NCBI GenBank assembly: GCA_903935095.1
Contig: CAIZQH010000021.1
Coordinates: 124,001-188,000, forward strand
DNA length: 64,000 nt
Direction: 5' to 3'
Source: an uncultured Flavobacteriales bacterium
Lineage (GTDB): Bacteria; Bacteroidota; Bacteroidia; Flavobacteriales_D; Crocinitomicaceae
Position numbers and translations under genes: made by a program
Notes under the pieces: model-generated
Databases searched by the model: none
Told to the model about the DNA's origin: nothing
Seen by the model: the letters and a program-made list of their open reading frames with translations, nothing else
Shown here: one piece after another, positions 1-64,000 of the stretch
Numbering within the stretch: position 1 is the first letter of the stretch
How the letters are laid out: each line of letters opens with the position of its first letter

Positions 1-1060
1 GCTTGGACCTGATGTCAATGAATCTAGTTTTACTTTTGCGGTGAATCAAGCTGGAGCGATTCGCTTTGGATTAGGAGCGGTGAAAGGACTTGGTTCAGCT
101 CCGGTAGAAGCCATTGTCGAAGAACGCAAAAACGGATTTTTCACTTCCATCTTTGACATGACTAAACGTATCAGTTTGCGTGTATGTAACAAACGCGCTT
201 TCGAAAGTCTAGCTTATGCTGGTGGATTTGATTCATTCCCAGGGGTACACCGTGCGCAGTATTTCGCCATGGACCCGAGTGGAAGAAGTTTCTTGGAGAA
301 TGCGGTTCGATATGGAGCAAATTTTCAAGAACAAGAGAATTCAGCACAAGCTTCGATGTTTGGAGAATCCTCCGGAACGAGTATGCCTGAGCCACAAGTT
401 CCACGTTGTGAAGAGTGGCCAGCAATTTATAAATTGAATCGCGAGAAAGAAGTTGTGGGAATCTTTATTTCTGGGCATCCATTAGATGATTTCAAAATAG
501 AGATTGATTCGTTTTGCACGGGAAATATTGCGATGTTGAATGATTTAACACAATACATGGGGCGTGATATACTCATCGCTGCTATTGTGACCAATGCGGA
601 GCATCGTTTCACAAAACATGGAGATGGATTTGGAACACTAACGGTGGAAGATTATCAAGATGCCTTTCGTTTGAACTTGTTCAAAGAAAACTACTTAAAG
701 TTTAAGCACTTCATGGAGCCAGGAACCTTCATTACGATGAAAGGACGGATTGAGGTACCGAGGCACCGTCAGCAGGTAGAGTTTGTCGTATATAGCATCG
801 ACCTATTGCAAGATTTAAGAGAGAAACGCACAAAAAGTCTTCATTTGAAATTTTCTTCAAAGGAAGTAGATCACCTGATGATTGATAAATTGAATGAACT
901 CTTTAATCAGAATCAAGGTAATTGTCAATTACATTTCACGGTGTTTGATCCAATTGAAGGATATGAGGTAAATCTTCCATCTAGATCGATAAAGGTTCAA
1001 CCTTCTTCGCTCTTATTTAAAGAATTAGCAAAATTGGATGTGACGTTTAGGTTAAATTAA
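1..1060 (+). CDS. dnaE: DNA polymerase III subunit alpha, C-terminal part (5' end outside window)
   Basis: Replicative polymerase catalytic subunit; only the last ~350 residues are here. The frame is open from base 2 and reads through PDVNES, so the internal GTG at 41 is not a start. Visible parts are the helix-hairpin-helix stretch (FGLGAVKGLGSAPVEAI), the conserved ISGHPLDDF segment just before the OB fold, and an OB-fold region (MGRDILIAAIV ... GTFITMKGRIEVPR). The catalytic PHP and polymerase domains lie upstream of the window. It ends at a bidirectional terminator and converges on the next gene. Identification is firm from family motifs. Confidence 0.95.
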   Translation, partial: LGPDVNESSFTFAVNQAGAIRFGLGAVKGLGSAPVEAIVEERKNGFFTSIFDMTKRISLRVCNKRAFESLAYAGGFDSFPGVHRAQYFAMDPSGRSFLENAVRYGANFQEQENSAQASMFGESSGTSMPEPQVPRCEEWPAIYKLNREKEVVGIFISGHPLDDFKIEIDSFCTGNIAMLNDLTQYMGRDILIAAIVTNAEHRFTKHGDGFGTLTVEDYQDAFRLNLFKENYLKFKHFMEPGTFITMKGRIEVPRHRQQVEFVVYSIDLLQDLREKRTKSLHLKFSSKEVDHLMIDKLNELFNQNQGNCQLHFTVFDPIEGYEVNLPSRSIKVQPSSLLFKELAKLDVTFRLN

Positions 1061-1065
1061 ACGGT

Positions 1066-1098
1066 AAAAAAAAAGCGTCCATTTGGACGCTTTTTTTT
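1066..1098. terminator. Bidirectional rho-independent terminator
   Basis: A-tract, gcgtcc, loop attt, ggacgc, T-tract. The stem extends by A-T pairing and both strands end in a U-run, so it can stop dnaE and the convergent zinc-ribbon gene alike. Confidence 0.85.
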
Positions 1099-1109
1099 AT
1101 CATTGAATT

Positions 1110-1862
1110 TTATTCTTCTGTACCTTCAACTGGAACAAGGATACGTCCACAGTGCTCACATACGATGATTTTCTTTTTTGTTACAATGTCAAGTTGACGT
1201 TGAGGTGGGATTTTGTTAAAACATCCACCGCAAGATCCACGCATCACTTGTACAACTGCTAAACCATTTTTCGCGTTTTCACGAAGACGGTCATATGCAA
1301 ATACTAAACGCGTTTCGATTTTCTTTTTCGCGTCATTTGAAGACTTTAACAAACGGTCTTCATCTTTCTGCGTTTCACTGATAATCGCATCGAGTTCAGA
1401 TTGCTTGATATCTAAATCTCCTTGTTTTGAATTCAAACGATCTGTTGCTTCAGTCAACGTTTCATTTTTCAAGTCAATTTTATAACGTGCTTCTTTGGTT
1501 TTTTTCTCATGTAATTTAATTTCCAATTCTTGGAATTCAATTTCTTTTGAAAGTGATTCGAACTCACGGTTATTTCGAACGTTGTTTTGCTGTTCTTTGT
1601 ACTTCAAAATAGCCGCTTCTGCATCTTTAGAAGCGATTTTACGGTCAGAAACTTCTGTTTCTAACTCTTGCATCTCGTCGTTGATTTTCCCAACACGTGT
1701 GGTAAGTCCGCTGATTTCATCTTCCAAATCTTGAACTTCTAATGGAAGCTCACCGCGGATCGTACGAATACGGTCGATTTCAGAATCAATTTTTTGAAGC
1801 TCAAAAAGCGCGTCCAATTTTTGTGCGATGGTCACCTCTTTTTTTGTTGCCGTTGCTGCCAT
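1110..1862 (-). CDS. Coiled-coil protein with C-terminal C4 zinc ribbon
   Basis: 250 residues. Residues ~15-190 are a charged, heptad-like coiled coil. The C-terminus carries two CxxC-type pairs (CGGC near 210 and CEHC near 233), the pattern of the C4-type zinc-ribbon family (zf-RING_7, CT398-like). Family members are thought to be nucleic-acid-associated or chaperone-like; no enzymatic role is visible. ATG start at 1862 sits 3 bp after the stop of the Nif3-like gene, so the two are co-transcribed, a pairing common in Bacteroidota. Function remains unassigned. Confidence 0.8.
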   Translation of the reverse strand: MAATATKKEVTIAQKLDALFELQKIDSEIDRIRTIRGELPLEVQDLEDEISGLTTRVGKINDEMQELETEVSDRKIASKDAEAAILKYKEQQNNVRNNREFESLSKEIEFQELEIKLHEKKTKEARYKIDLKNETLTEATDRLNSKQGDLDIKQSELDAIISETQKDEDRLLKSSNDAKKKIETRLVFAYDRLRENAKNGLAVVQVMRGSCGGCFNKIPPQRQLDIVTKKKIIVCEHCGRILVPVEGTEE

Positions 1863-1865
1863 GTT

Positions 1866-2960
1866 CTATAGATAGTTAATAGGATTCGTATTTAAATCAG
1901 TTAAATGGACTGCAAATTTAGTAAATTTTTCTTTAAGTTTTTCAGCTAATAATTGCGGAGTGAATTGTTCGCTTTCAAAATGACCAATATCTGCAATAAT
2001 TAGGTGATTTTCCGCATCAAAAAACTCGTGGTACTTGAAGTCCCCTGTTATAAAAATATCTGCTTTTGACTTAATGGCATCCGCCAATAAAAAACTTCCG
2101 GATCCACCACAAATCGCTACGGTTTTTATGTATTTTTTACAGATATCCGTATGTCGAATCACCTTACAATGAAAGCGCTTTTTCAGTTGTAGCAAGAATT
2201 CAGTAGTTTCCATGGCTTCTGTCAATTCGCCTAACATTCCAGCGCCAAGATTTGGATTGACGTTATCAATTGGATAAATTTCATGTGCAACTTCCTCATA
2301 CGGATGTGCATCTTTCATCGCGGAAAGCGCTTTTCCAATGACGGATTTCGGCACCAAGTATTCCACACGAAATTCTTTTACCTCTTCGCGAAAATGACTT
2401 GTGCCAATCGTTGGATTTGCCAACTCATTTGGCATAAATGTCCCAATCCCTTCCGTTCTAAAGTGACATTCGGAATAATTCCCAATCGTTCCAACACCTT
2501 GCTCGAAAAGTGCGTGATCCAAGGCAGAAAGAGCATCTTGTGGCACAAATACAACAAGCTTGTACAATTGTTGTTGCATCGGACGAAGAATACGTAGATT
2601 CGTTAATTCAATTCTTTTGGCAATTTCAGCATTTACACCGTCAATGTGATTATCTAAATTCGTATGAATGGCATATAGGGAAATACGGTTTAGTATGCAT
2701 TTTTCAATGACACGCTCTACATAGGATGTTCCTGTGATTTTTTTCAGACCTTTGAAAACAATGGGATGATGCGCAATAATTAATTCACATTTTTTAGCGA
2801 TAGCTTCATCAACCGTCGCTTCTATACTATCCAAACAAATAAGAGCGGCGCTCACCTCTTGATCCATTCGTCCGCAAATCAAGCCGGAATTATCATACGA
2901 TTCCTGTAATGAAAGTGGAAAAGATGTTTCGAGATAGCTTACGATGTCTGCGACTTTCAT
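1866..2960 (-). CDS. Nif3-like dinuclear metal centre protein
   Basis: 364 residues, the long form of the Nif3/YbgI/YqfO family, in which a PII-like domain is inserted between the two metal-binding halves. Metal ligands are visible as IIAHHP (His64, His65), HTNLDNH (near 100) and a C-terminal GHFESEQF segment. Members form toroidal hexamers with two metals per subunit; some are annotated GTP cyclohydrolase I type 2, but the true substrate is unsettled. It lies between an outer-membrane protein gene (2 bp upstream) and the zinc-ribbon gene, in one tight run. Confidence 0.88.
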   Translation of the reverse strand: MKVADIVSYLETSFPLSLQESYDNSGLICGRMDQEVSAALICLDSIEATVDEAIAKKCELIIAHHPIVFKGLKKITGTSYVERVIEKCILNRISLYAIHTNLDNHIDGVNAEIAKRIELTNLRILRPMQQQLYKLVVFVPQDALSALDHALFEQGVGTIGNYSECHFRTEGIGTFMPNELANPTIGTSHFREEVKEFRVEYLVPKSVIGKALSAMKDAHPYEEVAHEIYPIDNVNPNLGAGMLGELTEAMETTEFLLQLKKRFHCKVIRHTDICKKYIKTVAICGGSGSFLLADAIKSKADIFITGDFKYHEFFDAENHLIIADIGHFESEQFTPQLLAEKLKEKFTKFAVHLTDLNTNPINYL

Positions 2961-2962
2961 AC

Positions 2963-3685
2963 TTAAAGTTTTCTAGTTAATGCAATGCCTCCACCTAATC
3001 CCGAGCTAAAATGTTTGTAATCTTGGTAGGGACCGTAGCTATTTGTGAGTTGATAACGGTAATTTAAGCTTATACGAAGTCCGTAATTACTTTTAAAATG
3101 AACGTGTATTCCGGTGCTTCCAGTTGCCGATAAAACAAACGATTGACACATGGTTTCATCAGTTAAGGTTAACTTGCTATTATTATTTAATGAATCGGTC
3201 CAATGAATATTTTGCTCGTATGATTGAAATAACTGAGGCGTAAGTCCAGCGCCTACAAAAAACACAAAGTTCTTTCCAGTTTGATACTTCAGTTGAATAG
3301 GCATTCCAAAATAGCGGTATTTCGTGGTATAGTCATAGCTAGAGTCAGTAGATGTAGCATTCCATTGGTATTGTTCTCCATTTTGAATCAAGGCAAGTCC
3401 ACCGTCAAAAGCAAAATGACGAGAAATAGGAGCGACAATGCCAAATTGAAAGGACCAAACTTTCAAGGCTGTTTCATACGCTCTTTCTCCCAAAGGAGTG
3501 CTTAAAAAATCAGTGTTTTGTGTAACATGTGGACTGGTCATATACCGTTGAAAATCTATGTAGATCGAGGAAGATGTGTCTTTGATTGACTTGGATTTTT
3601 TGTTGTTATCCTGACCATTCGTAATGAGTTGTGCGCTGACATACCATGGAAAGAAAAAGAAAAACAGAACAAGAAGTGTTTTCAT
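2963..3685 (-). CDS. Outer-membrane beta-barrel protein, unknown function
   Basis: 240 residues with a clear Sec signal peptide (MKTLLVLFFFFFPWYVSAQ). The mature part alternates polar and aromatic residues and has amphipathic strands such as YGLRISLNYRYQLTNSYGPY, ending in an aliphatic/basic strand (GGGIALTRKL), as in small Bacteroidota porin-like (OmpA-barrel-like) proteins. It starts the three-gene run with the Nif3 and zinc-ribbon genes. Assignment is to a fold type only; ligand and role cannot be told. Confidence 0.65.
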   Translation of the reverse strand: MKTLLVLFFFFFPWYVSAQLITNGQDNNKKSKSIKDTSSSIYIDFQRYMTSPHVTQNTDFLSTPLGERAYETALKVWSFQFGIVAPISRHFAFDGGLALIQNGEQYQWNATSTDSSYDYTTKYRYFGMPIQLKYQTGKNFVFFVGAGLTPQLFQSYEQNIHWTDSLNNNSKLTLTDETMCQSFVLSATGSTGIHVHFKSNYGLRISLNYRYQLTNSYGPYQDYKHFSSGLGGGIALTRKL

Positions 3686-3761
3686 GAATCAAAAATACGA
3701 AAAATTCAGCTCCTCAACGAAGTCTTAACACAGGTCAACGATTCGTGGCGTGCGAACACCG

Positions 3762-3769
3762 TACATTTG
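3762..3769 (+). promoter_or_regulatory. -7 box (TAnnTTTG type) before the YceI gene
   Basis: TACATTTG fits the Bacteroidota -7 consensus, 13 bp before the ATG at 3783. No convincing -33 TTTG is seen at the right distance. It lies inside the longer GTG-started reading frame, which argues for the downstream ATG. Confidence 0.45.
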
Positions 3770-3782
3770 TGAAAAAAAACAG

Positions 3783-4313
3783 ATGATGGATACTAAATGG
3801 ACAATTGACGCAATGCACAGTGAAATCGGTTTCAAAGTGCGACACATGATGATTTCTAACGTAAGTGGAAACTTCGGGAAATTCGTTGCTGAGGCAGCAA
3901 CAACTGGTGATGACTTCAGTACAGCAAACTTCAAATTTAATGCAGCGATTGACAGCATTAGCACAGGAGTAGCGGACAGAGATGGCCACTTAAAATCTGC
4001 GGAATTCTTTGATGCAGCGACTCATCCAGAAATGACTTTCCAGTCAACTTCAGTGAAAAAAATCAACGATAATGAATTGGAAATTTCGGGTGATATGAGT
4101 ATTAAAGGAGTGGTAAAGCCGATCATGTTAAAAGCGGATTTCGCAGGAATTGCTATTGACCCTTATGGACAAACGAAAGCTGGAATGTCATTGACAGGAA
4201 AAATCAAACGAAGTGATTTTGGTTTGACTTGGAGCGCAGTCACAGAAGCAGGAAATATCGTCGTTGGTGACGAGATAAACTTGAATTGTGAAGTACAATT
4301 GATTAAGCAATAA
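3783..4313 (+). CDS. YceI-family lipocalin-like protein
   Basis: About 176 residues. The YceI pattern is clear: TKWTIDAMHSEIGFKVRHMMISNVSG at the N-terminus, DGHLKSAEFFDAATHPEMTF in the middle, and a closing VGDEINLNCEVQLI strand. The family forms an extended beta-barrel that binds polyisoprenoid or amphipathic lipids. There is no signal peptide, so this copy is probably cytoplasmic, unlike E. coli YceI. The frame is open from a GTG at 3750, but the leading residues do not match the family and a -7 box overlaps them, so an ATG at 3783 (or 3786) is preferred. Confidence 0.85.
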   Translation: MMDTKWTIDAMHSEIGFKVRHMMISNVSGNFGKFVAEAATTGDDFSTANFKFNAAIDSISTGVADRDGHLKSAEFFDAATHPEMTFQSTSVKKINDNELEISGDMSIKGVVKPIMLKADFAGIAIDPYGQTKAGMSLTGKIKRSDFGLTWSAVTEAGNIVVGDEINLNCEVQLIKQ

Positions 4314-4326
4314 ACGAGATAATCGT

Positions 4327-4363
4327 GCAAAAGAAAAGCCGCATTTAGCGGCTTTTCTTTTGC
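4327..4363. terminator. Bidirectional rho-independent terminator
   Basis: Perfect 16-bp inverted repeat (gcaaaagaaaagccgc and its complement) around the loop attta. It separates the convergent YceI and XRE genes and could terminate both. Confidence 0.85.
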
Positions 4364-4364
4364 T

Positions 4365-4691
4365 TTATACTTTCGTTAGTTCGCTTTGGATGACTTGAAC
4401 TTGCTGTTTTAAAAAGGCGACTTCCTTTTGTAAGATGAGTAAATCATGCTGTACATTTAAATCACGAACGTCTGTCTTAAATAAATCTTTTGATGAATTC
4501 ATTTCTTCAATAAACCATTGCGGAGTTTGATTTAAAATACGCGCTACCTGAAAAAGTCGGGTAATGGAAATATCGGACACGCCTCTTTCCAAATTGGAAT
4601 AAGCAGCTGCTGTAATACCTAATTCATCAGCCATATTTTGCTGACTTAGGTTTTGCTTTAATCTTTCTAAGCGGATTTTATCCGCGACCAT
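4365..4691 (-). CDS. XRE-family helix-turn-helix regulator with C-terminal coiled coil
   Basis: About 108 residues. Residues ~5-60 form a Cro/CI HTH (LKQNLSQQNMADELGIT, AAYSNLERG, ITRLFQVARIL); residues ~75-108 are a short heptad-rich helix (LLILQKEVAFLKQQVQVIQS) likely to dimerise. A GTG at 4700 would add three residues; the ATG at 4691 is preferred. No target operon is adjacent: on its 5' side lies a ~490 bp AT-rich gap. Such single-HTH regulators with a coiled-coil tail are common in Bacteroidota and mostly uncharacterised. Confidence 0.8.
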   Translation of the reverse strand: MVADKIRLERLKQNLSQQNMADELGITAAAYSNLERGVSDISITRLFQVARILNQTPQWFIEEMNSSKDLFKTDVRDLNVQHDLLILQKEVAFLKQQVQVIQSELTKV

Positions 4692-4700
4692 ATTCTTCAC

Positions 4701-5192
4701 ACAACAAAGCTAATTGGTAAGAATCGAATAACGCTTACATTTTGCTTCAAAAAAGTTACATTAACTATAAAAAATATAGTATTAATAAATTTCTTAACCC
4801 ACAAAAAATTAAGAATATATTGAAATAAAAATACGGTAACTAGATAAAAAACTATATAAAATAAATAATAAATAAAACAATACAAACTAAAATAAAGTAA
4901 AGCCTAATTAATATTTATAAAGGTCACGCATCAGTATAATTGTTGAAAATACAATAACTCATAAAATGAGTAAAAATACCTATAAAAAATAGTACAAGTA
5001 CTAGTTTCCGAAGGGTATAGATAACTCATGGAAAGTGACCATTATTTTGGAGTTTAACTGATCAATGATGGAATTCACGTCGGTTAATTAGCATCATTTT
5101 TACGGGTTCAGATTTCATATTCAGGATGGGTTTTCCAGAACATGTGCAAGGAAAATACTACGTGCTATTTTAGTGATCGGCAAAAATACTAG
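4701..5192. other. AT-rich intergenic gap; possible insertion-sequence end remnant in its right half
   Basis: No credible gene. 4740-4920 is extremely AT-rich with chance open frames only. Around 5030-5100 the minus strand carries ggtcactttcc and a nearby tgatcagttaaactcc unit, spaced as in multiple terminal repeats of IS21-type elements, with an opposed ggtcac at 4922-4927. This is a resemblance recalled from such ends, not a demonstrated IS. Confidence 0.3.
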
Positions 5193-5654
5193 TCAATTCT
5201 GGCGTATCAATTTCAATGCGGCATTGATGTGCCCTACTGGATCTAATTGTGAATTGAAAACACCAATAACCATTCCTTCTTCACTCAGGATATAAGTGAC
5301 CCTTCCTGGGATTAATCCAAATAAATTACTTGGGACACCGAAAAGTTGACGTACCTCCTTTTTCGAATCCGAAAGTAAATCATAAGGTAATGCATGTTTC
5401 TGAATGAATCCAACATGGTTATCCACACTGTCGGATGAAATGCCAAATACGGCGCAACCTTCCGCTACAAAATCTGCGTAACGGTCCCTAAATTCACAGG
5501 CTTCCTTCGTACAGCCTGGTGTATCGTCCTTAGGGTAAAAGAATAAAACAACGTTGGATTTTCCTAGGTAATCCTTTATAGCTATGATTTTTCCAGTTTG
5601 ATTTGGCAAAGAAAAAAGTGGACAATTGTCCCCAACTTGAATAGGTTTAGTCAT
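5193..5654 (-). CDS. bcp: Thiol peroxidase, Bcp/PrxQ-type peroxiredoxin
   Basis: 153 residues with the thioredoxin-fold peroxiredoxin pattern: YPKDDTPGCTKEACEFRD places the peroxidatic Cys48 five residues before Cys53, the classical Bcp/PrxQ spacing for an intramolecular disulfide. It reduces H2O2 and organic hydroperoxides in the cytoplasm using thioredoxin. The start overlaps the photolyase stop by 8 bp, so it is the last gene of the photolyase/carotenoid run, consistent with a photo-oxidative stress role. Confidence 0.92.
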   Translation of the reverse strand: MTKPIQVGDNCPLFSLPNQTGKIIAIKDYLGKSNVVLFFYPKDDTPGCTKEACEFRDRYADFVAEGCAVFGISSDSVDNHVGFIQKHALPYDLLSDSKKEVRQLFGVPSNLFGLIPGRVTYILSEEGMVIGVFNSQLDPVGHINAALKLIRQN

Positions 5655-6942
5655 TAAGTGCTAGTTTAAATCGGGTGAGAATGCGATCACGCGCGAAAGC
5701 ATGGTCAATAATGGGTGTTGGATAGGAGCTTGTCCCGAATTCTGGAACCCATTTAAGAATGTATTCTTTTTGTTTATCGAATTTTTCTTGTTGAGCAGTT
5801 GGATTAAAGACCCGAAAATAAGGAGCGGCATCGCAGCCACATCCTGCTGCCCATTGCCAACCACCGATGTTACTAGCAAGTTCAAAATCCATAAGTTTTT
5901 GAGCAAAGTATGCCTCTCCTCGTCGCCAATCAATGAGCAAGTGTTTTGTTAAAAAACTTGCAACAACCATTCGAACGCGATTGTGCATGAATCCTGTTTC
6001 ATTTAATTCTCGCATACCGGCATCCACGAGCGGATAACCTGTTTTTCCAGCGCACCATGCTTGATAATGTCCTTCATTTTGCTCCCATTGGATTTTATCG
6101 TATTGTTTTTTGAAGGAGCTATGAACCGAATGCGGAAAGTGATAGATGATCATTTGATAAAAGTCTCTCCAAATTAACTCATTTAAGTACGTTTCATTTC
6201 GATCTTTGGCAACACGTGCTAATTTTCGAATGCTTATCGTTCCAAAGCGCAAATGGACACTTAATTTGCTGGTAGCGTCTAGATAAGGGAAATTGCGGTT
6301 TTCATGGTATGTCTCGATGATGTCTTTCTTGAATTTTCGATCAGGAATTTCATGGATTTGCACGTCTAGGAAGCCGAGTTCCTCCAAAGAAATCAACGAT
6401 TCTATTTGCTGTATTTGAGCAAGGTTTTTCGTGAACTGTTCGCTTGGATATGAAGTTAAATCATTATCGGTAAGCCTCGCCTTCCATTTATTGGCGTATG
6501 GAGTAAAAATGGTGTACGGTAAACCGTCATCTTTTTGCACTTCGTTTTTTTCAAAAATCACGTGATCCTTCGTACCAATAAAGGCAACACTGATTTTTTC
6601 TAATTGTGAAAAAATGGTTTTGTCGCGTTCCAAGGCATAAGGCTCATAATCGCGGTTTGTATAAACTTTAGTACAAAGGTGTTCCGTGGCGATTTTTAAA
6701 ATCAAGTCCTTGGGATTTCCAACATAGACTTTTAGGTCTGAACCGTATGTTTGGTATTGTAATTTTAATCCTTGAATTTCTTGATGTATAAATCGAACGC
6801 GTTGGTCATTGCTAGGTAGTTCTGCTAAAATATTTTGGTCAAAAATGAAAATGGGCTGAACCTTATCATTTTCTTTTAATGCTTTAAATAATCCAGCATT
6901 GTCCTCCACGCGCAAATCTCTTCGATGCCAAAAAAGTACCAT
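5647..6942 (-). CDS. phr: Deoxyribodipyrimidine photolyase (class I CPD-like)
   Basis: 431 residues. The N-terminal Rossmann-like antenna domain begins VLFWHRRDLRVEDNAGL; the FAD-binding helical domain has HNRVRM, the DWRRGE segment, and NIGGWQWAAGCGCDAAPYFR followed by FNP. These are the signatures of class I photolyases, which split UV-induced cyclobutane dimers with blue light. The usual ASNNGGWQ is ASNIGGWQ here, and the usual AAGTGCD is AAGCGCD. A cryptochrome role cannot be excluded. It lies 6 bp from the PTPS gene and overlaps bcp. Confidence 0.93.
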   Translation of the reverse strand: MVLFWHRRDLRVEDNAGLFKALKENDKVQPIFIFDQNILAELPSNDQRVRFIHQEIQGLKLQYQTYGSDLKVYVGNPKDLILKIATEHLCTKVYTNRDYEPYALERDKTIFSQLEKISVAFIGTKDHVIFEKNEVQKDDGLPYTIFTPYANKWKARLTDNDLTSYPSEQFTKNLAQIQQIESLISLEELGFLDVQIHEIPDRKFKKDIIETYHENRNFPYLDATSKLSVHLRFGTISIRKLARVAKDRNETYLNELIWRDFYQMIIYHFPHSVHSSFKKQYDKIQWEQNEGHYQAWCAGKTGYPLVDAGMRELNETGFMHNRVRMVVASFLTKHLLIDWRRGEAYFAQKLMDFELASNIGGWQWAAGCGCDAAPYFRVFNPTAQQEKFDKQKEYILKWVPEFGTSSYPTPIIDHAFARDRILTRFKLALND

Positions 6943-6948
6943 ATTGAA

Positions 6949-7353
6949 TTATTTCCCTGCGTATTCCACACAATTATTTTCCGTTTCCCAAAGTTTGATG
7001 GTCAAACCAAGATGCATCGGTATTTTTCTACGCATCAACTGCCATGCGACTATTGCAATATTTTCAGCTGTTGGATTTAACCCTTTGAACTCTGGACAAT
7101 CTAAATTTAAATTTCTGTGGTCAAAGCGATCAGAAATCTCAGATTGAATCGCGTTTTTAACGATTTTTAAATCAATCACATAACCCGTTTCCGGGTCAAC
7201 TTCTCCTTCTAACACGACTTCTAATACGTAGTTATGTCCGTGGTAATTAGGATTGCTACACTTTCCGAAAATCTCTTCATTCTGTCCCTGAGTCCAGTCC
7301 GAACGAAACAATCGATGCGCTGCGTTAAACGTAGCTCTTCTACTTACTTTCAT
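6949..7353 (-). CDS. 6-pyruvoyl-tetrahydropterin synthase / QueD-family protein
   Basis: 134 residues. Zinc ligands are His13 (FNAAHRLF), His38 and His40 (NYHGHNY), with catalytic Cys32 in GKCSNPN. DHRNLNLD and PTAENIA complete the family signature. Members make 6-carboxytetrahydropterin for queuosine or 6-pyruvoyltetrahydropterin for biopterin; sequence alone does not decide. The start lies inside the 3' end of idi (14 bp overlap). Its place beside photolyase suggests pterin supply for an antenna or cofactor, but this is inference. Confidence 0.85.
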   Translation of the reverse strand: MKVSRRATFNAAHRLFRSDWTQGQNEEIFGKCSNPNYHGHNYVLEVVLEGEVDPETGYVIDLKIVKNAIQSEISDRFDHRNLNLDCPEFKGLNPTAENIAIVAWQLMRRKIPMHLGLTIKLWETENNCVEYAGK

Positions 7354-7876
7354 ATTTTAACGCTTTTTTTATGGAAGATAAATGATCGACCAATAATAAT
7401 TTAAACCACGCGGTATATTTCTCCGGATGCAAGGCTACGTGATTGTGTAATTCCGATAAATCAATCCATTTGAAATCCATTACCTCATGCAGATTGATGG
7501 TTGGGTTTTCATTGGAAATTCCATAAAAAACATGGTCAATTTCATGTTCAATTAATCCATCTTCCAATTCAGCACGATATGTAAATTGAAAAATTTTCTT
7601 CATGCTTACATGCATTCCCATCTCCTCTTTTAATCGACGATAAGCCGCGTCTAAATTTGACTCGTTTGGACGTGGATGACTGCAACAAGCATTGGTCCAA
7701 AGGCCAGGCGAATGGTATTTTTCCATCGCACGCTGTTGGAGCAGCATTTCACCTTTATCATTGATAATTAAAATGGAAAATGCACGGTGTAAGAGTCCTT
7801 TTTCGTGGGCTTCCATTTTCTCCATCCTTCCAATGGCAAAATCTTCGGAATCAACTAAAATGACTTCTTCTAGCAT
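7340..7876 (-). CDS. idi: Isopentenyl-diphosphate delta-isomerase, type I
   Basis: 178 residues, the size of bacterial type I enzymes. The Nudix-like fold shows TNACCSHP (catalytic Cys), RRLKEEMGM (metal-binding Glu region) and the EHEIDHVFYG segment. It converts IPP to DMAPP, the primer for prenyl chains, and so feeds phytoene synthase encoded 2 bp upstream. Its 3' end overlaps the PTPS gene. ATG start at 7876. Confidence 0.93.
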   Translation of the reverse strand: MLEEVILVDSEDFAIGRMEKMEAHEKGLLHRAFSILIINDKGEMLLQQRAMEKYHSPGLWTNACCSHPRPNESNLDAAYRRLKEEMGMHVSMKKIFQFTYRAELEDGLIEHEIDHVFYGISNENPTINLHEVMDFKWIDLSELHNHVALHPEKYTAWFKLLLVDHLSSIKKALKYESK

Positions 7877-7878
7877 GC

Positions 7879-8715
7879 TTAAAGAATATTCAGATTGTGT
7901 CTTACGTAGGATGTTAGAAGAATACGCATTTTTCGGTAGTTCGGAATACGAATTCGTTCATTTAAGATGTTTTCAGCTGATTTCGCTTTGATTTTTTTAA
8001 ACAACTTAAAGTAATATTTGTATGCCATGTAAACACCGAATCGTGCATTTTTCGGGAGCTGTAAAATTCCTTCATACCCTGCTTTAAAATCCGCTTCGAT
8101 ATCTGCTTCAATTTCTTTTTTAACGATTGAATTGAATTCTCCCATGTTAATACCCGGAAAGTATGTTCGACCTAATGTTTGGAAATCATCTTTCAGATCT
8201 CTTAAGAAATTAATCTTTTGAAAGGCAGAGCCAAGTTTCATTGCGCTAGGTTTCAGAACTTCGTAGTCTTTTTCATTGCCATTAACAAAAACCTTTAGAC
8301 ACATTAAACCAACAACCTCGGCCGAACCTAGAATATACAATTCATATTGTTCTTTGGTGTAATCTTGTTTGTTTAAATCCATTTCCATGGAATGCAAAAA
8401 GGTGTCAATAAGTTCCATTGGAATGGAATAGGTATTTACTGCCCATTGAAAACTGTTAAGAATCGGATTCAATGAAATTCCCTCAGCAATCGCCTTGTAT
8501 GTTTGAACTTTAAAATCTGCAAGCAATGCTTCTTTGTCGAATCCATGAAATGAATCCACAATTTCATCGGCAAAACGAACAAATCCATAAATGGAATAGA
8601 TTGGTTTGTGAAGGCTGGCATCTAAAAAACTGATGCCCAATGAAAAGGAAGTACTATATCTTTTGGTCGTTAGTTGACTCATCTCTTGACTGATGTCGTC
8701 GAATAATTGTTTCAT
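7879..8715 (-). CDS. crtB: Phytoene synthase
   Basis: 278 residues of the trans-isoprenyl diphosphate synthase (head-to-head) family. Two aspartate-rich sites are visible: RFADEIVDSF near 45 and INFLRDLKDDFQTLGRTYFP near 165-185, plus the EVVGLMCLKVF helix. It joins two geranylgeranyl diphosphates into phytoene. It lies 5 bp after crtI and 2 bp before idi in a single minus-strand run. Confidence 0.95.
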   Translation of the reverse strand: MKQLFDDISQEMSQLTTKRYSTSFSLGISFLDASLHKPIYSIYGFVRFADEIVDSFHGFDKEALLADFKVQTYKAIAEGISLNPILNSFQWAVNTYSIPMELIDTFLHSMEMDLNKQDYTKEQYELYILGSAEVVGLMCLKVFVNGNEKDYEVLKPSAMKLGSAFQKINFLRDLKDDFQTLGRTYFPGINMGEFNSIVKKEIEADIEADFKAGYEGILQLPKNARFGVYMAYKYYFKLFKKIKAKSAENILNERIRIPNYRKMRILLTSYVRHNLNIL

Positions 8716-8720
8716 AGCCG

Positions 8721-10196
8721 TTATTTTAGCGGGAATTCCTTCATGATTTGATTAGCCACTACTTCACCAGAAATAATGGAAGGAGGCACTCCCGGACCAG
8801 GAACTGTTAGTTGTCCTGTGTAATAAAAATTCTTCAGTTTTTTATTTTTCAAACTTGGTTTTAAAATAGCTGTTTGCCGCAAGGTGTTTGCCAAGCCATA
8901 TGCATTTCCTTTGAAGGCATGGTAATCTCCTTTAAAGTCATTGATGCAGTAACTTCTTTTGTAAACGATGTGTTGACTGATATCGTTGCCAGTAATTTCT
9001 TTCAATCGTTTTACAATTATCGCAAAGTACTTCTCACGGATTTCATCTTCATCTTTCAAATCAGGTGCAATAGGAATAAGGAAAAATAAATTTTCACAAC
9101 CCTCCGGAGCTACTGTTGAATCTGTTATAGATGGTGCGCTTAAATAAAAAAGTGGAGAGGTAGGCCAAGTTGGATCTTTGTAAATCTCCTTACCATGTTC
9201 TGCCAAAGATTCATCGAAAAATAAGTTGTGATGCTGGAGATTTACCAATCGTTTGTTGATGCCTACATAAAAAATCAAACAAGATGGCGCCATCGTCCGT
9301 TTGTCCCAATATTTTTCTGAGTAATTGGCTTTGTCCTTCAGTAATTTACTTTCCGTGTGCTCGTAATCGGCGCCGGAAACAATCACATCCGATTCAAATA
9401 ATTGATGTTCGGTACGCGCTGCAGTTGCGATTGAATTGGTTGTCTCGAATCCTTTCACTTCCTGATTGGTCAGTATTTTTACACCTTGACTTTTAGCGAT
9501 CGAAGCAAATGCTTCAATGAATTTATGCATACCTCCCATGGGATACCAGGTTCCTAAGGACATATCAGCGTAATTCATTAAGGAATAAAGTGCAGGTGTT
9601 TCATTTGGCATTGCTCCCAAAAATAAAACGGGAAACTCGAGCAGTGATAATATTTTTGGATGTTTGAAGTATTTTCGAATGTACGAAGAGAACGACGAGA
9701 GTAAATGCATGTTCAATAATCCCCCTAATATTCTTCTATCGGCAAATTCAAATAAACTTAAACTTGGCTTATAGACCAAATCTTGCATACCTACCTGATA
9801 TTTGTAGGCTGCATCCTTTAAAAATTTGCGCAATTGCAAGGAACTTCCTGGCTCCAAGGATTCAAACCAAGCTTCTAGTTCATGCATGGAGGCTGGAACA
9901 TCTGTATAACTATGGTCCGGCCAATATACCCTGTAGGAAGGGTCTAGCCTTTTTAATTCGTAAAAATCACTTGCTGTATGACCAAATTGTTGATAAAAAC
10001 GTTCGAAAACGTCGGGCATCCAATACCAACTTGGACCCATGTCGAAAACAAAGCCTTCTGCTTCAAATTGACGTGCACGTCCACCAATATGACTATTTTT
10101 TTCAAGAATAGTGACGTCGTAACCCGCTTTACCTAAAAAGGCAGCAGTAGACAAACTGGAAATACCAGCGCCAAGAATAGTAATTTTTTTACTCAT
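8721..10196 (-). CDS. crtI: Phytoene desaturase (CrtI type)
   Basis: 491 residues. The FAD-binding Rossmann motif is at the N-terminus (ITILGAGISSLSTAAFL, then EKNSHIGGRAR). GPSWYWMPDVF and the C-terminal YTGQLTVPGPGVPPSI segment, where FAD is contacted again, are typical of CrtI. It introduces double bonds into phytoene on the way to lycopene, at the membrane. It follows the ECF sigma gene by 3 bp and precedes crtB by 5 bp. Whether it makes three or four desaturations is not readable from sequence. Confidence 0.95.
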   Translation of the reverse strand: MSKKITILGAGISSLSTAAFLGKAGYDVTILEKNSHIGGRARQFEAEGFVFDMGPSWYWMPDVFERFYQQFGHTASDFYELKRLDPSYRVYWPDHSYTDVPASMHELEAWFESLEPGSSLQLRKFLKDAAYKYQVGMQDLVYKPSLSLFEFADRRILGGLLNMHLLSSFSSYIRKYFKHPKILSLLEFPVLFLGAMPNETPALYSLMNYADMSLGTWYPMGGMHKFIEAFASIAKSQGVKILTNQEVKGFETTNSIATAARTEHQLFESDVIVSGADYEHTESKLLKDKANYSEKYWDKRTMAPSCLIFYVGINKRLVNLQHHNLFFDESLAEHGKEIYKDPTWPTSPLFYLSAPSITDSTVAPEGCENLFFLIPIAPDLKDEDEIREKYFAIIVKRLKEITGNDISQHIVYKRSYCINDFKGDYHAFKGNAYGLANTLRQTAILKPSLKNKKLKNFYYTGQLTVPGPGVPPSIISGEVVANQIMKEFPLK

Positions 10197-10199
10197 AAA

Positions 10200-10712
10200 T
10201 TAATTTGCTGAAAAAGCAAAGTCTGGTAGGCTATCCATTAGTTTTTTTCTCGCAATGAAAATACGACTTTTTACCGTACCAATAGGAATATCCAATTTAT
10301 TTGCAATTTCTTTATACTTGAAACCTTGAAAATGCATTTCAAAAGGCTCTTTGTATTCTTCGCCTAAACCATCAATTTTTTCTTGGATATCCTTCACGGA
10401 AATAATTTCTATGGCAGATTCTTCGTGACTTGGCGTGTTGGAAACTAAAAATGATTCTTTAGAATGATCAAATATAGCACCCGATTTTACTTTTCGTCGG
10501 TATTGATTGATAAACAAATTTCGCATGATGGTGAATACCCAAGCTTTAAAATTTGTTTGTGGCGTATAATAATTACGATACGTAATCGCCTTTAACATCG
10601 TTTCTTGCGTTAAATCCTTCGCGTCTTCATGATTTCTAGTAAAACTCATCGCGAAAGAAGTTAGATTATTCTCTAAACCAATAAGTGCTTCGTTAAATTC
10701 TAAAGTTGACAT
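10200..10712 (-). CDS. ECF-type RNA polymerase sigma factor
   Basis: 170 residues with sigma-70 region 2 (AKDLTQETMLKAI, FKAWVFTIMRNLFINQYRR) and region 4 (FQGFKYKEIANKLDIPIGTV, KSRIFIARKKL). No regions 1 or 3. It is the first gene of the crtI-crtB-idi run and probably directs it. No anti-sigma factor gene is adjacent, unlike many ECF systems. Light or redox control is a reasonable inference from its partners, not seen in the sequence. Confidence 0.9.
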   Translation of the reverse strand: MSTLEFNEALIGLENNLTSFAMSFTRNHEDAKDLTQETMLKAITYRNYYTPQTNFKAWVFTIMRNLFINQYRRKVKSGAIFDHSKESFLVSNTPSHEESAIEIISVKDIQEKIDGLGEEYKEPFEMHFQGFKYKEIANKLDIPIGTVKSRIFIARKKLMDSLPDFAFSAN

Positions 10713-10870
10713 AATGCTTTGTTTAACAATTGTGTCATAAAGTTAGACAAAAATGTTTAACAAAAAACAAAAAAGATTAAACAAAATAAATTTTGTGATT
10801 TGGAAAACGCCACAAAATGAGTAGTACATTAGGAAAACGCTTCTAAAAAAAAAGTGTGCAACTTGAAAAA

Positions 10871-11809
10871 TTATGCTTCGACGTTTTTCAACATGACTTC
10901 TACCATCGCCTCTGTGTCGAATTGAGCCTTCCACCCCCAATCCTTTTGAGCATAGGAATCATCGATGCTATTCGGCCAGCTATCGGCTATGGCTTGACGA
11001 AAATCGGGTTCATATGAAATGCGAAAATCGGGTAGATGTTGTTTAATCGATTTCGCCAATTCAGCTGGTGTAAATGAGGATCCAGCTAAGTTATATGCTG
11101 ATCGAATTTTAATTTTCTCCGCTGGTGCTTGCATTATTTCAATAGTAGCTCGGATGGCATCATCCATAAACATCATCGGCAGGGCGGTGTCTTCCTTCAA
11201 GAAACAATGAAAGGATCCTTGAGTTTTGGCCTTGTAAAAAATGTCTACGGCATAATCTGTGGTGCCTCCACCTGGTAAACTTTTGTAGGAGATTAGTCCT
11301 GGATAACGGATGCTGCGTACATCTACTCCAAATTTATGGAAATAGTATTCGCACCAACGTTCCCCAGCTTGTTTCGAAATCCCATATACCGTAGAAGGTT
11401 CCATTATTGTATGTTGTGGCGTCAAATCCGCAGGTGTAGTTGGACCAAAAACGGCAATTGAACTTGGCCAAAAAACTTTTTTCAAATGTCCTTCTTTTGC
11501 TAGGTCTAAAATAGTAAACAATCCTTCCATGTTTAATTTCCATGCAAAATCTGGATTCTTCTCTGCAGTTGCCGAAAGTAACGCTGCCAATAAATAAACT
11601 TCATCAATCTTTTCTTCTATGATATATGAACGGACCGACTCTCGGTCTAGAATGTCCAGTTGCACGTATGGACCATTATTCAAAATAGGTGGACAAGTCT
11701 CTTTCAAATCTGCAGCAATAACATTTGATCCACCATAAATAGTGCGTAGTGCTAAGACAAGTTCGGTACCAATTTGGCCACAAGAACCTATGACGATGAT
11801 TTTTGACAT
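10871..11809 (-). CDS. tdh: L-threonine 3-dehydrogenase, epimerase (SDR) type
   Basis: About 312 residues of the extended short-chain dehydrogenase family. The NAD site is IIVIGSCGQIGTELV; the catalytic Tyr/Lys is in TVYGISKQAGERWCEYY; and the YPGLISY ... GGGTTDYAVDIFY segment matches the NAD-dependent threonine dehydrogenase of Flavobacterium type rather than sugar epimerases. It oxidises L-threonine to 2-amino-3-ketobutyrate. The frame is open 13 codons further up, but the ATG at 11809 fits the family start (MSKIIVIG). Divergent from hmgA. Confidence 0.88.
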   Translation of the reverse strand: MSKIIVIGSCGQIGTELVLALRTIYGGSNVIAADLKETCPPILNNGPYVQLDILDRESVRSYIIEEKIDEVYLLAALLSATAEKNPDFAWKLNMEGLFTILDLAKEGHLKKVFWPSSIAVFGPTTPADLTPQHTIMEPSTVYGISKQAGERWCEYYFHKFGVDVRSIRYPGLISYKSLPGGGTTDYAVDIFYKAKTQGSFHCFLKEDTALPMMFMDDAIRATIEIMQAPAEKIKIRSAYNLAGSSFTPAELAKSIKQHLPDFRISYEPDFRQAIADSWPNSIDDSYAQKDWGWKAQFDTEAMVEVMLKNVEA

Positions 11810-11994
11810 GTATGGAAGTATTTGGACAAATTTAAGTTTTGCTTTCATTATAATTCAGTTTCTATTCTATTTTTTATTTCCTAGAAAACTGATTAAAATC
11901 ATTTATTAGTTATAGAGAGCTCCATAGTTTTGTTGTTAAATAATCTTTTTAACTAATTTTAGACAGATTGTTTTCATCAACATAAATTAGAACT

Positions 11995-13152
11995 ATGCCT
12001 TTTTATCATCAATTAGGAAAAATTCCGCACAAGCGACATACTGTTTTCCGTCAGGAAAATGGAGAATTGTACCATGAACAATTATTTGGAACTGCAGGAT
12101 TCGATGGGATGTCCACCCTCATGTATCACATCCAACCTCCGACTGTTGTCAAAGAAATTCTAGGACAAAAAGATATTACTCCGGAAATAGCCATCGAAAA
12201 AAATATGTTGATGCGCAGTTTTCGTGGCTATGATTTAAAGCCAAACGAAGATTATGTTGAGTCGCGTGTTCCCGTTTTGGTGAACAGTGATTGCTATATT
12301 GAATTGGCTGCTCCTACGAAGTCTATGACCGAATATTTTTACAAAAATGCGGATGCGGATGAAGTCATCTTCATTCACCGTGGATCGGGAAAATTACGCA
12401 CACAATTAGGAAACATCGACTTTAGCTATGGAGACTATTTGGTGATTCCTCGCGGAATGATTTATCAAATGGAATTCAATGATAGTGATAACCGCTTATT
12501 CATCATTCAATCTTTTCACCCCGTATTCACTCCGAAAAGATACCGCAACTGGTTTGGACAATTATTGGAACATTCACCATACTGTGAACGCGATATTCGT
12601 CGTCCACAAGAATTGGAAACGCACAATGAAGAAGGAGATTTCTTGATTCGCATTAAAAAACAAGATGTTCTATACGATTATGTATATGCGCATCATCCAT
12701 TCAATGTTGTTGGTTGGGATGGATATAATTTCCCATATGCCTTTTCGATTCACGATTTCGAACCAATTACTGGTCGCGTGCATTTACCTCCACCGATTCA
12801 CCAAACGTTTGAAACGAGTGCATTTGTCATCTGTTCATTTGTACCACGCATGTACGACTATCACCCAGATTCGATTCCAGCTCCTTATAACCACAGCAAC
12901 ATCGACTCAGATGAGGTCTTGTACTATGTGGACGGTGATTTCATGAGTAGAAACAACATCGAAAAAGGTCAAATTACCCTGCATCCATCTGGAATTCCGC
13001 ATGGACCACATCCTGGAGCTTATGAGCGTTCCATTGGTAAAACAGAGACTCAGGAATTAGCGGTGATGATTGATACATTTAAACCATTAAAATTAACAAA
13101 ACGCGCGATGGAGATGGAATTACCTGAATACGTAAAATCATGGATGCACTAA
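11995..13152 (+). CDS. hmgA: Homogentisate 1,2-dioxygenase
   Basis: 385 residues, cupin fold. It opens the ring of homogentisate to maleylacetoacetate with Fe(II) and O2 in tyrosine and phenylalanine breakdown. Family features are the N-terminal FYHQLGKIPHKRH, and the metal region PPPIHQTFET followed by DEVLYYVDGDF and PSGIPHGPHPG, supplying His and Glu ligands. It lies 39 bp before hppD, the preceding enzyme of the same pathway. A TAGTTTTG match to the -7 consensus lies at 11925-11932, but without a clear -33 element. Confidence 0.95.
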   Translation: MPFYHQLGKIPHKRHTVFRQENGELYHEQLFGTAGFDGMSTLMYHIQPPTVVKEILGQKDITPEIAIEKNMLMRSFRGYDLKPNEDYVESRVPVLVNSDCYIELAAPTKSMTEYFYKNADADEVIFIHRGSGKLRTQLGNIDFSYGDYLVIPRGMIYQMEFNDSDNRLFIIQSFHPVFTPKRYRNWFGQLLEHSPYCERDIRRPQELETHNEEGDFLIRIKKQDVLYDYVYAHHPFNVVGWDGYNFPYAFSIHDFEPITGRVHLPPPIHQTFETSAFVICSFVPRMYDYHPDSIPAPYNHSNIDSDEVLYYVDGDFMSRNNIEKGQITLHPSGIPHGPHPGAYERSIGKTETQELAVMIDTFKPLKLTKRAMEMELPEYVKSWMH

Positions 13153-13191
13153 GTCCTCAATTTTCAATAATATTGCAAAGAATTACACCTT

Positions 13192-14355
13192 ATGTCAGCA
13201 GAAATTAAAAACTTAAAAGATCTACAAAATGTAGAATACAGTTTAGAAAAATTATTCTCCGAGGCGGAGGATTTTCTTCCTTTACTTGGTACTGATTACG
13301 TCGAATTATACGTCGGAAATGCCAAACAATCGGCTCATTATTATAAAACAGCATTTGGATTTCAATCGGAAGCCTTCGCGGGACTAGAAACGGGATTGAA
13401 AGATCGTGTATCTTATGTGTTGAAGCAAGATAAAATTCGTTTGGTGTTGACCACTCCTTTAACTTCGGATGGACCAATAAATGAGCACATCAATAAGCAT
13501 GGAGATGGTGTGAAAGTGATTGCACTTTGGGTGGAGGATGCTACGAAAGCGTTTGAAGAAACAACGAAGCGTGGAGCAAAACCATTCATGGCGCCTACAC
13601 GAGAGGAGGATGCAAATGGATTTGTGATTCGTTCAGGGATTCATACGTACGGTGAAACCGTTCATATTTTTGTTGAGCGTAAAAATTACCATGGTATTTT
13701 CTTGCCAGGATATAAAAAGTGGGATTCTCATTACAATCCGGAACCAACGGGATTAAAGTTTATTGACCATATGGTGGGTAACGTAGATTGGAATGAAATG
13801 AATACCTGGTGCGATTTTTACAAAAAAGTAATGGGCTTCGCGCAAATTATTTCTTTTGATGACAATGACATCTCCACTGAATTCACAGCGTTGATGTCCA
13901 AAGTAATGTCGAACGGAAATGGACGCATTAAATTCCCAATCAACGAGCCGGCTGAAGGGAAGAAGAAATCACAAATTGAAGAGTACATCGATTTCTATGA
14001 AGGAGCAGGAGTTCAGCATATTGCGGTTGCGACAAATGACATCGTAGCAACTGTATCCGCCATGCGCGATAGAGGTGTGGAGTTTTTATACGTACCATTA
14101 ACTTACTATGATGATTTAATTGAGCGAGTTGGAGATATCGAAGAAGATGTTGAGGTATTAAAACAACACGGAATTTTAATTGACCGTGACGACGAAGGGT
14201 ACTTATTACAACTTTTCACGAAACCAGTGGTCGATCGTCCAACGATGTTCTTTGAAATCATTCAACGTAAAGGAGCACAGTCCTTTGGAAAAGGAAACTT
14301 CAAAGCGCTGTTTGAATCCATTGAACGAGAACAAGAAAATAGAGGTACCTTATAA
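13192..14355 (+). CDS. hppD: 4-hydroxyphenylpyruvate dioxygenase
   Basis: 387 residues in two vicinal-oxygen-chelate domains. Fe(II) ligands fall in FIDHMVGNV (His), VQHIAVATND (His) and the C-terminal FFEIIQRKGAQSFGKGN (Glu), which is the HPPD signature tail. It converts 4-hydroxyphenylpyruvate to homogentisate, the substrate of the upstream HmgA. Together they give the upper part of tyrosine degradation; maleylacetoacetate isomerase and fumarylacetoacetase are not in the window. Followed directly by a strong terminator. Confidence 0.95.
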   Translation: MSAEIKNLKDLQNVEYSLEKLFSEAEDFLPLLGTDYVELYVGNAKQSAHYYKTAFGFQSEAFAGLETGLKDRVSYVLKQDKIRLVLTTPLTSDGPINEHINKHGDGVKVIALWVEDATKAFEETTKRGAKPFMAPTREEDANGFVIRSGIHTYGETVHIFVERKNYHGIFLPGYKKWDSHYNPEPTGLKFIDHMVGNVDWNEMNTWCDFYKKVMGFAQIISFDDNDISTEFTALMSKVMSNGNGRIKFPINEPAEGKKKSQIEEYIDFYEGAGVQHIAVATNDIVATVSAMRDRGVEFLYVPLTYYDDLIERVGDIEEDVEVLKQHGILIDRDDEGYLLQLFTKPVVDRPTMFFEIIQRKGAQSFGKGNFKALFESIEREQENRGTL

Positions 14356-14373
14356 TACTCCAAAGAAACAAGG

Positions 14374-14403
14374 AAAGCCGATCAGGATGATCGGCTTTTT
14401 TAT
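14374..14403. terminator. Rho-independent terminator after hppD
   Basis: Stem aaagccgatc / gatcggcttt with loop aggat, then a T-run. The A-tract on the 5' side lets it also serve the convergent thioredoxin-like gene. Confidence 0.85.
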
Positions 14404-14406
14404 GGC

Positions 14407-15018
14407 CTAACTTTTCGTGTTAGCCAATATTTCTTGCATTTCTTGCTGTATGGATTGCGTACGATCTTGATTGTAGGCGTATTGTAGGCGTTCCACTAAG
14501 ACAGCGTGATTGGTGATTCCTTCTGCTTTTATTTCTTCTACAACTTCTTGAATGGATGCTGGTCGTGGACCCCAAACAAAAATTTCCTGGTTTTTTTGAT
14601 CCAAACAAATTAATTTAGGAATGGACCGTCCGCCATTGGTTAGATACCGATCCATCATATCCAAATGTTCATCGCGTAAAATAATTTTTAAATCGATCTT
14701 GTCACTTTCCTGCGCTATTTTACCAATGACCGGAACAATTTGTGCGGCATCTCCACACCATGCTTCACTGAGCAATACCCAGGTCATCGGTTCTTGAATA
14801 CTGAAAATTTGTTTTTTGAGTTCTTCGGTTAATACCGTTGTTTTTTCAATGCGCTTCATGCGCTTTGCATTTAATTCCGTGAAATGAATAAGGTCATCAC
14901 GCTGAATTGGACCGCTTGTTTTTCCTTCCGAAATTAATCTTGAAATGAGTAATTTATAGGATTCGTAGGTGTAAGTGGTCCCTAATTTTTCCGGAATGAT
15001 GAACGATTGTTTTCTCAT
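14407..15018 (-). CDS. Thioredoxin-fold protein with WCGDA motif
   Basis: 203 residues. The thioredoxin-like active-site position reads LSEAWCGDAAQIVPVIGKIA, so only one cysteine is kept where thioredoxins have CxxC; a cis-proline-type segment (GGRSIPKLICLD) follows. A long helical N-terminal part (1-80) precedes the fold. This WCGDA group is widespread in Bacteroidota and uncharacterised; a single Cys makes it unlikely to be a classical disulfide reductase. It stands alone between two terminators and the tRNA. Confidence 0.75.
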   Translation of the reverse strand: MRKQSFIIPEKLGTTYTYESYKLLISRLISEGKTSGPIQRDDLIHFTELNAKRMKRIEKTTVLTEELKKQIFSIQEPMTWVLLSEAWCGDAAQIVPVIGKIAQESDKIDLKIILRDEHLDMMDRYLTNGGRSIPKLICLDQKNQEIFVWGPRPASIQEVVEEIKAEGITNHAVLVERLQYAYNQDRTQSIQQEMQEILANTKS

Positions 15019-15133
15019 CGATTTCTAATTTTTCTAATCTGAATGGAAAGTTACGATGAAATTAGAAAACGAAGTGAAACATAGGTCACATAAGCCAAAA
15101 AAGATAAAATAATCAAATGAGTATCGCTTTGGA

Positions 15134-15165
15134 TTGCGAAAATTAAATAAGATTTTATATATTTG
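15134..15165 (+). promoter_or_regulatory. Promoter of tRNA-His
   Basis: TTG at 15134-15136 and TATATTTG at 15158-15165, spaced 21 bp, matching the Bacteroidota -33/-7 pattern. The predicted transcription start is ~8 bp before the tRNA. Confidence 0.65.
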
Positions 15166-15179
15166 CACCCACGAAAAAC

Positions 15180-15254
15180 GGAGAATGTAGCTCAGTTGGT
15201 TAGAGCGCCGGTTTGTGGTACCGGAGGTCGCGGGTTCGAGACCCGTCTTTCTCC
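15180..15254 (+). tRNA. tRNA-His (anticodon GTG)
   Basis: Cloverleaf by hand: acceptor gagaatg / ctttctc (one T-T mismatch at pair 6-67), D arm GCTC/GAGC, anticodon stem ccggt/accgg with loop ttgtggt (anticodon GTG), T arm gcggg-ttcgaga-cccgt. G at -1 (15180) pairs with C73 (15254), the identity mark of tRNA-His. CCA is not encoded. Own promoter and terminator. Confidence 0.95.
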
Positions 15255-15262
15255 CTCGTTTT

Positions 15263-15291
15263 AAGGCTGCAGGTAACTGCAGCCTTTTTTT
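15263..15291 (+). terminator. Rho-independent terminator after tRNA-His
   Basis: Perfect 10-bp stem aaggctgcag / ctgcagcctt, loop gtaa, then T-run, 8 bp after the tRNA. It touches the stop codon of the convergent hydrolase gene. Confidence 0.9.
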
Positions 15292-16114
15292 ATTTCATTC
15301 CGAGTAAGGTCTGCTCGCATAAAACAGCTAATTCTTTCGGTAGATTGGAACTTGTCCAAGGATGACTTGCGCCAAACACATGGTCCGCACTTGGAATAAC
15401 GTATAAGGAAACATTTGCCCATCTAGCCAAGGATTCTCCTTCCATAATGGGAACCGAAGTATCTTGATCTCCGTGATGTATGGTGATTGGAATACTTAGG
15501 TTTTGAATGGCTTGTTGTATGTTCAATTCGCTTTCGTGTTCTTTGAAATCTTCGTAAAGTGAAAAATACTGTGGCATATCTTGAAGTGTGCGTCCATTCT
15601 TTACATAGCGAACACCTTTTGTTTCCCATTGGTTTAATTCGGTTCCATTCGGAAAGCGCATGCCAATATCGGAAATGGCAGCCCAAGTATGAACGGAGGA
15701 AATGGGGTAGGAGGAAGCCAATGTATGTCCAGCTATGATGACAACGCCACCACCACGTGAATGTCCGATGAGGCGAATATGGGATATACTGGAAACGTTA
15801 GACATCATCCACTTTAATGCAAAAGCTACATCAGCTATCTCATACGAGTAACGGTTGTTTCCAAACGCTTCTTCATCTGAGAAATCGATGCCACTTTCGG
15901 TGGTGCCACCATTGTGACTCAAGTTGAATTTGCAAAATCCGTATCCTTTCTCCGTGAAGAATTGTTGTACTAAATGCCAAGCGCCCCAGTCTTTGAATCC
16001 CATGAAACCATGAACAAATAGGATTAATTCCCCGTTAAAGTTCTCTGGAATTTCTAGATCAATAAGACTCGATCGACCATTTGATCCTTGGTAGATGCTA
16101 TTCGATAATTTCAT
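15290..16114 (-). CDS. Alpha/beta hydrolase
   Basis: About 274 residues with the alpha/beta-hydrolase core: oxyanion region FVHGFMGFKDWG, nucleophile elbow IGHSRGGG, acid region IHHGDQDTSVP and catalytic His in PSADHVFGAS. It resembles dienelactone-hydrolase/serine aminopeptidase-like cytoplasmic esterases; there is no signal peptide and the substrate is unknown. The frame extends to 16198 but the ATG at 16114 (MKLSNSIYQG) is the better start; it overlaps the end of the DUF2130 gene by 17 bp, suggesting coupled translation. Confidence 0.8.
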   Translation of the reverse strand: MKLSNSIYQGSNGRSSLIDLEIPENFNGELILFVHGFMGFKDWGAWHLVQQFFTEKGYGFCKFNLSHNGGTTESGIDFSDEEAFGNNRYSYEIADVAFALKWMMSNVSSISHIRLIGHSRGGGVVIIAGHTLASSYPISSVHTWAAISDIGMRFPNGTELNQWETKGVRYVKNGRTLQDMPQYFSLYEDFKEHESELNIQQAIQNLSIPITIHHGDQDTSVPIMEGESLARWANVSLYVIPSADHVFGASHPWTSSNLPKELAVLCEQTLLGMK

Positions 16115-17363
16115 CGTCACTTTCCCCGGGTAATTCCAATGCTTTGACACTTTGAATGGCATTTCCTGCGATACCTCGTATGGATGCGTGCATGTCAATG
16201 GTGTTAATGATCACTTTTTCAATCTGTTTTTCTCGTTCTTTCCAAATGCGTTGCATGGAGCGTTTCTCGGTTTCTAGTCCATCTTTCATGGCAGTGAATC
16301 CTTCCACAATTGCTTCCACTTGCATGCGGAAATTTGTACTCGTTAAAAAGTCGTATAACATGTGCATTTTATCGCCACGATTAACTTGGGATCCGAGTGC
16401 GGCATGCACTTGAATCACGGTTTCACGGATGACGCCTGAAAGTCCCTTGAATTCTTCGTAGGTGCATACGTAGACACCATCTTTCATGCCCATACGATCT
16501 AGATCCGATGGCATCGCTTCGGTCACAAGAATTCCGATGTCTGCTCCTTTTTCGCGCATGTCTGCTTTAAATTTAGGAATCCACCCAGCTTGGTATTCTT
16601 TCGTGCGTTTACTTTCATAGTAAATTTTACCACAATTTTGGTCACTTCGTGTGTTGACTATTTGAATGCAATCGCCACCACGTGCACCTTTTTTAATTTC
16701 TTCGATGGTATCTAAGGGAAATTGGGCTGACAACCATTCTTCAATTGCAAGTTCCTGTACTTCTCCTTGCAATTGCATGGAACCTTGTTCCTGCTTGCGT
16801 TTCATTTCTTCGGTCAGTGTTTTTTGATCCTCCAGCATTTTCTGAAGTTCCTTGATGCGGAGTTCATTGCTGTCTTCTACCAGTTTTTTGATTTTCTCCT
16901 TTTCGAGTTGAAGAATCTCATTCATCTTCGTTTCTGCTGCCAATTGCGCAATGGATTGTGCTTCGTCTTTTTCGCGTTTGAGGCGTTCCACTTCGGCTTT
17001 GGTTTTATTCAACTCACTGACTTGCGTTGATTTTTCATTCAATTCTTGTTGCAATGCCTCGAATTGCGAACGTTGTTCTTCGGCAAGTTTAACCTTCAGT
17101 TTCTCTTCGATGGTACGGCGTTCTTCTTTTAAGGATTTTTCCAATTGTTCTTGAAAAAGTTCCTTTTCATGTTTCTTATTTTCTTCAAAAGCCATTTTTT
17201 CATCGCGTAGATTCTCCATGAGCTCATTCATTTTCAAGCGTTCTGATTGAAGTTGCGCATGAAATTTTGCTTGTAGTTCGGCCTCAAGTTGATGCGAAAG
17301 AATATTGGTGACATCGATGTTTGTCCCACAATTTGGACATTTAATTTGTTCGTTACTGGACAT
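16098..17363 (-). CDS. DUF2130 protein: zinc-knuckle, coiled coil and nuclease-like domain
   Basis: 421 residues. It begins with a CPNCGTNIDV knuckle, then a long coiled coil (~residues 25-205) rich in E/K/Q. Residues ~215-330 hold the DUF2130 core: GARGGDCIQIV ... CGKIYYESKRTKEY, reminiscent of the D/ExK arrangement of restriction-nuclease folds and of RmuC. The family is thought to act on DNA but is uncharacterised. It is read between a small zinc-ribbon gene and the hydrolase in one operon. Confidence 0.8.
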   Translation of the reverse strand: MSSNEQIKCPNCGTNIDVTNILSHQLEAELQAKFHAQLQSERLKMNELMENLRDEKMAFEENKKHEKELFQEQLEKSLKEERRTIEEKLKVKLAEEQRSQFEALQQELNEKSTQVSELNKTKAEVERLKREKDEAQSIAQLAAETKMNEILQLEKEKIKKLVEDSNELRIKELQKMLEDQKTLTEEMKRKQEQGSMQLQGEVQELAIEEWLSAQFPLDTIEEIKKGARGGDCIQIVNTRSDQNCGKIYYESKRTKEYQAGWIPKFKADMREKGADIGILVTEAMPSDLDRMGMKDGVYVCTYEEFKGLSGVIRETVIQVHAALGSQVNRGDKMHMLYDFLTSTNFRMQVEAIVEGFTAMKDGLETEKRSMQRIWKEREKQIEKVIINTIDMHASIRGIAGNAIQSVKALELPGESDDEIIE

Positions 17364-17372
17364 GAAAGGTTC

Positions 17373-17735
17373 TTATTTTACGTAGTCTTGCTTCTGGACC
17401 AACATGTATTGGTCATTATTAAGTCGAATATAGCCAAAATCATAACAAAAGACATAACTCGAACCTTTTCTGGTAGAATAAACATTGGTGTAATAGTGAA
17501 AATTGAATCCTTCTTCTGCTAGGAGCATTCCTTCAACGGTTCTTTTTCCATCTGAATTTAAGTTGGAAAGAATGCGTCGATTTTTTCGCAGAATGGCATT
17601 TATGCGTCTAACGACCATGTTTGCATCTTCATTGATGCGGTTATTAAATGAATTTCGGCAGTAATCCGAGCAAAATTTTTGGTCCCTTCTTCCAACAAGT
17701 TTAACGGCACATTCTAAACATTGACGATTTTTCAT
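17373..17735 (-). CDS. Small zinc-ribbon protein, unknown function
   Basis: 120 residues. The N-terminus has CLECAVKLVGRRDQKFCSDYC, a treble-clef/ribbon with CxxC and CxxxC pairs like those found in many small Bacteroidota proteins and in FYVE/YacG-type knuckles. Residues ~40-70 are basic (RRINAILRKNRRI) and could bind nucleic acid. The rest is beta-rich without recognised motifs. It lies 9 bp upstream of the DUF2130 gene, which also starts with a Cys knuckle. I do not recognise its function. Confidence 0.65.
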   Translation of the reverse strand: MKNRQCLECAVKLVGRRDQKFCSDYCRNSFNNRINEDANMVVRRINAILRKNRRILSNLNSDGKRTVEGMLLAEEGFNFHYYTNVYSTRKGSSYVFCYDFGYIRLNNDQYMLVQKQDYVK

Positions 17736-17961
17736 GAAAGTTTTTTTATCTATAACTCCTTTTTTTGCTCTTTCATATATTTTTTGAAAAATAAATTTAA
17801 TGTTAAGTCAATCAATCAATTGCGATATTCACTCAAGTACCACCGATATTCATTTATAGCAGGTTTCGGCTCGAAAAAACGTTACTTAACAAAAAAAAGT
17901 GCGTTTAAACAGAACCTTTTCTTCTGTAAGGGAGTATAAGGACTCGCAACAATAAAAAAAA

Positions 17962-18831
17962 ATGAGGCAGTTAAAAATCGCAAAACAGGTTACCAACAGG
18001 GAAACCGCATCTTTAGACAAGTATTTACAGGAAATCGGTCGTGTTGACTTAATCACTGCAGATGAAGAAGTTGAGTTAGCTCGACGCATCAAGGCAGGAG
18101 ATCGATCGGCATTAGAACGATTAACGAAAGCGAATTTACGTTTCGTGGTTTCTGTATCTAAACAATACCAAAATCAAGGTTTGGCTTTGCCAGATTTGAT
18201 TAACGAAGGTAACTTAGGATTGATTAAAGCGGCAGAACGTTTTGATGAAACACGTGGATTTAAGTTCATTTCCTACGCTGTTTGGTGGATTCGTCAGTCA
18301 ATTCTGCAAGCGTTGGCAGAACAAGCTCGTATCGTTCGTTTGCCGTTGAATAAAATTGGTAACATCAACAAAATTAATCGTGCCTATTCGGAATTGGAAC
18401 AAAAGTTAGAGCGTCCGCCTTCAGCAGATGAGTTAGCAGAGTTCTTAAACGTTACGCCAGAAGAAGTGAAACAAACACTTTCTCAAAATGGCCGTCACGT
18501 ATCCATGGATGCACCGTTGATTGAAGGAGATGAATCTACCTCAAGCATGTACGATGTCATGCAAGGAGATTCATTACCGAGTCCAGAAGCAAATTTGGTA
18601 TTGGAATCTTTGAGAAGTGATATTCGCCGATCATTGACAGCCTTAACACCCAGAGAAAGTGAAGTCATCAGTATGTTCTATGGTTTGGAAGGAAAAGCAC
18701 CGCTATCTTTAGAAGAAATCGGTGATAAATTTGACCTGACTCGAGAACGTGTTCGTCAAATCAAAGAGAAAGCGATTCGTCGTTTGAAACATACAACGAA
18801 AAACAGAGTGCTAAAAAGTTATTTAGGATAA
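17962..18831 (+). CDS. rpoD: Primary RNA polymerase sigma factor (RpoD/SigA)
   Basis: 289 residues, the short primary sigma typical of Bacteroidota, with no region 1.1. Region 1.2 is [15 protein letters not shown]; region 2 has [28 protein letters not shown], and [15 protein letters not shown]; region 3 is [12 protein letters not shown]; region 4 ends in [19 protein letters not shown]. It recognises the -33/-7 promoters seen elsewhere in the window. Its 5' region (17736-17961) has no obvious -7 box; a terminator follows. Confidence 0.96.
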
Positions 18832-18900
18832 TTCAAGGCGGGTCAATAACCACCTACCACCAGTAAACCACTTGTTGGCCGGCTTTGAATAACATTAAAG

Positions 18901-18926
18901 AGGAGTTTGAAAGGACTCCTTTTTTT
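18901..18926 (+). terminator. Rho-independent terminator after rpoD
   Basis: aggagt / actcct stem with an 8-nt loop and a T-run. The stem is short and weaker than others in the window. Confidence 0.6.
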
Positions 18927-18938
18927 ATGTCCTAGAAA

Positions 18939-21422
18939 TCACATCGGATCGACATCGATCACAATTTTAACAGATTTGTTGGCTGGTTTTGCATAGAATT
19001 GATCTATGATCTCCCTAATTTTCTCCTTGACTTTTCGTTCCGGAGCACTGCGCTCAATCTTTAACTTGATTTCTTTCAGAAAGTTATTTTGAATGCGCTT
19101 AATGATGGGGAATTCTGGTCCTAATACACGTTCCTTAAAAACAACTTTCAGTTGGTCTGCTAATTCAATCGAGGCCGCATGTACCACTTGTTCATTCGTG
19201 TGTTTCAAGGTCAATTGAATCATTTTGTAGAACGGTGGATAAAAAAATTGTTGTCGTTCTATGATTTCTTGATCATAGAATCCTTTGTAATCATGTTCTT
19301 GAACCAATTGAATTACCCAGTGACCTGGATTCCCCGTTTGAATGATCACCTTACCGCGTTTGTCCTTTCTTCCTGCGCGTCCCGCAACCTGTGACATCAA
19401 CTGATAGGAGCGTTCGTAAGCGCGAAAGTCGGGACGATTGAGTAACATGTCCGCATCGAGGATTCCAACCATGGAAACGTGATCAAAATCCAATCCTTTA
19501 GTGATCATTTGAGTTCCAATGAGAATGTCAATGCGACGCTGTTCAAATTCTTCAATGATCTCTTCGTATGCATGTTTCGAACGAGTGGTATCCAAATCGA
19601 GTCGTTTGACCACTTTGTTTGGAAACATCATCGATAATTCATCTTCGATTTTCTCTGTTCCAAAGCCAAGCATCTGTAAACGATTACTTCCACAAGCAGT
19701 ACAACTACCAATAGGAGAAGTAGTAAAACTGCAGTAATGACATTTTAATAAATTGCTGTGTTTATGGTAGGTGAGGGAAACGTCACAATTGGTGCATTTT
19801 GGTGTCCAATTACAGACTTCACAGGACCATAAAGGCGTATAGCCACGTCGATTCTGGAAGAGCATAATTTGTTCTCCTTTGTTCAGGGCGGATTGCATTT
19901 CTTCCAAAATCATGGGTGTAAAATGCGATTGCATGTTTTTTAATTTGCGCTCGCGTTTTAAATCTGCACACCAAATCTCAGGTAATTTGAGTCCCTTGTA
20001 GCGTTCATTCAATTCTACCAAGCCAAATTTCCCTTGCTTTGCGTTGTAATAGGTTTCCAAGGCTGGAGTGGCAGTTCCCAGCAGTACTTTTGCCTCATGC
20101 AAAGAACCGAGAACAATTGCCGCATCTCTAGCATGGTAGCGAGGAGATGGGTCGTATTGTTTAAAGGAACTTTCGTGTTCTTCATCTATGATAATGAATC
20201 CAAGATCCTGAAAGGGAAGGAAAATCGAACTGCGTGCGCCTAAAATTATTCGGTATTTATTCGGATCGTTATGTAAGACATGATTCCAGATTTCCACACG
20301 CTCATTCTGATTAAACTTTGAATGATAGACGCCTACTTGTTCTCCGAAATAGGCGGAAAGACGCTGAATCAATTGGGTCGTTAAGGCAATTTCTGGAAGT
20401 AAAAACAAAACTTGTTTTCCAAGGTCCAAATAGGATTGAATCAGTTGGACATAGATTTCTGTTTTTCCTGAACCGGTAACGCCATGAAGTAAGGTCACTT
20501 GTTTCTCTTCGAAACTCGCTTCAATTTCTGTTAAAGCCGTTTGCTGTGCATCCGTGAGTGGTTTAAAACCATTCAACTCATTTGTAAGTCCACTGAGTCG
20601 GTCTATTTGAAAACGTTCAAGGACGAAGAACCCACGTTTCTCCAATGTACTGATAGCGGAGGCACTCACTTGATTTTCTAAAAGTGTTTTTTTTGAGATA
20701 GGAAGGTGAATTCCTCCTTGATCTATACCGAGTTTCATAAATTGAAGTATGGCATCTACTTGTTTTTGAGCGCGTGTACTCGCTTCTAATTCTTGAATAA
20801 ATGCTTGCAGCGCTTCCTCTTTTAAGAAGGCTTCGCTCAAGGAGACACACAAAATGGTTTTTGGCGCGTATCGATCATTTATTTCTTCGCTGGAAGAAAC
20901 GATGCGACGCTCAATCATTGCTTTAATCAAGGGCTGTATGGTTTTCACGCCTAGGATATCCGAGAGTTCTTTCAAACTCAATTGATCCTTCATTTCTAAG
21001 GCTTCTACCACCGTTTTTTCACGATCTTGGAGTAAATCAATAGCCGTGTCAAATTCGGGATGAAGTCGGATTTTAGTTTCACTCGCCAGCTTGAAATTCG
21101 CTGGAAGTGCGGCATTCATGACATCCCCAATGGGAGCCATGTAATAAGAAGAAATCCAATCCCAAAATTGTAATTGTTTTGGCGTAATGATGGGTTGCTC
21201 ATCGAGGAGGTGAAGGATATACTTTGCTTGATAAACGGCGGGAATTTCTTCGTGAATTCGTGTGACGATTCCGGTGAGTAATTTATTTTTCCCAAAGGGA
21301 ACAATGACACGAAGTCCTGCTTGGACGTGCTCATTTAATTCAAAAGGAATGCGGTAGGTGAAAACCTGATGTATGGGAACAGGTAGTAGAACATCCGCAA
21401 AATAAGTTACTCTTTCACTCAC
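18939..21422 (-). CDS. priA: Primosomal replication helicase PriA (primosome protein N')
   Basis: 827 residues. It restarts stalled replication forks. N-terminal 3'-DNA-binding domain (FADVLLPVPIHQVFTYRIP), Walker A HGVTGSGKTEIY, DEEH box in FIIIDEEHESSFKQYDPSP, zinc region with CEVC, CTNC, CHYC and CTAC pairs, and helicase motif VAGRAGRKDKRGKV. All landmarks are in the expected order. The start is GTG, chosen because the next Met is far inside and the sequence matches the family from SERVTYF onward. Confidence 0.96.
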   Translation of the reverse strand: MSERVTYFADVLLPVPIHQVFTYRIPFELNEHVQAGLRVIVPFGKNKLLTGIVTRIHEEIPAVYQAKYILHLLDEQPIITPKQLQFWDWISSYYMAPIGDVMNAALPANFKLASETKIRLHPEFDTAIDLLQDREKTVVEALEMKDQLSLKELSDILGVKTIQPLIKAMIERRIVSSSEEINDRYAPKTILCVSLSEAFLKEEALQAFIQELEASTRAQKQVDAILQFMKLGIDQGGIHLPISKKTLLENQVSASAISTLEKRGFFVLERFQIDRLSGLTNELNGFKPLTDAQQTALTEIEASFEEKQVTLLHGVTGSGKTEIYVQLIQSYLDLGKQVLFLLPEIALTTQLIQRLSAYFGEQVGVYHSKFNQNERVEIWNHVLHNDPNKYRIILGARSSIFLPFQDLGFIIIDEEHESSFKQYDPSPRYHARDAAIVLGSLHEAKVLLGTATPALETYYNAKQGKFGLVELNERYKGLKLPEIWCADLKRERKLKNMQSHFTPMILEEMQSALNKGEQIMLFQNRRGYTPLWSCEVCNWTPKCTNCDVSLTYHKHSNLLKCHYCSFTTSPIGSCTACGSNRLQMLGFGTEKIEDELSMMFPNKVVKRLDLDTTRSKHAYEEIIEEFEQRRIDILIGTQMITKGLDFDHVSMVGILDADMLLNRPDFRAYERSYQLMSQVAGRAGRKDKRGKVIIQTGNPGHWVIQLVQEHDYKGFYDQEIIERQQFFYPPFYKMIQLTLKHTNEQVVHAASIELADQLKVVFKERVLGPEFPIIKRIQNNFLKEIKLKIERSAPERKVKEKIREIIDQFYAKPANKSVKIVIDVDPM

Positions 21423-21463
21423 AAGGGTAAAGATACGAACTCCTAGAAGTTTACCCTAGGAAA

Positions 21464-22603
21464 TTATTGACAAGCATAGGATTCTTCTTGTCCAACGACA
21501 TTATCTCCTGGATGATTAGAACAGAACAAATACGTTCCTGTGATTGGCCCTTGGCATAATTCACGCGTACTTTTCTTATCAATCGCACGGATATATGCTT
21601 GTTGCGGAGATGTATAAAAAGGTTTGAAAATTTTTACCGTTTGACGAGATGAGAAGATGCCTACTACGCGTTTTCCATTCGTTACGGAAAGATTGGTATA
21701 ACTCGGTTTACTCTGAGCTAGGCTAGAACTTGGTTTATTGACAGACATGTAATTAAACAACTCTTCAGCACCTCCTGTAATGGTGATGTAAATTCCTTTT
21801 AATGTTCTTTTCTCTACTTGAGCATTTTCCGTCAAATGAAGTTTCATTAGCTCATAAAACGATCTCCCGCTAATAGTAAACGTACAGGAACCATTCGGTG
21901 TAACTTCTTTTTCCCCAATTTTCCAATTGTATGATTTTGTATAAGGAACCCCTACAAAGTATTCATTATAAGCAACGTCTAACTGACCGTTAACTACGTA
22001 AGAATTCCCGGTATTCGAGACCGCTAATCCAGAGGATAAGTATTCACCAGGATTATCTGCGAATTTGAAGGTATAGTTTTGAGAACTAGAATTTGTTGTT
22101 ATTCCGCGAACTAAATTTGTTTCGCCGCTTACTTCAAATTCCCCATTATTTAACATCGCTTTCAATCGATAGGTAGCTGTAGGTTTCAAGGACGTTTTCA
22201 GGGGGTCCGTTGAGGTCTGAATCACTTCGTTTGCTCCTGTTGGAAGCGTTTTGAAATAATACACTTTTTGTTCAGGACCGTAAAAATAACCGTTGGTGTC
22301 CTTGTCTTGAACAAGCGTATCTTTCAGTATCCATGTTCTTGTAATCGAGCCATTTACCACTTCCGTAATCGTTGCATCTACTTGATCAAAGTAACTAGAA
22401 TCTGCGATTTGAGCAATCTCCAATGCATTTCCAGGCCCGATAAAAGCACGTGTTATTTTTATATAATGCAACGAATCGGCTTGATCTAATAAACCATAAA
22501 CAACAGCCGTTTCCTTAAAGTCACCAGTTAATTTCACATCTTCGGAACAGCTTTGTAGGAATAATACTGCGAAAAAAAGAATGGAGAGAAAACGTTTGAT
22601 CAT
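21464..22603 (-). CDS. DUF4249-type lipoprotein
   Basis: 379 residues. Lipoprotein signal peptide MIKRFLSILFFAVLFLQSC with lipobox Cys19, followed by SED, so probably anchored in a membrane. The mature part begins with a beta-sandwich-like region (AVVYGLLDQADSLHYIKITRAF) characteristic of DUF4249, a Bacteroidota family often near TonB receptors; none is adjacent here. Cys350 and Cys358 and Cys378 near the C-terminus may form a disulfide. Role unknown. It is followed 41 bp further by priA. Confidence 0.75.
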   Translation of the reverse strand: MIKRFLSILFFAVLFLQSCSEDVKLTGDFKETAVVYGLLDQADSLHYIKITRAFIGPGNALEIAQIADSSYFDQVDATITEVVNGSITRTWILKDTLVQDKDTNGYFYGPEQKVYYFKTLPTGANEVIQTSTDPLKTSLKPTATYRLKAMLNNGEFEVSGETNLVRGITTNSSSQNYTFKFADNPGEYLSSGLAVSNTGNSYVVNGQLDVAYNEYFVGVPYTKSYNWKIGEKEVTPNGSCTFTISGRSFYELMKLHLTENAQVEKRTLKGIYITITGGAEELFNYMSVNKPSSSLAQSKPSYTNLSVTNGKRVVGIFSSRQTVKIFKPFYTSPQQAYIRAIDKKSTRELCQGPITGTYLFCSNHPGDNVVGQEESYACQ

Positions 22604-22634
22604 GAGAGTTAGTTTGAATCAAAAATACAATTAT

Positions 22635-23570
22635 TTAGCGAATTCCTTGTGGACTCATGCTTATATCAGGTGAAACACCTTTTTCAAAACTGATTAATTC
22701 CACTTCAAAAATCAAGGGAGAATAAGGTTTGATGATTGTGTTTGGCGGTGGATTTCCACCATAAGCTAATTCTTGAGGAATGAAAAATTTGAATTTGGAA
22801 CCAACATTCATTAACTGAATACCTTCTGTCCATCCTGGAATTACTTGGTTTAACACGAAGTCAACTGGTTCTCTTCCAATTGAACTATCAAATATTCCGC
22901 CTTCTGGCACCGTTCCTTGGTAGTGTACTTTCACATTGGAAGTAGCACTTGGTTTTGGACCTTTACCTGTTGTGATCACTTGGTATTGCAATCCACTTGC
23001 CGTGGTAATGATTCCCGGTTTTGTTTTGTTCATCGCCAAGAAATCCTCCCCAGCGGATTTGAATTGCTCGGTGATTTTCGCGTATTTTTTGTTCATTTCC
23101 ACTTCAAAAGAAGCCATGATTTTTTTACGGTCTTGGTTTTTCAACACTTCGATATCCAATTTATTCAATCCATCTGAAAAACCTTTTTCGACCATCTTAA
23201 TGTCGATTAGGCTCAATGCATCTAGGTCGTTAAAATATCCTTCGAAACGTTGACGATTGATTTTCCCAACGGCCAATGATCCTTCCGCATTGAATGCTTC
23301 ATTGAACTCTTTTCCCGTTTTCCCGATGCACTTCGTCACAGTTTTAGAAAGTCCTTCAAATTCTGACTCAGCTACTTTACTATGGAATCCTTCGATTAAT
23401 TTTTCTTTGTCCATTTTGTTGAATGGACTCTCTGAAATAAATGGTTTCGCGATTTCACAACCTAATACATAGGAGTATTTTTCTTTTTCTGTTTTCAATT
23501 CAACTTTCTCTTCTCCTCCACATGCTTGTAGGATTAGAAATAAGGCGATAAATAGGGAATAACGAATCAT
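22635..23570 (-). CDS. FKBP-type peptidyl-prolyl isomerase, lipoprotein
   Basis: 311 residues. Lipobox in FLILQACGGEEK, Cys17. Residues ~25-180 form the helical dimerisation/chaperone part seen in Mip and FkpA; residues ~190-300 are the FKBP domain (VHYQGTVPEGGIFDSS, VIPGWTEGIQLMNVGSKFKFF, LAYGG, LIFEVELI). It isomerises prolyl bonds of envelope proteins. Its ATG overlaps the stop of the second FKBP gene upstream (TAATG), so the two are translationally coupled paralogues. Confidence 0.9.
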   Translation of the reverse strand: MIRYSLFIALFLILQACGGEEKVELKTEKEKYSYVLGCEIAKPFISESPFNKMDKEKLIEGFHSKVAESEFEGLSKTVTKCIGKTGKEFNEAFNAEGSLAVGKINRQRFEGYFNDLDALSLIDIKMVEKGFSDGLNKLDIEVLKNQDRKKIMASFEVEMNKKYAKITEQFKSAGEDFLAMNKTKPGIITTASGLQYQVITTGKGPKPSATSNVKVHYQGTVPEGGIFDSSIGREPVDFVLNQVIPGWTEGIQLMNVGSKFKFFIPQELAYGGNPPPNTIIKPYSPLIFEVELISFEKGVSPDISMSPQGIR

Positions 23571-24169
23571 TAGTTAATGTTTATAAGTTCAACTTCAAAA
23601 ATTAGGGCACTGAATGGTTGTATGGGTCCACCGGGATGTGGATTTGCTCCATAGGACAATTCCTGCGGAATGTACAAGCGGAATTTCGATCCAAGGGACA
23701 TCAATTGTAAGGCTTCGGTCCACCCTGGAATCACTTGGTGAACACCAAATGTAGCTGGACTTCCACGTAATACAGAGCTATCGAAAACCGTTCCATCGAT
23801 CAAGGTACCGTGGTAATGAACGGTTACATTGTCCGTCGCACCTGGTTTTGCTCCATCACCAGCCGTTAAAATCTCGTATTGCAATCCAGAGAAGGTTTGT
23901 TGAACACCTTCTTTTTTCGCGTTTTCCGCTAAAAATGCTTCACCTTGTGCTTTGTTATCACCAAACGCGGAATTTTTTTTCTCATCCAAGTATTGTTGGA
24001 TAAAAATGTTTGCTTCATCTGGAGTTAAAGCAGTTGTTTCATCATTGAAAACCGCCTGAATGGCTTGCATCATCAAATTCACGTTGATGTGCTCTAGTTG
24101 TTGATTTTTCAAACTTTCGCCGATGCTCATTCCAACACCGTAGCTCGCTTTTTCTTCTAAAGATTGCAT
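23570..24169 (-). CDS. FKBP-type peptidyl-prolyl isomerase, cytoplasmic (FklB-like)
   Basis: 199 residues. Short helical N-terminal region (SYGVGMSIGESLKNQ) and a C-terminal FKBP domain (VHYHGTLIDGTVFDSSV, VIPGWTEALQLMSLGSKFRLYIP, LSYGA, LIFEVELI). There is no signal peptide, so unlike its downstream neighbour it probably stays in the cytoplasm, as E. coli FklB. First gene of a two-gene unit. Confidence 0.9.
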   Translation of the reverse strand: MQSLEEKASYGVGMSIGESLKNQQLEHINVNLMMQAIQAVFNDETTALTPDEANIFIQQYLDEKKNSAFGDNKAQGEAFLAENAKKEGVQQTFSGLQYEILTAGDGAKPGATDNVTVHYHGTLIDGTVFDSSVLRGSPATFGVHQVIPGWTEALQLMSLGSKFRLYIPQELSYGANPHPGGPIQPFSALIFEVELININ

Positions 24170-24264
24170 TTAATTGATTTTAAGGAGACGAAGTTAAGAA
24201 AAATGCGTCGGAGATCTTTGAAAAAATCAGGTGAATACTTGAATAATTGTAACAACATGTAAAA

Positions 24265-24753
24265 ATGTCCGTTGAAGGCTATATGCAAAAATCCTTTCAC
24301 TTTGATTACGAGCTTTATTCCACTTGGGAAAATCTAGCTGAATCGGACCTTCACTTGGTTGAATTAGCCTATGAGGCGATGGACTTAGCCTATGCTCCGT
24401 ACAGTGAATTTAAGGTCGGAGCAGCGGTTCGTTTGTCGAATGGGCTCACCTTAAAAGGAAATAACCAAGAAAACATTGCGTATCCATCTGGACTTTGTGC
24501 AGAGCGCGTGGTTCTTTTTTACGCCGGAGCAAATTATACAACGGAATCCATCGAAACGATTTGTGTAGTGGCACGTGGAGATTTAATGCCGAGTGAGTTT
24601 TTGTTATCTCCCTGTGGATCTTGTCGTCAAGTCATGTTGGAAACCGAAAACCGTCAGGCGAAAAAGATGCGTGTGATCTTGGTGAACCAAGACAAGCGCA
24701 CGATCATTCTTAATTCCGTCAAGGACTTGCTTCCATTTGGATTTGGGAAGTAG
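24265..24753 (+). CDS. cdd: Cytidine deaminase
   Basis: 162 residues. Zinc site: SGLCAERV (Cys plus catalytic Glu) and LSPCGSCRQVM (PCxxC), as in homotetrameric cytidine deaminases; YAPYSEFKVGAAV is the substrate-binding strand. It converts cytidine/deoxycytidine to uridine/deoxyuridine in pyrimidine salvage. An internal Met at codon 7 (MQKSFHFDYEL) could be the true start. Transcribed alone, divergent from the FKBP pair. Confidence 0.93.
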   Translation: MSVEGYMQKSFHFDYELYSTWENLAESDLHLVELAYEAMDLAYAPYSEFKVGAAVRLSNGLTLKGNNQENIAYPSGLCAERVVLFYAGANYTTESIETICVVARGDLMPSEFLLSPCGSCRQVMLETENRQAKKMRVILVNQDKRTIILNSVKDLLPFGFGK

Positions 24754-24858
24754 GGGAAGGAAATTTCAAGAAACAATGTAACGCTAGCTGAATGTAAATA
24801 TTCACCGCAAAGGAATATTTTGAATGTCTAGAGGGGAAGTTTAGTCGAAAAAGGGTGA

Positions 24859-25266
24859 CTATCTTTTTAAGTATTCTTCCGCTGTCATGACGGGAATGCT
24901 GGAATGTTTGAAGTCCTTTCCGTTTCGAGTGATGATCACGGAACAATTCGCTTGTAAAGCACTGTAATATTGAACGGAATCCTCAAAATCTTTGAATGGA
25001 GAATTCAATCCTTTTTCCACGGTTTCTTCATTGACCTCACAGACTTCACAAATAATTTTGAACTTTCGTAGTTTGGTGCGAACGGATTCTTCGGACTCAT
25101 ATTTATTTAGGATAAAATCAACCGTAGTAAAAGAAAGGGGAGAGGTTACTAAGACCAGTTTCTTTTGATCGGCTAATGTTGCCAATCGTGCAATGGCATC
25201 GAAGTGAGGATCTCGATGCGCCAATAAATCCAGTATGACATTGGTATCCAAAAACAATCTACTCAT
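24859..25266 (-). CDS. PIN-domain toxin, VapC-like
   Basis: 135 residues. PIN-fold markers: FLDTNVILDLL with Asp7, FKDFEDSVQYYSA with Asp96, and SVIITRNGKDF with Asp118, the acidic residues that bind Mg2+ for RNA cleavage. It overlaps the antitoxin gene by 4 bp (ATGA), the usual toxin-antitoxin layout. Target RNA cannot be predicted. Confidence 0.85.
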   Translation of the reverse strand: MSRLFLDTNVILDLLAHRDPHFDAIARLATLADQKKLVLVTSPLSFTTVDFILNKYESEESVRTKLRKFKIICEVCEVNEETVEKGLNSPFKDFEDSVQYYSALQANCSVIITRNGKDFKHSSIPVMTAEEYLKR

Positions 25267-25517
25267 TTGTATTTCTTTTCTAGGTGCGTTAAACGTTCCT
25301 TTTGAGCATCAAAATCTGATGGGAGCTTCGTTTTGGTGGACATGCTTTTGACAAAATCAGAGATTTGATCATCCTCGTTTCTTTTTTCAGAGATCAAAGA
25401 ATTCAAGTAGTTTTCAATCAATTTTGACAAACTAACCTGATGACTCTTCGCATATGTTTTTGCCTCGTGAATAATCTCTGCATTCAGATTTAAGGTGAGT
25501 TTTGTGTTCATCATCAT
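25263..25517 (-). CDS. Antitoxin, ribbon-helix-helix (DUF6364-like)
   Basis: 84 residues. Begins NTKLTLNLNAEIIHEAKTYA then HQVSLSKLIENYLNSL, the strand-helix-helix pattern of RHH antitoxins that bind their own promoter; the lysine-rich C-terminal part (KLPSDFDAQKERLTHLEKKY) would cover the toxin. Three consecutive ATG codons (25509-25517) leave the start uncertain by one or two residues. First gene of the pair. Confidence 0.82.
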   Translation of the reverse strand: MMMNTKLTLNLNAEIIHEAKTYAKSHQVSLSKLIENYLNSLISEKRNEDDQISDFVKSMSTKTKLPSDFDAQKERLTHLEKKYK

Positions 25518-25690
25518 AAGTTTACGTGTAAAATTAAAAAATAATTACGTACAAAATGAATGAACCGCTATTTTCATAAATCCTTTGGAATCGAATTGGT
25601 CCAATTAGCTAACGCAGATGCTTCGTTTTTATTTTAAGAAAGAGAAATGAGATTGTCGTTTTTTTACGGGAATCCGGATGCTGCGAAATG

Positions 25691-26461
25691 CTATTTATGA
25701 CGAAACCAACAATCTTGGCGGTCGTTTTCGTAGCCTTTAAAAACAGTGTTCACGGGTGCTCCGTGCTTGAGTTGCTCGTTGAATTTCGTTCGCACCAAAT
25801 AATTAAATGCGCCCATGTCACCAGTAAAAGCCGTTTTATTCTCGCGGTTTCCTTGTTCATGAATGTCGCACAACTGTTGAACGAATTCAAAGAACAGGGG
25901 AGCTTTAGCACCAATGATTCCGCAATTTAAAAGAGTTTCCTCTCCAAATGACTTTTCAAAGTCGGCATAGTCCGGAATATTGTTGCGCAGGTGAGTGGAA
26001 TGCTCGTTCATCCATTCGTTATTCAGTATTTTGGGCTCGTCCCCGCAAAAAATGGAATGTGGATTTTCTGTAAAAAACGCTTCAGTAAATGGATTTTTAA
26101 CTAGCGTAACATCGGAGATGTCCGTAACGAAAATATTGTCAAACAGGTCCACAATTTTCTCTAAAAAATCACGGTAAACAAAATACCGAAAGACGTTTGG
26201 ATTGAATGATTGGTTGTAGCTGACCTGAATAAACGAAATACACTCATTTTCATATTTCCGGCAGGTTTCCGCGCTAAAGTTGTTGTGAAAGATGATTCCG
26301 TGTAGTTTTTTGTCCGCAATCGATTCCGCCCAATCTCGCACCAATTCATAGGAGTCATCGTGTAGCGTTTCATTCCGGTTTACATCATAGACACCTGTAA
26401 TGTGACAGGCCATGATGAGGTTGCGCATTGCCGGGGAATTTTGGAAATCCAAAGAAGGCAT
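25691..26461 (-). CDS. Glycosyltransferase-like protein of unknown family
   Basis: About 256 residues. The middle reads NIFVTDISDVTLVKNPF, like the DxD site of GT-A enzymes that act on the inner strand of nucleotide sugars, and NCGIIGAKAPLFFEFV with TAFTGDMGAFNYL resembles acceptor-side elements of GT77/GT8-like proteins. No signal peptide or membrane segment. It lies 3 bp after a GT2 gene, which supports a glycan role. A TTG one codon upstream is possible; the ATG at 26461 is preferred. Assignment is tentative. Confidence 0.55.
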   Translation of the reverse strand: MPSLDFQNSPAMRNLIMACHITGVYDVNRNETLHDDSYELVRDWAESIADKKLHGIIFHNNFSAETCRKYENECISFIQVSYNQSFNPNVFRYFVYRDFLEKIVDLFDNIFVTDISDVTLVKNPFTEAFFTENPHSIFCGDEPKILNNEWMNEHSTHLRNNIPDYADFEKSFGEETLLNCGIIGAKAPLFFEFVQQLCDIHEQGNRENKTAFTGDMGAFNYLVRTKFNEQLKHGAPVNTVFKGYENDRQDCWFRHK

Positions 26462-26464
26462 CAA

Positions 26465-27115
26465 TCAAGAATTAAGGACGTTCGCTTTTTTGATGGTAGA
26501 GCAAATGCTATTTGGCATGTTTCGGTGATAAATGTAGGTTCTTAGGTCTACTTTCTTCACGCGAAATTGAGCTCCGGCCTTTTCGTAAAAATCGGCATCC
26601 GCGGCGAATCCATTTCTGAAATCGATGCTTGAAAAGACTTTTTTAATACCGAATAAGGTACCGAACAAGATGACCTCGTCTAAATGGATGAGCTTTGTTT
26701 GGTCATTTTTATCTGGAACGTAATAATCTTCTAACGTATCAACGATAGTTTCTGTGGTGGAGCAAATCAAATCTACGTTTTGGACTTCTTTCAAGCACTC
26801 GGTTAAATGGTTCGGTTTGTATTGATCATCACTATCCAGAATGGTAATGTAATCACCCATGCTATAAAGTACGCCGCGGTTGATGGATGCAGATTGACCG
26901 CGATTGCTGTGACGGATGTAGATTATTTTGTCCTCGTGTTGCTCCACGTATTGCATTAAGGCCTCGCGGTTATTTTGGGTGCTGCCATCATCGATGATCA
27001 GCAACTCGAAATCTTGAAAATCCTGATTTAAAACGGAATCAATTGCTCGTTTGATATAAGAGAAATCGGTATTAAAAACAGCCATTAGAACGGATATCTT
27101 TACTTGTCTCAACAT
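26465..27115 (-). CDS. Glycosyltransferase family 2
   Basis: 216 residues, GT-A fold. SVLMAVFNTDFSYIKRAIDSVL is the N-terminal strand-helix; IIDDGST and ITILDSDDQYKPNHL give the nucleotide and metal-binding aspartates. It is shorter than usual GT2 enzymes (250-300), lacking much of the acceptor domain. Upstream is a TTCG-rich repeat and then a hypothetical gene; downstream the GT-like gene follows after 3 bp. Confidence 0.85.
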   Translation of the reverse strand: MLRQVKISVLMAVFNTDFSYIKRAIDSVLNQDFQDFELLIIDDGSTQNNREALMQYVEQHEDKIIYIRHSNRGQSASINRGVLYSMGDYITILDSDDQYKPNHLTECLKEVQNVDLICSTTETIVDTLEDYYVPDKNDQTKLIHLDEVILFGTLFGIKKVFSSIDFRNGFAADADFYEKAGAQFRVKKVDLRTYIYHRNMPNSICSTIKKANVLNS

Positions 27116-27160
27116 TAGTGCTTGGTCTAGTGGATGCGGCGCAAAGATAGGTAAATGTTT

Positions 27161-27215
27161 GGTTCGATGTTCGATGTTCGTTTTCCGTCGTCCGTTATTC
27201 GATGTTCGATATTCG
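27161..27215. repeat. TTCG-rich degenerate short repeat
   Basis: Several imperfect copies of a unit near gttcgatattcg (gttcgatgttcg, gttattcgatgttcg, gatattcg). Such runs occur in Bacteroidota intergenic regions. No coding or terminator function is visible. Confidence 0.6.
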
Positions 27216-27230
27216 TTTACCCAGTCGAAC

Positions 27231-27470
27231 TCACTCTGTGTGTTTAGCGTAGATTAGTTGACATACGGTGTCCATCGCTTTAAACAGCGCTACATCAAAT
27301 TTCGGAGAAGTTGTCAACTTTGTCATGGAGGAAACAGCATCGAAGAGTAGTTCGTTTTCACGTTGAGGGATCCGTTCGATAAAGGTAATTTCTTTGCTTC
27401 CTTTCTGTGATTCCGAGACGATGACTTCCTTGGTGGTCAAATCGATGGCAAATAATAGGGTCTTTTTCAT
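27231..27470 (-). CDS. Hypothetical protein
   Basis: 79 residues, not recognised. It begins MKKTLLFAIDLTTKEVIVSE and is mixed alpha/beta without Cys or membrane segments. ATG start and a reading frame that lies just downstream of the secreted HNH gene (stop to start 21 bp) support a real gene, but the evidence is only an intact frame in sensible spacing. Confidence 0.45.
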   Translation of the reverse strand: MKKTLLFAIDLTTKEVIVSESQKGSKEITFIERIPQRENELLFDAVSSMTKLTTSPKFDVALFKAMDTVCQLIYAKHTE

Positions 27471-27491
27471 TTTGTGTGAGCTTGTTGGATC

Positions 27492-27902
27492 TTAGTGAAG
27501 GTAGCAGCGTCCACTGGAATTCGTTGTTTTGTTCTTGCATCGGACACCTTTTTGAGTGGTTCCGGTACATTGTCGAGCGGTCGTTGTTGGTTGCTTCGTG
27601 GAGCCTCCATCACAGCAATTGGTTCCAACCGTTCTATGGTGTATTTTGCAGGTGCAGCTGTTCGACTTACTGCGGTTACAGGACATGCACAGCAGTTGAA
27701 TGTTTGACGCTTCACTGCTTCCGCCGCAAGAGTACGGAGTGATGTGATCGTATTCAAGACTAGAAGAGCTTCCACAGCAATTACAGGAGCCACCATCACG
27801 TGAATAGACGATTTTTTTTGTCGTTTCTGAAATATAGCGACTCTGTGAAAATCCGGAGATGCTGATGAATAACAGCGCAAGGAATAAAAGGATTTTTTTC
27901 AT
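27492..27902 (-). CDS. Secreted HNH-type nuclease-like protein with cysteine-rich C-terminal module
   Basis: 136 residues. A Sec signal peptide (MKKILLFLALLFISISGFSQ) precedes an HNH motif: CNCC, then LEYDHITPYSCGGSSEASN and LLCMSCNRSKS, giving the zinc Cys pairs and the DH...N...N residues. The last 27 residues (QCTGTTQKGVRC to SSGRCYLH) form a Cys3His module like DUF5763. Export of an HNH protein is unusual among characterised HNH nucleases but recurs in Bacteroidota. Another frame (27467-27880) is open across it but lacks any motif. Confidence 0.75.
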   Translation of the reverse strand: MKKILLFLALLFISISGFSQSRYISETTKKIVYSRDGGSCNCCGSSSSLEYDHITPYSCGGSSEASNIQLLCMSCNRSKSNSCTCKIHHRTVGTNCCDGGSTKQPTTTARQCTGTTQKGVRCKNKTTNSSGRCYLH

Positions 27903-28124
27903 CCACCTATCATTTTTATTAGAAGTACCAATTTTTAAAGGTAATTGATTTTAATAGAAATTGAATCCATGTTTACATCTAAATACACTTCAAAATCATG
28001 TGCTTGTAATGAGAGAACGTTTTATTCACGTTTATTCAATCAAGATCGGTGACACTTTATTTTGATTCCAATTATAGATTGATTGTTATGAATGCGAAAT
28101 TCCCCCACGAAATGTTATCAACAA

Positions 28125-28157
28125 TTGAGGTAAATCGCTTGAAAGCAAGTATCTTTG
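28125..28157 (+). promoter_or_regulatory. Promoter of the DUF4494-pdxH-M16 operon
   Basis: TTG at 28125-28127 and TATCTTTG at 28150-28157, with a 22-bp spacer, 19 bp before the ATG. Confidence 0.55.
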
Positions 28158-28176
28158 TAAGCTAAAAAATTACCTC

Positions 28177-28806
28177 ATGAATAGTTGGTTTACCGTCAAA
28201 GTAAAATACACAAAACAATTAGAAAACGGATCGTTTAAACGTGTTTCCGAACCTTATTTATTAGCTGCCATGACCTTTACGGATGCAGAGGCGCGTATCT
28301 ATGAGGAATTGGGTACGACCATTCGTGGTGAGTTCCAAGTAACGGGAATTGCACGAACGGATTTATATGATATTTTTCAGTACGACGACACCGAAACGTG
28401 GTTCAAATGTAAGGTGACTTATGACCGCATGGACGAAGAAGGAGAGAAAGCGAAAACCGTTTCTCAAAATTTCTTGGTTTCTGCATCGAACGTGAAAGAA
28501 GCATATGATCGTACCGTGGAAAGTTTAGCAACATTAATGATCGACTTTAATATTGCTTCCATCATTTCTTCTCCCATCGTAGAGATTTTCCCTTACCGCG
28601 AAGAAGAAGTTCAGAGTCCAGCCATGAAAAAAATCGCTATTGAAGACGAAATCGAAGAACGCACACCTGTTCGCGCTGTGTTCTCTGCTTCTGGATCTGA
28701 TTTCGACGATACCGAAGAAGAAGTATTCGAATCGGATGCTTCTGAAGAAGATACAGATGAAGCAAGTGAAGTGGAGGATACGTATTCCAACGAGGACGCC
28801 GAATGA
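28177..28806 (+). CDS. DUF4494-family protein with acidic tail
   Basis: 209 residues. The first ~150 match the DUF4494 pattern (WFTVKVKYTKQLENG, TFTDAEARIYEEL, ETWFKCKVTYDRMDEEG), a duplicated small alpha/beta unit conserved across Bacteroidota with no known role. Residues ~160-209 are a disordered acidic tail (many D/E/S). It overlaps pdxH by 4 bp (ATGA), so they are translated together. Confidence 0.8.
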   Translation: MNSWFTVKVKYTKQLENGSFKRVSEPYLLAAMTFTDAEARIYEELGTTIRGEFQVTGIARTDLYDIFQYDDTETWFKCKVTYDRMDEEGEKAKTVSQNFLVSASNVKEAYDRTVESLATLMIDFNIASIISSPIVEIFPYREEEVQSPAMKKIAIEDEIEERTPVRAVFSASGSDFDDTEEEVFESDASEEDTDEASEVEDTYSNEDAE

Positions 28807-29447
28807 GTGAATGGTTGAAAAAATACCGTGAAAATCATGCTGATTTCGACAAAGGTGAATCTTTGACAGATCTTGGCTCGAATCCATTTACCGCCTTTTC
28901 TCGCTGGTTCGATGAAGCAGTGCAAAACGGAGAAGTGGAAGCGAATGCGTTTGTACTCAGCACCGCCACTGCGGATGAAGGAGTGAGCTCGCGCATCGTT
29001 TATTTGAAAGAAATGAAGGATGAACGTTTTATCTTTTATACGAATTACTTGAGTCAAAAGGGTCGACAAATGGCCACGCATCCACATGTTTCTATGTTGT
29101 TTTTTTGGCCGGGATTACAGCGTCAATTGCGCATCGAAGGTACGGTTGAGAAAGTTACGGAGGAAGTAAGCGACGCCTATTTTGCTTCACGTCCAAGAGA
29201 AAGTCAATTGGGTGCTTGGGCTTCCCAACAATCGAGCGAATTGGCACAAAGCGAAGACTTAATAGCTGCATTCGAGAAATACGACCGTCAATTTCCAAAC
29301 GATGTCCCGCGTCCACCACACTGGGGAGGATATGCGATTCAAGCAACCAGTATCGAATTTTGGCAGGGACGTCCATCGCGCTTGCACGACCGTGTGGTGT
29401 TTCAAGTCCATGAGAATTCATGGAAACAAATCCGTAAAAATCCATAA
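28803..29447 (+). CDS. pdxH: Pyridoxamine 5'-phosphate oxidase
   Basis: 214 residues, the normal family size. FMN-binding and substrate residues fall in SSRIVYLKEM, FYTNYLSQKG, and ESQLGAWASQQS; the C-terminal FWQGRPSRLHDR is the substrate-binding signature. It makes pyridoxal phosphate from PNP or PMP. Coupled on both sides: ATGA with DUF4494 and TAATG with the M16 peptidase. The facing YggS gene also concerns PLP. Confidence 0.94.
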   Translation: MSEWLKKYRENHADFDKGESLTDLGSNPFTAFSRWFDEAVQNGEVEANAFVLSTATADEGVSSRIVYLKEMKDERFIFYTNYLSQKGRQMATHPHVSMLFFWPGLQRQLRIEGTVEKVTEEVSDAYFASRPRESQLGAWASQQSSELAQSEDLIAAFEKYDRQFPNDVPRPPHWGGYAIQATSIEFWQGRPSRLHDRVVFQVHENSWKQIRKNP

Positions 29448-30688
29448 TGCGAAAATTTCAACCCACGTGTCACGTTTTGTCGAATGGAATCCGAGTGGTT
29501 CACTTGCAGGTTCCAAATCAAGTGGCGCATTTAGGCTTTTTCTTTTCGGCTGGATCACGCTACGAACAAGCCCACGAAGTTGGATTGGCACATTTCCTCG
29601 AACATTGTTTATTTAAAGGAACGAAGACGCGAAATGCACTGCACATCCTTTCACGGATTGATGCGGTTGGTGGAGAGTTAAATGCCTACACGGCGAAAGA
29701 AGAATTGTGCTTGCATGCTTCTTTTTCCAAAGAACACACGAAAAGAGCTTTGGAATTGTTAGCGGACATTTCCATTAACTCGACCTTTCCTGAAAAAGAA
29801 ATTGAAAAAGAAAAGGAAGTCATTTTAGACGAAATCAACTCCTATTTAGATAGTCCTAGCGACAAAATATTTGATGATTTCGAGGAACATTTGTTTAAAA
29901 ATCATCCACTTGGCAACAACATTTTGGGAACGAAAGAAAGCGTTTCTAGTTTTACCCAAGCGGATTTACAACGCTACGTGAATGCGTATTTCACCGCTGA
30001 TAACATGGTGGTTTCTTACGTTGGAAACATGAGTTTCAAGAAATTGGAACCTTTGATGGAAGCGACTTTGAGTCACATGCCTTTAACGGCTCCACGTACA
30101 GATTTTTTGTCCTTTTCTTCCTATTCGCCCTTTCAAATCAACGTGAAAGAAGCGAATTACCAAGCGCATGCGGTACTAGGTGGAATCGCGCCAAGTTACA
30201 AAGATGATGACCGCATGGCGATGTCCTTGCTGATTAACATTCTTGGTGGACCCGCACTGAATTCCAAGTTAAATTTATCGGTACGGGAGAAATATGGTTT
30301 GGCGTACACGGTGGAAGCGAGTTATTCTTCCTTCGTGGATTCTGGATTCTGGCAAATCTATTTCGGTTGCGAGGACAAAAACATCAACCGTACCTTGGAC
30401 TTAATCCACAAGGAATTACTGAAATTTCGATCGAAGGAATTGAGTTCAGCACAACTGACCCGTGCGAAACAACAATTCAAAGGTCAAATGGCTTTAGGAA
30501 TGGATGTCAATGCCGGACTTATGCAAGGATTGGGAAAAAGCATGTTGGCGTTTAATCAAATCGATACCCTCCAAGAAATTCACCAAGGAATTGACAAAAT
30601 CACGGGAGCAGATATCCTGCGTTTAACGAATGAATATTTGGCAAAAGATATGATTTCATCCTTGATCTTTGGCGTAGAACAGGATTAA
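29447..30688 (+). CDS. M16-family zinc peptidase
   Basis: 413 residues, the single-unit size. The inverted zinc motif HFLEH (His49, Glu52, His53) is followed by the second Glu in EKEVILDEINSYLDSPSD. The C-terminal half carries the inactive-type repeat with SVREKYGLAYTVEASY. It degrades peptides, probably cytoplasmic since no signal peptide is seen. It ends with a 4-bp tail-to-tail overlap with yggS. Confidence 0.9.
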   Translation: MRKFQPTCHVLSNGIRVVHLQVPNQVAHLGFFFSAGSRYEQAHEVGLAHFLEHCLFKGTKTRNALHILSRIDAVGGELNAYTAKEELCLHASFSKEHTKRALELLADISINSTFPEKEIEKEKEVILDEINSYLDSPSDKIFDDFEEHLFKNHPLGNNILGTKESVSSFTQADLQRYVNAYFTADNMVVSYVGNMSFKKLEPLMEATLSHMPLTAPRTDFLSFSSYSPFQINVKEANYQAHAVLGGIAPSYKDDDRMAMSLLINILGGPALNSKLNLSVREKYGLAYTVEASYSSFVDSGFWQIYFGCEDKNINRTLDLIHKELLKFRSKELSSAQLTRAKQQFKGQMALGMDVNAGLMQGLGKSMLAFNQIDTLQEIHQGIDKITGADILRLTNEYLAKDMISSLIFGVEQD

Positions 30689-31344
30689 CGTCCGCCGAAA
30701 ATCGAACTGCCCACACGAATCATGGTACTTCCTTCTTCGATTGCGATTTGATAATCTCCGGACATTCCCATGGAAATTTCCTTGAAATAAGCGTTATCCT
30801 TGAAGTTGCTTGCTTTCAATTGATCAAAAATATTTATGAGTGACTGAAATTCACGGTGAACTTGTTGTTCGTCGTCTACAAACGAAGCCATACCCATGAC
30901 GCCAACCACACGAATGTTTTGACACGATTGAAATGCCTCACTTTCGATTAATTCCTTTGCTTCTTCCAGAGAAAGTCCGAACTTGGTTTCTTCTTGTGCG
31001 ATGTGAAATTGCAAAAGCACATCAATGCTTCGCTCGTTTTTTTCTGCTTGTTTATTGATTTCTACCAAGAGTTTCAAACTGTCCACCGCATGAATCAAGT
31101 GAACAAAAGGAGCAATGTATTTGACTTTATTGGTTTGCAGGTGTCCGATGAGGTGCCAGTGAATGTCCTTGGGAAGAACTTCGGCTTTATCGACCAACTC
31201 TTGTACTTTGTTTTCTCCGAATGCACGTTGTCCTGCGTCGTACGCTTCTTGTAAATCGCTGACAGGTTTTGTTTTGGAAACTGCGATTAACGCGACGCTT
31301 TCGGGAAGTGTGGCTGTAATTTCCTTGATTCGTTCAGCAATCAT
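30685..31344 (-). CDS. yggS: PLP homeostasis protein (YggS/PLPBP family)
   Basis: 219 residues. TIM-barrel type-III PLP fold: ALIAVSKTKP holds the Schiff-base Lys; FGENKVQEL, HWHLIGHLQTNKV, and LSMGMSGDY-type ISMGMSGDYQIAIEEG loops bind the phosphate. It stores and delivers PLP and keeps amino-acid pools balanced. An upstream in-frame Met exists, but the ATG at 31344 forms an ATGA with the stop of the DUF1015 gene. Confidence 0.93.
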   Translation of the reverse strand: MIAERIKEITATLPESVALIAVSKTKPVSDLQEAYDAGQRAFGENKVQELVDKAEVLPKDIHWHLIGHLQTNKVKYIAPFVHLIHAVDSLKLLVEINKQAEKNERSIDVLLQFHIAQEETKFGLSLEEAKELIESEAFQSCQNIRVVGVMGMASFVDDEQQVHREFQSLINIFDQLKASNFKDNAYFKEISMGMSGDYQIAIEEGSTMIRVGSSIFGGR

Positions 31345-32573
31345 GCGTGCAATTGATAAATGGTAAGTCCACTGCGGAGTTTCGGTTCTACCCACGTTGA
31401 TTTTGGCGGCATGTTCATTCCGGCATCCGCTACTTCTTTTACTTGATCAATGGTTGCGGGATATAGGATAAATCCAACTTCGAATTTTCCAGAGTTGATT
31501 TTCTCTTCAATGGAGGATATGGGTTCATTTCCGGGTACAAATTCCACTTGATCGCTTGTTTTTAGGTCGACGATTCCTAATAGTGGTTTTAAAATTAAAT
31601 CACTCAGAATAAAAGAGTCTAATCGTTCCACCGGATTTGATTCATTGATGAAAGAATGATTAGGCTCAAAAACGTACCAATCATTCCCCAGGCAAATAGT
31701 AAATTGGTGTTCCTTCTGAGGTTCAGCCGCACTAGGAATGGCTTTCATCGATCCTAATTCACCCAAGGCTTCGGCAAAAGAACTTTTCGTGTAACCATGG
31801 AGACTTTTCAATACCCGATGGAAGGCCAAAATTTTGACTTGATCTTTCGCAACGAAGTAACTCAAAAAAGACCCTGTTAGCGTGGTTTCTGTTCCTCGGT
31901 TTATGTTCATTTGTGCATACCGCACAGAAGATGCCGAACGGTGGTGTCCGTCTGCGATATAAAGTGCCTCAACGGATTCGAAAAGCACTTGGCATTCTTT
32001 GGTTTGAGTTAGGGAAAGCACCCATAGTTCATGTTTAATGCAGTCGGTGGTCGTAAACTCGTATTCGGGACGCTCAGTACTCACTGCTTGAATGAGTTCG
32101 TTTAATCTTGGCTGTGGATCATAGGTCATTAAAACAGGTTCCGCATTGAATCCTACTAGGTCCAAATAGTTCGTGAAAACTTCTTCGCGCAGGGTTAATG
32201 TTTGTTCATGTTTTTTGATATCGTTGTCGATGTATTCCTGCACACTTGCCCCGCCAATAATTCCAATTACCGAGAAATCAGCTTTGGATTGACGATAGAT
32301 GTATAAATGAGGAGTTATGTCCTGTATTAAAATCCCTTCGCGCAGAAAATGATCAAATTGATGTTTAACGAGGGCAAAACGCTCCTTCGAATTTGGTTTC
32401 GTTTTGATGGAAGTACTAAACTCAGGATTTATAATGTGCAGAAAGGTAAATGGATTGTCTTCCAATTTTGCTGTCAACACATTCTTTTTGTACGAATAGT
32501 AAGGTCTTGTTGCAACCAAATGAACCTTGTCTCTGACAGGTCGAATGGCTTTGAAGGCTGCAATTTTAGACAT
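31341..32573 (-). CDS. DUF1015-family protein
   Basis: 410 residues. AAFKAIRPVRDKV with ATRPYYSY at the N-terminus and YIADGHHRSASSVRYAQM mark the DUF1015 family. Members look enzyme-like, with the GHHR motif as the likely active site; the reaction is unknown, although occurrence next to 3-phosphoglycerate/serine genes has been noted elsewhere. Here it precedes yggS by a 4-bp overlap and follows the TonB receptor gene by 5 bp. Confidence 0.85.
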   Translation of the reverse strand: MSKIAAFKAIRPVRDKVHLVATRPYYSYKKNVLTAKLEDNPFTFLHIINPEFSTSIKTKPNSKERFALVKHQFDHFLREGILIQDITPHLYIYRQSKADFSVIGIIGGASVQEYIDNDIKKHEQTLTLREEVFTNYLDLVGFNAEPVLMTYDPQPRLNELIQAVSTERPEYEFTTTDCIKHELWVLSLTQTKECQVLFESVEALYIADGHHRSASSVRYAQMNINRGTETTLTGSFLSYFVAKDQVKILAFHRVLKSLHGYTKSSFAEALGELGSMKAIPSAAEPQKEHQFTICLGNDWYVFEPNHSFINESNPVERLDSFILSDLILKPLLGIVDLKTSDQVEFVPGNEPISSIEEKINSGKFEVGFILYPATIDQVKEVADAGMNMPPKSTWVEPKLRSGLTIYQLHA

Positions 32574-32578
32574 CGAAA

Positions 32579-34912
32579 TTAGAATTTGTAATTCAAACCG
32601 AAACTTGGTAAAATAGGGAACTGATAAATCTGTTTACCTGTTACGCGGTTTATATAGAAAATATTGTTTCTGTTGTACACATTTGTCACACTAGCAATCA
32701 TTTCCAAAACATCTTCATTTTTGAATTTAAAGTGCTTTTTGAAGGTTATATCTAAGCGATGATAGTAGGGCAACCGTTGTGAATTAAAAGTTCCAAGTAA
32801 CATGGTTATGTAAGATGGATTATTTGTAACGTAATTTGAAGTAACACCATTTGCGAAAGTTTCCGCTTGATAATTTCCAGCGTTCGGAGTAAAGGGTAGA
32901 CCTGAACCAAGATTCCAACGAATATTGAATTCCATGTCTTTCTTTTTACCCATCAAATACGATCCCACTAAATTTAAATTGTGTCGACGGTCAAATACGG
33001 GAGCATAGGTGGAGAATCCATCCCACCGCGTATTTTTTCCATATGAATAAACTGCCCAGAAGAAAATGCGATCTTTGCTGTATTTCCCTAGGACATCCAC
33101 ACCATACGATTGACCAGATTCGATAATGAAGTCTTTTTTGAACACGTCATCAATTAACTCGAATTGCGCTTCATCACTGTACAATTTGTTCTGATTGATG
33201 TTACTCAACTGATTAAAATATTTATAGTAGCCTTCAATATTGAAGGACCATAATTTACCTAAGTCATATTCCAAGCCAAGGATGGCATGCCAAGCATATT
33301 GCAAACCGTTCTTTGTGTTTTTAACGTTTTGAAACTGAGTTACAAATTGCTCTTGTACGTTCGTAGGAGCTGAAAGTAGACCATTGAAAAGGTTCACAAC
33401 ATCTTTATCAGAGGAGGCAGATGTAAAGTTCTGGGAGAAGCGTCCTCCTGAGAATTTGAAACGAAGATTTTCATTGGCATTGTATTTGAATCCAAGTCGA
33501 GGTTCAGGTGAGATGGTATTCAGGGACGCATAAACTTGAACACGAAGTCCTGGTTGAATGACCCATCTTCTCCCAACATGACGGTAATTGATATAGCTTC
33601 CAATTTCTGTGGTAAAATTGGTAGCTTCGATTTTTCGTTTGGCTTCGTTGTAGGTGACAAACTCTGTATTGAATCCATTGATGTTGAACCCATAACTCAA
33701 TTCACTTTCATTTTTAAGGAAATAACTAAAATCAAATCCTAAATCGAAGCCGCCAATTTTCGAATACCTAGGTTCTTGTGCAGTTTCCGCAAAAGATGTT
33801 TGGTAATTACTTCCGTTCACATGTCCACGAATGAATAAAGGGGAACCTGAAGGAACCATTAAAAAGTTCACGCCACCACCTGAAGCATCCCAACGTAAAT
33901 TTGCCACATCGTAATTAACCGAATCTTGGTTGTGGAATCCAAAGGCACTCACCTTTGTCCCGCCATCTGCGTTGAAGGTCACTTTTCCATACAAATCGGT
34001 AAAATTAAAGGGTAGTCCATTTCCGTCATTGACTTTCGGATATAAGGATTTAGAAGTGTAATCTAATAAACTGTGCTTCGCTGAGAACACATACGATCCT
34101 GGTGCTGCTTTTTCCTTGGTTACTTTTCCAATCGGACCTTCCAAGACCATTTTCGCTAAGAATGGAGAAGCTGAAACACGGCCACCAAATGCTTTTCGAT
34201 TCCCATCGCGGTATGTAATGTCCATCACGGACGAAACCCTTCCTCCATATTTTGATTCGAACCCACCTGTGTAAACATCAACGTTTTTCACCAATTCTGT
34301 TTCGAAAATGGAAAAGAATCCAATGGAGTGGAATGGATTGTAGATGGTCATTCCGTCTAGTAATACTTTGTTTTGAATCGGTGTTCCACCTCGGACGTAT
34401 AATTGCCCACCTTGGTCGCCTGTCGTTACAACTCCCGGGGTCACGCTTATTGCACCAACAATGTCATTTTCACCACCGTGAACAGGAATGCGTTCTAATC
34501 CTTCTTTGTTGTATTTCAAAGTACCAATAAGCACCTCATTTTTCTTTTCTTTTTTCCCAAGATCTACGACCACTTCTTTGTAATCTTGAGAGCTGCGAAC
34601 TAATTTAATTTGAACGTCATAAATTTTTTGCTTGTCGTTCATCACCACATTCACATAGGTTTTCTTAAATCCACCAGTTTCTACCTTGACAATGTAAGAC
34701 CCTCTCGATAATTTGGGTATTAAGAATCCACCATTTAAATTGGTAAATGCTCCTGCAATAACGGAGCTGTCGATTTTCAATAGTTTGACTTTTAAATCGC
34801 TCAGTGGCTCCATGTTGGAGTCGTCATAAACGAATCCTCGTATAGAAAAGTCTTGGGCAAAGGTGGTAAATCCAACAAAGGCAATGAATAGGAAAAGTAG
34901 TTTTTTTGACAT
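32579..34912 (-). CDS. TonB-dependent outer-membrane receptor
   Basis: About 777 residues. Signal peptide MSKKLLFLFIAFVGFTTFAQ; a carboxypeptidase-regulatory-like domain (residues ~20-105); a plug (GLERIPVHGGENDIVGAISVTPGV, LYVRGGTPIQNKVLLDG); and a long barrel ending in aromatic Phe (GLNYKF). It lets a substrate through the outer membrane using TonB energy. No SusD-like or ABC partner is next to it, so its ligand is unknown. The frame opens three codons earlier with TTG; the ATG at 34912 is preferred. Confidence 0.92.
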   Translation of the reverse strand: MSKKLLFLFIAFVGFTTFAQDFSIRGFVYDDSNMEPLSDLKVKLLKIDSSVIAGAFTNLNGGFLIPKLSRGSYIVKVETGGFKKTYVNVVMNDKQKIYDVQIKLVRSSQDYKEVVVDLGKKEKKNEVLIGTLKYNKEGLERIPVHGGENDIVGAISVTPGVVTTGDQGGQLYVRGGTPIQNKVLLDGMTIYNPFHSIGFFSIFETELVKNVDVYTGGFESKYGGRVSSVMDITYRDGNRKAFGGRVSASPFLAKMVLEGPIGKVTKEKAAPGSYVFSAKHSLLDYTSKSLYPKVNDGNGLPFNFTDLYGKVTFNADGGTKVSAFGFHNQDSVNYDVANLRWDASGGGVNFLMVPSGSPLFIRGHVNGSNYQTSFAETAQEPRYSKIGGFDLGFDFSYFLKNESELSYGFNINGFNTEFVTYNEAKRKIEATNFTTEIGSYINYRHVGRRWVIQPGLRVQVYASLNTISPEPRLGFKYNANENLRFKFSGGRFSQNFTSASSDKDVVNLFNGLLSAPTNVQEQFVTQFQNVKNTKNGLQYAWHAILGLEYDLGKLWSFNIEGYYKYFNQLSNINQNKLYSDEAQFELIDDVFKKDFIIESGQSYGVDVLGKYSKDRIFFWAVYSYGKNTRWDGFSTYAPVFDRRHNLNLVGSYLMGKKKDMEFNIRWNLGSGLPFTPNAGNYQAETFANGVTSNYVTNNPSYITMLLGTFNSQRLPYYHRLDITFKKHFKFKNEDVLEMIASVTNVYNRNNIFYINRVTGKQIYQFPILPSFGLNYKF

Positions 34913-34981
34913 GTGTTTCAATAAGAGTTCCCGAATTTAATGAATAGTTCGCAACAAAAAGCTATTGAGCTAGCGTATTCA

Positions 34982-36352
34982 TTATTCGATGATGCATTTT
35001 TGTGTGAACAAATGGTTCCATTGCCCCACTTGAACCCAATAAATACCGGGACTTAAATCCGTTAAATCAATGATATTTGTACTGTTTGGAAGTTCTATAG
35101 ATTTTATTTTCTGGCCCTGAATATTGAAAAATATTGCCTTCATCACTTCGTTGCTTTTCGTGGTAATCGTTAAGATTTCTTTACATGGATTAGGATAAAT
35201 TGTTACCAAATCCAACAATGGGTTTTCGAGTCCAACAATATTGATATTCGGACTAACAGCGCATCCAAATGCAAAGTTTACTTCAACCGTATAAACTCCC
35301 GCTGGACTTGGGCCTAATTCGTAGAAATCAGCAATGGCTCCAGGAATCGCTATGCCATTTAAAAACCACTGGTACGAACTTCCAACAGTGCTTGTACTCA
35401 AAATGGATCCGTTCTGCGAAAGATTCACTGTTGGAATTGCGGGACAAGTTGTTTGACCAACAATTCCTGGCGAGTTCGCAATGTATAATTCAAAAACGTC
35501 ATAGGATGCGCAAATGTCTTTCAGCATATAATCCAACCAAGGGTCTAAAATGGAATACGTTTCGTTTTGCTGTTCTGCTCGACTAATGCTAATTCCCGTT
35601 GACGAAGTACTTTCCCCAAAATCACAATTGAAATTGGTATTCGCAAAGTAACAATGTGCGCCACCAGTGATATTGACAAAGGATTTACATGTGGTGACCA
35701 ATCCTTCATACATGGGGATATGGTGTTGAGCGGGCGGTGTAACACCATCTGAACTTCCAGAAAAGACAATGCTTGGGACAAGTACATTTGGCGATACGGC
35801 AATAGCAGATGGATTAGTTTCTGCTGGCGCGAGGCCGATTAGAGCGTGAATGTTTGTATTATTTCCCGCTGCTAAAAAACTCGCACCACCACCCATAGAA
35901 TGTCCCATGACGCCCACTTTTGGGTAAATATGATTTTGGAAAAGTGCGTTTGTTGTTTGTAGGTCTAACATTTTTTGCGCGACCAATTTCAAGTCCAAAC
36001 CAAAATCTCCGTGACTTGGTGAGGGAAACAAACCGCTTTCGGTCCGAACGAATGCCATGATGTATCCACGAGGAACATAATGTTCCCAAATGTTTGAATA
36101 GGCATCCCAATTCATCGCGAATCCATGTCCGAAAACGATGATTGGAAATTCACCAGTTGCGACAGGCGTACTGGTTCCCGTTGACGTTGCTGGATAATAG
36201 ATCTCCGTTTGAATCTGTCTTCCCGCGCCACCTCCTGAACCGAATCCACCAGAACGCGTTGGATCGTTAAAAGTGAGTGTGGTGTGACCAATGCTCACTT
36301 GTGCGTGACAAAATTGAGCGAGAAACAGAACGAGAAATAGGATGCTTTTCAT
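34982..36352 (-). CDS. Secreted polyesterase/dienelactone-hydrolase-like enzyme with T9SS tail
   Basis: 456 residues. Signal peptide MKSILFLVLFLAQFCHAQ, then an alpha/beta-hydrolase: oxyanion HGF (~75-78), nucleophile elbow GHSMGGG with Ser152, acid Asp202 in SGSSDGVTPP, and His233 in ITGGAHCYFANT. The order and spacing resemble polyesterase-lipase-cutinase enzymes. Residues ~300-360 look Ig-like, and the last ~75 (IYPNPCKEILTIT ... LSPGIYWVQV) are a type A T9SS sorting domain. Substrate is inferred, not shown. Confidence 0.8.
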   Translation of the reverse strand: MKSILFLVLFLAQFCHAQVSIGHTTLTFNDPTRSGGFGSGGGAGRQIQTEIYYPATSTGTSTPVATGEFPIIVFGHGFAMNWDAYSNIWEHYVPRGYIMAFVRTESGLFPSPSHGDFGLDLKLVAQKMLDLQTTNALFQNHIYPKVGVMGHSMGGGASFLAAGNNTNIHALIGLAPAETNPSAIAVSPNVLVPSIVFSGSSDGVTPPAQHHIPMYEGLVTTCKSFVNITGGAHCYFANTNFNCDFGESTSSTGISISRAEQQNETYSILDPWLDYMLKDICASYDVFELYIANSPGIVGQTTCPAIPTVNLSQNGSILSTSTVGSSYQWFLNGIAIPGAIADFYELGPSPAGVYTVEVNFAFGCAVSPNINIVGLENPLLDLVTIYPNPCKEILTITTKSNEVMKAIFFNIQGQKIKSIELPNSTNIIDLTDLSPGIYWVQVGQWNHLFTQKCIIE

Positions 36353-36383
36353 GGATTAAATTTAGGATAAATGTACAAAAATC

Positions 36384-37928
36384 TTATTTGACTACCCCCC
36401 AATTCCCTCTATCTAGACTTCGGTATTGAATGGCTTCCGCAATGTGATTTGATTGAATGCTTCCCGATGCGTCCAAATCAGCGATGGTGCGTGCCACTTT
36501 GATGATGCGGTCGTATGCTCGTGCGGAGAGTCCAAGCTTGTTCATCGCCATTTTTAGCAAATTGGTTCCGGCATCGTCTAGTTGGCAATTCGCTTCAAAC
36601 TCTGACTTTGACATTTGTGCATTGCAGTGCATTCCTTCTCGATTCATGAAGCGGTCTCGTTGAATTTTACGGGCTTTTTCCACACGTAAACGAATGGACC
36701 GACTTCCTTCGCTTGGTACAGTTGATGACAGTTCATCAAAGTTCACAGGTGTAACCTCTACATGCAAGTCAATACGGTCCAATAATGGACCCGAAATACG
36801 ATTCAAGTATTTCTGCACAACTCCTGGACCGCAAACACACGTTTTCTCTGGGTGATTAAAGAATCCACACGGACACGGATTCATTGCGGCAACGAGCATG
36901 AATCCCGCTGGATAATCGATGGAAAAGCGTGCCCTCGAAATATTGACAACGCGATCTTCTAGCGGTTGACGCATGACTTCCAGTACATCACGTTTGTATT
37001 CAGGAAGTTCATCTAGAAAAAGCACACCGTTGTGCGCCAAAGAAATTTCACCTGGTTGCGGATAGGAGCCCCCGCCGATTAAACCGATATCAGAGATTGT
37101 GTGATGGGGTTTTCTAAACGGACGCTGGGTGATGAGTCCGACTGGATTTTTGATCTTACCGGCAACGCTGTGAATCTTTGTGGTTTCTAATGCTTCCTCA
37201 ATGGTCATCTGTGGAAGAATGGTCGACAAGCGTTTGGCCAACATCGATTTTCCGGCGCCAGGCGGACCGATGAGAATCACGTTGTGAGAACCAGCAGCCG
37301 CAATTTCGAAGGCACGTTTGATATTCATTTGTCCCTTTACATCGCGAAAGTCGTCATCAAAAATATCTGTGTTTTGTTGGAAAGATGCGGAGATGTCTAC
37401 AATCGTTGGTTTCAAAGCAGAATCATCGTTCATGAAGTCAATGACTTCGCGCATATTCTCCACACCGTACACCTTTATTTCTTGAACGACGGCAGCTTCT
37501 TGCGCGTTAATCTTCGGGACGATGATTCCTTTAAATCCTTCTTTCTTCGCTTGCAGTGCGATGGGTAGAATTCCTTTTGTTGCTTGAACGGAACCGTCGA
37601 GTGACAATTCTCCAATCATCAGGTACTCATTCAGGTGATCGATTTTTACTTGTTCACTGACCGCTAGAATTCCAATGGCGATGGGTAAATCGAAAACGGA
37701 TCCTTCCTTGCGAATATCTGCGGGAGCCATGTTCACCGTGATTTCTTTTCCGGGAAATTTAAGGTCATTGTTTTTAAAGGCAGCTTTGATGCGTTGCTGA
37801 CTTTCTTTGACGGAATTATCGGGTAATCCGACAAGATAAAAGTTGACACCAATGCCTAAATTGACTTCAATCGTGATGGTTGTGGCATTGATACCGAAGA
37901 CGGTACTGGAGTAGGTTTTGACTAACAT
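36384..37928 (-). CDS. comM: ComM/YifB-family AAA+ ATPase (Mg-chelatase-like)
   Basis: 514 residues. N-terminal S5/Lon-like domain ([22 protein letters not shown]); Walker [14 protein letters not shown]; Walker B LFLDELPE; Cys-rich loop PCPCGF and CVCG; and the C-terminal helical region. ComM is a hexameric helicase that promotes branch migration during natural transformation, so this is a marker of possible competence. It is unlinked to other competence genes here. Confidence 0.93.
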
Positions 37929-38053
37929 AAAATAGAGGTTTTTTTAATTTTCTCCATTTAAGTTAGTCAAATAAATGACATGAAAACAAGTAAAAAATGA
38001 TAAAAAATCACCAAAAAGAGTAAAAAATCGCTCGAAATCGTCAAAAAAACGAA

Positions 38054-38770
38054 TTATTGCTTAATGATCCGTTTTGTGACTTGTTGTCCGCTTTGTTGAT
38101 CGCTCACTTGTATAAAATACGTTCCAGGAGCTAATGTATCTGTCGTGAATTCTAAACTTGTGTCCGAAATTTGCTGATGCGAGATGAGTTTCCCATTAGC
38201 CTGAAAAAGTTGCACGATACCGTTAATTTCGGAACCTAAATTGAGTGTGAAACTATATGTAAATGGATTCGGTTGAATGCTCATTTGAGTCATCCATGAA
38301 TGCTCAATTCCCACACTTGGACATGGTCCAGGAGTAAATGAAACAACACCACCATAGTTAGTTGCTTCACACGAATTGGAATAGGTTATCGAATCACATC
38401 CGCAAACCGGTTCATAAATGGCAGGACAAAGAACATTTAGATTGATTTGATTGCTGTCAATACAAGCAAGCACAACCGTTGTATCTTGAATACATGCGCC
38501 ATTACATTGGTAGGAACTTTGGAAAAAAGAGGTGGAGTAGTCAATGCCGTTGGAAGCAATCATGCTGCAACCTGAGATAAACACACATCCAGAGTCGCTT
38601 AAACCCCAACCAAGAACCATGGCACATAAGCCGAAATCAACACCAGGTGGAATCACCACACAGGTGTCGACAAAGTCTTTTTCCCAAATGGCATTTGGCT
38701 TTGTTTGTGCGGATGTGTTTGTCCTTGCAAAAAGACATAGTGTTAGAAAGAAAAATATCGTTTTATTCAT
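38054..38770 (-). CDS. Secreted Kazal-domain protein with T9SS sorting tail
   Basis: 238 residues. Signal peptide MNKTIFFFLTLCLFARTNTSAQ. Residues 115-150 match a Kazal-type inhibitor: CPAIYEPVCGCDSITYSNSC with a final CxP. Residues ~25-110 are a Cys-rich region. The C-terminal ~75 residues (MSIQPNPFTYSFTLNLG ... LAPGTYFIQVSDQ) are a type A T9SS domain. A secreted or surface-held protease inhibitor is likely. It follows the DegT gene by 3 bp. Confidence 0.8.
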   Translation of the reverse strand: MNKTIFFFLTLCLFARTNTSAQTKPNAIWEKDFVDTCVVIPPGVDFGLCAMVLGWGLSDSGCVFISGCSMIASNGIDYSTSFFQSSYQCNGACIQDTTVVLACIDSNQINLNVLCPAIYEPVCGCDSITYSNSCEATNYGGVVSFTPGPCPSVGIEHSWMTQMSIQPNPFTYSFTLNLGSEINGIVQLFQANGKLISHQQISDTSLEFTTDTLAPGTYFIQVSDQQSGQQVTKRIIKQ

Positions 38771-38773
38771 AAA

Positions 38774-39982
38774 CTATTTTTGTAGTACCTTGAAAACAGC
38801 TGTTTTCACTGCTGCGATGACTTGCTGCACTTGTTCATCCGTCAAGTTAAAATAAACGGGCAAAGAAATTTCTGTTGAATATTTATTCCATGCCTCTGGA
38901 TAATCAGACATTTTGTAGCCCAAATTTTTATAGGCAGTCAAGAGGGGTAAAGGTTGAAAATGTACGTTTACAGATACGTCTTGTTCGAAAATCTCTTGGA
39001 TGATTGCGTCGCGCTGTTCCTCGCTGACATCGGCAATTCGAAGCTGGTATAAGTGGTAACACGTCTTTTTATCTGAGGTTTGATGCACTGGTGTGATGGC
39101 CCAAGATGTTTGTTGGAAAGCGGCATCATACACTTCAAAAATGTCCTTCCTGCGATCGAGATTCTCTTGGTAGCGCTCCAATTCGATGAGTCCAATTGCT
39201 GCTTGAAGATCTGTCATGTTACACTTAAATCCAGGCTCCATCACATCGTAACGCCAAGCGCCTTTTTGCGCTTTTGCTAAAGCGTCTTTGGATTGTCCAT
39301 GAAGGATTTTGATGCAAAATTCTTTGTAAATTTCTTCGTGGTCAAATCCAGCGGGAAGATTGAAGCAAATGGCTCCGCCTTCGGCAGTTGTAAGGTTTTT
39401 TACGGCGTGAAAAGAAAAAACGGTCACATCCGCAATCGCACCGGAAACTTTTCCTTTGTACGTTGCTCCAAAACTATGAGCTGCATCTGCCGCGATTAAT
39501 ATTCTACCTAGTTTTTCTTGCTTTTCGTTGGATGCTTGAAAAATGGCACGATTCGCTTCAACGATTTGATAGATTGTATCGTAATCGCATGGATATCCAG
39601 AAATATCTACCGGCATGATTACTTTGGTGCGTTCCGTGATAGCCGCAGCGATTTTCTCATTGGAAATATTGAAGTCATCTGCACTGATGTCCACCATAAC
39701 AGGTGTCGCTCCGGTATGCAAAACAACATTCGCACTTGCACAATAGGTATACACTGGAATGATGACTTCATCTCCAGGACCAACTCCCCACCAACGCAAT
39801 AAAATTTCCATGCCTGCGGTCCATGAATTCACAGCAACGGTGGTTTGACAGCCACAGTATTCGGCGATTTTCTTTTCAAACAATTTCGTGCGAGGACCTG
39901 TGGTAATCCATCCGCTTAATAGCGCTGCAGTTACTTCATCTACGACACGTTGGTCGATGCGAGGGGGTGAAAAAGGAATCAT
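38774..39982 (-). CDS. DegT/DnrJ/EryC1/StrS-family aminotransferase
   Basis: 402 residues, fold-type I. PLP Lys195 lies in FHAVKNLTTAEGGAI; AADAAHSFGATYKG binds the cofactor; the N-terminal GWITTGPRTKLFE is typical. Members aminate 4-keto (or 3-keto) sugar nucleotides for surface glycans, e.g. for 4-amino-4,6-dideoxy sugars. It sits upstream of the polysaccharide operon on the same strand, so a role in that glycan is plausible, but the sugar is not known. Confidence 0.9.
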   Translation of the reverse strand: MIPFSPPRIDQRVVDEVTAALLSGWITTGPRTKLFEKKIAEYCGCQTTVAVNSWTAGMEILLRWWGVGPGDEVIIPVYTYCASANVVLHTGATPVMVDISADDFNISNEKIAAAITERTKVIMPVDISGYPCDYDTIYQIVEANRAIFQASNEKQEKLGRILIAADAAHSFGATYKGKVSGAIADVTVFSFHAVKNLTTAEGGAICFNLPAGFDHEEIYKEFCIKILHGQSKDALAKAQKGAWRYDVMEPGFKCNMTDLQAAIGLIELERYQENLDRRKDIFEVYDAAFQQTSWAITPVHQTSDKKTCYHLYQLRIADVSEEQRDAIIQEIFEQDVSVNVHFQPLPLLTAYKNLGYKMSDYPEAWNKYSTEISLPVYFNLTDEQVQQVIAAVKTAVFKVLQK

Positions 39983-40078
39983 GTAGCAAAGTTACTTTTT
40001 ATATTGAAATCTTGTAACAAGATATTGGTTCGATGAGTCAAATCTATGGATTGTGTATTTTTACCTAAAATTACGTGC

Positions 40079-40723
40079 ATGAAAAATCCACAAGTTGATG
40101 TCTTTATAGACAAGGTGAAAAAATGGGAGCCGGAATTATCAAAATTGCGTTCTATTGCCTTGGAATGTCAGTTGGAGGAAGGATATAAATGGAAGCATCC
40201 ATGCTACATGTATCAAGATAAAAACATCTTTCTCATTCATGGATTTAAAGAATACTGTGCCATCTTGTTCATGAAAGGAGCCTTATTGAATGATGGAGAA
40301 AAACTACTTTACCAACAGACGGATAATGTCCAATTTGGCCGGCAAATTCGTTTTACCAGTCTAGAAGAAATTGAAACGAGTGAAAGCACATTGAAACAAT
40401 ATATTTTTGAAGCCATCGAAGTAGAAAAAGCGGGAATTAAAGTCCCTTTAAAACCACACGAGGATTATGAAGTGGTCGAAGAGTTTCAAGCAATAATGGA
40501 TACAGATTATTCCTTTAAAATCGCCTTTTTTGCGTTAACTCCTGGAAGACAACGCGGGTATTTACTTCATTTTTCAGGTGCCAAACAATCGGCAACGCGC
40601 ATGAGTAGAATCGAAAACGTTCGTTCGCGAATAATGAATGGAAAAGGACTCACGGATTGTATTTGTGGGCTTTCCAAGCGCATGCCAAATTGTGATGGAT
40701 CGCATAAAAACCAAGCTTTATAA
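40079..40723 (+). CDS. DUF1801/YdeI-family protein with C-terminal CDGSH motif
   Basis: About 214 residues. Residues 1-~120 match DUF1801 (WKHPCYMYQDKNIFLIHGFKEYCAILF); ~130-185 match the YdeI/OmdA domain (TPGRQRGYLLHFSGAKQSATRMSRIE). The last 21 residues carry CICGLSKRMPNCDGSH, which fits CxCx2(S/T)x3PxCDG(S/A/T)H with Cys194, Cys196, Cys205 and His209, the [2Fe-2S]-binding set. The frame opens at 40046, but ATG 40079 suits the family start. Confidence 0.82.
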   Translation: MKNPQVDVFIDKVKKWEPELSKLRSIALECQLEEGYKWKHPCYMYQDKNIFLIHGFKEYCAILFMKGALLNDGEKLLYQQTDNVQFGRQIRFTSLEEIETSESTLKQYIFEAIEVEKAGIKVPLKPHEDYEVVEEFQAIMDTDYSFKIAFFALTPGRQRGYLLHFSGAKQSATRMSRIENVRSRIMNGKGLTDCICGLSKRMPNCDGSHKNQAL

Positions 40724-40749
40724 AAGCACTGTTTTCTGTTGAATAAAAA

Positions 40750-41976
40750 TCAAGGTTCCATCTCGCTTAATCGCTTAAAAAAAGAAGCGGCAATTTGATC
40801 TCTGTTAAAATGAGAACTTACATATTTGCGCCCATTTTCCCCTGCTTTTTTGATCTCTTCCGGATTAGCAACTATATATTGAACACAAGTAGCAAGGTCC
40901 GTTTCATTTTCTGGCTCGAAGTACCATCCAGCTAAAGCTTGATTGATAAAATGTCTCCTTGCTTCACCATTTACACCCAAAAGCAAAGGGACTTCCATTG
41001 CTAGTGCTTCAAATACTTTTGAAGGAATAGCCCCTTCAAAAATGGCTAATTTTTTTAATGGTACTAAAGCAACATCAATAGACTTCAGTATTGCCGGCAT
41101 TTCACTTTTTGAAACGGGACATAAAAAATGAACATTTTTAAGGTCGAGTGATGTTTTTAATTCAGTTAACTTATCTTTCTCGGGACCAGATCCCTGGAGT
41201 ATGAAATGAACATTTAAGTGTGGTTTTAGCAAGTGAGCAGCTTTCAATATAATTTCTAAGCCCTGTGCATGTCCAAGGATTCCTCCATAGAAAAATAATA
41301 AATCAGATGGAGTAAATCCATTTTTTTCTCTAAAGTCACTGTTTTGTATTTTGTTCGGCTGATAAAAATCAATATTTACTCCGTTTGGCAACCAATACAC
41401 ATCTTTCTTAGGGAAACGCTTGGAAATGTTCTTTACGATTCCCTCAGTTTGTCCGGTAATCAGAGAAGCTCGTTTATAACATGTAGCCTCCAAACGGTAA
41501 GCCATTTTCAGAAACAATGCGTTGTTCACGATACCAAGTTTTTCAGCACTTTCAGGCCAAAGGTCACTCACGTTGAAAATGAGCTTAGCCTTAAGTTTTC
41601 TGCTCAATGCCATTGCGCTATAGCCCAAGAAAAGCGGTGGACTTTCAACAAGTAGGTAATCAAAAGAATCTAATTTTCTACCGCGCCAATAGGAAGTCCA
41701 AACAAAACTGAAGTAGTTCAATAATCGCGCGATAAATCCTTTTGACGTTGTGACATAAATGCTGGCACGATGAATAGCGATTCCATCAATAACCTCTTCG
41801 CGATTCATCCCATTTTCATACCCTTTCTGGATGGTCATTTCCGGGTAGTTAGGCACGGCCGTTAGCACTTCAATGTGAATGTTATTTTTTGCCAACCTAA
41901 CGGCTAATTCATGAAGACGATTCTGAGGCGCACCAATTTCAGGGGGGTAATATTGTGTTAAAATGAGCAATCGCAT
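40750..41976 (-). CDS. GT4-family glycosyltransferase
   Basis: About 408 residues, GT-B fold. N-terminal RLLILTQYYPPEIGAPQNRL and the nucleotide-sugar site near 300 (KVFEALAMEVPLLLGVNGEARRHF) are typical of WbuB-like GT4 enzymes that add amino sugars such as N-acetylfucosamine. The open frame runs 39 codons further, but the ATG at 41976 starts at the conserved MRLLIL and lies 1 bp from the stop of the preceding gene. Last gene of the operon. Confidence 0.88.
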   Translation of the reverse strand: MRLLILTQYYPPEIGAPQNRLHELAVRLAKNNIHIEVLTAVPNYPEMTIQKGYENGMNREEVIDGIAIHRASIYVTTSKGFIARLLNYFSFVWTSYWRGRKLDSFDYLLVESPPLFLGYSAMALSRKLKAKLIFNVSDLWPESAEKLGIVNNALFLKMAYRLEATCYKRASLITGQTEGIVKNISKRFPKKDVYWLPNGVNIDFYQPNKIQNSDFREKNGFTPSDLLFFYGGILGHAQGLEIILKAAHLLKPHLNVHFILQGSGPEKDKLTELKTSLDLKNVHFLCPVSKSEMPAILKSIDVALVPLKKLAIFEGAIPSKVFEALAMEVPLLLGVNGEARRHFINQALAGWYFEPENETDLATCVQYIVANPEEIKKAGENGRKYVSSHFNRDQIAASFFKRLSEMEP

Positions 41977-41977
41977 C

Positions 41978-43258
41978 TTAGTTGATATTTCTTTTGTCCA
42001 CATAAGGGTTTGTGGAAGTTGAATAAACGACAAGTAGGCAAATCCAAAAAATAAAAAACACAATTCCAGTTTGACGTTGTAACATCGATTCAAATAAGCA
42101 ATTGAAAATCAAGCAAAAAACCAGGAATATTAATAACCAGTTTTGGCTTCTAAAACCAATTTTAATGGTTTGGAAAAGACTCCATAAAAAAACAATGATT
42201 CCTATAATACCTAATTCTATTCCAATTTGCAAAAATTGATTGTGTGGGTTATATTTAATTTCAAAATTTTGATCTAGTTTGGCAAGTTCGAATTGACCAA
42301 CATGTATTAACTCTTTACTCAGATATTCATCTACATTTCCTGTGCCAACGCCGAACGGATGTTGTGCCCATGTTTTGATTGAAACTGTCCACATAACTAA
42401 TCTGACTTGATCCCCGGAAAGTGATTTATTATTTCCTTGGATAAATTTTGTTGGATTTACCAAATAATTACTTAATGCGACTTTTGAATTATTTACTTCA
42501 TCTTTGAACGCGGGGACAATGGAAAGTAAAAAGATTAAAAGAAAAGGGAAAAACAGGAAGAAGGAAATGGACATCCATTTAATTCGTTTTAAATAAACCC
42601 ATCTTAGCATGAAAAATGAAAAACACAGTAACAAAAATAATATTGCAGCCATGGCATAACTTAAAAAAATCATAATCAGCGTGAAAGACAGGAATAAATA
42701 GCTCAAACCCCCATTAAATCCTAAGGTTTTTTCTCGACGCAAGTACCAAACACTCGCGACGGAAAATGTGGCAATCGCTGAAAAATAGCTTGGATGATCT
42801 ATACAGATGTTACTTGAAGTAAATGAAGCGAAAAGACAGTTAGAAGTGTAATAAACGCTAAATGCTTTGAAGATTCCAAAAATGGAAGCTAAGAATACAC
42901 CAAGGGCTGACCCAACAATTGGGAAAGCTAATTTCACTCTGAAATCTGGTCTAAAACTAAATAAAATGGGTACTAAAATGAAGGTCAATTTGTACTCAAG
43001 GTATTTGGAGGCAGTTGAAATGTGATGTGTGAAAAAACACCCAAAAACATAGCACAGATAGAGGGAAATAAACAAGATAAACACAGAATTCAATTTAAAT
43101 TTGATTTCTTTATTTTTAAGACCGATGAATATCGTCAAAAACAGGCATGTAAAACCAAGAACAACAAGTTTTGGAAATACCGCTATCAAAAATGCAATGA
43201 AACTCAAGGCTAAATGAAAAGCTAAGTCAACGTTCACCTTTCCAAAAACTAATTTCAT
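41978..43258 (-). CDS. O-antigen ligase/polymerase-like membrane protein (Wzy_C)
   Basis: 426 residues, about ten hydrophobic segments by eye. The long periplasmic loop holds the conserved region around HPFGVGTGNVDEYL ... YNPHNQFLQIGIELGIIG, the Wzy_C/WaaL signature with its His. Such proteins polymerise or ligate O-antigen chains at the outer face of the inner membrane. It overlaps the next upstream gene by an ATGA. Together with the 551-residue protein upstream, this operon has two polymerase/ligase-type proteins. Confidence 0.82.
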   Translation of the reverse strand: MKLVFGKVNVDLAFHLALSFIAFLIAVFPKLVVLGFTCLFLTIFIGLKNKEIKFKLNSVFILFISLYLCYVFGCFFTHHISTASKYLEYKLTFILVPILFSFRPDFRVKLAFPIVGSALGVFLASIFGIFKAFSVYYTSNCLFASFTSSNICIDHPSYFSAIATFSVASVWYLRREKTLGFNGGLSYLFLSFTLIMIFLSYAMAAILFLLLCFSFFMLRWVYLKRIKWMSISFFLFFPFLLIFLLSIVPAFKDEVNNSKVALSNYLVNPTKFIQGNNKSLSGDQVRLVMWTVSIKTWAQHPFGVGTGNVDEYLSKELIHVGQFELAKLDQNFEIKYNPHNQFLQIGIELGIIGIIVFLWSLFQTIKIGFRSQNWLLIFLVFCLIFNCLFESMLQRQTGIVFFIFWICLLVVYSTSTNPYVDKRNIN

Positions 43259-44244
43259 CTGTTTATTTGATTTATAGCCGAAAAATAGACTTCTTCCACT
43301 TTTTTAATGGAACTAAGATAATCTAATTTCCGAGCTTTCAGTATACTTAAACCGTTTGTACTAGTTGCTCCTCTTTCTATTAAATACTGTATTTTAGCTG
43401 CTAATTGTATCGAGTCCTGTGGTACTATGAAACAATGATCTACCTCATTTATCGTTGATTTCACATCTCCAACGTCGGTTGAAACAATTGGCACTCCACA
43501 AGCTAAAGCTTCTTTAATGACCATTGGACTCCCCTCACTATCCGAACACAATAACACCACATTTGAGGCATTTAAATATGTGGGTATTTCATCTGGATTG
43601 ACATTGCCTTTCAATGATAATAATTCAATGTGATAATCCTTTAATTGTTCTACAACGTCTAATGCGATATCAAGTCTTTTTATAATGGGATTATTTGCAT
43701 TAAAAAAAATATAATTTATTGATTCACTTAATCCTAAGCTCTTTTTGCATTCCTGTTTGTTCATTTTTTTAAAACGCCTTGTATCTACACCTGAGGGAAT
43801 CACCGTTGATTTCTCGATCCCAACGGGTAAATTTCGCTGCAATTGATTGCTAACACAAATGATTTTTCGAGCATGTTCTGCCGCTATTCTGCTGAGTAAT
43901 TTACCTAATTTTTCTCTTATCCAATGAACATCATTGGTGTAATTCAAATCGCTTCCATGAAACGATACAACCAAGGGAATCTCTTTAATTCTCGAGGCAA
44001 AATAGGCATTGATTGTTCCGTAATGAGCATGAATAATTTGAGGCTTTTGTTCATTTACAAGTTTTCGTAAAGCACTCAATTGTTTAAAAAACCCCCAAAT
44101 GGAAAATGTCGTTTTAAAATAAAAAACTTCATTTTGATGACCTAAATCTGATAAGTCTTCAACTTGTCTTTTGGCAAAGATGAAAGACGATGCTGAAGAA
44201 TGATAAGGGATAACATGCAAAATCCTTAAATGCCTATTTTCCAT
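43255..44244 (-). CDS. GT4-family glycosyltransferase
   Basis: 329 residues, GT-B fold. LRILHVIPYHSSASSFIFAKRQVE at the N-terminus and the donor site EGSPMVIKEALACGVPIVST mark a GT4 transferase; VSFHGSDLNYT is the linker-side region. It should add one sugar in the repeat unit. It overlaps the polymerase gene by 11 bp upstream and the ligase-like gene by 4 bp downstream. Confidence 0.88.
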   Translation of the reverse strand: MENRHLRILHVIPYHSSASSFIFAKRQVEDLSDLGHQNEVFYFKTTFSIWGFFKQLSALRKLVNEQKPQIIHAHYGTINAYFASRIKEIPLVVSFHGSDLNYTNDVHWIREKLGKLLSRIAAEHARKIICVSNQLQRNLPVGIEKSTVIPSGVDTRRFKKMNKQECKKSLGLSESINYIFFNANNPIIKRLDIALDVVEQLKDYHIELLSLKGNVNPDEIPTYLNASNVVLLCSDSEGSPMVIKEALACGVPIVSTDVGDVKSTINEVDHCFIVPQDSIQLAAKIQYLIERGATSTNGLSILKARKLDYLSSIKKVEEVYFSAINQINR

Positions 44245-45889
44245 TCTTTAAAGATTTTGGACGGAAGAATTGACGCGAATAAATAGCTATAAATAGTATG
44301 AAACAAGGGATTAAGACGCTTTCATAAAGTAGTGCTTTAAACGATTCTGGACCTGTGCGCACCATCATTGCGCCAAAACTTGTTATTCCGCATAGTGCAA
44401 AAATGGCAAATAATTGAAATAGGTTATTTTTTGATGTAACGTATAAATAGTAGGGGAATAGCACCAAAATGGATAAAAAAAGGGGTCCAAGGATTAATCC
44501 AAAATAAGCAAAATTTAAGTACCATCCTGTGATGTAATTTATTGTGAATCCTTGATTCGTTTTAAATCCCATCTGTTTAGCATAATATGAATAGGCATCT
44601 TCAGGTCTTTTCTTAACGATTGTGGAGGGAATAAATGAATAGAGCAAATTCTTAAAACTCAAGCCGAATTTTGGTTGAACATTTTTTGAAAGTACGCCAT
44701 ACAATGAAAAATGTCCAGCAAAAAGTTCATTGCTAAACACCAAATTACTTAAGGCAAGTGCAATTTTAGTTAAGCTGGAATTTTTCTGATAGGCCATAGA
44801 GATATGACCATTTGCAATTTTGAATTTCTTATTGTTGAATCGGATATAGTCTGGATGTAACCTCAATTGCTTCACCAATTCATTTTTATTGAGGACAATA
44901 GTGTCCGATTTTAGGTATAATATGGTATCCCTTTCTGCATTTATTTTGATTATTTCTGTAGATATTTTTTTTGATTTATGCGAAACGAATGTGCGGTCAT
45001 TTGAATATAAAATGGATTCAGACAAGTTTTTTTCTGTAGACAATAATGATGTTAACCCTGTATTTTTCGATATCAGCGGCATTAAACTTCGAATAGGGTC
45101 ATTTAACATAAGTATGAAAAGCCAAATTAATATTACGGCGAAATATAATTTCTTCGTGTGTTTTATACTTCTGTAAGGAAATGTCATCATAAGCAGTACC
45201 ATGATTCCTCCAAAAAATACCTCATGACGCGAGCCGATCATAATAAGATAAAGGTTGCAAAATGCAAAGACGGTCCAAAAAAGTATACTTGGCTTAGTCA
45301 CCGAAATGGGTAAATTGTTTTGTTTTAAATATAGTCCGATGTAAGAAAATAAACTTACAACGATGATCCAACAAGCATATTGATGCAGTATATAGTTATT
45401 AATGGCGGTGTTTCTGATATTTAAATAGATAGACTCATTCAATATAAGGGAATAAATAATGACGTCCTTGACAACCCAAATAGAAACGAAAAGAAAGAAT
45501 AAGGCGATAAACAGGAAGGTTTTTGGTTGAATAGAAATTGATTTTAGTTCCCTTTTAAATTCTGGTAGTTTTTTAATTTGATTAAGGCCAATCCATATAC
45601 ACACTTGAAAGAGAAGAATGAAAAAGCCATACATCCAAATCATTTGCAGATAAAAAATGTCGAAATCGACATAAAACATCTTTTCAAGTAAATAATAATA
45701 ATGAAAACCAATCTTTTTCCCCACATTGGTCAGTCGATCAAAACTAAACAACCAACCTCCTGCCAAAGTCCAGAAGTAGAATATGGCTGTGAAAACTGGA
45801 AAGATAATGTTCCGTTCTAATTTCCAAATTTTCATTTGAAACCATAAAATGGTGAAAGAGATGATGAGTAAGGAAATGAGGATGGTCAT
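44234..45889 (-). CDS. Polysaccharide polymerase-like membrane protein (Wzy-type, O-antigen polymerase)
   Basis: 551 residues with many hydrophobic segments. Motifs are weak, as in all Wzy proteins: the core fold and position in the operon are the main support. Residues ~265-385 form a hydrophilic insert, rich in K/S/N, between membrane segments, larger than in typical Wzy and likely to face the periplasm. The C-terminal RTGPESFKALLYESVLIP region resembles oligosaccharide repeat-unit polymerases. Overlaps: 4 bp with the flippase gene, 11 bp with GT4. Confidence 0.7.
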   Translation of the reverse strand: MTILISLLIISFTILWFQMKIWKLERNIIFPVFTAIFYFWTLAGGWLFSFDRLTNVGKKIGFHYYYLLEKMFYVDFDIFYLQMIWMYGFFILLFQVCIWIGLNQIKKLPEFKRELKSISIQPKTFLFIALFFLFVSIWVVKDVIIYSLILNESIYLNIRNTAINNYILHQYACWIIVVSLFSYIGLYLKQNNLPISVTKPSILFWTVFAFCNLYLIMIGSRHEVFFGGIMVLLMMTFPYRSIKHTKKLYFAVILIWLFILMLNDPIRSLMPLISKNTGLTSLLSTEKNLSESILYSNDRTFVSHKSKKISTEIIKINAERDTILYLKSDTIVLNKNELVKQLRLHPDYIRFNNKKFKIANGHISMAYQKNSSLTKIALALSNLVFSNELFAGHFSLYGVLSKNVQPKFGLSFKNLLYSFIPSTIVKKRPEDAYSYYAKQMGFKTNQGFTINYITGWYLNFAYFGLILGPLFLSILVLFPYYLYVTSKNNLFQLFAIFALCGITSFGAMMVRTGPESFKALLYESVLIPCFILFIAIYSRQFFRPKSLKNGK

Positions 45890-47136
45890 TTTAAGTTTTT
45901 TAGAGAAAGGTAGGTTTTTATGAGCGTAAGAATCCCTAAAATATTTAAAGAAACGACAAAATAATACAAATAATCATTTAACGGAACGTCATTTGAATTT
46001 CCGTATACGATCAATAACACATAGATGATGAGTACAATGATCAAATTGGTAGCGTTTTTTGCTTGGACATGAATAGCATCTAAAAAACTACGCAAAACGA
46101 TGTATAACACATATCCAAAACTTCCCAGCAACATGATGCTTGCCATGTCAAATAGTTCTTTTCGATGGTTAGTTCCAAGAAGTATATTAAAAATGAAGTC
46201 ATGGAAAAAATAAAAAATCAAGTATCCGATCAGGGTCAACGTAATACTTGAAAGAACGAATACATAAAATCTATTTCGAATTAAGTCAAATCTTTTTTCA
46301 CGCATAAACCCACCAATTTCAGGTAATAAAACAATGCTTATAGGACCAAAAGCGGCTCCAATTAAATTCAATAACGTGATGGAATAAGCGACATCACCAC
46401 CTAATAGTACATTTTTTGAAATGGATAAAACAATGTAGGCCGGAAAAGTTAAGATTGCCAATAAAGCGAAATCACCTAAAACTCTTGGTATTCCATAATT
46501 TAACAATGTTCGCACGTCTTCTAAACACAATTTTATATCTAATTGAATGTTGTTTTTAATGAAAATCGAGATGCTAAAAACCACGCAAAGTAGTATCAAT
46601 ATAACACCATTGAAAAGTAATAATGACGGTATATTTTGGGTGTGAAATAAAACCATGATGGGTAAAATCCCTACATGCAAGAATTGTATGAAGTTGGAAA
46701 AAAAGATGTCCTTTTTACCCCTTAAGTAGCCATAAAGAATGGCATGATATCCATATCCAATGAGCAGAATAGTTAGTGGGACAATAAAGGATTGATATTT
46801 GTCGTTACCAAAAAACAAAGTGGAAAAAAAACGATTTCCTAATCCGAGGATGATTAAAAATATTGTCCCCACAACCGCCAAAAGAAATAAACCAGCTGGC
46901 AAAAATGAATTTCTATCAGGTGAAATACTGATGTATCTCGGTACAGCAACACCCAAACCAATCATTAATAATGGTTGTAAAAAAGAGATGTTTCTTCTAG
47001 ATAAAGCATATTCACTAAAGCCAATTTCGGTCATTCGTTCACTTGCAATTCTGAAAATAATGAATCCTAAAATCAGAATGAAAAATTCAGTTCCAAAAGT
47101 GACGATGTAATTTTTATGTTTTACAAAAAAACTCAA
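45886..47136 (-). CDS. Polysaccharide flippase (Wzx/MOP superfamily)
   Basis: 416 residues, twelve or so hydrophobic segments. N-terminus SFFVKHKNYIVTFGTEFFILIL and the KKDIFFSNF loop suit Wzx-type MOP exporters, which flip lipid-linked repeat units across the inner membrane. It is the first gene of the operon, and its start reads TTG (no ATG precedes within the frame; next Met is residue 35). A TATTTTTG match lies on the minus strand at 47186-47193, ~50 bp upstream. Confidence 0.82.
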   Translation of the reverse strand: MSFFVKHKNYIVTFGTEFFILILGFIIFRIASERMTEIGFSEYALSRRNISFLQPLLMIGLGVAVPRYISISPDRNSFLPAGLFLLAVVGTIFLIILGLGNRFFSTLFFGNDKYQSFIVPLTILLIGYGYHAILYGYLRGKKDIFFSNFIQFLHVGILPIMVLFHTQNIPSLLLFNGVILILLCVVFSISIFIKNNIQLDIKLCLEDVRTLLNYGIPRVLGDFALLAILTFPAYIVLSISKNVLLGGDVAYSITLLNLIGAAFGPISIVLLPEIGGFMREKRFDLIRNRFYVFVLSSITLTLIGYLIFYFFHDFIFNILLGTNHRKELFDMASIMLLGSFGYVLYIVLRSFLDAIHVQAKNATNLIIVLIIYVLLIVYGNSNDVPLNDYLYYFVVSLNILGILTLIKTYLSLKNLK

Positions 47137-47383
47137 GTATGATTAGTTAAATGAATGTGACGATTTTTCCTATTGAAAACTCATTCAAAAATAGTAAATA
47201 ATATCTACTATTGGGTTGGATGTACTTGATTGCAGTATTCGTTTATTCGTTAGAACGAAATTAGTGTGATGATGGAGAAATCGTTGGTATAAATGAACGA
47301 AATCGGATAATTAATGAAAAAATCATAAGGCAGATAATGTTCAGTTTATGGCGAGAATGAATGTTAATAAATGTGATCTTACT

Positions 47384-47391
47384 ATATTTGC
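47384..47391 (+). promoter_or_regulatory. -7 box of hbd
   Basis: TATATTTG, 15 bp before the ATG, matches TAnnTTTG. No convincing -33 TTG at 19-23 bp distance. Confidence 0.45.
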
Positions 47392-47406
47392 TCAAAAAGA
47401 AGATAA

Positions 47407-48297
47407 ATGAAAAATGTTGCGGTAATCGGTGCTGGTACAATGGGAAATGGAATTGCGCATGTCTTTGCTCAATTTAATCACCAAGTGCATTTAATTGATG
47501 TTTCTCAAACTGCGTTGGATAAAGCCATTGCTACCATTGAGAAGAACTTGGACAGACAAGTAGCAAAAGAGGCAATTACTGCGGAAGATAAGGCGGCAAC
47601 CTTACAAAACTTGAAAACGTTTACCAGCATTGCTGAGGGTGTTAAGGGAGTGGAGTTAGTGGTAGAAGCAGCGACTGAAAACATTGATTTGAAATTAAAA
47701 ATCTTTAAGGAATTAGATGAATTGACCGCTCCCGAGGTAATTTTGGCTACCAATACTTCTTCCATTTCTATTACGAAAATTGCTTCTGTCACGAACCGTG
47801 CGGACAAAGTTATAGGCATGCATTTTATGAATCCAGTTCCTGTGATGAAATTGGTTGAAATTATCCGCGGTTATTCGACTTCTGACGAGGTGACAAACAC
47901 GATCATGGAAACGTCTCGCCAATTGAAAAAAGCACCTGTGGAAGTTAATGACTATCCTGGATTTGTAGCAAATCGCATATTAATGCCTATGATCAATGAG
48001 GCCATCTGCACCTTGTTTGAAAGTGTGGCAGGTGTCGAAGAAATTGACACGGTGATGAAATTAGGAATGGCTCATCCAATGGGTCCCTTGCAATTGGCCG
48101 ATTTTATTGGATTGGACGTTTGTTTAGCAATCCTTGAAGTCCTGCATGATGGATTCGGAAATCCAAAATATGCACCTTGTCCATTGTTGGTTAATATGGT
48201 CATGGCAGGTAAGAAAGGAGTAAAATCAGGCGAAGGATTTTATTCGTGGACACATGGCACAAAAGAACTTATAGTTGCTTCGAATTTCAAGAAATAA
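47407..48297 (+). CDS. hbd: 3-hydroxybutyryl-CoA dehydrogenase
   Basis: 296 residues. NAD site VAVIGAGTMGNGIAHVFAQ; the catalytic HFMNPVPVMKLVEII; NTSSISIT; and the C-terminal MGPLQLADFIGLDVC ... GEGFYSW. It reduces/oxidises 3-hydroxybutyryl-CoA in fatty-acid or butyrate metabolism. This intact copy is paralleled by a deleted copy at 52172-52491. The last bases encode the C-terminus of a minus-strand NUDIX remnant (below), so stop codons overlap tail to tail. Confidence 0.95.
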   Translation: MKNVAVIGAGTMGNGIAHVFAQFNHQVHLIDVSQTALDKAIATIEKNLDRQVAKEAITAEDKAATLQNLKTFTSIAEGVKGVELVVEAATENIDLKLKIFKELDELTAPEVILATNTSSISITKIASVTNRADKVIGMHFMNPVPVMKLVEIIRGYSTSDEVTNTIMETSRQLKKAPVEVNDYPGFVANRILMPMINEAICTLFESVAGVEEIDTVMKLGMAHPMGPLQLADFIGLDVCLAILEVLHDGFGNPKYAPCPLLVNMVMAGKKGVKSGEGFYSWTHGTKELIVASNFKK

Positions 48298-48370
48298 GTT
48301 CAGTTTTTAATTTTCTTAACAGAAGCTGATCAACTGGAAAAGTCAAGTCGTGTACTTGTAAATATAATTC
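48287..48370 (-). pseudogene. 3' remnant of a NUDIX gene, paralogous to the intact one downstream
   Basis: Read on the minus strand the stop at 48287 is preceded by DLTFPVDQLLLRKLKTELIS. The intact NUDIX gene (52481-52924) ends DFTFPIDQIVLVKLKESLIS, also overlapping the 3' end of an hbd copy. No frame continues upstream to a NUDIX box. A stop codon (taa) lies above 48418 in this frame. Confidence 0.65.
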
Positions 48371-48567
48371 ACGGTTGTCCACATGCGTTTTAATCGAAGT
48401 CCTTCTACTTTTAGAACGTTATTAATTTGAACATTATCTTCACACCATTCTTCCACTCCTGGCAAAATAAGATGAACCTCATAATCTGGAATTTGCATTG
48501 CTAACGAATGATATTCTCTCAAAACATGCGTACATCGCGACTTCTTAAATGAATGATTCTTTTGCGA
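48343..48567 (-). pseudogene. Decayed N-terminal part of a GT4-like glycosyltransferase
   Basis: An open minus-strand stretch of 74 codons without a start reads EYHSLAMQIPDYEVHLILPG, then VEEWCEDNVQINNVLKVEG and KRMWTTVNYIYK. This pattern (SLA, YEVHLI.PG, dnVqI..V, RM..TV..IY) is the N-terminal half of many GT4 enzymes. It ends where the NUDIX remnant begins, in a different frame; the rest of the gene is gone. No such gene is annotated by a start codon here. Confidence 0.5.
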
Positions 48568-48716
48568 CTACCCGTTTTATTAAACAAGTGTATTTGAATT
48601 CTGGTTTCAAAAATACAGAATTAAGTGTGAGCATAATGTGCAATATCATTTGTCAAGACTTTACTAACGGAACGTCTTAGTGAAATTTTAAGTATCTTCG
48701 TTACAATCAACAAAAG

Positions 48717-49295
48717 ATGCAGCAAAAACTAGGGTTTTTTCACAAAGTACTTCGTCGGTTCTTTTTATTGTTTCGTCCAGCAATGAACGGTCGAATTTTT
48801 GACAACGAGGGTAGGCGCATTGAAAAAACACGTATTTCCAATACCACCTTTATTGACCATCCACAATGTTTAAGGATTGGACCAAATGTCTTTATTGGAC
48901 ATTACAATTACCTTGAAGCGAGTAATGGAATAACCATCGAAGAAGGGTGTCAACTCACCACGTTTATCAACATTACCTCACATTCGAGTCATATGTCCAT
49001 ACGTTTGTATGGAAAGCATTATGGCGATTCAGAGATGAAAGGTTATGAGCGAGGAGAGGTGCACATTGGTAGATATTGCTTCATCGGACCACATTCGACC
49101 ATTATGCCAAAAACGAAAATCGGCAAAGGTTCCATCGTATCTGCATACAGTTATGTCCGAGGAGAATTTCCAGATTTCTCAATCATCTCAGGCAATCCAG
49201 CAAAAGTGATGGGTGATACACGAAACCTAGATGAACGCCAATTTCGTCAATTCCCCGAATTAAGAGCCTATTATGATGAGTGGTCAAAAGATTGA
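48717..49295 (+). CDS. Acyltransferase with left-handed beta-helix (hexapeptide repeats)
   Basis: 192 residues. Hexapeptide-type turns are visible from FIDHPQCLRIGPNVFIGHYN to VHIGRYCFIGPHSTIMPKTKIGKG, with a C-terminal GNPAKVMGD, as in maltose/galactoside O-acetyltransferase and WbbJ-type proteins that acetylate sugars. It starts a second small plus-strand glycan set. Its stop overlaps the start of the broken polymerase by 20 bp. The ATG at 48717 lies after caacaaaag, a weak ribosome site. Confidence 0.85.
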   Translation: MQQKLGFFHKVLRRFFLLFRPAMNGRIFDNEGRRIEKTRISNTTFIDHPQCLRIGPNVFIGHYNYLEASNGITIEEGCQLTTFINITSHSSHMSIRLYGKHYGDSEMKGYERGEVHIGRYCFIGPHSTIMPKTKIGKGSIVSAYSYVRGEFPDFSIISGNPAKVMGDTRNLDERQFRQFPELRAYYDEWSKD

Positions 49296-49823
49296 TCTTT
49301 TGGGAAATTACTTGGGGGCTTTTCTGGTTTTTGCCTTTATCTGTTTACCGGCGATAACACTTAAAGTAAATACACCTTCCGTTTTTTTTAAATCACTTCC
49401 TATAATAACAGCTTTTTTGATGAATCCGTTTTGAATAGCGTGTTTTCACGAGGAAGGATAGAAACATGGAAATTACTTGAAGAAATGATCCTGCAGAAAC
49501 CCCTTGTTGGACTTAATCCGTTCAATCAGTCTTTCTACGAAAACAAGATGTATTCTGAAAATGAACACGTGTTAATGTCTTGGCGATATGTCCTCATTGG
49601 TTTGCTTATTTACCTTTCTATTTTTTTCATCCCAATTAAAAAAATGTGGAAAGAACTAAGTGATACCAACATACAAGGAAGTTTATTAATTTTACTGATG
49701 TTGGTCAGCGCATTGACAAACAATCCCTTTACTGAGCGAAATGTAGATTTGTTATTCTGTGTTGGATTAGCTTGGGTCATCGGAAAGGAATTCAAGAAAG
49801 AAAAAGATCATGCAGAAGTCTAA
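49276..49823 (+). pseudogene. Broken O-antigen polymerase/ligase gene (internal deletion and frameshift)
   Basis: A 52-codon frame from ATG 49276 encodes an N-terminal membrane segment (LLGNYLGAFLVFAFICLPAI) and stops at 49434. In another frame, open from ~49392, FFDESVLNSVFSRGRIETW continues to 49823 with PLVGLNPF, a short HVLMSW segment and two or three C-terminal membrane helices, as in Wzy_C proteins. About 180 codons remain of an expected 400. Both ends overlap neighbours (acyltransferase, GT4) as an intact operon gene would. Confidence 0.75.
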
Positions 49824-50847
49824 GAAATTGTTGTTAATTGGAGGAAGTAAAGGAAATGTTCACTTATTGAACTTCCATCGATTGATCACATCGTATTTTG
49901 AAGAAATTTTGATCGTATCTAATCAGGAAATAGAGCAAGCAGCAGCGAAGGTCTTGAATTTCGAATTAAAGAATCCATTTGGGATGCTCAAGAATGTTCA
50001 CAAATTAAAATCAATCATTCGAGAATTTCAACCTGATGTCATTCACGTACATCAAGCGAATGCCTATGGTTTTATTACTAGTTTGGCAAACCAAGGAAAA
50101 AAACCCTTGGTTCTGACCACTTGGGGAAGCGATGTCTTGACGCTTCCAAAACGAAGTATTTTACACCGATGTATGGTAAAATATGTTTTAAATAGTGCTA
50201 TCGAAATTACTGCGGATGCTCAGTTTATGGCAGACGCCATCAATGAATTAGTTGGTCCAATGCCGGTTGTTATTGCCAACTTCGGCGTGGAAATCGCTAC
50301 AGTAGAAAACACACTGCCACGAGATAAGGTGATTTATTCAAACCGCATGCATGAGCCTCTATACCGCATTGAACAAATCATTTTACAATCCGCACCGTTT
50401 CTATTGGCCAATCCAGCATGGAAATTACGCATCGCTGCCAGTGGATCTCAAACGGAACGATTGAAACAAATCTCGGAACAACTGTTGCCAGAATCAAGTG
50501 TTGAATTTATCGGTTTTCAATCCGCACAGGAAAATCGTGAAAATTACTTGCGATCAACGGTGTATGTCTCGATTCCAAATACCGATGGGACCTCTATTAG
50601 TTTATTAGAAGCGATGGCGTATGGTTGCTTACCAGTCGTTTCCGATTTACCAGCGAATCGCGAGTGGATTGAAAATGGCGTCAATGGAATTGTGTCTAAT
50701 GGAAACTTAAGTGAGGAAATGATGGAAATTCTTGAAATGGATCATGTTTCGATTCAAGAAAAAAATGCAAAGATTATTGAAGAGAAGGCAACGAAGAACG
50801 CAAACAAACAAAAATATGAAGCGATTTACGACCGTATTTTCTCTTGA
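49810..50847 (+). CDS. GT4-family glycosyltransferase
   Basis: 345 residues, GT-B. SKKLLLIGGSKGNVHLLNFHRL at the N-terminus; VIHVHQANAYGFI; LTTWGSDVLTLP; donor site TSISLLEAMAYGCLPVVSD. It lies in the second glycan set, with a 14-bp overlap with the broken polymerase. It ends tail to tail with the flippase gene, sharing 22 bp. Confidence 0.87.
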   Translation: MQKSKKLLLIGGSKGNVHLLNFHRLITSYFEEILIVSNQEIEQAAAKVLNFELKNPFGMLKNVHKLKSIIREFQPDVIHVHQANAYGFITSLANQGKKPLVLTTWGSDVLTLPKRSILHRCMVKYVLNSAIEITADAQFMADAINELVGPMPVVIANFGVEIATVENTLPRDKVIYSNRMHEPLYRIEQIILQSAPFLLANPAWKLRIAASGSQTERLKQISEQLLPESSVEFIGFQSAQENRENYLRSTVYVSIPNTDGTSISLLEAMAYGCLPVVSDLPANREWIENGVNGIVSNGNLSEEMMEILEMDHVSIQEKNAKIIEEKATKNANKQKYEAIYDRIFS

Positions 50848-52124
50848 GAAGCTTTTAGCGCAAATAAATAGAAAACGATAATCGTTACAAGTAACCAAGC
50901 TGCCTGTGTGTAGGAAACAACTTGTAAACTGGTGTGAAAAACCTCTTGTGTTTTTCCATATTTCCATGGGAAATACCATAATGGTATTACTTGGATCAAG
51001 GAACTGACGATTCCCATGAAGAAAAAGATATTTTGCTTTCTTAAGATCAAGGGCAATGCAGCTATTGGAGATAAAATAAAATTAATCATTAGCCAAACGG
51101 ACATGGTTTCAGAGTAAGATCCCGACAAGCCCCAATCTTTTCCAAATACAAATGCAAACAAGGGTTCACCGTAAAAGAAAAGAAGGCCAAAAGGAATGAT
51201 GGACAAGGCACTTAACGCAAGTAACATTTTATTGAGCAAAGGAATCATGGATTTCCCTGCGTTGTACGAGTCAGAAGCTCGGTGGTAGAATAATTGCCCA
51301 AGTGAAACTCCAACGAGCATTAAAGGTAATCTAAGCATGGTATAGGAATGGTTGAAGGAACCGTAAACTGATTCGGAATAGTATGCGAAAATAAAGGTGG
51401 CAATTAACATGTCCCTACCATTGTCCACGAATACATGCGGCAAGTTCAAAATGGGAAATTCCCGGTGTTTTTTCATCAAAACCAACGTCTTTCTTTTGGA
51501 AATGAATTGCTTGAATTTCTGGTGAATCTTTCCAAAGTGAAATGAAAATTCAAGGGAGGAGAAGAATGAGCCAATAAATGTGGCAAGGATCAATCCAAAC
51601 GTACTGAAGTGGAAGTAGGCAAAGGCCCATTTTAAGGCATTTGAAACGGATGAATTTGTGATTTTTTGACGAGAGATCATTCCGTATTGTCCCATTCGAA
51701 CGGACCAACTAGTCCCGATATTTACAACGATGATACATGCAGTACTTAAAATGATAAGGACGTAAAACCACCAACTAAATTGGTCAGCAAAACCACTTGA
51801 ATACATGAAAACGAATACGATACTGACAAACATGAGAACGATGAAGGAGATGCGATAGGAAAGACGGTAAAGCAGGAAAGAATGTCCATCGAGCTTCGGT
51901 AAGGGCAATGCAGCTTCATATCTCAATGTTGCGACGGCGGCGATGAATGCGGTCAGACGCATGTAAAAGCCGAGTTCCCCCATTTCGGCGGTCGTATATA
52001 AACGTGTGAGAATGGGGGCAATGAGGTATCCTACTGCTTGTGCAATGATGGTGCCTGATAAGAGGATGCTCAGGGATTTTGAGAAATCAGATCCTAGGAG
52101 TTGACGTATTCGATTCATAGCCAT
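50826..52124 (-). CDS. Polysaccharide flippase (Wzx/MOP superfamily)
   Basis: 432 residues, about twelve hydrophobic segments. SGTIIAQAVGYLIAPILTRLY and GELGFYMRLTAFIAAVATLRYEAALPLP fit MOP-type lipid-linked oligosaccharide flippases. It runs opposite to its neighbours and is separated from the hbd pseudogene by 47 bp. A TATCTTTG on the minus strand (52131-52138) would leave almost no leader to 52124, so the second Met (52118, MNRIRQLLG) may be the true start. Confidence 0.8.
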   Translation of the reverse strand: MAMNRIRQLLGSDFSKSLSILLSGTIIAQAVGYLIAPILTRLYTTAEMGELGFYMRLTAFIAAVATLRYEAALPLPKLDGHSFLLYRLSYRISFIVLMFVSIVFVFMYSSGFADQFSWWFYVLIILSTACIIVVNIGTSWSVRMGQYGMISRQKITNSSVSNALKWAFAYFHFSTFGLILATFIGSFFSSLEFSFHFGKIHQKFKQFISKRKTLVLMKKHREFPILNLPHVFVDNGRDMLIATFIFAYYSESVYGSFNHSYTMLRLPLMLVGVSLGQLFYHRASDSYNAGKSMIPLLNKMLLALSALSIIPFGLLFFYGEPLFAFVFGKDWGLSGSYSETMSVWLMINFILSPIAALPLILRKQNIFFFMGIVSSLIQVIPLWYFPWKYGKTQEVFHTSLQVVSYTQAAWLLVTIIVFYLFALKASQEKIRS

Positions 52125-52171
52125 TCTCTACAAAGATACAATGATTATAGTTGTGAACTAAATGGATGTTT

Positions 52172-52491
52172 ATGAAGAATGTTGCGGTAATCGGTGCTTG
52201 TACAATGGGAAATGGAATTACGCATGTCCTTTATGAATCCAGTTCCAGTGATTAAATTAGCAATGGCTCATCCAATGGATCCCTGTTAATTGGACGATTT
52301 TATTGGATTGGACGTTTGTTTAAATTCCTTGAAGTCCTGCATGATGGATTCGGAAATCCAAAATATGCACCTTGTCCAATGTTGGTCAATATTGTCATGG
52401 CTGGTAAGAAAGGAGTAAAATCTGGCCAAGGATTTTATTCGTGGACCATGGCACGAAAGAGCTCGTTGTCGCTCCTAACTTCAAGAAATAA
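52172..52491 (+). pseudogene. Deleted copy of 3-hydroxybutyryl-CoA dehydrogenase
   Basis: Starts ATGAAGAATGTTGCGG and keeps the NAD-site coding, then jumps to the MNPVPV region and, in a second jump, to the AMAHPM region; the 3' part ends HGTKELVVAPNFKK. Three blocks parallel the intact gene (47407-48297) with frameshifts. Both joins lie at short direct repeats found in the intact copy. Many changes in the surviving parts are at third codon positions, as between two once-functional alleles. Confidence 0.85.
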
Positions 52492-52924
52492 GCGATTCCT
52501 TTAATTTCACAAGTACGATTTGATCAATTGGAAAGGTGAAATCTTTTTCATTTAGTTCATGAATGTACACCCATCTTTGTTTTTCTGTTTCTTCTTGAAA
52601 TGGAATGGAGTAGTTACGAGTTCCAATTTTTTCTGGCTCCTTTAGTCTTACTAGATAGTAAAATGCGACAAGTTGTTGCGATGGATCAAAAGCGGATACT
52701 TGTACAAAATCATTGAAATAAAAAAAAGAGGAGTCCAGCATTTCTGCGGATAACTCCTCTTGTAATTCTCTTTTTAATGCATCAAGTACACCCTCGTTGG
52801 CTTCGATTCCTCCACCAGGAAATTTCGTGAAAAAGTGTCCGAAGCGACATTCATCGGAAACGAGAATGTGATTCGATTCATTTAAAATCAAAGCGTAAAC
52901 ACGAAGATTAAAACGATGCGCCAA
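52481..52924 (-). CDS. NUDIX hydrolase
   Basis: 147 residues. The NUDIX box is split between FTKFPGGGIEANEGVLDALK and RELQEELSAEM, giving the GxnEx7REUxEE pattern. It probably cleaves a nucleotide diphosphate derivative; no substrate can be named. The start codon reads TTG (52924); no ATG lies nearby, and the family-like FNLRVYALILN follows. Its 3' end overlaps the hbd pseudogene. It stands 2 bp from the enolase gene. Confidence 0.82.
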   Translation of the reverse strand: MAHRFNLRVYALILNESNHILVSDECRFGHFFTKFPGGGIEANEGVLDALKRELQEELSAEMLDSSFFYFNDFVQVSAFDPSQQLVAFYYLVRLKEPEKIGTRNYSIPFQEETEKQRWVYIHELNEKDFTFPIDQIVLVKLKESLIS

Positions 52925-52926
52925 GT

Positions 52927-55318
<2,392 letters not shown>

Positions 55319-55372
55319 GAATTAATTTTGTTCAAAATTAGAAACTCTAGGTCAAATGAGGTTATCATAAAC

Positions 55373-55403
55373 AAAAAAAGGCGGATAAAATCCGCCTTTT
55401 TTT
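55373..55403. terminator. Terminator after the ribosomal-protein operon
   Basis: A-tract, ggcggat, loop aaa, atccgcc, T-tract. The stem is 7 GC-rich pairs plus up to 7 A-T pairs; it closes the rplQ end. Confidence 0.85.
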
Positions 55404-55419
55404 ATTAACAATGTGTCAA

Positions 55420-56157
55420 TTATGCGTTTTCTTCGCTATTTTTTGTGTCTTCTGTTTCAGGAGCCTCGTCAATTGCTACTTCCGGAGCTGCTTCTTCAGC
55501 AATAACCTCTTCAACAGCTACTTCTTCAGCAACTACTTCTTCAGCAATAACCTCTTCAACAGCTACTTCTTCAGCAACTACTTCTGCAGTAACAACCTCT
55601 TCAACAGCTACTTCTTCAACAGCAGCTACTTCTTCAACAGCTTCTTCAGCAATTTCAGCAACATTTTCTACAACAACTGCATCGTCAGCAATTGCATCCG
55701 TTGTTTCTGTTGTTTCAACGTTGACAGTGTCATCTTTTTTAGCACCACCACGACGAGATCGACGAGTAGTTTTCTTCGCGTTATCGTTGTTGTATAATTC
55801 GTTGTAATCAACCAATTCAATCATACACATTTCCGCGTTGTCACCTAAACGGTAACCAGTACGAATAATTCGCGTGTATCCACCAGCACGATGAGCAATT
55901 TTTGGAGCTACATCTCTGAATAATTCAGTTACCATCTCTTTGTTTTGAAGGTAAGAGAATACAACACGACGAGAGTGTGTAGAATCTGTTTTTGCTTTCG
56001 TTAAAATCGGTTCAACAAATACGCGTAAAGTTTTTGCTTTGGCGATTGTAGTTGTAATACGCTTATGTTCGATTAATGAACAAGCCATATTTTGAAGCAT
56101 CGCTTTGCGGTGGCTTGTTTTTCTTCCTAAGTGATTTATTTTATTTCCGTGTCTCAT
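55420..56157 (-). CDS. rplQ: 50S ribosomal protein L17 with long acidic repeat tail
   Basis: 245 residues. Residues 1-~120 are the L17 core ([21 protein letters not shown] ... [16 protein letters not shown]). Residues ~128-142 are a basic linker ([14 protein letters not shown]), and ~143-245 are almost only A, E, V, I, D and T. Within the tail a 15-residue unit is repeated from a 45-bp exact tandem duplication. L17 elsewhere has 115-130 residues, though some Bacteroidota are longer. Last gene of the operon. Confidence 0.93.
55491..55628. repeat. 45-bp tandem repeat in the rplQ tail
   Basis: 55491-55535 and 55536-55580 are identical on the plus strand (unit begins cttcttcagcaataacctct); 55581-55628 is a degenerate third copy with point changes and a small insertion. 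Each unit encodes 15 residues on the minus strand. Confidence 0.9.
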
Positions 56158-56168
56158 GACTAAAAATT

Positions 56169-57161
56169 CTAATCTTTGTCTAATTTATATTTCGCAACGT
56201 TCATACCGAAAGTTAATCCTTTGCTATCTACTAAGTCTTCTAATTCAGTTAAAGACTTCTTACCGAAGTTTCTGAATTTCAACAAGTCTGATTTAGCATA
56301 AGATACTAGGTCGCCTAACGTTTCAACATCTGCAGCTTTCAAACAATTCAAGGCGCGAACAGATAAATCCATATCAACCAATTTTGTTTTTAATAACTGA
56401 CGCATGTGAAGTGAAGTTTCGTCAAATTCTTCTGATTCAGCTTTAATTTCACTATCTAATGTAATGCGCTCATCAGAGAACAACATGAAATGGTGAATTA
56501 AAATTTTAGCAGCTTCCTTTAACGCTTCTTTCGGATGAATTGATCCATCCGTTTTAATGTTGAAAACCAATTTTTCGTAATCTGTTTTTTGCTCTACACG
56601 ATAGTTTTCTATGGTGTATTGAACATTTACGATTGGTGTAAAAATTGAATCAATGGATATGGTACCAAAAGAAGCATTTGCTAATTTGTTCTCCTCTGCA
56701 GGAACATAACCGCGTCCTTTGATAATTGTCAATTCCATTTCAATCTTCACAGATGATTCCATGTTGCAAATCACTAGATCAGCATTCAATACTTGGAATG
56801 CACTTGTAAATTTACCGATGTCGCCAGCGGTTAATTGATTTTGACCACCAACAGAAACAATCACTGTTTCTGAATCAGTTCCTTCGATTTGACGTTTGAA
56901 ACGAACCTGTTTCAAATTCAAAACGATTTCGGTAATATCCTCAACTACTCCTTTCAAGGTAGAAAATTCGTGGTCTGCACCTTGAATTTTAACAGAAGAA
57001 ATAGCAAATCCTTCAAGCGAAGAAAGTAGAATTCTTCTTAAGGAGTTACCTACAGTAATTCCGTATCCAGGTTCAAGTGGACGAAATTCGAACTCTCCGT
57101 TGAATTCATCGGAGTTGAGCATGATAACCTTATCTGGTTTTTGAAAATCCAATATTGCCAT
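56169..57161 (-). CDS. rpoA: RNA polymerase subunit alpha
   Basis: 330 residues. N-terminal assembly domain ([26 protein letters not shown]) and C-terminal domain ([41 protein letters not shown]) that contacts activators and DNA. Downstream of rpsD and 11 bp before rplQ. Confidence 0.97.
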
Positions 57162-57177
57162 TTTCTATCGCTTAGGT

Positions 57178-57786
57178 TTATTTAGAATATAATTCGACGA
57201 TTAACTGCTCTTTAATGTTCTCAGGGATCATTTCGCGAGCCGGTAGCGTTAAGACTTTTCCACACATGGAGGAGTTGTCCCAATCTAACCAATCGTATTT
57301 TTTATTACTTGCAGTTAATGAGTCGTTAATTGCTTCCAGAGATTTTGATTTCTCTCTCACACTTACTACGTCGCCTGGACGCACTGTGTATGATGGAATG
57401 TTAACTACTTCACCATTAACTGTAATGTGTTTGTGACTTACTAACTGACGTGCACCACGACGAGAAGGGGAGATACCAAAACGATAAACCATATTGTCCA
57501 AACGAGCTTCACATAATTGAAGTAAGTTTTCACCGGTAATTCCTTTCATGCGAGACGCTTTGTCGAACATGTTCGCAAATTGACGCTCAAGGATACCGTA
57601 GGTATATTTCGCTTTTTGTTTTTCACCCAACTGAATAGCGTATTCAGATTGTTTTCCACCTCTTCTTTTGGATGGACCGTGTTGTCCTGGACCGTAATTT
57701 CTTCTGTCCAATGATTTGTCTGGGCCAAAAATCGGGTCGCGGAAACGACGCGCAATTTTGGATTTAGGACCTGTGTATCTTGCCAT
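57178..57786 (-). CDS. rpsD: 30S ribosomal protein S4
   Basis: 202 residues. N-terminal RNA-binding part and S4 domain ([32 protein letters not shown]) recognisable. No zinc-type Cys cluster at the N-terminus. It follows rpsK by a 78-bp gap. Confidence 0.97.
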
Positions 57787-57864
57787 TTCTGTTATGTTTA
57801 AACGGGCATCATGAATTAAGGCATTCCTTCGATGATTTTGCTCCCGTGTTGATTAATAAATCGA

Positions 57865-58251
57865 TTATACTCTTCTTCTTTTCGGTGGTCTACAACCGTT
57901 ATGAGGAAGTGGAGTAACGTCAACAATTTCTGTTACTTCAATTCCTGAGTTATGAATGGCACGGATAGCCGACTCACGTCCTGCTCCTGGTCCTTTCACA
58001 TAAACTTTTACTCTACGTAGTCCGAAGTCGTGTGCTTCTTTCGATGCATCCTCACCAGCAATTTGTGCAGCATAAGGAGTGTTCTTTTTAGAACCTTTGA
58101 AGCCCATTTTACCAGCAGATGACCAAGAGATCACTTGTCCAGCGTTATTCGTTAAAGAGATGATTACATTGTTGAAGCTAGCTTGGATATGCGCTTCACC
58201 TGCAGCATCAACTTTAACGTTCTTCTTCTTTTTTTGATTCGTTTTTGCCAT
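57865..58251 (-). CDS. rpsK: 30S ribosomal protein S11
   Basis: 128 residues. [22 protein letters not shown] and the C-terminal [17 protein letters not shown] are canonical. Part of the S13-S11-S4-alpha-L17 section. Confidence 0.97.
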
Positions 58252-58263
58252 GATAACTATTTA

Positions 58264-58638
58264 TTATTTAGCTGCTTTTTTCTTGTTTGCAACTGTCTTT
58301 CTCTTACCTTTTCTTGTTCTAGAGTTGTTTTTAGTTCGTTGACCACGTAATGGTAAACCAGCTCTGTGACGAATACCGCGTGTACAACCGATATCCATAA
58401 GACGTTTAATGTTTAATTGAACCTCAGAACGCAATTGTCCTTCTGTTTTAATTTCATTAACCGCATTTCTAATAGCAGAAAGTTGATCATCGTTCCATTC
58501 TTGAACTTTGATATTCTCATCGATGCCATTATCTTGAAGGATTTTCTGGGATGTACTTCTACCAATTCCGTAGATGTACGTCAATCCAATTACTCCTCTT
58601 TTGTTTTTTGGTAAATCTATACCTGCAATACGTGCCAT
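58264..58638 (-). CDS. rpsM: 30S ribosomal protein S13
   Basis: 124 residues. [26 protein letters not shown] and [24 protein letters not shown] are canonical; the C-terminal tail is lysine-rich. Confidence 0.97.
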
Positions 58639-58649
58639 ATTCTACTAAA

Positions 58650-58766
58650 TTAACCTTGACGTTGTTTTAATTTCGGATTCTTTTTGTTAATTACATAAAC
58701 TCTTCCTTTACGTTTAACAATCTTGCAATCTGCAGTTCTCTTTTTTACTGATGCTCTGACTTTCAT
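58650..58766 (-). CDS. rpmJ: 50S ribosomal protein L36, zinc-free type
   Basis: 38 residues, too short for routine ORF calling: [17 protein letters not shown] then [15 protein letters not shown] and LKQRQG. Of the four zinc ligands (3 Cys, 1 His) of the canonical protein only Cys14 remains; the others are replaced by non-ligand residues, so zinc is not expected to bind. Lies between infA and rpsM, the usual place. Confidence 0.9.
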
Positions 58767-58778
58767 TTCTTCAATTTA

Positions 58779-58997
58779 TTATTTGTATCTAAATGATATT
58801 CTTCCTTTTGATAAATCATACGGAGACATTTCTACTTTCACGCGATCTCCAGGTAGAATTTTAATATAAAACATTCTCATTTTCCCCGAAATGTGAGCAG
58901 TAATGACGTGCCCATTTTCTAACTCAACTCTAAACATTGCGTTGGGCAATGCTTCGAGAATTGTTCCATCTTGTTCTATTGATGATTGTTTAGCCAT
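58779..58997 (-). CDS. infA: Translation initiation factor IF-1
   Basis: 72 residues from ATG 58997: [55 protein letters not shown]-fold protein acting at the 30S A site. The open frame extends further up to 59027, overlapping secY, but those residues do not match the family. Confidence 0.95.
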
Positions 58998-59001
58998 AAT
59001 A

Positions 59002-60351
59002 TTACATTCCGGAAAATTCGTTTGCACCTCTACGACCTCTAACTCTTGTTCCGTCCATAAGGGTGTCCATATTTCTATTTAATTGGTAAGTTTCAATTTG
59101 TTGTAATGTATCCAATACTACCCCAACCATAATAAGGATGGAAGTCCCACCAAAGAACATTGCAAAACCATCATTCACTCCAGCAAGTTTAGCAACAGCG
59201 GGAAGAACAGCAATTAAGGCAAGGAAAAGTGATCCTGGGAAAGTGATACGAGAAACAACAGAGTCAATGTGTTCAGCTGTTTCTTCTCCCGGACGCACAC
59301 CAGGTACGAATCCACCGCTTTTTTTCAAGTCATCCGCAATTTTACTTGGATTGATCATGATGGCAGTATAAAAGTAAGTAAAGACAATAATTAAGGTACA
59401 AAGTAAAAGGTTGTAACCGAAACCGTATGGATCACCTAGTGTTTGTTGTAAGAACCCACCGTCACCTTTTCCACCCGTCGCACTAGAATAAACCATCATT
59501 GGAATGGTCATAATCGCTTGAGCAAAGATAATAGGCATTACACCACTTGCGTTTACTTTAATAGGGAGATAGTTTCTCGCTCCGTTCATGTCTTCAGCCG
59601 CTCGTGCTCCGGCAATACGTTTTGCTGTATTGAGCGGAATGCGTCGAACACCTTGAACAATCAATATTGTTACGAGAATAATCAGCATAAAGAACACAAC
59701 TTCCAAAACCAAACGGATTAAATTACCAGCTTCAACAGATTTACCAAATTCAGCGAAAAATGCACCTGGTAAACGAGAAAGAATTCCAACCGTTATTAGT
59801 AAGGAAACACCGTTACCAATTCCCTTTTCAGTAATTCTTTCACCTAACCAAACGGCAAACATAGAACCTGCAATAAGAATTAAGATGGTTTGAGTCCACC
59901 AAAATGTGGAAGCATCCGCAGGCATGGCTTGCTTTTGATCCACATATAACGATAAATAACTAGGCGCTTGAAGAGCACAAATGATAATCGTTAGGATTCT
60001 TGTGTAATTGTTTATTTGTTTACGGCCGGACTCTCCTTCATTTTGCATTTTCTGAACAGCTGGAACAGCCATTCCTAATAATTGCATAATGATGGAAGCA
60101 CTGATATAGGGCATGATACCTAATGCCATAATCGAAGCATGTGTAAATCCACCACCAGAAAATACGGACAATAATGTCTCTAATAAATTTTGGTCGCTAC
60201 TTTTGGTTGTTAATGCCTCGTAATTGACACCAGGAATGATGACAAATGACCCGATTCTGTAAACAAGTATCAGTCCCAAGGTCAAAAGAATACGCTTACG
60301 TAGTTCCTCTACCTTCCAAATGTTTTGAATATTTTGTATAAATCGTTTCAT
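59002..60351 (-). CDS. secY: Protein translocase subunit SecY
   Basis: 449 residues, ten membrane helices. TM1-plug region and signatures [41 protein letters not shown] and the [11 protein letters not shown] cytoplasmic loop are typical. Forms the export channel with SecE and SecG. Confidence 0.97.
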
Positions 60352-60371
60352 TTAAGAGCGTGCAAAGATAG

Positions 60372-60818
60372 TTAGATTTTATTACATGTACCACCCTGAG
60401 CTTCAATTGCTGCAATAGCAGTTGTTGAGAACCCATTAGCGGAGATGCTTACTTTCGATTTCAACTCACCTCTTCCAAGAACTTTAACAAGTTCATTGTT
60501 AGATAGTAGACCATTCGCTTTTAACACTTCTGGAGTGATATCAACGATTCCTTTAACAGTTGCTAAATTCTCGATAATATCCAAGTTAATTGCTTTGTAC
60601 TCTACGCGGTTGATGTTTTTGAAACCAAACTTAGGAACACGTCGTTGCAAAGGCATTTGTCCACCTTCAAAACCGATTTTGGTTTTGTAACCTGAACGAG
60701 ACTTTGCTCCTTTGTGTCCACGTGTTGACGTTCCTCCGTGACCAGAACCTTGTCCGCGAGCGATACGTTTTACTTTTTTTACTGAACCTGAAGCAGGTGT
60801 TAGTTTATGTAATTCCAT
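60372..60818 (-). CDS. rplO: 50S ribosomal protein L15
   Basis: 148 residues. Glycine-rich N-terminus (KRIARGQGSGHGGTSTRGHKGAKSRSG) and the C-terminal GTVDIT-like VKGIVDITPEVLKANGLL region. Next to secY in the spc-type order. Confidence 0.96.
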   Translation of the reverse strand: MELHKLTPASGSVKKVKRIARGQGSGHGGTSTRGHKGAKSRSGYKTKIGFEGGQMPLQRRVPKFGFKNINRVEYKAINLDIIENLATVKGIVDITPEVLKANGLLSNNELVKVLGRGELKSKVSISANGFSTTAIAAIEAQGGTCNKI

Positions 60819-60835
60819 TTTTCTTCGACTGAATA

Positions 60836-61012
60836 TTAATCCACTACTTGAATAAGGTGTTTCACCTTATTCACCATTCCCATTATTTGAGGTGTAACCT
60901 CTTTTTCTACAACTTGGTTCAAGCGGCGAAAACCTAGCGCAATAATTGTTGCTTTTTGATCAGCTGGACGTTTAATCGCGCTTCTTACTTGTTTTATTTT
61001 AATCGTTTCCAT
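60836..61012 (-). CDS. rpmD: 50S ribosomal protein L30
   Basis: 58 residues, below routine ORF cut-offs: METIKIKQVRSAIKRPADQ, KATIIALGFRRLNQVVEKEV, and VNKVKHLIQVVD at the end. The L30 pattern (QVRSAI.RP..Q..TI.ALGFRRLNQ) is unmistakable, and it lies between rpsE and rplO as expected. Confidence 0.93.
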   Translation of the reverse strand: METIKIKQVRSAIKRPADQKATIIALGFRRLNQVVEKEVTPQIMGMVNKVKHLIQVVD

Positions 61013-61022
61013 TTACTAAAGA

Positions 61023-61541
61023 TTAACCGTTGAATACTTTATCTAATGAAATTCCTCTCTGACGCGCAACTGCTACAGCATCACGCATGTGTGACAATGC
61101 ATCGATGGTTGCTTTTACAACATTGTGCGGATTAGAAGAACCCTGTGATTTTGCAAGTACATTATGAATACCAACGCTTTCTAATACAGCACGCATCGCA
61201 CCACCTGCGATTACTCCTGTACCTTCTGTTGCTGGTTTCAACAATACTTCCGCGCCACCATATTTGCCTTTTTGAGCGTGAGGTACAGTACCTCTTAGGA
61301 TTGGAACTTTAATTAAATTCTTTTTCGCATCGTCGATTCCTTTTGCAATCGCCTCAGTAACTTCTTTTGCTTTTCCAAGTCCATGACCAACAACACCGTG
61401 TTCATCACCAACAACTACGATCGCTGAAAAACTAAATGTACGTCCACCTTTGGTAACTTTCGTCACACGGTTTACAGATACAAGTTTGTCTTTTAACTCG
61501 ATATCTGCTGATTTTACTCTATTCACTGTTTGAGCTGCCAT
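61023..61541 (-). CDS. rpsE: 30S ribosomal protein S5
   Basis: 172 residues. dsRBD-like N-terminal half ([23 protein letters not shown]) and S5 C-terminal domain ([19 protein letters not shown]). Confidence 0.97.
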
Positions 61542-61547
61542 TTCTTA

Positions 61548-61901
61548 TTAAAATTTAAGTCCACCTTCTCGAGCCGAATCAGCCAAAGATTTAATTCTAC
61601 CATGGTACAAGTAACCATTACGGTCAAAAACTACCTTTTCAATTCCTGCTTTCGCAGCTACTTCAGCAATTTTCTTACCTACAATAGAGGCTTGATTTAC
61701 CTTGTTTGTTTTTTGAGCTTCTTCCAGTTTCAAAGAACCAGCTGATGCTAATGTTTTTCCAGAGATATCATCTACCAACTGAGCATAAATTTGCTTGTTG
61801 CTTCTAAAAACTGTTAATCTTGGAATAGCTGTTGTCCCGAAAACTTTCTTACGAATTCTTCTCTTAATTTTAGCTCTTCTTAATACTTTATTTAGTGCCA
61901 T
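61548..61901 (-). CDS. rplR: 50S ribosomal protein L18
   Basis: 117 residues. Binds 5S r[22 protein letters not shown] and [20 protein letters not shown] are canonical. Confidence 0.97.
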
Positions 61902-61911
61902 AATCTACCTA

Positions 61912-62466
61912 TTATTTTTTACCTGCTGACTTACCAGCTTTTCTACGAATTTCTTCACCAACGAAACGAATACCTTTTCCTTTGTATGGTTCAGGTTTTC
62001 TAAACGAACGAATTTTAGCTGCAACCTGACCTAACAATTGCTTGTCAAATGATTCAAGTGTTACAACAGGTGCTTTTCCTTTTTCGGTCACTGTAGTTAC
62101 TTTCACCTCATTCGGAACTTCCAAAATTATTGAGTGAGAGAAACCAAGTGCCAATTCTAAAATTTGACCAGTTGCATTAGCTCGGTAACCAACTCCAATG
62201 ACTTCCATTTCTTTTTTCCATCCTTCAGAAACACCTGCGATCATATTATATACTAACGCACGGTATAAACCATGTTTAGAGCGATCATTTGGCGCATCAG
62301 ACTGACGAGAAAATGTAATGACATTGTCCTCGATGGTAACACCTACACAAGCATCAATAGCTTGTGATAATTCACCTTTTTTCCCCTTAACCGTAATAAC
62401 TGAATCTTTGAAAGTGACTTCAACGCCACTTACGATTGTTACCGGTGCTTTTCCAATTCTTGACAT
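61912..62466 (-). CDS. rplF: 50S ribosomal protein L6
   Basis: 184 residues; two repeats. MSRIGKAPVTIVSGVEV, GKKGELSQAI and PEPYKGKGIRFVGEEIRRKAG near the C-terminus. Confidence 0.97.
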   Translation of the reverse strand: MSRIGKAPVTIVSGVEVTFKDSVITVKGKKGELSQAIDACVGVTIEDNVITFSRQSDAPNDRSKHGLYRALVYNMIAGVSEGWKKEMEVIGVGYRANATGQILELALGFSHSIILEVPNEVKVTTVTEKGKAPVVTLESFDKQLLGQVAAKIRSFRKPEPYKGKGIRFVGEEIRRKAGKSAGKK

Positions 62467-62477
62467 TTCTTAACTTT

Positions 62478-62876
62478 TTAATAAACGTAACAAAGGACTT
62501 CTCCACCTACATTCAATTTGCGTGCTTCCTTGTCAGTAATAACTCCTTTCGAAGTAGAGACAATAGCAATACCCAAACCGTTTAATACACGTGGCATATC
62601 AACTGAACCACTGTATTTACGTAGTCCTGGACGTGATGCACGTTGCAATTTAGTAATGGCAGGAACACGAGTAGATTGATTGTATTTCAATGCAATTTTA
62701 ATCGTTCCTTGCTTGTTATCATCTTCAAATTTGTAGTTGAGGATATAACCTTGGTCAAACAATATTTGCGCCATAGCACGTTTTACGTTTGAACCAGGAA
62801 TTTCCACCATTTTCAAACCTGCAGCACTCGCATTACGGATGCGTGTGAGAAAATCTGCTATCGGATCTGTATTCAT
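62478..62876 (-). CDS. rpsH: 30S ribosomal protein S8
   Basis: 132 residues. [14 protein letters not shown] at the N-terminus and [21 protein letters not shown] at the C-terminus identify it. Confidence 0.97.
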
Positions 62877-62898
62877 TTCTTCTGTGTTTTTTCTTTAA

Positions 62899-63213
62899 TT
62901 ACCAACTTCCCTTTTTAACTCCTGGGATTTTTCCGGCCAAAGCCATTTCTCTAAAAGTTACCCTTGAGATACCGAATTGACGCATATACCCTCTTGGACG
63001 ACCAGTTAATCCACAACGATTGTGCATTCTGATTTTGGAAGAGTTTGCAGGTAATTTTTGCAATTGCATCATTGCATCCCATTTAGCTGTTTGCATATCT
63101 TCAGAAACTTCTGTCGATTTCAATACTTTCGTTAATTCAGCACGTTTCTTTTCGTATCGAGCAACTAACCTTTCTCTTTTGCGCTCACGCGCTTTCATTG
63201 ATTCCTTTGCCAT
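62899..63213 (-). CDS. rpsN: 30S ribosomal protein S14, long zinc-free form
   Basis: 104 residues. [20 protein letters not shown] and [19 protein letters not shown] ... IPGVKKGSW are canonical, without the CxxC pairs of zinc-binding S14. It is ~15 residues longer than the common 89-residue Bacteroidota form, with an extra segment in the middle (near [15 protein letters not shown]), like the proteobacterial length. Confidence 0.95.
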
Positions 63214-63219
63214 TTCTTC

Positions 63220-63771
63220 TTATTTTTTAATAAATGGAAATCCAAATGCGTCTAACAATGCTTTCGCTTCTTCGTCGCTTGCTGCTGAGGTAACAAATGT
63301 AATGTCCATACCTAAAATACGGTTTACTTTGTCAATATCAATTTCTGGGAAAATGATGTGTTCTTTCACTCCTAAATTGAAGTTTCCACGACCATCAAAT
63401 CCTTTTGGATTAATTCCTCGGAAGTCACGAGTTCTCGGCAAAGCTACTGAAAGTAGACGATCTAAGAAGTCATACATTTTATCGCCACGTAGCGTAACTT
63501 TCGTACCAATTGGCATTCCTTTACGTAATTTGAAGTTGGAGATATCCTTTTTGGACAAAGTAGTAATGGCTTTCTGACCAGCTATACGAGATAGATCGGC
63601 AGCAGCGCTATCGATTAATTTCTTATCAGCTACCGCATCACCCATACCTTGGCTTAAAACGATTTTCTCTAATTTCGGAACACTCATAACGGATTTATAT
63701 CCGAAACGTTCCTGAAGCGTTTGCATAATCTCGCCTCTATACTTTTCTTTTAATCTTGGTGTGTAACTCAT
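63220..63771 (-). CDS. rplE: 50S ribosomal protein L5
   Basis: 183 residues. Binds 5S rRNA and the P-site tRNA. Characteristic [16 protein letters not shown] and [20 protein letters not shown]. Overlaps the L24 stop by 1 bp (TAATG). Confidence 0.97.
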
Positions 63772-64000
63772 TATTTAATCACCTCCCCTGATTTCTTTGA
63801 ATAACGAACTAATTTTCCTTTCTCGTCTTTACGACCGATGCGTGTTGCAATACCACCTACAACTACCATTAGGTTTGAGATATGAAGTGTACCTTCTTTC
63901 TCTTCAATACCACCTTGTGGATTAGCTGCACTTGGCTTGTTGTGCTTTTTAATCATGTTTACACCTGATACAGTAGCACGCATTTTCTCGCGATCAATGT
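63771..64000 (-). CDS. rplX: 50S ribosomal protein L24, C-terminal part (5' end outside window)
   Basis: Last ~76 codons. [22 protein letters not shown] and [14 protein letters not shown] are the L24 signature, so the internal ATG at 63983 is not the start. The gene continues past the right edge. Confidence 0.93.

What the first reader, a model, noticed from the sequence alone, without database searches (positions are those of the whole stretch)
47407..52924. Polysaccharide genes bracketed by two reciprocally decayed hbd-NUDIX junctions
On the left hbd is intact and only the last ~27 codons of a NUDIX gene survive. On the right NUDIX is intact and hbd is a 320-bp deleted copy. In both the NUDIX stop overlaps the hbd 3' end in the same way, so the two junctions descend from one. 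Between them are an acyltransferase, a broken polymerase, a GT4, a flippase and a decayed GT. This is what remains if an alternative polysaccharide cassette with its own flanks came in by homologous recombination, or a segment was duplicated, and the redundant half of each copy was lost. Differences in the copies are partly at third codon positions, favouring two diverged alleles.
Basis: partly seen in the sequence, partly recalled or inferred. Interest (0 to 1): 0.68.

Follow-up and report, generated by a model that had tools for sequence, protein, structure and literature searches.

The report
Sugar-coat genes stacked by recombination
A Crocinitomicaceae bacterium appears to have picked up a second surface-sugar gene set that landed beside, instead of fully replacing, its old one, leaving two half-broken copies of the neighbouring genes as scars; the process is known from other bacteria, but comparable scars turn up here in a few related species too.

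Summary
Intact hbd (47407-48297) is followed by the last ~25 codons of a NUDIX gene. 3.9 kb further on, a decayed hbd (52172-52491) overlaps an intact NUDIX gene in the same 11-nt way. The 13 closest genus genomes have one hbd-NUDIX junction and one cassette left of hbd, either A-type (like window 42-47.2 kb) or B-type (like 48.4-52.1 kb). The window is an A-B hybrid: A-type genes with hbd and a NUDIX stub are fused, at about 48353-48363, into a B-type glycosyltransferase gene (about codon 82), and B-type genes run on to eno. The two closest core relatives compared are B-type, so A is most likely the newcomer, joined by one illegitimate breakpoint. The two hbd copies are one allele over nt 1-800; most third-position differences come from a ~300-bp patch of another allele class on the right. 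Three B genes stay open where the pseudogene's rate would predict about 6 stops. Related scars occur in G016/G285 and G006. This is a known kind of event (compare meningococcal galE1/galE2) in a new lineage.

The parts
40750..47136 (-). A-side polysaccharide genes, all open: GT4 (40750-42093), Wzy_C protein (41978-43258), GT4 (43255-44244), 551-aa protein of no known family (44234-45889), MOP-fold flippase wzx_416 (45886-47136)
   Evidence: ORFs; Pfam; fold; the last four in the same order in A-type genomes G036, G339, G337, 67% nt over 42019 to about 47.2 kb. The first GT4 is not in those genomes but resembles G002/G032/G215 (62-66% aa).
47407..48297 (+). hbd, 3-hydroxybutyryl-CoA dehydrogenase, intact
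   Evidence: NF004474; PF02737/PF00725
48287..48360 (-). NUDIX remnant, last ~25 codons, stop overlapping hbd by 11 nt
48353..48363 (.). breakpoint between NUDIX stub and B-type GT gene
   Evidence: the longest hbd-NUDIX alignments to relatives end at 48353-48363 (G015, G002, G333, G325); B-type GT alignments begin at 48355 (tblastn) to 48368 (blastn)
48355..48555 (-). B-type GT4 gene remnant (residues 4-82), decayed
   Evidence: tblastn; intact orthologue Pfam
48717..49295 (+). B-type hexapeptide O-acyltransferase act192, intact
   Evidence: PF00132; 87-88% aa to G333, G325, G015
49276..49823 (+). B-type Wzy_C polymerase/ligase remnant: codons 1-50 and 262-407, about 210 codons deleted
   Evidence: intact orthologues PF04932
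49810..50847 (+). B-type GT4 GT345, intact
   Evidence: PF13477/PF00534; 83% aa to G325, 68% to G333
50826..52124 (-). B-type flippase wzx432, intact
   Evidence: MOP fold; orthologue PF13440; 91% aa to G325, 89% to G333
52172..52491 (+). decayed hbd, two large internal deletions and two small indels
52450..52750 (.). patch of a second allele class (G015/G310/G032 type) covering the hbd 3' end and NUDIX C-terminal part; edges approximate
   Evidence: sliding identity, tree
52481..52924 (-). NUDIX hydrolase gene, intact
   Evidence: PF00293
52927..54213 (-). eno, conserved right flank
   Evidence: TIGR01060

Best explanation
The genus has a surface-polysaccharide locus whose right anchor is hbd-NUDIX-eno. 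The window's ancestor carried a B-type set there. DNA with A-type genes plus hbd and the NUDIX 3' end entered. Its left end exchanged by homology somewhere to the left (position not resolved). Its right end was joined illegitimately, NUDIX about 25 codons from its end to about codon 82 of the resident B-type glycosyltransferase. The left half of B was replaced; its right half, the old hbd, NUDIX and eno stayed. The old hbd, now redundant, decayed; the B polymerase lost ~210 codons; the acyltransferase, GT4 and second flippase were kept under selection, so the cell probably makes an A-type polymer, perhaps modified by B enzymes. A ~300-bp patch of another allele class replaced the hbd 3' end and the C-terminal part of the right NUDIX at an unknown time. 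Shown: hybrid order, breakpoint, allele patch, decay, open B genes. Inferred: order of events, one-step joining, transformation as the route, B gene function.
For: Single junction with an A or B cassette in 13 of 13 genomes with hbd at 92.5% aa or more: 8 B-type, 1 partly B-like (G032), 4 A-type; in G327 the contig ends inside NUDIX. One breakpoint truncates both NUDIX and the B-type GT. Nearest core relatives of those compared are G310 and G333 (rpoB 95.2/93.7, gyrB 89.1/87.2, parE 91.6/88.6% nt, gene plus flanks), both B-type. B genes match G325/G333 at 78-83% nt except GT345 to G333 (67%), near hbd (84-87%), while A genes match A-type G036 at 66-68%. The B flippase-hbd junction aligns without a break to B-type genomes; on the A side homology to A-type genomes includes 33 nt before hbd. 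Private changes of the decayed copy spread over codon positions 6/4/4. No stop in 2907 bp of B genes where 6.2 are expected at the pseudogene's rate, none in 0.25% of 2000 simulations. DprA and ComEC family genes are in the genome.
Against: The hbd beside the A genes is the same allele as the decayed one, so A must have come from a strain of the same species, or the copies were homogenised later. The left crossover is not found: identity to all relatives collapses at 40.0 kb, a gene boundary. The leftmost GT4 is not A-type. B genes are themselves mosaic, so they may have been refreshed by recombination, which weakens the selection test. act192 dN is higher on the window side (0.075 to G333 against 0.044 for G333-G325), hinting at relaxed selection. 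G310 shares the B type but has a different hbd 5' allele. Of the four A-type genus genomes, only G036 (and G339 for gyrB) was in the core comparison.
Confidence: 0.7

Rival explanations
1. Mirror image: the ancestor was A-type, and a B-type fragment (GT remnant to hbd-NUDIX) came in, with homologous exchange at NUDIX/eno on the right and illegitimate joining on the left.
For: The anatomy is symmetric. The right NUDIX carries a foreign-looking patch, and the left junction's alleles are of the class found in G333, a close core relative.
Against: The two closest core relatives compared, G310 and G333, are B-type. B genes are nearly as close to relatives as hbd is, while A genes are at 66-68% nt to G036. 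The NUDIX N-terminus and eno beyond the patch are G333/G310-like, so the patch is local.
Confidence: 0.14
2. A full tandem of two complete loci (duplication or single-crossover integration) existed first, and each copy then lost its redundant half by deletion.
For: Both hbd copies are one allele over nt 1-800. A later deletion from NUDIX into the GT gene would give the same joint.
Against: Needs one more event. No region with a full tandem was seen among the 79 read (many are cut by contig ends). The cassettes beside the copies are of different types, so duplication alone cannot be the source.
Confidence: 0.12
3. Assembly chimera of an A-type and a B-type strain.
For: Probably a metagenome assembly (29 contigs; several relatives are titled MAG); no reads could be checked.
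Against: The joint lies between two unrelated genes, with no long repeat for an assembler to cross. The hbd, GT and Wzy pieces beside it are decayed, which a chimera of living strains would not give. Contamination estimate 0.01. Related remnants occur in other genomes.
Confidence: 0.03

Closest known systems
Neisseria meningitidis cps island with intact galE1 (Region D) and truncated galE2 remnant (Region D'), PMC5349592 (passages read)
   Same: A polysaccharide locus bounded by an intact and a truncated copy of the same housekeeping gene. That paper proposes illegitimate recombination of the incoming locus into the resident gene, and names the galE copies among the recombination sites in serogroup switching.
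   Different: There the copies are inverted, a capsule-null locus was filled, and the block can invert. Here the copies are direct, an existing cassette was half replaced, and the remnant gene is hbd.
Salmonella galactose-initiated O-antigen clusters between galF and gnd, PMC3715488 (passages read)
   Same: Mosaic polysaccharide clusters in which an older wzy survives as a remnant after a new one is gained.
   Different: The remnants lie inside the cluster; no duplicated anchor gene is described in the passages I saw.
Homology-facilitated illegitimate recombination, PMC3240628 (abstract and outline seen)
   Same: One end integrates by homology, the other is joined illegitimately, as proposed for this joint.
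   Different: Experimental systems with small DNA; here the event is inferred from its scar, and the homologous end is not located.

Membership tests
Polysaccharide-locus exchange between conserved flanks (capsule/O-antigen switching) | Conserved flanking genes with different cassettes between them in relatives | tested here: met
   eno right of hbd in 64 of 79 genus regions, NUDIX between in 58 of those 64; A-type in 5 of 79 (window among them), B-type genes left of hbd in 23 of 79 (window not among them). Contig ends cut some regions.
Polysaccharide-locus exchange between conserved flanks (capsule/O-antigen switching) | Cassettes encode GTs, a Wzx flippase and a Wzy protein | tested here: met
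   GTs and Wzy_C; MOP fold of both flippases. The fold also matches MATE transporters, so flippase function is inferred from context.
Polysaccharide-locus exchange between conserved flanks (capsule/O-antigen switching) | Recombination tracts at the anchors | tested here: met
   Allele switch inside the hbd/NUDIX anchor (Fisher 4e-6, boundary post hoc; trees; profile)
Exchange leaving a truncated anchor copy (galE1/galE2 type) | Intact and truncated copies of an anchor gene flank the cassette | tested here: met
Exchange leaving a truncated anchor copy (galE1/galE2 type) | Inverted copies allowing cassette inversion | tested here: not met
   Both hbd copies are on the + strand
Homology-facilitated illegitimate recombination | One homologous end and one end without homology | tested here: inconclusive
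   Right joint without extended homology; left crossover not located
Transposon- or IS-borne cassette | Transposase gene near the cassette | tested here: inconclusive
   No transposase hit among the family-scanned genes from 38.8 to 55.3 kb, but the 551-aa protein matched no Pfam family, and short overlapping frames and terminal repeats were not tested.

The most novel reading that the evidence does not exclude
In this genus hbd is a reusable docking site at which incoming polysaccharide sets are stacked beside the old one instead of replacing it, and the acyltransferase-GT4 pair (act192-GT345) is a portable modification module kept while the polymerase beside it is lost. In the window the pair survives with a broken polymerase; in G016 it sits alone between hbd and NUDIX, and G285 has the same start (its contig ends after act192). 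The stacked locus would then make a hybrid surface polymer.
Probability: 0.3. Interest if true: 0.5.

Novelty: new member of a known kind. Interest (0 to 1): 0.36.

Why it matters
Surface-polysaccharide switching is usually seen as its end product, a clean swap. Here what looks like an intermediate is preserved with its breakpoint, and a few related species carry comparable scars at the same anchor, so the path of a switch (join, redundancy, decay, retention of useful genes) can be read in environmental Bacteroidota. It also gives a test: are the stacked acyltransferase, GT and second flippase still used to make a hybrid polymer that could change phage sensitivity?

Tried and rejected
Nucleotide alignment of the NUDIX stub to the own intact NUDIX was weak at first (14 of 1000 shuffles reached the score in one setting, 17 of 500 in the other); against other relatives the homology is clear, because the right copy was patched from another allele class. 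I first read the hbd mosaic as 'left copy foreign, G036-like' from five relatives; with thirteen this fell, as the patch is on the right. I looked for the left crossover of the A genes and did not find it. Synonymous rates were saturated for most cassette genes, so the selection argument rests on open frames and codon-position counts. One search printed an expected indel number from a hard-coded count of 3; the alignment shows 2 small indels, which gives about 18 expected by hand (2/324 x 2907). One search counted 327 aligned hbd sites from typed ranges; the true number is 324. Two one search hits were set aside as not comparable: L090 (44 nt, 79.5%) and L102 (55 identical nt next to a split match). 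The first core comparison lost hits through a strand filter and was redone. Six literature searches gave the precedents cited; 'polysaccharide gene cluster' with 'Crocinitomicaceae' returned no paper, which is not proof of absence.
Full report
WHAT IS THERE. The window lies in a 2.48-Mb, 29-contig genome. An intact hbd (47407-48297) is followed convergently by the last ~25 codons of a NUDIX gene, and a 320-bp decayed hbd (52172-52491) by an intact NUDIX gene and eno. The decayed hbd aligns to the intact one at 89% over 247 bp and 93% over 60 bp. The NUDIX stub is 60% identical over 25 residues to the own NUDIX and reaches scores that 0 of 2000 letter shuffles reach against four relatives and the own right copy.

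RELATIVES. Of 86 genus genomes, 79 including the window's own have a full-length or nearly full-length hbd of this family, and I read the surrounding DNA of all 79 (many regions are cut by contig ends; G052, another genus, was dropped from the count). eno lies right of hbd in 64 of 79, with NUDIX between in 58 of those 64. All 13 genomes with hbd at 92.5% aa identity or more have the same 11-nt NUDIX overlap and nothing between; a second hbd was found in none of them; 12 of 13 show eno, while in G327 the contig ends first. Left of hbd they carry one of two sets. B-type (acyltransferase, Wzy_C protein, GT4, flippase wzx432): G002, G333, G325 (no Wzy there), G015, G226, G073, G310 (contig starts in the acyltransferase), G215; G032 has the flippase and Wzy only. 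A-type (Wzy_C protein, GT4, 551-aa protein, flippase wzx_416): G036, G339, G337, and G327 as far as its contig reaches. A-type genes also occur in two other genera of the family (G094, G060).

THE HYBRID. The window aligns to A-type genomes from 42019 to about 47.2 kb and from 33 nt before hbd into NUDIX. It aligns to B-type genomes through act192, the Wzy remnant, GT345, wzx432 and into the decayed hbd. The hbd-NUDIX alignments that run furthest end at 48353-48363 (G015, G002, G333, G325); others end earlier. The B-type material begins inside a GT4 gene, of which residues 4-82 remain in decayed form at 48355-48555. One breakpoint at about 48353-48363 therefore truncates both genes. The B Wzy protein, intact and with a Wzy_C domain in G002 and G015, lacks about codons 51-261 here.

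WHICH SIDE IS NEW. Of the relatives compared, rpoB, gyrB and parE (genes with flanks) put G310 (95.2, 89.1, 91.6% nt) and then G333 (93.7, 87.2, 88.6) closest; both are B-type. Some genomes gave no locus for some genes; alaS was compared for four relatives only, and of the A-type genomes only G036, plus G339 for gyrB, was included. B genes match G325/G333 at 78-83% nt except GT345 to G333 (67%), hbd matches at 84-87%, and A genes match G036 at 66-68%. So A is more likely the newcomer. The leftmost GT4 (40750-42093) is not in the A-type genus genomes and resembles G002/G032/G215, so the A side is itself mosaic, and the left crossover was not located.

THE TWO hbd COPIES. Of 27 differences over 324 aligned sites, 14 are private to the decayed copy, at codon positions 6/4/4, as for neutral decay. 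Of 12 sites where both states occur among 13 relatives, 11 lie after nt 800 (1 of 234 against 11 of 90, Fisher 4e-6, boundary chosen after seeing the data; with five relatives 0 and 10). A tree of nt 1-800 makes the copies sisters (100/99) in the G333/G325/G002 group. The hbd end plus NUDIX tail (114 columns) puts the right copy in the G015/G310 group (98/96) and the left with G325, with weaker support (89/73). Sliding identity shows that the right-hand patch spans only about 52450-52750; the NUDIX N-terminus is again 92-93% to G333/G002. So the two junctions are one species' allele, and the third-position signal comes mainly from a short exchange, not from two diverged hbd alleles.

ARE THE B GENES STILL USED? 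act192, GT345 and wzx432 (2907 bp) have no stop. At the decayed hbd's private substitution rate (14 of 324 sites) a simulation gives 6.2 stops on average and none in 0.25% of 2000 runs. The two small indels in the decayed hbd would predict about 18 in these genes (hand arithmetic). Differences to relatives fall mostly at third positions. Against this: the B genes are mosaic and may have been refreshed, and act192 shows somewhat raised dN. Both flippases model as MOP-superfamily proteins (best hits MATE, WzxE, MurJ; mean pLDDT 76 for wzx_416, whose other four models scored 52-66, and 86 for wzx432).

PARALLELS. In G016 the order is flippase-hbd-act192-GT345-NUDIX-eno, with act192 and GT345 intact, and no Wzy, wzx432 or second hbd found between; G285 shows hbd-act192 up to its contig end. 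In G006 a desaturase-family gene (PF00487) lies after the intact hbd, followed by a second hbd 3' end (nt 709-882, 87% nt) and NUDIX. Scanning for second hbd pieces gave clear ones only in the window and G006, in 117 loci (several of them the same genome twice) and 43 further genus regions. So scars at this anchor recur but are rare: 4 of 79 regions hold genes of the window's set right of hbd before eno or the contig end, window counted; this count does not see insertions of other genes.

MECHANISM AND KNOWN KIN. The simplest account is one-sided homologous exchange with illegitimate joining on the other side, as described for homology-facilitated illegitimate recombination (PMC3240628, abstract and outline seen). 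The genome has DprA and ComEC family genes, compatible with transformation but no proof of it. The closest published case I found is the meningococcal cps island, bounded by intact galE1 and truncated galE2, for which illegitimate recombination is proposed (PMC5349592, passages). This finding is a new member of that kind, in a Bacteroidota lineage, with an unusually legible breakpoint.

Noticed in passing
L119 (G006), oriented 763-3377: hbd, a PF00487 desaturase-family gene, a second hbd 3' end, then NUDIX: an independent scar at the same anchor.
   Followed up: partly
L137 (G018), L211 (G114), L217 (G289), L222 (G301): Long hbd-eno gaps. A gene like the G006 desaturase was seen in G018 (by alignment) and in G289 and G301 (by eye; no NUDIX found in these two); G114's gap of the same length as G018's was not read.
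   Followed up: partly
L215 (G242) and L219 (G234): A 931-933-aa protein and a 102-aa protein lie between hbd and eno, with no NUDIX found.
   Followed up: no
L129 (G016) and L200 (G285): Acyltransferase (and in G016 also the GT4) of the B-type set directly downstream of hbd.
   Followed up: partly
L136, L150, L229, L187: Two flippase-like genes in tandem near the cassette end, possibly another sign of stacked sets.
   Followed up: no
window 55420-56157: The gene at the rplQ position (working label, not family-tested) encodes 245 aa against 204-213 in G002, G015, G036 and G016, with an acidic alanine/valine-rich tail built of repeats (55464-55639).
   Followed up: no
window 36384-37928: A YifB-family Mg chelatase-like ATPase gene (TIGR00368) lies about 3 kb left of the polysaccharide genes; the ComM link to transformation is recalled, not tested.
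   Followed up: no
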